25,866 bases of DNA, taken from positions 1-25,866 of the forward strand of contig JAGMES010000058.1 in NCBI GenBank assembly GCA_023128035.1, read 5' to 3'. The notes under the pieces were generated by a model. It saw only the letters and a program-made list of their open reading frames with translations, searched no databases and was not told where the DNA came from. The first letter of the stretch is position 1. Every line of letters starts with the position of its first letter. The stretch is from Halanaerobiales bacterium (GTDB taxonomy: Bacteria > Bacillota_F > Halanaerobiia > DY22613). The translations under genes and the position numbers were made by a program. Positions 1-25,866 of this stretch are shown here, piece by piece.

Positions 1-3000
1 CCGTCTTTTCAATAGATATATAACTGCTCTGTTCTATATTTTTAATATCTTCTGCCAGTTCTCGAATAGTCGGCTTTTCAAAGACCTCTCTCAATGGAAT
101 CTCTACATTCATCTCTTTGAACACTCTAGCAGTAAACTGTGTCGCTCTTAAAGAATGACCACCAAGATCAAAGAAGTTATCATAAATACCTATCTTTTCT
201 ACTCCCAATATATCTGACCATATCTCTACTAACTTTGCTTCAACCAGGTTAGTAGGTGCTACATATACTGTTTCAATATTGATCTTACTCTGTGGATTAG
301 GCAAGGCTTTCCGATCTAACTTGCCATTTGGTGTCAATGGAAGTTCATCCAATTGAACGAAATAAGATGGAATCATATAATCAGGTAGCTCTTTTGATAA
401 ATAATTTCTTAATTTTGATACTGTTAACTCACTATCTGAAACAATATAGGCGCAGAGATATTGAGCACAGGCTTCATCTTCCCCTACGCTGACCACTGCT
501 TCTAAGATGTTTGGATGGGTTAATAATTGTTTCTCAATCTCTCCAACCTCTACTCTAAATCCTCTAATCTTAATTTGGTGATCAATTCTGCCAATAAATT
601 CCACTTTACCATCTGACAACCATCTCGCCAGATCACCTGTTTTATACAACCTTTCACCTAAACTCTCACTTTCATTAAGTGTAATAAACGGATTTGCTAT
701 AAATCTTTCCTCTGTAAGTTCTGGTCTATTTAAATAGCCTCTAGCCAATCCAACTCCAGAAAGACATAACTCCCCGATTACCCCTATAGGCTGTATCTGA
801 TCATTTCGATCAACAATATATACCTTCATATTGTTGATCGGTCTACCGATTACAGGTCTTTTTACAAAATCATTAATATCATTTTGATCGAACAGAATGC
901 TTAAACATCCGATAGTTGCTTCTGTTGGTCCATAATGATTCATAAATTGGATTTTGGGATACTTGCTTTGATAGACTTCTAAATCATTTACTCTGATTTT
1001 TTCTCCACCTAAGACAATTATTCTAAGTGATTGTAATTCATCATCAACCATAAAGTTAGGACTATTAATCATCATATTAAACATAGATGGAGTCACTTTA
1101 ATGAATGTAATCGAATTCTCGCCAAGATAATCGACCAGTAAGTTACCATCTTTGTATAAACTCTCAGCAACAATATGTAATGTTGCCCCACTAAGCAGTG
1201 AGGACCAGAATGCAGTATATCCTAAGTCAAAAGCATATGAAGAAAGCATGACAGAAGAATCTGCTTTTGTGATCTTTCCTTGCTTTGTAAACCAATTCAT
1301 ATAATTAGCTATAGATTGGTGTTCAATAGCAACACCTTTCGGTTTACCAGTTGAACCTGACGTGTAAATGATATAAGCTAGATTATTTGCAACAGCTCGC
1401 TCAGGATTGGTAGATTCACCGTTGTATGTAAAGGTATCTAAATCTAATTTTTCAATTTCAAGATCTTTTTGCAATCTGGATTGAGTTACTAAAATCTTTG
1501 TTCCACTGTCCTGAAGCATATACTTCATTCGTTCTGCAGGATATTCTGGATCAATTGGCAGATAAGCTCCTCCTGCCTTTAAAATACCCAGAATACCGAC
1601 TACCATCTCCACTGAACGATCGACCATTATTCCTACAGTTATATCTTTTTGAATACCTTTTTTAATCAAAATTTCTGCTAACTGGTTGGCTCTATCATTT
1701 AACTCACTAAAATTAAGTTGCTCATCTGTACAGACAATCGCTTGATGATCTGGCGTTCTTTCAACCTGCTCTTCAAACAATTGATGTATTGTTTTTTCTT
1801 TTGCGTACTCTATTGTCGTGTCATTAAACTCAGATAAAAGTTTTTGCTTTTCTTCTTCTCCAATCATTTCAATCTCTGAAATTGATAACTCAATGTTTTG
1901 AATCATCACATTAAGTATATTGATAAAATGTTTACTAATACGTTCTATTTCATCATCTTCAAAGAGATCAACATTATATGTGAATTTAAAGGAAGTTTTC
2001 TCATGACTGGCAACCAAAATCGTTATATCATAATTCGTTAATGAATAAACAGAATCAAAGTTGATTTCAAAACCAACATTCCCATATTCCATTGAGCCAA
2101 TTGGATAATTTTCATAGACAATGATTGTATTAAATAATGGTTGAGATTTATCTATATTACTTAAATGTTCGATATCAACCAGAGAGATATAATCATGCTC
2201 TCTAATTTCAACCAGTTTATTATTCACGTTGTTTAAAATTTCTCGTATATTGATATTTGTTATATTATTAAATAATATTGGAAGTGTATTGATAAATAAA
2301 CCCACAATATTTTCAACATCCTCTACCTCTCCAGGCCTTCCAGAAACCGTCATTCCAAAACAACTTTGCTCAGTATTATTATACTTCTGCAATAAAATTC
2401 CCCATGCTGTCTGAATCAACACATTTATTGTTATCTCATTCTTCTTGCAGAATTCATTGATTTCTGCTGTTTTTACTTGATCTAATCCTATTTCCATCGT
2501 TCTGGATTCTGTTATGGATTCTCCCCTTCTCTTGCGTTTATCAACTGGTAATAATGTCGGTTCTGCAAAATCTTTCAGATACTCTTGCCAAAATTGCAAA
2601 CCTATTCTCCTATTCTGCTTTTTCAACCACTCCAAATAATCTCCAAACTGGGCAACTGGTATAACTGGTAACTCCAGCTGATTTAGAAGAGAGTAATAGA
2701 TTTGCAGGAGGTTTTTAATTACAACTGGCCCGCTCCAGCCATCCATTAAGATATGGTGGAATGTCCAACATATAAAATATTTTTCAGCTGATAATTTTAA
2801 TAATGAGAGTCTATTTAATTTGCTCATTTTAAAATCAAATGGTCGATTTAGATCAGTATCTTTGAAGTTATTTATGTAATTACTTTGCTCATCAATATTT
2901 AACTCTGAAATATCTATTTCATATATTTCAACTTCTTTTTCTTCTAAAACGATTTGAACTGGACTTTTAGCTTCTTTCCACTTAAAATCTGTTCTAAATA

Positions 3001-6000
3001 TTTCATGTCGTTCCATGACCTCTTCCCAGGCTGCTTTAAATAAATTGATATCAATCTTTCCTTCAAGCCAGAAACAGGTCTGTTCACGATAATTTGTCCC
3101 TTCCTCATTTAACAGACTATGAAATAACATCCCCTCTTGCATTGGAGTCAGTGCATTAATCCGTAAGATGGTATTTACATCTTCATAGCTGTGAAAAAGA
3201 AGATCAAATCCATCAATATCAAATAAATTTTCTACACCATAATCTGAAGCTGTAACGTTTTGGTCTATTCTACTTGTACAATGGGTAATCAACTCAGATA
3301 ATTGCTCCAGATAGATAATTTTAAGCTTTTCAATCAAGCCTTCCTCGACATATTTCGCATTATAATCTACTCTGAGTTCCAATTTACCATTCAAAATCAT
3401 ACCATTAATCTCAATCAAACTAATATGACTATTATCATAATGGATGCTTCTTCCTGGATTTTCACTACAATTTGAGAGTAAACTTTCTTCGGTCTTTTCA
3501 ATAACACCATCTAGTTGTCCAAAATAATTAAATGATATTTCTGGATTTAATCTCTGTAACTTCTCATTTCCCTGCAAATATCTTGAAATTCCATAATTTA
3601 GACCCTTATTGGGAATCCTACGGAGTGTTTCTTTTACAGATTTAATTGTCTTTTCGATGGTAGTTTGTTTTTCTAAATAGACTGGATATTCGCTGGTGAA
3701 CCATCCAATTGTCCTCGATAGATCAAGTTCATCTATGATTTCTTCTCTACCATGTCCTTCCAGTGTTAATAATATATTATTACAATTCATTAATTCCGTC
3801 ATAGATAGAGTGAGGGCTGTTAGTAAGATATCATTGATCTCAGTATTATAAGCAAGATTGACTTTTGTTAATAATTTTTCTGTTAAATCTTGATCAACTT
3901 GAACCGTTACACCCTTAAAATCTCTAGAATGATTCTCTTCTACCTCCATCTTTGACAGAGATTTTACTTGTACAGGATTTATCTTTTCCCAATATGCGAT
4001 ATCAAGTATTTCTGTTTCAGCAAAATGATTCAGCTGATGACCCCATTCTAAAAAAGAAGTTGTTTTGAATGGAAGCTTATCCTGAAGTTTAGAACGATAT
4101 TGGTTCTCTAAATCCTCTAAAAGTATTCTCCAGGATACTCCATCAATCACTAGATGATGTACGATGATCAACAACCGTTTTCCATTATCGCCTAAATCAA
4201 AGAGAACTGCTTTAATCATCAAATCTGTTTCTAAATTCAGTTGATCTTGAATTTCCTCACTGATCTTAATGATCTTTTCTTTTTGCACTTCATACGAATC
4301 CCAGGCCAACTCAATCAATCCCAGCTCAAAATCAACCTCATCAAATCTTAGATTAAACTGCTGAACCTGCCCATTCTCAAAATTATACCCCATCCGTAAA
4401 GCATCATGATGTTCGATGATTTTCTTAAATACATCTTCTAGTAATTTCACATCCACATCTTCTCTTAAAGAAAAGAGATTTAACTGATTCCAATAATGTT
4501 GATGGCTAAACTGATGCTCAAAAAACCATCTCTGGATAGGTGTAAGTAAAACCTCTCCAGATACCTCTGCCTGAGATATAACTATTTTTTCCTTGTTATA
4601 ATCCACGTTCTTCAAGATCTGAGCAATGGTTTTATGTTTAAAGATTTCTTTTACTGGTATGTTCAGTCCATATTCATTAGCTCTAGCCAATATTTGCATC
4701 GCTTTAATAGAATCTCCACCCAATGCAAAGAAGTTATCATTGATCCCTATCGTAGAAACACCCAATACATCTGACCAAATTTGAGCCAGTGTTTTTTCAA
4801 CTTCACTCTCTGGTGCTACATATACTACTTCTATCATCATGCTCTCGACTACTTCAGGGAGAGCTTTCTGATCAATCTTACCATTAGAAGTCAATGGCAT
4901 CTTCTCTAGACTCACAAAATAAGTCGGAATCATATAATCAGGCAATTCTTTTGACAAAAATGATCTCAATTCTGCTACTTTTAATTCCCCATCTGAAACA
5001 AAATAAGCCGCTAAATATTTATTCTCTTCCTGATCACTCCGAGCGACGACCACAACTTCATTAACTGCATCATGACGCAATAATTGATTTTCTATCTCCC
5101 CTATTTCGATTCTATATCCTCTCACCTTAACTTGAGTATCCATTCTACCTACAAACTCTATATTGCTATCACCAAGCCATCTAGCCAGATCACCTGTTCT
5201 ATACATTCGCTCTTTGGTATAAGGATTTGTCACAAACTTTTCACCAGTCAATTCTGGTCTATTTAAGTAACCTCTCGCTAAAGTCACGCCTGATACGCAT
5301 AACTCTCCGACTACACCAGGCGGTACCAAATGATTGTTTTTATTGAGTATATAAACTTGTGTATTTAAAATCGGATTTCCAATTGGTACTGTTCTGTATG
5401 TACTCTCATCCTCCTGGCACTTCCAGGCAGATGCACAGATCGTCGTCTCTGTAGGCCCATAAGCATTGATATATTCTACGCTCTCTTTCCAGCGATTTAC
5501 TAACACAAAGTTCGTTGCCGAACCTGCTGTAACTATCTTTCGCAAAGATGCAACCTTTTTAGGACGTAAATTGGTTAAAAAAATTGGCGGTAAAGTTGCT
5601 ATGGTAATACCACTGGTATTTAAAAAATTCTCAAAACGCTCATGATCGTTGATCGTATCTTTTGTAATCAAATATAAAGTGGCGCCTGATAATAAGGCCA
5701 TATATGTTTCCCATACAGAAGCATCAAAAGCACAGGTCGCAAATTGAACGATTCTATCTTCTGCATTAACACCAAGACTCTCTTTAAAGAATTGACTCAA
5801 GTTTGCTATACCAATATGTTCTAAAAGAACCCCTTTTGGTTTACCTGTTGACCCTGAAGTATAGATAACATATGCTAAATCACTGGCATTATTGCTCAGT
5901 TCTAGATTAGAAGTATCACCAGTAAATAATTTTTCCTCTTCAAGATCTACGATCTCTCCTAAAAATGGAATTTGACCTTTTAAATGATGCTGAGTTAATA

Positions 6001-9000
6001 ACAGATTTGTCTGGCTATCATTTAGCATATAATTGATTCTTTCTGCTGGGTATGTTGGATCAATGGAGAGATAAGCTCCCCCTGCTTTTAAGATCGCCAT
6101 AATTCCAATAAACATTTCCAGTGATCTTTCAGCCATGATTCCTACGATTTGATTAGACTGTACACCTTTTTCACGTAAAAACCTTGCCAATTGATTTGCT
6201 TTGGCATTTAACTTTTCATAAGTTATTTGCTCCTTAGCAAAAACAACAGCAATTTGATTTGGGGTTTTACAAACCTGTTCTTCAAATAACTGAGAAATGG
6301 TTTGCTTTTCTGGATAATCTCCTCTTGTATTATTCCATTCAAATAATAGTTGTTCTTTCTCTTCTTCTGAGATGATCTCAATATCTGATACAGCTAATTC
6401 AGGTTCCTCGACAACCTGATAGATCACATTTTCCAAATGTCCGGCAAATCTTTCAATCGTCTCTTTTTTAAATAATTTTGTTCGATACTCCAAACTGCAT
6501 TGAATTCCCTCATCTGTCTTAACCGCATTTAAAGTCAGATCAAATTTTGCTATCCTATTTTTAAATTCATAAGGGTGCAATTTTAGATCTGAAACCATCA
6601 ATTCAGAAGAATCACTGTTTTGGAGGACAAACATGGTATCAAATAATGGATTTCTATTCAAATCCCTCTCCAAATCAAGTTTCTCAACTAACATTTCAAA
6701 CTGATAATCCTGATGCTCATACGCCTTTAAAGCATTTTCTTTGACTTCTGTTAAAAATTGAAGAACATTTTTCTCTCCAGTGGGTAAGTTTCTGAGAGCC
6801 AATGTATTGACAAACATTCCGATAACATTATCTAAATCTCCCTGAAATCTCCCCGAAATTGGAGAACCAACCACTATATCTTCCTGACCTGTATATTTTG
6901 ACAGTAGAATATTATAAGATGCTAACAAAACCATATACAATGTAGCACCATTTTGTGTAGCTAATTGATTTACTTTGGCAGTTAATTCATTGCTCAAAGT
7001 AAAGTTATAAGAAACCCCTGCAAAAGTCATCTCTACAGGTCTTAGATAGTCTGTAGGTAAGTTCAAAACAGGAATATCTCCTGCAAAGGTCTCCAACCAA
7101 TATTTTTCCTTTTTCTTGATCTCATCTGACTCAAAGAATTTATTTTGCCATTCTGAGAAATCCTTATATTGAATTCTTAACTCAGGAAGTTCATTGCCAG
7201 CATAGGATTGGATAAAATCATGAATAAAAATTTCCATAGAAAGTCCATCAGAGATAATATGATGTAGGTCAATCAAAAGTAAATGTTTATCTGAATATTT
7301 GACGAGACCCACCCTGAGCAATGGAGCTTTACTTAAATCAAAAGGCTGAATAAATTCATCTATCATTCGATCAAGTTCTTTCTCAGCGGTTGTTAGATAA
7401 ATCAGATTAAAATCTACATCTTTATGAATTCGCTGAACAGGTTCTCCATCAATCAGCTCAAATGATGTTCGCAATGACTCATGCCGCCCAATTAATTTAC
7501 GAAAAACAGATACAAACCGATCCTGATCTAGCTCACCCTCAATCACCAAAAAGCCTGGCATATTATAGGTAATACCCTGGCCTTCTAGTTGATTTAATAC
7601 ATAGAGTCGCTTTTGAGCAGAGGATACAGGGTACGTACTTGTGTACGCATCTTCTTTCTCCTCAACAACTTCTATATAGGAATAGATCGACTCATCGGTT
7701 CTTCTAATAAATTCAGCTAATTCTCTGACTGTTGGGGTTTTGAAAATCTCTCCTAATGAAATTTCTACATTTAAATCTTGATATATTTTGGTAGCTAAAG
7801 ATGCTGCTTTTAATGAATGACCACCTAATTCAAAGAAGTCATCATTAATCCCGATCTTTTCAACACCCAAAATTTCTTCCCATAACGCAACAAGGTTCTC
7901 TTCTGTTTCATTTTCAGGTGCTACATACTTAACCCCTGTACTGATACTTCCAGATGGCTCAGGTAATGCTTTACGATCTACTTTTCCATTTGAAGTCAAT
8001 GGTATTTGATCTAAAGAGATAAAATAAGATGGAATCATATAATCTGGTAATTCTTTTGCTAAATAACTTCTCAAATCAGCTATTCTGGGCTGCTGATCAG
8101 AAATGATGTATGCAGCTAAATAGTTATTTCCACTCTGATCTTTCTGGTCTATCACCACTACATCTTTTATTACTTCATGCTGTAACAACCTTTTTTCTAT
8201 CTCGCCTAATTCAATTCGAAAACCCCTTATCTTAACCTGACGGTCAATCCGTCCCAAATATTCCATATCTCCATTTGGTAAGCGTCTTCCTAAGTCTCCT
8301 GACCTATACATTCTCTCTTCAGGGAAATAAGGATTATAGACAAATTTTTCTTCGGTCAATTCAGGTCGGTTTAGATAACCTCGCGCTACCCCATCTCCAC
8401 CAACACATAATTCTCCTTGTACACCAATCGGAACTAACTTTTGATCCTGATTCATAATATATGTTGTCAAAGTTGGAATTGGCTTTCCGATATTGCTAAT
8501 ATTATTCTCGATCTCATAAGCAGTGATCTCTTTATAGGTAACATGTACAGTTGTTTCTGTGATCCCATACATATTGATCAATCTAGTCTCTGGATACTTT
8601 TGATTCCAATCCTTCAGCATAATTGGTTTTAACGCTTCACCACCAAAGATAACATATCTAATCGCAAGCTCTTTCTTATTACATTTCAATTCTTCAGCAA
8701 TCAAATTATAAAAAGCTGTCGGAGTTTGATTTAAAATTGTTACCTTTTCTTTTAGCAATATAGTCAAAAATTCTTGTGAATTTTGCGCTATTAGCTTTGA
8801 AATAATGATCAATTTGCCTCCATACAATAATGAACCATACATCTCCCATACTGTGAAATCAAAACAGTATGAATGGAAGAGTGTCCAGACATCAGTTTCT
8901 GTAAAGTCAAATTGAAATTTATCGTTGAACATCAATCTAATCAGATTATTATGTTCAACCATAACCCCTTTGGGCTTTCCTGTAGACCCAGAGGTATAAA

Positions 9001-10786
9001 TGATATATGCTAAGTCTGATGATTGATTTATATTTTCTAAATTTGAACAATCCTCTGCAAACATTTTTTCATCCATTAAATCAATGATCTCCCCAGAAAA
9101 ATGGTTCTGACCTGCTAGATGATTCTGAGTTAATAAAAATTGAGTCCTACTATCTTTTAACGTATAAACTATTCGATCTTCTGGATAATTCGGATCTATT
9201 GGCAGATAGACCCCACCTGCTTTCAATATCCCAATAATTCCGATTACCATTTCAAAAGAACGCTCAACGAGCATTCCCACTATCGTCTCTGCTTTAACAC
9301 CTTTTTCTCTCAAAACCCTAGCCAGTTGATTTGTTCTTTCATTCAACTCCCGATAACTCATTTCTTTATCTTTAAAAACCAAAGCTATGTTATCAGGCGT
9401 TCTAGTCACCTGTTTTTCAAACAATTGATGAATCGTCGTACCTTTTGGATAATCTGCTCTAGTATCATTCCAATCAAACAAAAGCTGTTGCTTCTCCTCT
9501 TTAGAGATCACCTCGATCTCCTCAATCTTCATCTCTGGGCTAGCAACAACTTCCTGAATGATATTACAAAAATGTTCTGCAAACTTCTCCATTGTTTCTT
9601 TTTTGAACAATCGAGTGGCATATTGTAAATTAAAACTGAATTTATTCTTTTTCTCCTGGCCTTCTAGGGTAATATCAAATTGAACCGTTCTGGTTTCAAA
9701 CTGATATGGAGAAAATTTTAAACCTTCGATCATAAGTTCATAGTTATTAATATTTTGAAAAACAAACATTGTATCAAAGAGTGGATTTCTACTCAGATCT
9801 CGTTTAAGATTAAGTTGATCAATTAACGTTTCAAACTGATAATCCTGATTTTTATAACCATTCAAGGCATTCTCTTTTACTTCTAAAAGGAAGTCAGAGA
9901 AGGATTTATCTTGAGCAGGAGTATTTCTCATAGCGATTGTGTTCACAAAAAATCCCACTGTATTTCTCAATTCAGCATGTTGTCGCCCTGCGATTGGGGT
10001 TCCAACGATAACATCATCTTGCTCCGAATATTTAGCCAATAAAACATTATACACAGCAAATAAAAACATAAATACTGTCATATCTTGTTTACGAGCCACT
10101 TCTTTCACTTTTAAAGCTAGTTCTTCTCCTAATTCAAAGTGAAAATTACTCCCTTCATAGCTCATCCGTTCTGGCCTATGATAGTCAGTCAGCATATTTA
10201 ATACTGGTAATTGACCATTAAAAACTTTCAACCAATAGTTTTCTTGTTCTTGAATCAACTCACTATTTAACAAATCATTTTGCCAAATGGCAAAATCTAC
10301 ATATTGAATTTCCACCTCAGGCAAATTTTTATTTAAATACAATTGAATCAATTCATTAATGATAATACCGTTTGAAAAACCATCAGTAATGATATGATCT
10401 ATATCAAAAAGAAAAAGATATTTACAATCTATCAATTTAATAAGTTCAGCTCTCATTAAGGGAGCTTTCGTTAAATCAAAGGGTTTGATAAATTCATAGA
10501 TTAGATCATCTATCTCTAATCCTTCAGCCTGGCTATAACTGATCGTAAAATCAACTTCCTCATAAACCACCTGTGTCACTTTACCATTATTAAACTGAAA
10601 AGCTGTCCGTAAAGCTTCATGTCTTTCAATCAATTTATAAAATGCATCCTGAAATCTTACCTTATCTAAATCCCCCTCTATAATCATTGCGTGTGGAAGA
10701 TTGTAGGCAGTATTTTTACCACTAAATTCTCTTAACATATAAAGTCTTTTTTGAGCAGATGAACACTCAAAACACTCAAATCCCAT
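1..10786 (-). CDS. Multimodular non-ribosomal peptide synthetase, C-A(Thr)-T / C-A(Phe)-T-E / C-A(Asp)-T, 3' end outside window
   Basis: This NRPS adds three amino acids to the chain delivered by the upstream PKS. The frame is open from an ATG at 10,786 to the left edge (3,595 codons, no stop). Module 1: condensation domain with D130-H131-IITDG, A domain with code D-F-W-N-I-G-M-V-H (first residue D643; matches threonine), carrier Ser991 in GGHS. Module 2: condensation HHIISDG (second His 1176), A code D-A-W-T-V-A-A-I-C (D1688; phenylalanine), carrier GGDS (Ser2026), then an epimerisation domain with HHLVIDG (His2211) and EGHGR, so the residue should become D-Phe. Module 3: condensation HHILMDG (His2678), A code D-L-T-K-V-G-H-I-G (D3187; aspartate), carrier Ser3545. 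Only about 50 residues follow that serine, so more modules or a release domain lie outside. The start is one base past the PKS stop, with an AGAGGGG ribosome-binding site inside the PKS end. The codes were aligned by hand to the GrsA positions. Confidence 0.95.
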   Translation of the reverse strand, partial: MGFECFECSSAQKRLYMLREFSGKNTAYNLPHAMIIEGDLDKVRFQDAFYKLIERHEALRTAFQFNNGKVTQVVYEEVDFTISYSQAEGLEIDDLIYEFIKPFDLTKAPLMRAELIKLIDCKYLFLFDIDHIITDGFSNGIIINELIQLYLNKNLPEVEIQYVDFAIWQNDLLNSELIQEQENYWLKVFNGQLPVLNMLTDYHRPERMSYEGSNFHFELGEELALKVKEVARKQDMTVFMFLFAVYNVLLAKYSEQDDVIVGTPIAGRQHAELRNTVGFFVNTIAMRNTPAQDKSFSDFLLEVKENALNGYKNQDYQFETLIDQLNLKRDLSRNPLFDTMFVFQNINNYELMIEGLKFSPYQFETRTVQFDITLEGQEKKNKFSFNLQYATRLFKKETMEKFAEHFCNIIQEVVASPEMKIEEIEVISKEEKQQLLFDWNDTRADYPKGTTIHQLFEKQVTRTPDNIALVFKDKEMSYRELNERTNQLARVLREKGVKAETIVGMLVERSFEMVIGIIGILKAGGVYLPIDPNYPEDRIVYTLKDSRTQFLLTQNHLAGQNHFSGEIIDLMDEKMFAEDCSNLENINQSSDLAYIIYTSGSTGKPKGVMVEHNNLIRLMFNDKFQFDFTETDVWTLFHSYCFDFTVWEMYGSLLYGGKLIIISKLIAQNSQEFLTILLKEKVTILNQTPTAFYNLIAEELKCNKKELAIRYVIFGGEALKPIMLKDWNQKYPETRLINMYGITETTVHVTYKEITAYEIENNISNIGKPIPTLTTYIMNQDQKLVPIGVQGELCVGGDGVARGYLNRPELTEEKFVYNPYFPEERMYRSGDLGRRLPNGDMEYLGRIDRQVKIRGFRIELGEIEKRLLQHEVIKDVVVIDQKDQSGNNYLAAYIISDQQPRIADLRSYLAKELPDYMIPSYFISLDQIPLTSNGKVDRKALPEPSGSISTGVKYVAPENETEENLVALWEEILGVEKIGINDDFFELGGHSLKAASLATKIYQDLNVEISLGEIFKTPTVRELAEFIRRTDESIYSYIEVVEEKEDAYTSTYPVSSAQKRLYVLNQLEGQGITYNMPGFLVIEGELDQDRFVSVFRKLIGRHESLRTSFELIDGEPVQRIHKDVDFNLIYLTTAEKELDRMIDEFIQPFDLSKAPLLRVGLVKYSDKHLLLIDLHHIISDGLSMEIFIHDFIQSYAGNELPELRIQYKDFSEWQNKFFESDEIKKKEKYWLETFAGDIPVLNLPTDYLRPVEMTFAGVSYNFTLSNELTAKVNQLATQNGATLYMVLLASYNILLSKYTGQEDIVVGSPISGRFQGDLDNVIGMFVNTLALRNLPTGEKNVLQFLTEVKENALKAYEHQDYQFEMLVEKLDLERDLNRNPLFDTMFVLQNSDSSELMVSDLKLHPYEFKNRIAKFDLTLNAVKTDEGIQCSLEYRTKLFKKETIERFAGHLENVIYQVVEEPELAVSDIEIISEEEKEQLLFEWNNTRGDYPEKQTISQLFEEQVCKTPNQIAVVFAKEQITYEKLNAKANQLARFLREKGVQSNQIVGIMAERSLEMFIGIMAILKAGGAYLSIDPTYPAERINYMLNDSQTNLLLTQHHLKGQIPFLGEIVDLEEEKLFTGDTSNLELSNNASDLAYVIYTSGSTGKPKGVLLEHIGIANLSQFFKESLGVNAEDRIVQFATCAFDASVWETYMALLSGATLYLITKDTINDHERFENFLNTSGITIATLPPIFLTNLRPKKVASLRKIVTAGSATNFVLVNRWKESVEYINAYGPTETTICASAWKCQEDESTYRTVPIGNPILNTQVYILNKNNHLVPPGVVGELCVSGVTLARGYLNRPELTGEKFVTNPYTKERMYRTGDLARWLGDSNIEFVGRMDTQVKVRGYRIEIGEIENQLLRHDAVNEVVVVARSDQEENKYLAAYFVSDGELKVAELRSFLSKELPDYMIPTYFVSLEKMPLTSNGKIDQKALPEVVESMMIEVVYVAPESEVEKTLAQIWSDVLGVSTIGINDNFFALGGDSIKAMQILARANEYGLNIPVKEIFKHKTIAQILKNVDYNKEKIVISQAEVSGEVLLTPIQRWFFEHQFSHQHYWNQLNLFSLREDVDVKLLEDVFKKIIEHHDALRMGYNFENGQVQQFNLRFDEVDFELGLIELAWDSYEVQKEKIIKISEEIQDQLNLETDLMIKAVLFDLGDNGKRLLIIVHHLVIDGVSWRILLEDLENQYRSKLQDKLPFKTTSFLEWGHQLNHFAETEILDIAYWEKINPVQVKSLSKMEVEENHSRDFKGVTVQVDQDLTEKLLTKVNLAYNTEINDILLTALTLSMTELMNCNNILLTLEGHGREEIIDELDLSRTIGWFTSEYPVYLEKQTTIEKTIKSVKETLRRIPNKGLNYGISRYLQGNEKLQRLNPEISFNYFGQLDGVIEKTEESLLSNCSENPGRSIHYDNSHISLIEINGMILNGKLELRVDYNAKYVEEGLIEKLKIIYLEQLSELITHCTSRIDQNVTASDYGVENLFDIDGFDLLFHSYEDVNTILRINALTPMQEGMLFHSLLNEEGTNYREQTCFWLEGKIDINLFKAAWEEVMERHEIFRTDFKWKEAKSPVQIVLEEKEVEIYEIDISELNIDEQSNYINNFKDTDLNRPFDFKMSKLNRLSLLKLSAEKYFICWTFHHILMDGWSGPVVIKNLLQIYYSLLNQLELPVIPVAQFGDYLEWLKKQNRRIGLQFWQEYLKDFAEPTLLPVDKRKRRGESITESRTMEIGLDQVKTAEINEFCKKNEITINVLIQTAWGILLQKYNNTEQSCFGMTVSGRPGEVEDVENIVGLFINTLPILFNNITNINIREILNNVNNKLVEIREHDYISLVDIEHLSNIDKSQPLFNTIIVYENYPIGSMEYGNVGFEINFDSVYSLTNYDITILVASHEKTSFKFTYNVDLFEDDEIERISKHFINILNVMIQNIELSISEIEMIGEEEKQKLLSEFNDTTIEYAKEKTIHQLFEEQVERTPDHQAIVCTDEQLNFSELNDRANQLAEILIKKGIQKDITVGIMVDRSVEMVVGILGILKAGGAYLPIDPEYPAERMKYMLQDSGTKILVTQSRLQKDLEIEKLDLDTFTYNGESTNPERAVANNLAYIIYTSGSTGKPKGVAIEHQSIANYMNWFTKQGKITKADSSVMLSSYAFDLGYTAFWSSLLSGATLHIVAESLYKDGNLLVDYLGENSITFIKVTPSMFNMMINSPNFMVDDELQSLRIIVLGGEKIRVNDLEVYQSKYPKIQFMNHYGPTEATIGCLSILFDQNDINDFVKRPVIGRPINNMKVYIVDRNDQIQPIGVIGELCLSGVGLARGYLNRPELTEERFIANPFITLNESESLGERLYKTGDLARWLSDGKVEFIGRIDHQIKIRGFRVEVGEIEKQLLTHPNILEAVVSVGEDEACAQYLCAYIVSDSELTVSKLRNYLSKELPDYMIPSYFVQLDELPLTPNGKLDRKALPNPQSKINIETVYVAPTNLVEAKLVEIWSDILGVEKIGIYDNFFDLGGHSLRATQFTARVFKEMNVEIPLREVFEKPTIRELAEDIKNIEQSSYISIEKT

Positions 10787-10787
10787 C

Positions 10788-13178
10788 TTATTTCCCCTCT
10801 CTCCTACGTGGAATTTTTTTAAAAGAAATTTTATTAGAGGTCGAATTAGTATTTTGCTTAAGTACTTGCTTACTAATTTCAGCAATTGTAGGATTTCTAA
10901 AAATTTGATCTAATGATAACTCAATATTAAACTCTTTCGAGATTTTTGACATCAAGGTAAGTGCTATGATGGAATCTCCACCTAAGTCATAAAAACTATC
11001 ATAAATACTCACTTCTTCTAGTCCCAATACTTCTGCCCAAATTCCAGCTAATTTTCGCTCATCTTCACCTAAATCCGGGTCATCTTCTTTAATTACTACA
11101 TTCGTAACTCTTTTAAAACTACGCTCGTGGGATTTATTTCTCTCTCCAATCATTGCTAAAATTCCTTTAACAATATCCTCTTTATCAGATTTATTCAATA
11201 TTTGATTTAATAAATCCATATTTTCAGCACTCACAGCCACTTCTTTCCTCGCCAGCATCATTTCCGAAGGCTTAACCCAACATTTTTTACGATCAAATTG
11301 ATAGACAGGAATATTGATCCGTCTTAATTTTTGCCCTTTATAAATTTCATCCCATGCAATCTCAGCACCTGATACATATGATCTAGCTATCTTTTCATAG
11401 CTGTCTTCTTTAAGATCAACTTTTTCCATCACATTTTTGCTGTTTTTTACATTTCCATAATAAATTCTTTGACCATCTGCAACCTTTTCAAATTTAAATT
11501 TATACAACCTTTTTAATTGACTCATCAAATCTTCACGACCTTCAACGATCAAAGCCAGTCTATAACTATAATGGTTTCTACCTGTATTAGCTGTAAAACA
11601 AAGATGAGCCAAACAAATCTCTTTTTCTGACTCTAGAAAAGTAATATATTTAGAAATGATATCTTTTAATACTTCTTCACTTTTTGCTGATATCGTCAGT
11701 ATATTCACTTTTGATTCATCAGTTTGTGATTCCTTCTCTAGTTTTGGAGCTTCTTCTAAAATCATATGCACATTTGTACCACTCAAACCAAATGCACTGA
11801 TTCCAGCTCTGCGTGGACCAGATTCTACATTCCAATGATTTAATTTAGCATTTACATAAACTGGAGAATTAAGAAAATCAATCTCCCGATTTGGTTTTTC
11901 AAAATGAAGACTGGCTGGAATCTCCCGATTTTTTAAAGCCAATATCACTTTGATCAAACCCACAATCCCTGCAGCATTATCTAAGTGTCCTACATTTGTT
12001 TTTACTGAACCAACGGCACAAAAGTGTTTCTTCTTTGTATGCTTTGCAAACGAGTTCTGTAAAGCATAAATTTCAATCGGATCTCCAAGTTTTGTACCTG
12101 TCCCATGAGCTTCAATATATGAAATTGTCTCAGGATGAATTCCTGCCCTTTTCCAGGCTTTTTGGATAACCCCTTCCTGAGCCTGAAGATTAGGAGCTGA
12201 TATTCCAATCGACTTACCATCCTGATTAGTAGCACTTCCTTTGATAACCGCATAAATTGAATCACCATCTGCTAATGCTTTTTTTAGTGGTTTTAAAAGA
12301 AGGACTCCAACCCCTTCACCAAATCCTGTCCCAGTTGTGTTATCATCAAAAGATCTAGCTCGACCATCTTTTGCTTCAATACCAATTCCCGGGCCAAAAC
12401 CTCCCCCAAACTCCCCAGCATCTTTCGGCTCCGCAGGTATTAACCAGACCTTAACCCCTCCCGCAATAGCCATTTCACAATCTCCATTTTTGATACTTGT
12501 CGATGCCAGATGGACTGCTAATAAGGCAGAAGAGCAAGCAGTATCAACCAGCATACTAGGGCCAGTTAAATCCAATAAGTAAGATAACCTTCCCGTTATA
12601 ACAGCATTAATGTTCCCCAAAGTTGCCAAAGAAAGCAACTCCGGGGAATATTTTTGTATCAATTTTTTATAATCATCACCAAAATCATGACTATGTCCGA
12701 CAAAGACACCTGTGTTACTTCCAGCTAATTTCGTTCCACCATACCCGGCATCTTCAACTGCCTGCCAGGCTGTTTCTAAAAATATACGCTGGTTTGGATC
12801 CATCAAACTAGCTTCCCTGGCAGAAATGCCAAAGAAATTTGGATCAAATCTATCGATATCTTCGAGGTATCCGCCCTCTCGGATAATTACCTCATCTCTG
12901 CTCAAACCTGTGAGTTTTAAATACTCATCTATGTTCTCATCTCTTGCTTTTGGCAACTTACGAATAGAATCCTTACCTTCCTTTAACAACTGCCAGAATT
13001 GATCTTTATCTTCTGCTTCAGCAAATCTGCAGGCCACTCCAATAATTGCAATATCTTCGGTCTGAGATTCTTTGGCTTTCGTAAAATTATGCAGTTCTTT
13101 TAACATCGTCATCGCTTCTATATTTGACAACTGATTAGAAGCCAGTTGTGAATAGATATATTTTTTAATGGATTCCAT
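10788..13178 (-). CDS. AT-less polyketide synthase module, KS-ACP
   Basis: 796 residues. An N-terminal helical segment (about 1-35) looks like a docking region. A ketosynthase covers about 42-480 with a complete catalytic triad: Cys215 in DTACSS, His358 in EAHGTGT and His398 in NVGHLDNAAG. Residues about 490-670 look like the post-KS/AT linker (the YxFDRKKCW stretch matches the usual linker end), but no acyltransferase with a GHSxG motif is present. A carrier domain follows with Ser736 in DLGGDSI. There is no ketoreductase, dehydratase or methyltransferase. By family knowledge this is a trans-AT type module: it should take the aminoacyl chain from the preceding NRPS and add one C2 unit from malonyl loaded by a separate AT, leaving a beta-keto group unless modified in trans. 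It starts 15 nt after the NRPS stop, behind a GGGGGGAG site, and ends 1 nt before the next gene. Confidence 0.93.
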   Translation of the reverse strand: MESIKKYIYSQLASNQLSNIEAMTMLKELHNFTKAKESQTEDIAIIGVACRFAEAEDKDQFWQLLKEGKDSIRKLPKARDENIDEYLKLTGLSRDEVIIREGGYLEDIDRFDPNFFGISAREASLMDPNQRIFLETAWQAVEDAGYGGTKLAGSNTGVFVGHSHDFGDDYKKLIQKYSPELLSLATLGNINAVITGRLSYLLDLTGPSMLVDTACSSALLAVHLASTSIKNGDCEMAIAGGVKVWLIPAEPKDAGEFGGGFGPGIGIEAKDGRARSFDDNTTGTGFGEGVGVLLLKPLKKALADGDSIYAVIKGSATNQDGKSIGISAPNLQAQEGVIQKAWKRAGIHPETISYIEAHGTGTKLGDPIEIYALQNSFAKHTKKKHFCAVGSVKTNVGHLDNAAGIVGLIKVILALKNREIPASLHFEKPNREIDFLNSPVYVNAKLNHWNVESGPRRAGISAFGLSGTNVHMILEEAPKLEKESQTDESKVNILTISAKSEEVLKDIISKYITFLESEKEICLAHLCFTANTGRNHYSYRLALIVEGREDLMSQLKRLYKFKFEKVADGQRIYYGNVKNSKNVMEKVDLKEDSYEKIARSYVSGAEIAWDEIYKGQKLRRINIPVYQFDRKKCWVKPSEMMLARKEVAVSAENMDLLNQILNKSDKEDIVKGILAMIGERNKSHERSFKRVTNVVIKEDDPDLGEDERKLAGIWAEVLGLEEVSIYDSFYDLGGDSIIALTLMSKISKEFNIELSLDQIFRNPTIAEISKQVLKQNTNSTSNKISFKKIPRRREGK
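10793..10805 (-). promoter_or_regulatory. Ribosome-binding site of the three-module NRPS
   Basis: AGGAGAGAGGGG on the minus strand sits inside the last codons of the PKS, shortly before the ATG at 10,786. The PKS stop and this ATG are separated by a single base, which implies translational coupling. Confidence 0.7.
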
Positions 13179-13184
13179 TCATTT

Positions 13185-13192
13185 CTCCCCCC
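13185..13192 (-). promoter_or_regulatory. Ribosome-binding site of the KS-ACP gene
   Basis: GGGGGGAG on the minus strand ends 6 nt before the ATG at 13,178 and fills most of the 15-nt gap to the upstream NRPS stop. It supports this start codon. Confidence 0.7.
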
Positions 13193-13193
13193 A

Positions 13194-16100
13194 TTAAGTT
13201 AGTGATGCAATCAATTCATCCGCTTCTTCCATTGTGATTTCTCCCTTTTTAAACCTCTCAAGAATCGTTTCTATTGTATTTTCCTCATTATCTTCATCAA
13301 CCACAACACCAAATTGACTCTCATAATAATCCATAAACATCTCAATCGTATGATATTTAAAGAGATCCATAAGTTTTATCTCATGATCAAGAATCTTATT
13401 TATCTCTTCATTAACTTTAATGATCGATAATGAGTTGCCCCCTAGAGCAAAAAAACTATCTTTAATTCCAACATGATCAACATTTAAAATGTTCTGCCAT
13501 ACCTCTACCAACTTTTCTTCAATCTCATTTCTCGGAGCCACATACTGGGTTCCAATTTCCATTAAACCCGCAGGTTTCGGTAAAACTTTTCTATTGATCT
13601 TTCCATTAGAATCCAGAGGTAGTTCATCCAACTTAGTAAAGTATGCTGGAATCATATACTCTGGAATATTCTGTAAAAGATATTCGCGAAGATCAGCAAT
13701 CGGTAAGTCCTCTTCAGCTTCATAATATGCAGCCAGATATTTGGTCTCCACTTTTTCCATCACTATCTCTTTTTCTAAACCGATCCGCTGTAAGAAGTTC
13801 TCGAAACCTTTATTAGTTACATTACATTGTAAATCTTCTTTTACATTTTCTACTGTGATATGACCCAATCTCTGCTCCCAACTAGTTGCAAGTCCATAAT
13901 AATGATACTCTGCTTTCTTTAAGTGACCATAATCTCCAATATGTTTGATTGAACAGTTAGTAGAATAGATAGCATAATCCTTACGTTTTTCCCAGTATGA
14001 ATCTTTATCATTCAGATATGAGATCATCTCTTCATTGGTTATGTCACAATAGCGATAAAAATCAATCGTTTTTATCTGATCATATACAGTTCCATCATTT
14101 ACCACATCAATATCCAAATACTCGAAAATTTTCTCATCTAAAGCAGGCAACTGTTTCTGTATTTTTGCAAGTTCTTTTTCAATCTCTGTCACATCTGAGA
14201 TCCCCTGTTTAAAGAACTTAAATAGCTTATTTTCAATAATCTGACCCCGTGATAATGTAGCACCGACCACAATCTGAATACCATTTTTATAAGCATACTC
14301 AGCCGCCAAAGAAGATAATAATAAGAAACATCCTTTACATACGGTGTGAGCTGAATTAAGACTTTCCTTCAAAATTTCCTTTGTATTATCATGGGTTAGA
14401 ACAACATGATCTACGCCTACCTTTTTTGTAACTTTCTTTATATTTGCTAGATCCGATTTGGTAAGATATCCATTATCATAGGTAAAAGCTAATACCTTAA
14501 CTCCCATCTCAACTAGTCTATATAAGGCATAAGCTGAGCCACGTCCACCACTATATAAGATAAGGCAATCATAAGTTCCGTTTGCTGACTTATTCTCTTG
14601 AATAAACTCAGTCAGATCATCCAACTTTTTAAAATATTGATCTGCCATCTCTTTATATTGACTAAATTCTAGACAATGATTGCAAACTCTATCTTCATTG
14701 ATCACAATCTCAGGATAAGCACTCGAGATTCCACATTCTCTACAAATCAAGATCTCATCTTTATCATCCTCAGTATCTCTGACCACAACAGCACAATTTC
14801 GAATCGTTTTGTGTTTCAGCAGAGCTGTTTCGATCTCACCAAGTTCCATTCTATATCCTCTAATTTTCACTTGATTATCAACACGACCCATAATCTCAAT
14901 CGTTCCATCCAAAAGCCAACGACCTACATCGCCTGTCTTATATAATTTACCTTCACCAAAAGGATTATCAATAAATACTTCATTGGTCTTCTCAAAATTG
15001 TTGATATACCCTCTGGCTATACTGTCACCAGCAATACAAATTTCTCCGGGAATTTTTAATGGAGTCAACTGCAAATCTTTTGATAAAATATAGATTTGAT
15101 TATTTGCAACCGGCTTCCCTATGGGGACAACAGAACGTTTGTCATCTCTTTCAAGATAATAATATGTATTATTGATCGTACATTCAGTTGGCCCATAGGT
15201 ATTAACGATTTCACCTTCAAAATAAGTGTAGAAATTATTCACCACATCCATGCTAATCGGCTCTGCACCAATCAACAGCCAAGGTAATTTTAACTTTCCT
15301 GTAAAAGATCTACTATTTAAAAGATAAGTCATCCCTGTAACTAAAGAAGCTGGACAATACATCATCGTCAATCCATCATGGTCTGTCATTAGATCAATCA
15401 AATACTCTGCATCTTTGCTCTGTTCACTGGTAAGAATTTTTACCCTTCCACCTAAATAAAGAGGCCAAAATATTTCCCAAACTGAAGGGTCAAACGTTAA
15501 ATTTGTTCTTTGCACAACTGTATCATCTTTACTTAATTGAAACTCTTCTTGCATCCAATCAATACAATTATTAACTTGTTTATGTTCAACCATAACCCCT
15601 TTAGGTTGACCTGTTGAACCTGATGTATACATAACATAAGCAAGATGATTACTCGTTGTAATCGGTTCAAGATTTTCAGTAGCTTCAGCCATGATACAAT
15701 CAGCTAGGCGATCTAAGAACATTAGCTCTACAGATTTATCCTGTACTTCGTTTTTATTTTCAACAAAACCAATACCATCAATCGTTCTTAAGACTTCTGT
15801 ATCAGGAATTTTAAAATCATTTTCAAACATCTTCTCCAATAATTCAGCAAACGTATATTCACCCTCACCAAAGGCTACCATATCCACATTCTGATCCTGT
15901 AAGATGGTATCATAATCGCTAGATGCATATGGACCACCTGTGATAATGGGAACTTCAATTCCCCACTGACGTAAGAGAGCAACCGTTTCATGGAAGAACT
16001 CTTTAAAGATTGTTAAAGTTCGAATCCCAATCAAATCTGGCTTAAAATCTTCTACAAGAGCTTTTAACTCCTCATAACTATCAAAATCATTTCCAGACTT

Positions 16101-19097
16101 ATAAACTCGACCATCAACCCGCTCACCAAATTCTTGATTTATATATGTCAACAAACAGATTAATCCGATTGGTTGTTCTACAACTTTATATAACATCTTG
16201 CTTGAACTAAAGAGTTGAGATAAATCAAGAAGCAATATATTCTTCGCATCTGGATTTGTCTTCTTCACTATTTCATTTTTGCGATCGAAAATCGTATATG
16301 CAAATTCCTCTTTCTTTTCAATTACTGGAATTTCAAAATCATCAATTCCTGCAAAATCTAGTATGTCAGAGATAGAATTGATATCTACAGGTAAATACGC
16401 ATTATACTTTTGAAGGAAAGCACTCTCATCTAAAATCTTCATCTGAACAGGCAAGACATGCTTCAAACGCTCTTTATTCAAGAAATACTCATTTAAGAAA
16501 CTAGACTGATACTGTCGAGTAAAACTTTTTGGAAATGGTAATGTTTCTGGTAACTCGTGAAAAGCCCTATTTCTTGATCTTAAGATATCTTCTTTAGAAA
16601 CTCCATTTGCCAGAGCAAACTCTTCCATTTCCGTATTCGGAAATATTTTTAAAATATGTATGTATGGAAAATGAAGCCATTTAACATCTTTAATAAAATT
16701 AAGCGTCATCATAGCTTCTTCTTCTATTTCGGTTGGAAATCCATGCATCGTAGCTAACTCTAAAATAATTCCTGGATGCTTAGTAGCTATATAATCAATC
16801 ACATTTTTAAATTCGTCTAAATCAAGATTTTTCTTAAGCAATTTTTGAAGTCTTGGTGAAGCGGTTTCCAAAGAAAGATTAATCCCCCTTGTTCCTGCCT
16901 CAACCATGAGGTCAATATACTCTGGTGTCAAAATGTCTCCCCTCAATCCGTTAGGGAAAAAGATTTGGAGATCTAATTTATTTTTAATTATCATTTTAAA
17001 TAATTTACCACTATTCTCTTTATCTAAATTGAAACAATCATCTATAACAGCAAAGTTCCTTACTCCGTTTTTATAATAGTACTCAATCTCCTGATAGATG
17101 TTTTCCGCACTCCGATGAACATGGAATTTTGACCAAATTTTATGACAATATAGACAATGATAAGGACAACCTCTAGTGGTCTGAAGTGAGATCGAATTAT
17201 TGACACTGGCCATACCAATCTTATTTTTATATTTACTCAAATCAATCAAAGAACGATCTGGCATTGGAAGGCTGTTAAACTCTTTAATATGACCACGTTG
17301 TTTTGTAACAACAATCTGTATATCATTCGAATTATAATTTTTTAGAGATGTAAACGGAATCTCTTTTCGACTCTTCTCATTCGTAAGTAAAATTCTAGCA
17401 TTCGAATCTTTTAACATATAAAGAATTCGTTCTGTTGGATAGTCTGGATCAATCGGCAAATATGCACATCCAGCCTTTAAAATTGCCAATAAACTGATGA
17501 TCATATCTTGAGACCGTTCCAACATGATTCCTACAACTGTTTCCTTAGTCACTCCACACCTTCTCAATCGTCTTGCCAATTGATTTGCTTTTTCATTTAA
17601 CTCTCTATATGTTAACTCATGACCCTCAAATTCGATCGCAATCCTCTCAGGTGCCACTTCAACCTTTTCCTCAAATAATTGATGAATCATCTTATTTTTT
17701 TCATATGCTCTAGCAGTATCATTAAAGTCAAATAATAATTGATTACGTTCTTCCTTTGGTAAAATATTTAACTCAGACACACTAAACTCTGGATTTGAGA
17801 TGATCTCTGATAAAATATGTACCATATGGGTGTTTAAGCGTTCGATCGTTTCTCCAGCAAAAATCTCTACATTATAAATAAAATTGATCTCAATATCTTT
17901 TAAAAGAACCACTTCTACTATCAAATCAAAGTTAGGCATCTCAAATGAAGAATAAGTGTTAACGCATAATTGATTATCACCTTGATTTAATTTTTCAAAG
18001 AAATCGAAGCTTTCAATAACTAATATAGAATCAAATAAATTATGTTTTGCATCAAATTCACTATATGATTTAATATCAACTAAAGACGTTGATTCAAAAT
18101 TTTGTCTCTCAATCGCTTCATCATTGATTTTATACATAATTTCACAAATATTTTTCTGTTCCCCTCTTCTAAAAATAGCTGGAACGGTATTGATAAAAAG
18201 CCCTACCATATTATCTACTCCATCTATGCTAGATGGTCGTCCCGAAACTGTAAGCCCAAAGATTACCTCGTCTGAATTATTATATTTCTGAAGCAAAATT
18301 CCCCAGGCAGTACTGATGATCGAACTAACTGTTACTTTCAAATCTTTTGCTAAATCTTCAATCTTTTTTGTTAAACCTTCTGGAAGTTTAAAAAGCTGAT
18401 TATCAACTTTTGTTAACGAGTTTTTCTTAGGATAATCTACAGGAAGCAAAGTTGGAGTTTGATAATCCTGTAAATATTTGCGCCAATAATCTTCCTGTTG
18501 TCTCTTATCTTGATTATGTAACCATTTTAAGTATTCCCTAAAATTATTTTTTACTGGTCTTGGCGGAGTATTTCCCTGATAAAAACTATTATAAGCCACA
18601 AAGAATTCTTGTAGTAAAATACCCATGCTCCAACCGTCATATAAAATATGATGATTGTTTAAAATCATCTCATAATTATCTTCCGATAGTTTGCATAAGC
18701 TGACTCTAAATAAAGGACCTGTTGACAAATCAAATCTTTCTTTTCTTTCCTTCCTTCTTAACTCCTCAATCTTTTGATCCTTTTTTGTAGTATCAATGAA
18801 TGTAAAATCATACTCTTCCAGTATTAATTCTTGTTCCTTTAAAACTATTTGGATCGGTTTGTTCATATTATCCCATCTAAAAACAGTCCGTAATACTTCA
18901 TTATTTTCTATAACAAAATTCCATGCCTCTTTGAATACCTCAATATTCACTGGGCTAGATATATTTAAACTTAGTTGAGAGAAATATTCTTCAGTTTCAG
19001 GATTACTTATATAATGAAATAATATTCCCTCCTGCATCGTACTCAAACTTAATATGTCTTGTACATCTTGCTTTTGAATTTTTTTAGAATTTTTCAA
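13194..19097 (-). CDS. Single-module NRPS with an A domain interrupted by radical SAM/B12-like and PP-loop units (C-A[rSAM-B12]A[PP-loop]A-T)
   Basis: 1,967 residues, first gene of the operon. A condensation domain (about 15-440) carries HHILYDG with His150 as the catalytic residue. The A domain starts near 465 (A2 motif PIDPDYP near 550), then breaks for about 570 residues that hold a CxxxCxxC radical SAM core (Cys644, 648, 651) and a cobalamin-binding-like fold. It resumes at A3 (TSGSTGQPKG, near 1158), passes the specificity pocket (FDPSVWE, Asp1203) and A8 (GYRMELGEIE, near 1415), then breaks again for about 340 residues of PP-loop ATPase. It ends with the A10 region and a carrier (Ser1889 in GGNS). 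The acidic helical tail resembles a docking element. My reading of the code, D-P-W-M-L-G-T-I-N, matches no code I know. The start is TTG: an in-frame TAA lies directly upstream and a good ribosome-binding site precedes it; the next in-frame Met is residue 21. The uninterrupted frame argues for maintained function. Confidence 0.93.
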   Translation of the reverse strand: MKNSKKIQKQDVQDILSLSTMQEGILFHYISNPETEEYFSQLSLNISSPVNIEVFKEAWNFVIENNEVLRTVFRWDNMNKPIQIVLKEQELILEEYDFTFIDTTKKDQKIEELRRKERKERFDLSTGPLFRVSLCKLSEDNYEMILNNHHILYDGWSMGILLQEFFVAYNSFYQGNTPPRPVKNNFREYLKWLHNQDKRQQEDYWRKYLQDYQTPTLLPVDYPKKNSLTKVDNQLFKLPEGLTKKIEDLAKDLKVTVSSIISTAWGILLQKYNNSDEVIFGLTVSGRPSSIDGVDNMVGLFINTVPAIFRRGEQKNICEIMYKINDEAIERQNFESTSLVDIKSYSEFDAKHNLFDSILVIESFDFFEKLNQGDNQLCVNTYSSFEMPNFDLIVEVVLLKDIEINFIYNVEIFAGETIERLNTHMVHILSEIISNPEFSVSELNILPKEERNQLLFDFNDTARAYEKNKMIHQLFEEKVEVAPERIAIEFEGHELTYRELNEKANQLARRLRRCGVTKETVVGIMLERSQDMIISLLAILKAGCAYLPIDPDYPTERILYMLKDSNARILLTNEKSRKEIPFTSLKNYNSNDIQIVVTKQRGHIKEFNSLPMPDRSLIDLSKYKNKIGMASVNNSISLQTTRGCPYHCLYCHKIWSKFHVHRSAENIYQEIEYYYKNGVRNFAVIDDCFNLDKENSGKLFKMIIKNKLDLQIFFPNGLRGDILTPEYIDLMVEAGTRGINLSLETASPRLQKLLKKNLDLDEFKNVIDYIATKHPGIILELATMHGFPTEIEEEAMMTLNFIKDVKWLHFPYIHILKIFPNTEMEEFALANGVSKEDILRSRNRAFHELPETLPFPKSFTRQYQSSFLNEYFLNKERLKHVLPVQMKILDESAFLQKYNAYLPVDINSISDILDFAGIDDFEIPVIEKKEEFAYTIFDRKNEIVKKTNPDAKNILLLDLSQLFSSSKMLYKVVEQPIGLICLLTYINQEFGERVDGRVYKSGNDFDSYEELKALVEDFKPDLIGIRTLTIFKEFFHETVALLRQWGIEVPIITGGPYASSDYDTILQDQNVDMVAFGEGEYTFAELLEKMFENDFKIPDTEVLRTIDGIGFVENKNEVQDKSVELMFLDRLADCIMAEATENLEPITTSNHLAYVMYTSGSTGQPKGVMVEHKQVNNCIDWMQEEFQLSKDDTVVQRTNLTFDPSVWEIFWPLYLGGRVKILTSEQSKDAEYLIDLMTDHDGLTMMYCPASLVTGMTYLLNSRSFTGKLKLPWLLIGAEPISMDVVNNFYTYFEGEIVNTYGPTECTINNTYYYLERDDKRSVVPIGKPVANNQIYILSKDLQLTPLKIPGEICIAGDSIARGYINNFEKTNEVFIDNPFGEGKLYKTGDVGRWLLDGTIEIMGRVDNQVKIRGYRMELGEIETALLKHKTIRNCAVVVRDTEDDKDEILICRECGISSAYPEIVINEDRVCNHCLEFSQYKEMADQYFKKLDDLTEFIQENKSANGTYDCLILYSGGRGSAYALYRLVEMGVKVLAFTYDNGYLTKSDLANIKKVTKKVGVDHVVLTHDNTKEILKESLNSAHTVCKGCFLLLSSLAAEYAYKNGIQIVVGATLSRGQIIENKLFKFFKQGISDVTEIEKELAKIQKQLPALDEKIFEYLDIDVVNDGTVYDQIKTIDFYRYCDITNEEMISYLNDKDSYWEKRKDYAIYSTNCSIKHIGDYGHLKKAEYHYYGLATSWEQRLGHITVENVKEDLQCNVTNKGFENFLQRIGLEKEIVMEKVETKYLAAYYEAEEDLPIADLREYLLQNIPEYMIPAYFTKLDELPLDSNGKINRKVLPKPAGLMEIGTQYVAPRNEIEEKLVEVWQNILNVDHVGIKDSFFALGGNSLSIIKVNEEINKILDHEIKLMDLFKYHTIEMFMDYYESQFGVVVDEDNEENTIETILERFKKGEITMEEADELIASLT
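13743..14756 (-). other. Insertion 2 in the A domain: PP-loop ATPase domain with paired CxxC motifs
   Basis: Approximate limits (residues 1448-1785). It begins with a zinc-finger-like pair, Cys1452/1455 (CREC) and Cys1472/1475 (CNHC). The nucleotide-binding loop SGGRGS is at 1516-1521, followed by a second CxxC (Cys1587/1590) and a further cysteine at 1715. The general sequence resembles N-acetyl sugar amidotransferases of the WbpG/PseA type. The cysteine order (N-terminal Zn finger, PP-loop, internal CxxC, distal Cys) also recalls TtuA/Ncs6 tRNA thiolation enzymes, where the internal cysteines hold an iron-sulfur cluster. The usual Asp of SGGxDS is Gly1520. Both families adenylate an oxygen and replace it with nitrogen or sulfur, so an amidine, amide or thioamide is conceivable, but this is inference. 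Confidence 0.8.
15693..17330 (-). other. Insertion 1 in the A domain: radical SAM domain followed by a B12-binding-like domain
   Basis: Approximate limits (residues 590-1135 of the host protein). The segment opens with a proline-rich linker, SLPMPDRS, like the one that joins the two halves of B12-radical SAM enzymes. The SAM core follows: RGCPYHCLYC supplies the three cluster cysteines 644, 648 and 651, then VIDDCFN and the NLSLETASP stretch typical of the radical SAM barrel. After the barrel comes a Rossmann-like segment (about 950-1135) with QPIGLICLLTYI, IITGGPYAS and AFGEGEYTF, signatures of the cobalamin-binding domain of this class. The DxHxxG cobalamin motif is absent, as in many members. 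The order is reversed: in standard enzymes the B12 domain comes first. The likely chemistry is methylation, cyclisation or another radical rearrangement of the tethered or activated amino acid; this is inference. Confidence 0.85.
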
Positions 19098-19102
19098 TTA
19101 TA

Positions 19103-19111
19103 ATCACCCTC
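19103..19111 (-). promoter_or_regulatory. Ribosome-binding site that decides the TTG start of the first NRPS
   Basis: GAGGGTGAT on the minus strand lies 5 nt upstream of TTG at 19,097. An in-frame TAA touches the TTG, so no upstream start is possible. An ATG at the beginning of the same region is in another frame and meets a stop within nine codons. Confidence 0.7.
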
Positions 19112-19196
19112 ATAGATTTTTTGTTTGAATAAATATTTTCAAAGAAACATTTCAATAAAATAAATTTTAAGTGTTATTACCTGAATATATTCTACA

Positions 19197-19209
19197 ATAG
19201 TTAAACTAT
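19197..19209 (-). promoter_or_regulatory. Palindrome ATAGTTTAACTAT at the predicted transcription start, possible operator
   Basis: A perfect 6-bp inverted repeat around one central base lies just downstream of the -10 box, where a repressor could block transcription. No matching regulator can be named. In such AT-rich DNA a chance palindrome is possible. Confidence 0.35.
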
Positions 19210-19215
19210 GTTGTA

Positions 19216-19244
19216 ATTATACAGCAAATTAATTTAAAAATCAA
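19216..19244 (-). promoter_or_regulatory. Sigma-A-like promoter of the NRPS/PKS operon
   Basis: On the minus strand: -35 TTGATT (19,239-19,244), 17-bp spacer, perfect -10 TATAAT (19,216-19,221). Transcription would start near 19,209, leaving a leader of roughly 110 nt before the TTG. I see no recognisable riboswitch in that leader. Confidence 0.7.
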
Positions 19245-19311
19245 GTAATATCTGAAAATAATTATATAAGCAAACTACTTATTAATATTATTTAATGTAA
19301 AAAATAACCAG

Positions 19312-19341
19312 AAAACGACCAATTAAAAAATAGTCGTTTTT
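19312..19341. terminator. Bidirectional terminator-like hairpin upstream of the operon promoter
   Basis: Arms AAAACGAC (19,312-19,319) and GTCGTTTT (19,333-19,340) enclose a 13-nt A/T-rich loop. A T-run follows on the plus strand, and the mirror arrangement exists on the minus strand. It would insulate the operon promoter from transcription arising in the mobile-element region. Confidence 0.5.
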
Positions 19342-19344
19342 CAA

Positions 19345-19429
19345 TATAACCTCTTCACTTTATCCAGACTAGAAAGGGTTCTGAATATATCTATTGTTGT
19401 CAAATAAAAACAATATTTTCATCCATTCA
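19345..19429. other. Short non-coding gap
   Basis: AT-rich sequence between the terminator-like hairpin and the helix-turn-helix remnant. ATTGTT and AACAAT (about 19,393-19,414) could form a weak hairpin followed by ATTTT. I see no gene. Confidence 0.4.
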
Positions 19430-19597
19430 TCAAATTCTTTTAACAACTAAATTGCTCTTCCTTTGATACTCTAAGTCAATATCAAAAGCACCAGCCAAAC
19501 ATTTTAAACTTTCATTACTAATTTGATTACCACTCTCTGCTCTCTGAACAGTTTTTCCACTAACTCCTGCAATAATTGCAAATTCTAAAGTTTTAGA
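19430..19597 (-). pseudogene. N-terminally truncated XRE-family helix-turn-helix remnant
   Basis: The minus strand encodes 55 residues ending in TGA, with an in-frame stop at 19,598-19,600 immediately upstream and no start codon that would restore the fold. The readable part, LEFAIIAGVSGKTVQRAES and then SLKCLAGAFDID, is a clear match to the recognition-helix half of XRE/Cro DNA-binding domains (VSxxTVQRxExG pattern). The first helix and start are missing. The break coincides with the start of the transposase fragment, so insertion or deletion by a mobile element probably truncated it. It might be the relic of a regulator, but it is unlikely to function. Confidence 0.65.
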
Positions 19598-19604
19598 TCA
19601 GAAA

Positions 19605-19796
19605 GTGTTATTGCCCTCTTTAAAACATCTAAAAAAGATAGGATTATCAATTCCTTATCTGATAGCAGACATGGGGTATATTGGTGGAGAAGATAAACTA
19701 TCATCAATAACAGATTATTCAACTACAACCGTAACACAAACCAAGAAAAACATGATTCCACCAGATATTTGTAATGATAACGTAAACGTCAAATAG
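19605..19796 (+). pseudogene. DDE transposase fragment
   Basis: A 63-codon piece with a GTG at its nominal start. The frame stays open some codons upstream, so the true left limit of homology is unclear. The stretch PYLIADMGYIGGEDK contains the conserved ADxGY element around the second catalytic Asp of IS4/IS5/IS1182-like DDE transposases, and TVTQTKKNMIPP continues in family style. The first and third catalytic residues are missing, so this is a relic. The exact IS family cannot be decided by eye. Confidence 0.6.
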
Positions 19797-19825
19797 CCCC
19801 CACCTTTAAATAAGATAGGGGCTAT
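19793..19825. terminator. Hairpin at the end of the transposase fragment
   Basis: Arms ATAGCCCC (19,793-19,800) and GGGGCTAT (19,818-19,825) with a 17-nt loop, overlapping the stop of the transposase fragment. No strong T-run follows, so terminator activity is uncertain; it could be part of the old element's end. Confidence 0.4.
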
Positions 19826-19997
19826 GGTATTATTTATCTTTGTGCAATTGATGAAATTTATTATTTGCATTTTGGAATTTTTATTATAAAGAATCCAGTT
19901 TTTTTTGAGAATTTTTATATTTTGCATAGTTTTCTTTCATCAACTCATGGTATCATTAATATATCATAAACGTCGTATTTGAATCCCTTTGTTTAAT
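19826..19997. other. AT-rich intergenic DNA without a recognised gene
   Basis: The stretch between the transposase fragment and the IS66 relic holds only short open frames with no recognisable motif. It probably belongs to degenerate mobile-element DNA. Confidence 0.4.
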
Positions 19998-20026
19998 TTG
20001 ACAATATATTCCGAGTTTAATATATC
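19998..20026 (+). promoter_or_regulatory. Promoter-like sequence ahead of the IS66 relic
   Basis: TTGACA (19,998-20,003), a 17-bp spacer and TATATC (20,021-20,026) on the plus strand. The -35 is perfect and the -10 weak. It reads into a non-functional transposase relic, so its significance is doubtful. Confidence 0.3.
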
Positions 20027-20829
20027 TTGTTAAAAAAATTCAATATCCTTGAAAAGATCGAAAACCTAGATGAAGTTATTGATATTAATGTGCATTCATG
20101 TATATATGGATGTTATTTATCTGATGTTGCGGGTGAAATCCATACAAGACAGATGTTTGATATGCCTGTTATTAAGATAACTGTAACAGAATTCAGACTA
20201 CATGAGGTGGAGTGTCCAAATTGTAAGAAAGTACACAAAACTGAGTTCCCTGAGGATGTAAAACAGCCTGTTCAATATGGGATAAATATGTAAGCATTAA
20301 TGTCGTACCTGACAAGCTATCAGTTATTACCTCTCAAAAGATCTACAGAGATCATAAGTGATGATACAGGACATAATTTGAGTGAAGGAACACTGATAAA
20401 CGTAAACAATCGACTTTATAAAAGTCTTGAAGAAGCGGAAATTTCTATAATAGAACAACTTTAAGCAGCTGAGGTAGTAAATTTTGATGAAAGTGGAATG
20501 CGTTGTTACGGCAAGACAAAATGGCTCCATAGTGCATCTACTGACCAGCTCATCATTATGCAGTTCATGACAAAATAAGCTGGAAAAATTTAATATTTGA
20601 GACACTTTCATTTATGTATGACTCTGGCATACCCTTTGATAACAGCCTTGCAGAACGTGATATACGAAGGATAAAACTGAGGCAAAAAATCTCAGGTTGT
20701 TTTCGAAGTAAAGAAGAGGCTAATTCGTTTTGTAGGATACGTAGTTATATTTCTACATGTCGCAAGAATGGTAAAGGGATGCCTGAGGGTGTCCCTTTAT
20801 TTGTGTTGCTTATATTAAGCATGGGGTAA
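20027..20829 (+). pseudogene. IS66-family transposase (TnpC-type), degenerate
   Basis: Three pieces add up to a decayed IS66 transposase. 20,027-20,293 holds the zinc-finger-like region and the typical RQMFDMPVIKITVTE / ECPNCKK / PVQYG block. It ends in an in-frame TAA, after which the same frame continues (YLTSYQLLPLKRSTEII, then a second TAA at 20,462) to NFDESGMRCYGKTKWLH, which contains the first catalytic Asp. After a third TAA near 20,576 the central part is lost. Homology resumes in another frame at 20,614-20,829 with [30 protein letters not shown] and the family C-terminus. Two internal stops, a frame change and a deletion of roughly a hundred codons mean it cannot transpose by itself. 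No terminal inverted repeats are identifiable. Confidence 0.85.
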
Positions 20830-20850
20830 AAGACCATGGTCTGCTAGTAT

Positions 20851-20880
20851 CTCAGGCATCCCAATAATGGAATGCCTGAG
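20851..20880. repeat. Inverted repeat downstream of the IS66 relic
   Basis: CTCAGGCATCCC, a 6-nt loop and GGAATGCCTGAG form a 12-bp stem with one mismatch. The ATGCCTGAG unit also occurs at 20,780-20,788 inside the IS66 relic. No T-run follows. It may be an old terminator or part of the element's end. Confidence 0.45.
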
Positions 20881-20892
20881 TAGTAACCCTAA

Positions 20893-20950
20893 TTTTATAG
20901 ACTTGAACTCCAGGTCTTGTGGTTTAGCAACACTTTAACCACTCTATATA
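20893..20950 (-). other. Possible degenerate tRNA-Ser-like relic
   Basis: On the minus strand, GAGTGGTTAAAG (D-arm-like), TTGCTAAACC (reminiscent of a GCT anticodon loop) and GTTCAAGTC (matches the T-loop consensus) occur in the right order. Stems do not pair well, the acceptor ends do not match and the variable arm is too short, so this is at best a decayed relic. Confidence 0.2.
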
Positions 20951-21028
20951 GACTTCTTCTGGATCAAGACAGAGTTTTTGCAATATAATTATATTGATGT
21001 TAGCTAAGCTTTTTTTGAAACGGACTCT

Positions 21029-21057
21029 AATAAAGTGAATTTGCATTCACATTTATT
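21029..21057 (-). terminator. Hairpin at the end of the PixA-like gene
   Basis: AATAAATGTGAAT, loop GCAA, ATTCACTTTATT on the minus strand: a 12-bp stem with one bulged T, starting at the stop codon. No U-tract follows directly, so it may stabilise the transcript end rather than terminate. Confidence 0.4.
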
Positions 21058-21451
21058 AATTATCCTCAATGTTCAAGAAAGGGTCAAAGGATAGAATTTT
21101 ACCATTCATATTTAAGAATAAATTATACTGAGGGTTATGATTACGACCATTAGCTTCCACTCTAGCTTCCCAATATTCTTCTCCTGAATCATCTTTCTTT
21201 TTTGGCATTATAATATAATCATTAGTGGCTGTTCCAGAAAATTTTTCAATACTAACACTACTATCAGGACTAACTCCAACTACTCTCCATTTAATAATTT
21301 GACCATTTTTGCAACAAGTTGTTAATTCGTTCGTCCCCTCACGATATGACCCTACGTATTTATTTGAGTCTATCATATAGAGATTACTGCTCAAACCTTG
21401 TGCTAAAGCATTCTCAACATCAACAACAATTAAAACTTCCACATTTTTCAT
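21056..21451 (-). CDS. PixA/AidA-family inclusion body protein
   Basis: 131 residues. The opening VEVLIVVDVENALA, then NLYMIDSNKYVGS, EYWEARVEANGRNHN and the end SFDPFL follow the pattern of the PixA/AidA family (inclusion-body proteins of Xenorhabdus/Photorhabdus and AidA of Ralstonia), whose members have about 130-190 residues. There is no signal peptide or membrane segment, so it should be cytoplasmic. Family members form crystalline inclusions or appear in stationary phase and host contact; the biochemical role is not established. The ATG at 21,451 is fixed by AGGAGG eight bases upstream; an overlapping ATG is out of frame. It stands alone on the minus strand between relics of two NRPS systems, one of the few apparently intact genes in the middle region, which suggests selection. 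Confidence 0.8.
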   Translation of the reverse strand: MKNVEVLIVVDVENALAQGLSSNLYMIDSNKYVGSYREGTNELTTCCKNGQIIKWRVVGVSPDSSVSIEKFSGTATNDYIIMPKKKDDSGEEYWEARVEANGRNHNPQYNLFLNMNGKILSFDPFLNIEDN

Positions 21452-21459
21452 TCATTATG

Positions 21460-21466
21460 CCTCCTT
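21460..21466 (-). promoter_or_regulatory. Ribosome-binding site of the PixA-like gene
   Basis: AAGGAGG on the minus strand, eight bases before the ATG at 21,451; near-optimal, predicting strong translation. Confidence 0.75.
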
Positions 21467-21500
21467 CAGTTTTGTTTAACCCTCGCGAATAAATTTATTT

Positions 21501-21509
21501 ACCTCCTTT
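21501..21509 (-). promoter_or_regulatory. Orphan second Shine-Dalgarno sequence in the PixA-like leader
   Basis: AAAGGAGGT on the minus strand lies about 50 nt upstream of the gene's ATG but is followed by no ATG, GTG or TTG at a usable distance. It could be a standby ribosome site or the relic of a leader peptide or former gene start. Confidence 0.4.
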
Positions 21510-21529
21510 CATTATTGTGTATTCATGAG

Positions 21530-21552
21530 TATGTATACACTACTATGTATAC
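21530..21552. promoter_or_regulatory. Direct repeat TATGTATAC x2 (14-bp period) upstream of the PixA-like gene
   Basis: Two copies, 21,530-21,538 and 21,544-21,552, each containing the self-complementary GTATAC. The pair also reads as an inverted repeat of GTATAC. It sits 80-100 bp upstream of the start codon, a plausible operator position; the regulator is unknown. Confidence 0.4.
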
Positions 21553-21841
21553 CATATAATATTTATATTTCCTCTATCTTTTAGTAAAATATATTAATTT
21601 TTTTATAAAAATATTTGTTTATTTTTATACAATTAAAGTAATTTTTAATATTTTTAGATTATATTATAATATTTAGTTTTTATTGTAAAAAACCTTTTAT
21701 CAATCAAAAGATCTATATATTGTACTAGCATTAATTCGATAACCCCTTCAGTCCCCAATACATTTACCTGATAAAATCTTCAACATAACCATAATATTTT
21801 ACTAATCGTACACGTACATCGTGAAGCAGTCTTATAGGCAA
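21553..21841. other. Very AT-rich intergenic region
   Basis: No gene recognised. It probably contains the promoter of the PixA-like gene (minus strand), for which only a weak candidate can be seen (TTTACT near 21,590, with TAAATA 17 bp further on). The end next to 21,842 adjoins the reductase relic. Confidence 0.4.
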
Positions 21842-22330
21842 TTAGATATATTTTACATCCTTCATATAGCGGACTATTTTCATTAGATACTCTACTGTCA
21901 AAGATAAATCAATTTCTATTAATGCATCATAACCTTCCTGCTGTTCCATAGTATTGTATGCCATCATTCTTGACAACAATTCTACTTTCTCCTGTTCCTT
22001 GTCTTCGGTAAGGATTGTATTTAACATATCGCTGAAGGCTTGTGGATCTAGTGTATCAATCTTACATCTCTGTTCTTTGAAAGCTTTGATGAGATCATCC
22101 ATCTTCACTAGTTGATGATTGTAAATATGAAAGGCTTTCTTTGCTGCATCTGCTGTTTGCATAATCTCCACTATAGCTTTACTACATAAGTCGATTAGAG
22201 TCAACTCAATTCTTTGTTCCAGAACTTCTAACACAACAGCACCCATTTCTACTAAACCTTTGAGATTAGCATAGAAGGCATTTTCAGCAATATTGTGTTG
22301 AAAATGTCCATCCTCATAGCGACCAGTCAG
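21842..22330 (-). pseudogene. C-terminal relic of an NRPS thioester reductase (R) domain
   Basis: The minus-strand frame (an ATG at 22,246 is incidental) reads upstream to LTGRYEDGHFQHNIAENAFY and continues IDLCSKAIVEIMQTADAA, FHIYNHQ and LLSRMMAYNTMEQQEG. It parallels the last 170 or so residues of the neighbouring intact R domain (LTGRFLDGQFQ, IDLCSRAIVQIMQTEEAE, FHVYNHK, LLARMVAYYQPEG). The Rossmann nucleotide-binding part, Tyr-Lys catalytic pair, carrier and A domain are all missing. Homology stops exactly at the 60-bp palindrome. The copies are clearly diverged, so this is not a recent duplication; it is probably the tail of a former second NRPS. Without its N-terminal half it cannot act as a reductase. 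Confidence 0.75.
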
Positions 22331-22331
22331 G

Positions 22332-22391
22332 TATAATGTACCCTATAGAGTAGACACTTTTAAAAAAGTCTACCCTGTAGGGTACATTATA
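22332..22391. mobile_element. 60-bp near-perfect palindrome, MITE-like or abutted IS ends
   Basis: Left arm 22,332-22,355 and right arm 22,368-22,391 match at 22 of 24 positions (TATAATGTACCC and inwards GTAGAC), and the centre ACTTTTAAAAAA nearly closes the stem. The arms look like terminal inverted repeats of an insertion sequence without an interior. No clear target duplication is seen. It lies between the stop of the R domain and the break of the R-domain relic, and its transcript would form a long hairpin that could also end transcription of the right-hand NRPS. Confidence 0.6.
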
Positions 22392-22412
22392 AGAAAGAAG
22401 TGGTCTCTATCC

Positions 22413-24263
22413 CTACTTGACCTGGATAAATCCAACCTTATCCATGTACTTGATCACTTTAGTAATGTATTCTGCATCAATCTCTGACCATTCAAAATCT
22501 ATCCTGGAGAGATATTCGATTGTTAGTTTGGCATCAACTTTGACTGGTACGCAATATTCATCATCCCCTTCTGGCTGATAGTAAGCGACCATTCTTGCTA
22601 AAAGTTCAGAGGTTACTTCATCTTCGGCTGTTGCTGCCATGTATTGATTAAACTCTTCAGTATTTAAAGTCTGAAGCTTAATTCCTAGTTCTTGACATAC
22701 ATTGACAACCTGCTTCACCTCTGCACGTTTGTGATTATATACATGGAAGACTCGCCCTTCTGCTTCTTCTGTTTGCATGATCTGTACAATTGCTCTACTA
22801 CAAAGATCTATCGGGGTGAACTCCATGGATTGTTCTAGCAACTCCAGATTTATTGCTCCTATCTCAATCATAGTCTTGATCCTCGTATAGAATGCGTTGT
22901 CAGCGATATTGGCCTGGAACTGTCCATCCAGAAAACGCCCTGTCAGATTACCAACTCTGAAGATAGTAGCCTTTAATCCTTTATGCATTGCTTTAATGAT
23001 CCTGCTTTCACCAGCAAATTTGCTTCTGACATACACATTTTCATCATAGTTCTGCCCGATATAGAAGTCACATTCTGTAAAGATCAATTCATGATCAGCT
23101 TTTGCCATAGTACCAGATACACTGGTTGTCGAAATATGGTTCAGTCTGATTCCATAGGTCATTGCAAAATCAATTATCTCCTGAGTTCCCAGAACGTTGA
23201 CCTTCTCGAAATCTGCATAGTTACCAAAATGTTTAACTAAAGCTGCTGGATGTAAAATTGTATCAACTGTTTCACCAAGTTCTTGATAAGCCTCATCTGT
23301 TAGGCCAAAGTGGTGGAGTGTGATGTCACCATTCAATATTATAACTCTTTCATCCAACAGTTTACTAACTTCTTGATCAAAATAGAACTCTACAAGTTTG
23401 GTCAAGCGTTCTCTTGCCGCCAGCAGATCCTTGCCGCGAACCAGAGCATATATCTTAGCAGATGTACTTGTTAATAGCTCAGTTAACAAGTGAACTCCCA
23501 GGAAGCCCGTTACCCCAGTCAGCAGTACATTTTCCAGCCGTATTCTTTGAGCAGATATTCTGCCTAAATCACTGACTTCAGGTAACTGTTCTTGAAGCTC
23601 AATATCTGAATCGATCATTGACTTCTCTTTGACTCCTCCGCTAATTTTCAATGCTTGCTCACGGATTGTTGGGTATTCAAAGATATCTTGAACAGTTAAG
23701 TTCCACCCGAGGGCAAAGGCTTTTGATACTACTTTCATCGCCAGAATTGAATGTCCACCGATATCAAAGAAGTGATCTGTAACTCCTACAACTTCTACAT
23801 TCAGGATATCTCGCCAGATATTGAGAAGTTGTTTTTCAATCTCATTCTCTGGAGCTACATAATCTACCGCTTTTCTCAGATTACTTTCAGGTTCTGGTAG
23901 TGCTTTACGGTTAACTTTGCCATTAGCAGTTAACGGCAGTTTCTCCAATGCAACGAAGAATGCTGGAATCATGTAGTCTGGGAGCTCCCGGCCTAAGTAT
24001 TCTTTAAATCCGGTCATTTCCAGTTCCCGTTCAGAGACAATGTATGCACAGAGATACTTGTTGCCTGAAGCATCTGTTCGATCAATTACTGCGACCTCCC
24101 TGATCTGGTCATGGCTCAATAAGCAATTCTCAATCTCACCTAACTCAATTCTGAAACCTCTAATTTTCACCTGATAATCAATCCGACCTAAAAACTCAAT
24201 ATTGCCATCAGGGAGCCATCTTGCCAGGTCACCAGTTCTGTACATTCTTACCCCTGGAACCAA
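22413..24263 (-). CDS. NRPS fragment: C-terminal part of A domain, carrier and thioester reductase domain
   Basis: The homologous frame really begins near 24,350 (GELCVSGAGVARGYLNR); the Met at 24,263 is internal. It contains A7/A8 (YRTGDLARW, VKIRGFRIELGEIE), A10 (LTANGKVNRKALP), a carrier with GGHS, and a terminal reductase of the Lys2/MxcG type: Rossmann motif GVTGFLG near 23,510, HISTTSVSG, and the catalytic Tyr-Lys pair in YVRSKFAGE near 23,025. Such domains use NAD(P)H to release the bound peptide as an aldehyde or alcohol. The reductase is full length, about 400 residues, with no visible defect. No ribosome-binding site is evident at 24,263, so separate translation is unlikely. Confidence 0.75.
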   Translation of the reverse strand: MVPGVRMYRTGDLARWLPDGNIEFLGRIDYQVKIRGFRIELGEIENCLLSHDQIREVAVIDRTDASGNKYLCAYIVSERELEMTGFKEYLGRELPDYMIPAFFVALEKLPLTANGKVNRKALPEPESNLRKAVDYVAPENEIEKQLLNIWRDILNVEVVGVTDHFFDIGGHSILAMKVVSKAFALGWNLTVQDIFEYPTIREQALKISGGVKEKSMIDSDIELQEQLPEVSDLGRISAQRIRLENVLLTGVTGFLGVHLLTELLTSTSAKIYALVRGKDLLAARERLTKLVEFYFDQEVSKLLDERVIILNGDITLHHFGLTDEAYQELGETVDTILHPAALVKHFGNYADFEKVNVLGTQEIIDFAMTYGIRLNHISTTSVSGTMAKADHELIFTECDFYIGQNYDENVYVRSKFAGESRIIKAMHKGLKATIFRVGNLTGRFLDGQFQANIADNAFYTRIKTMIEIGAINLELLEQSMEFTPIDLCSRAIVQIMQTEEAEGRVFHVYNHKRAEVKQVVNVCQELGIKLQTLNTEEFNQYMAATAEDEVTSELLARMVAYYQPEGDDEYCVPVKVDAKLTIEYLSRIDFEWSEIDAEYITKVIKYMDKVGFIQVK

Positions 24264-24319
24264 TGGATTCTCTACAAATTTCTCTGCCGTCAGTTCTGGT
24301 CTATTCAGATACCCTCGCG

Positions 24320-24781
24320 CTACCCCAGCACCAGATACACAAAGTTCACCAATGCCCCTACTGGAACTGGACGATCATTTTGATCTAAGATATAGACCTG
24401 AGTATTGGCAATTGGAGTTCCGATTGGAACAGACTGATATTTATTGAGATCACCTGTACACTTAAAGGCGGTTGCACAGATAGTGGTCTCTGTTGGTCCA
24501 TAGGCATTGATATACTCAAGGCGGTCTCCCCACCTATTGATAAGTTCAAAGTTAGTGGTTGAACCTGCTGTGATTACCTTGCGTAACAAGAATACCTTCT
24601 CTGGATTCAAGTTGCTTAAGTAGATCGGCGGTAAGGTAGCAATGGTGATCTCAGTCTGGTTCAAGAACTGTTCAAAGTCGGCTAAACTATTAATTGTATG
24701 ACGGGTTGGAATATATAGCGTTGCCCCACATATACTCTTCCCCGACTGATGCATCAAAGGCACAGGTGGCAAACTGAACAA
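24320..24781 (-). CDS. NRPS fragment: middle of A domain between the two frameshifts
   Basis: The meaningful part runs from about 24,728 to 24,350 and reads GATLYIP, ITIATLPPIYLSNL, RKVITAGSTTNFELINRW, YINAYGPTETTICA (A5) and VPIGTPIANTQVYIL. The preceding residues up to 24,781 and the last residues (after PVGA) are out-of-frame noise. It cannot act alone, because it lacks the A2/A3 and A8-A10 parts. Confidence 0.65.
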   Translation of the reverse strand: MFSLPPVPLMHQSGKSICGATLYIPTRHTINSLADFEQFLNQTEITIATLPPIYLSNLNPEKVFLLRKVITAGSTTNFELINRWGDRLEYINAYGPTETTICATAFKCTGDLNKYQSVPIGTPIANTQVYILDQNDRPVPVGALVNFVYLVLG

Positions 24782-25866
24782 TTCTATCCTCAGATGTTAC
24801 ACCCAACCACTTGGCAAAGAATTCTTTCAAGTTGGCGATACCAGTATGCTCTACCATAACCCCTTTAGGTTTCCCAGTGGAACCAGATGTATAGATCAAG
24901 TATGCTAAATCTGTTGGTCCATTTACAGCATTCAAGTTGGAACTATCACCAGTGTATAACTCTTGATCTTCAATCAGAATCATCTCACCAGTAAACTGGA
25001 TCAGATTTTTCAGGGCTTTGTTGGTTAAGAGAATACGAGCCTCACTATCCTCCAACATATAACTAATCCGTTCTGCCGGATACTCATAATCGATTGGGAG
25101 ATATGCTCCACCAGCTTTCAGAATACCTAAGATACCGATGATCATCTCCTGAGACCGTTCAACCATGATGCCAACGATCTGGTCTTTCGCGACACCTTTC
25201 TCCCTCAAGATTCTAGCCAGTTGGTTCGCCTTAGCATTCAGTTCGCGATAAGTTAAACTTTGATCTTCAAAGACAACCGCTGGTTTATCAGGTGTCAGGT
25301 TAACTTGTTCTTCAAAGAGTTGATAGATCGTCTTATCTCTGGAGAACTCTAGCTCTGATCTGTTAAACTCTACCAACAGCTCTGCTTTCTCTGCATCGGT
25401 GATAATACTGATCTCTTCTACTAACCGATCTGCATCTGCTAACAGTGCATCCGTGATCTGATATAAATGACTCTCAATCCGATTCATGGTCTTCTCAGTG
25501 AACAATTCAGTATTGTATGCAAGCTTCATAACAATAGTTTCATGAGAACTTACAGTTATACTCATATCATAGTTGGTTAACTCCTGAACAGAGTCAAATC
25601 TTACTGTAAATCCGAGATCTATTCCTTCGCTTGCTGAACTTAGTGGGTAATTTTCAAATACCATAAGCGAATCGAAGAGTTTATCAGTATGATTGCTCAG
25701 CTTCTGAATCTCCGCCAGTGGCATATATTCATAATCTCTACTGTCCACTAATTCATTATTTACTTTGGTCAATAGCTCTTTAACTGTAGCATTTTCTTCA
25801 GTATGAATTACAACTGGTAGTGAGTTGATGAAGATACCGACAATACTGTTAAGAGACATGCTTTTT
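24690..25866 (-). CDS. NRPS fragment: end of C domain and N-terminal part of A domain (5' partial)
   Basis: The frame is open at the right edge, so the Met at 25,859 is internal and not a start. The C-domain end begins with SIVGIFINSLPVVI. The A domain follows with LTYRELNAKANQLAR, LKAGGAYLPIDYEYP (A2) and YTSGSTGKPKG (A3), up to FATCAFDASVGEEYM. After the first frameshift the frame runs into 14 unrelated residues and a stop. The end of this fragment overlaps the next one by 92 nt in another frame, a consequence of the frameshift and not a real gene overlap. Confidence 0.7.
   Translation of the reverse strand, partial: KSMSLNSIVGIFINSLPVVIHTEENATVKELLTKVNNELVDSRDYEYMPLAEIQKLSNHTDKLFDSLMVFENYPLSSASEGIDLGFTVRFDSVQELTNYDMSITVSSHETIVMKLAYNTELFTEKTMNRIESHLYQITDALLADADRLVEEISIITDAEKAELLVEFNRSELEFSRDKTIYQLFEEQVNLTPDKPAVVFEDQSLTYRELNAKANQLARILREKGVAKDQIVGIMVERSQEMIIGILGILKAGGAYLPIDYEYPAERISYMLEDSEARILLTNKALKNLIQFTGEMILIEDQELYTGDSSNLNAVNGPTDLAYLIYTSGSTGKPKGVMVEHTGIANLKEFFAKWLGVTSEDRIVQFATCAFDASVGEEYMWGNAIYSNPSYN

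What the first reader, a model, noticed from the sequence alone, without database searches (positions are those of the whole stretch)
13194..19097. Adenylation domain interrupted at two places by unrelated catalytic domains
One uninterrupted 1,967-residue frame contains an A domain split between A2 and A3 by a radical SAM/B12-like unit and again after A8 by a PP-loop ATPase. Interrupted A domains are known mainly with methyltransferases, at these same two loops, and some with oxidases or ketoreductases. I know of no described A domain carrying a radical SAM or PP-loop enzyme, let alone both. The arrangement suggests an amino acid modified twice in cis while being activated or tethered.
Basis: partly seen in the sequence, partly recalled or inferred. 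Interest (0 to 1): 0.93.

Follow-up and report, generated by a model that had tools for sequence, protein, structure and literature searches.

The report
Twice-interrupted adenylation domain with radical enzyme
A bacterial peptide-building enzyme has two further enzyme units spliced into its amino-acid-selecting domain, a B12-type radical SAM unit and a relative of a known asparagine-altering unit that has lost a key residue of its ATP site, so it would likely modify its building block twice while holding it.

The parts
13194..19097 (-). whole gene: C - A(N) - [rSAM-B12] - A core - [AMDH-like AANH] - A(sub) - PCP, 1,967 aa
17733..19064 (-). condensation domain, residues 12-455, HHxxxDG intact
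17346..17732 (-). A domain, first part (residues 456-584) with A2 motif LKAGCAY at 540
15693..17345 (-). insert 1 at A2/A3: circularly permuted radical SAM + B12-binding unit, residues 585-1135, 64 kDa
17145..17168 (-). radical SAM cluster motif CPYHCLYC (C644, C648, C651)
15837..16172 (-). B12-binding domain, residues 976-1087, lying after the radical SAM domain
14757..15692 (-). A core (A3 to A8), residues 1136-1447; pocket residues DPWYLGTIN, conserved across the double-insert rows
13728..14756 (-). insert 2 at A8/A9: AMDH/CtaC/WbuX-type AANH domain, residues 1448-1790, 39 kDa
14673..14744 (-). tetracysteine C1452, C1455, C1472, C1475 (zinc site in the LpNASAT relative)
14535..14552 (-). 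remodelled PP-loop SGGRGS (Asp of SGGxDS replaced by Gly1520)
14328..14339 (-). CxxC (C1587, C1590), aligned with the CxxC of TtuA PH0300 and of CtaC
13953..13955 (-). third cysteine C1715 of the presumed Fe-S triad
13533..13727 (-). A subdomain after insert 2, with A10 Lys1833
13326..13517 (-). peptidyl carrier protein, residues 1861-1924
10788..13178 (-). next gene: KS - linker - ACP without a Pfam acyltransferase match (trans-AT type), which would extend the modified residue
2..10885 (-). following NRPS (4 condensation-type, 3 A, 3 PCP stretches; pocket codes read as Thr, Phe and Asp, codes recalled), runs off the window

Best explanation
The window encodes one NRPS module whose A domain is interrupted by a circularly permuted B12-binding radical SAM unit (A2/A3) and by an AMDH-type AANH domain lacking the ATP-motif Asp (A8/A9), and it likely loads a single fixed amino acid onto its own carrier domain, where the radical SAM unit likely methylates a side-chain carbon and the AMDH-like Fe-S domain likely carries out an ATP-independent rearrangement, before the neighbouring ketosynthase would extend the residue. 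Shown by calls: the order of domains, conservation of both inserts, the permuted order, the intact A core (predicted model), the shared pocket residues, the missing Asp, the seven conserved cysteines, the following KS gene. Inferred: one fixed substrate (from the pocket), methylation (from the B12/radical SAM class), side-chain rather than alpha carbon (E domains follow three radical SAM modules), the Fe-S cluster (from the CxxC...C triad shared with CtaC and TtuA), the loss of the ATP-dependent half of AMDH chemistry, the order of steps. Unknown: the amino acid and the product.
For: Architecture and breadth. Pocket DPWY[ILFV]GT[IV]N in 118 of 122 rows. Double-insert A cores form one clade of 22 rows plus L008, which is cut off at its contig end (SH-aLRT 100). 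Radical SAM unit: 44 units inside A domains, 5 classed as other and the 2 of P0005 form one clade of 51 rows (SH-aLRT 99) nested among B12-radical SAM proteins outside NRPSs. The B12 domain follows the radical SAM domain in 49 of 50 NRPS-linked loci (1 undetermined) and precedes it, alone, in 23 of 29 others (1 after, 3 both, 2 none). Units without insert 2 sit in A domains with codes read (recalled) as Thr, Ile, Asn, Pro, Leu, Gln/Glu, Orn; 17 label changes on the A tree, at least 9 forced (with 40 of 79 uninterrupted cores sampled): a portable unit. Side chain rather than alpha carbon: E domains (TIGR01720) follow it in L010, L011, L034. Insert 2: 22 A-embedded AANH inserts are one clade (98/96), the 13 double ones a subclade (100/100); the CxxC...C triad is present in 22 of 22 and in CtaC, absent in 4 of 4 sugar amidotransferases. 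CtaC is a PCP-dependent [4Fe-4S] enzyme whose C154, C157, C284, D77 and S78 variants are impaired or inactive (PMC6772006, passages). AMDH acts on PCP-bound Asn (PMC7966384, passages). Insert 2 is better conserved (median identity 0.56) than A-sub (0.43) or PCP (0.37), less than the radical SAM core (0.78) or A core (0.67). KS follows in 9 of 10 distinct double loci.
Against: No radical SAM family hit reaches its curated cut-off; the best (PhpK, Sden_1168) are P-methyltransferases, and BchE and AprD4, also listed, are not methylases (recalled), so methylation is a class guess. D77A and S78A abolish CtaC activity, so loss of the Asp may simply mean a dead domain. The pocket does not match the Asn code of AMDH modules. 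The Asp loss is one event in one clade, not many independent ones, and the 122 rows were picked by similarity to the window's inserts, so invariance is partly built in and unlisted hits (15 of 135) could differ. Model 2 has pTM 0.56, so the placement of insert 2 is not established.
Confidence: 0.42

Rival explanations
1. Insert 2 is catalytically dead and serves as a scaffold, so only the radical SAM unit modifies the loaded amino acid.
For: ATP-motif Asp absent in 122 of 122 rows; the CtaC D77A and S78A variants are inactive; in cystobactamid the O-methyltransferase CysQ works only when the AMDH domain is present, for which the authors suggest protein contacts.
Against: Seven cysteines kept (122 of 122 for six, C1715 121 with 1 gap) and LSRGQI, DFYR and STxC blocks kept, more constraint than on A-sub or PCP.
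Confidence: 0.27
2. Insert 2 still uses ATP through its altered loop and makes a nitrile or thioamide on the loaded residue, as AMDH or CtaC do.
For: Gly-Gly kept in 101 of 122 rows and Arg at the fourth position in 104 of 122, so the loop is remodelled, not eroded; AMDH and CtaC precedents.
Against: The Asp is absent in every aligned row; 19 rows have Cys-Glu-Arg-Val in place of Gly-Gly.
Confidence: 0.14
3. The two inserts act together: a carbon radical made by the radical SAM unit is joined to sulfur from the Fe-S cluster of insert 2.
For: The triad matches sulfur-transferring AANH enzymes (TtuA, CtaC); loss of the ATP step would fit a donor role; in the aligned rows both inserts occur together with the Asp loss.
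Against: Close radical SAM units occur without insert 2 in many other A domains; sulfur-supply genes were not looked for.
Confidence: 0.1
4. Insert 2 is an amidotransferase that turns a side-chain amide into an amidine, like WbuX/WbpG.
For: Best curated family match is TIGR03573 WbuX, E 1.2e-29 over nearly the full length.
Against: Score 103.8 against a cut-off of 203.2; the Fe-S triad is absent in 4 of 4 sugar amidotransferases but present here, and two of three annotated ones sit beside HisH/HisF-type genes, which I did not notice beside the double modules (ORFs read by eye, no profile search).
Confidence: 0.04
5. Assembly chimera or pseudogene.
For: The NRPS upstream in the same window is broken into pieces in different frames.
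Against: 121 homologues aligning through both inserts, open frame, catalytic residues kept, core folds in the model.
Confidence: 0.01

Closest known systems
AMDH domain of CysH (cystobactamid) and AlbIV (albicidin)
   Same: A roughly 38 kDa AANH-like domain inserted in an A domain, acting on the PCP-bound amino acid; P0239, named albIV by its source (an Eremiobacteraeota MAG, not the albicidin producer), is 37% identical to the window insert over 330 aa.
   Different: AMDH-type domains keep SGGKDS (119 of 119 matched) and 68 of 105 have the Asn-type pocket; the window family lacks the Asp, has another pocket, and carries a radical SAM unit in the same A domain. The sequences of CysH and AlbIV themselves were not compared.
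CtaC, Fe-S thioamide synthetase of closthioamide
   Same: Tetracysteine, then PP-loop, then CxxC, then a third Cys at similar spacing; acts on PCP-bound substrates.
   Different: Free-standing, intact ATP motif, 24% identity over positions 28-317 of 333, outside the A-embedded clade.
Interrupted A domains with methyltransferases (TioS, TioN, KtzH, MarQ)
   Different: Classical SAM methyltransferases (PMC11355689, PMC8949500); dual interruption at both loops is described in the passage seen as engineered.
B12-dependent radical SAM enzymes (PhpK, BchE, PoyC, CysS, DscE)
   Same: CxxxCxxC core and a Pfam B12-binding domain.
   Different: Those are free-standing with the B12 domain first (for the named examples recalled; in 23 of 29 relatives outside NRPSs); here the order is reversed and the unit lies inside an A domain.

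Membership tests
Interrupted NRPS A domain | A core motifs complete, another domain inserted at A2/A3 or A8/A9 | tested here: met
Interrupted NRPS A domain | A core still folds around the insert | tested here: met
Interrupted NRPS A domain | adenylation and tailoring activity in vitro | not testable with these tools
   needs protein
AMDH domain (CysH/AlbIV) | inserted in an A domain, about 38 kDa, homologous to other A-embedded AANH inserts | tested here: met
   39.4 kDa; one clade with A-embedded inserts, 98/96; CysH and AlbIV themselves were not in the tree
AMDH domain (CysH/AlbIV) | ATP-binding motif SGGKD | tested here: not met
   SGGRGS here; Asp in 0 of 122 rows; 119 of 119 matched AMDH-type domains keep SGGKDS
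AMDH domain (CysH/AlbIV) | host A domain of Asn specificity | tested here: not met
   pocket DPWYLGTIN; Asn-type in 68 of 105 AMDH-type modules
CtaC-type thioamide synthetase | Fe-S triad CxxC + C | tested here: met
   C1587, C1590, C1715 by sequence; a bound cluster is not shown
CtaC-type thioamide synthetase | ATP-site Asp and Ser (D77, S78), both required | tested here: not met
   Gly1520; Ser1521 kept in the window but Ala in 86 of 122 rows
WbuX/NASAT sugar amidotransferase (TIGR03573) | score over the curated cut-off | tested here: not met
   103.8 bits against 203.2
B12-dependent radical SAM superfamily | CxxxCxxC radical SAM core plus B12-binding domain | tested here: met
B12-dependent radical SAM superfamily | B12 domain N-terminal to the radical SAM domain | tested here: not met
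   order reversed in the window and in 49 of 50 NRPS-linked loci
PhpK / Sden_1168 P-methyltransferases | score over the curated cut-off | tested here: not met
   96.2 against 600 and 93 against 575 bits

The most novel reading that the evidence does not exclude
An A domain that is a three-enzyme station: besides loading its amino acid, two metal-cluster enzymes folded into it work as a pair on the tethered residue, the radical SAM unit making a carbon radical and the ATP-free AMDH-derived Fe-S domain delivering sulfur or steering a radical rearrangement, a C-S or skeletal-editing chemistry built into an NRPS module.
Probability: 0.1. Interest if true: 0.93.

Novelty: new variant of a known kind. 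Interest (0 to 1): 0.74.

Why it matters
In the papers that I saw, radical C-H functionalisation in NRPS pathways is done by separate enzymes (DscE on discodermin, PMC12858407; CysS in cystobactamid, PMC7966384). Here it is built into the loading domain as a cassette that turns up in A domains of many predicted specificities, so it could be a natural template for engineering radical methylation into NRPSs. The 122 double-insert rows are natural ATP-site variants of an AMDH-like domain, close to the experiment that its discoverers proposed to separate its two activities, and the shared cysteine triad gives a testable Fe-S explanation for the dark brown colour of CysH. The A-domain pocket is nearly invariant across several phyla, which suggests one unknown building block made by many bacteria.

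Tried and rejected
Amidotransferase reading (WbuX is the best HMM): set aside after the Fe-S triad test. Epimerase reading of the radical SAM unit: disfavoured, since E domains follow it in three modules. Substrate prediction from the pocket: no code that I recall matches DPWYLGTIN; the nearest A-tree neighbours are read as Ser-type, with support 84 only. Position 278 of the code shifts between alignments, so I use for full codes and eight positions for counts. No whole genome is held for the window. At E 1e-40 or better insert 2 matched 1 of 398 genomes of one phylum, 5 of 58 of one order and 3 of 295 of one family; this did not reveal the product. Rfam: no hit. Papers seen: PMC6772006, PMC7966384, PMC10607449, PMC11355689, PMC8949500 (passages; of PMC8949500 also section 11), PMC12858407 (passages and section 10), PMC12707348, PMC9259500 and PMC13185837 (passages); all others as search listings only. 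'Not in print' rests on the listings in an open-access library, not on the whole literature. Limits: searches list the best 120 of 776, 135 and 2166 hits; one search used 140 homologues and dropped 19 partial ones; one search missed modules whose A3 motif did not match its pattern; one search matched 119 domains in 122 proteins, its pattern required two glycines (so relatives without them would be missed), an A10 motif followed in 97 and an A8 motif preceded in 45 by my patterns, some listed proteins carry no A domain of their own, and 105 gave a code.

Full report
WHAT IS THERE. The finding's frame lies on the minus strand, 13194-19097. It encodes C - A - PCP. The A domain is split twice. Between A2 (residue 540) and A3 (1157) lies a radical SAM domain followed by a B12-binding domain; between A8 (1411) and A10 (K1833) lies a PP-loop/AANH domain. 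A2-A3 and A8-A10 distances have medians of 612 (101 cases) and 413 aa (86) against 69 (11) and 73 (8) for uninterrupted A domains of the same protein set. The next genes encode KS-linker-ACP and a three-A-domain NRPS.

INSERT 1. The unit scores best, far below cut-offs, against B12-radical SAM families. A scan of genome contigs with an alignment of its core gave 79 loci (116 confirmed stretches, the best 80 kept). L001-L007 carry both inserts, and L008 is cut by its contig end; L009-L050 show no insert 2 after the unit's own A core (some are cut by contig ends); L051-L079 are relatives in another setting. In a tree of 83 radical SAM domains, 44 units inside A domains, five classed as other and the two of P0005 form one clade of 51 rows, SH-aLRT 99, and the nine double ones with L009 (contig end) one subclade of 10, SH-aLRT 99. 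In 49 of 50 NRPS-linked loci the B12 domain follows the radical SAM domain, whereas it precedes it, alone, in 23 of 29 relatives: a circular permutation. A free protein, P0005, reads rSAM-B12-rSAM-B12, and its middle matches canonical B12-rSAM models, which is how such a permutation could arise (inference). A cores with insert 1 alone carry pockets that I read (codes recalled) as Thr, Ile, Asn, Pro, Leu, Gln/Glu and Orn, and on the A tree the label changes 17 times, at least 9 times by starred branches. The unit also occurs between A and PCP (L014, L026) and as separate proteins (L042, L049). It thus behaves as a portable unit whose action would not depend on one side chain. E domains follow it in three modules (L010, L011, L034), which argues against alpha-methylation there; methylation of a side-chain carbon is my inference from the enzyme class.

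INSERT 2. The best curated family is WbuX sugar amidotransferase, below cut-off. LpNASAT, a solved member, has a zinc tetracysteine and SGGKDS (PMC10607449, passages). A profile search of the PDB puts TtuA PH0300 second after LpNASAT, with its CxxC aligned to that of the insert. CtaC, the closthioamide thioamide synthetase, works on PCP-bound substrates; its D77A and S78A variants are inactive and its C154, C157, C284 variants diminished (PMC6772006, passages). I found a protein in a genome handle (G422) with D77, C154, C157 and C284 at exactly these numbers and take it as CtaC. In a tree of 37 AANH domains, 22 A-embedded inserts are one clade (98/96) and 13 double ones a subclade (100/100); the CxxC...C triad is in all 22 and in CtaC and in none of 4 sugar amidotransferases (several long branches outside the embedded clade). 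A search with the AANH domain of a Paenibacillus massiliensis NRPS (P0144) gave 2166 proteins, one of the 120 listed named albIV: these are of the type of the AMDH domain of CysH and AlbIV, which in CysH dehydrates Asn to cyanoalanine or isomerises it on the carrier (PMC7966384, passages). Their A domains have the Asn-type pocket in 68 of 105 cases; that paper says its homologues are all in Asn-specific A domains. In an earlier small set it was 5 of 9 against 5 of 79 uninterrupted neighbours (p 6.6e-4, not phylogenetically corrected, with near-copies on both sides). A2-A3 spacing in the AMDH-type set is normal (49 of 49 measured under 94 aa).

THE DIFFERENCE. In all 122 aligned rows of the double family the Asp of SGGxDS is gone (Gly 90, Val 19, Ala 11, Ser 2), and Arg stands before it in 104. 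All 119 matched AMDH-type domains have SGGKDS. The seven cysteines stay, and insert 2 is more conserved than A-sub or PCP, less than the radical SAM or A core. This is one evolutionary event, seen in rows picked for similarity to the window. It predicts loss of ATP-dependent dehydration; what remains could be the isomerase-type half, a Fe-S function, or scaffolding.

MECHANISM. Load, methylate, rearrange, extend: the pocket DPWY[ILFV]GT[IV]N (118 of 122 rows) would fix one substrate; the two inserts would act in cis on the tethered residue; a KS gene follows in 9 of 10 distinct double loci (window, L001, L003-L007, L098, L100; not L002; in L005 after several other genes; L008 cut; acyltransferase neighbours in L001 and L100 were read by eye). 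The parallel in cystobactamid is beta-hydroxylation in trans by CysJ plus AMDH in cis; here the side-chain carbon step would be done in cis by the radical SAM unit. None of these steps is tested.

KNOWN OR NEW. Interrupted A domains are a known kind, with methyltransferase, oxidase, monooxygenase or reductase inserts (PMC11355689 and PMC8949500), and AMDH inserts are known. In the listings of seven searches of the open-access library I found no paper describing a radical SAM-interrupted A domain, nor a natural A domain interrupted at both loops. I file it as a new variant of a known kind.

Noticed in passing
AMDH-type domains of P0143-P0264; L080:16001-16963; L081:16001-16972; window 13953-14339: AMDH-type domains carry a CxxC plus distal Cys triad like the Fe-S ligands of CtaC and TtuA. 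The CysH authors saw a dark brown protein and report only that a CxxCxxxC motif was not found (PMC7966384), so this is a candidate metal site.
   Followed up: partly
L014 (around 10570-12003), L026 (around 4654-6102), L042:4703-6709, L049:9782-11479, P0005: The permuted radical SAM-B12 unit also sits between A and PCP, as a separate protein, and as a free-standing tandem of two.
   Followed up: partly
L022:7508-8569, L031:5439-6704, L046:5879-6973; L109:9722-10867: Free-standing AANH proteins with intact SGG[VK]DS lie beside radical SAM-interrupted modules with pocket DPENIGHID (three loci) and within a double-insert cluster (L109).
   Followed up: partly
L081, L102, L104, L105: Asparagine synthase genes lie near AMDH-type modules in these four loci, and racemase-like genes in L081, L104 and L105 (annotated in L081, otherwise read by eye).
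   Followed up: no
window 21842-25866, minus strand: A C-A-PCP-reductase NRPS upstream is broken into pieces in different frames; no ORF of 100 aa or more lies between 19098 and 21055.
   Followed up: no
window 21056-21451, minus strand: Small gene matching NCBIfam MakCD (regulator of an alpha-pore-forming toxin, over cut-off) and weakly PixA.
   Followed up: no
L004:8612, L005:3620, L022:8702, L031:8603, L046:7008 (frame starts): Several radical SAM-interrupted proteins seem to start with only the C-terminal half of a condensation domain (EKEYWxxxLxG-like start, read by eye); the window protein has a full one.
   Followed up: no
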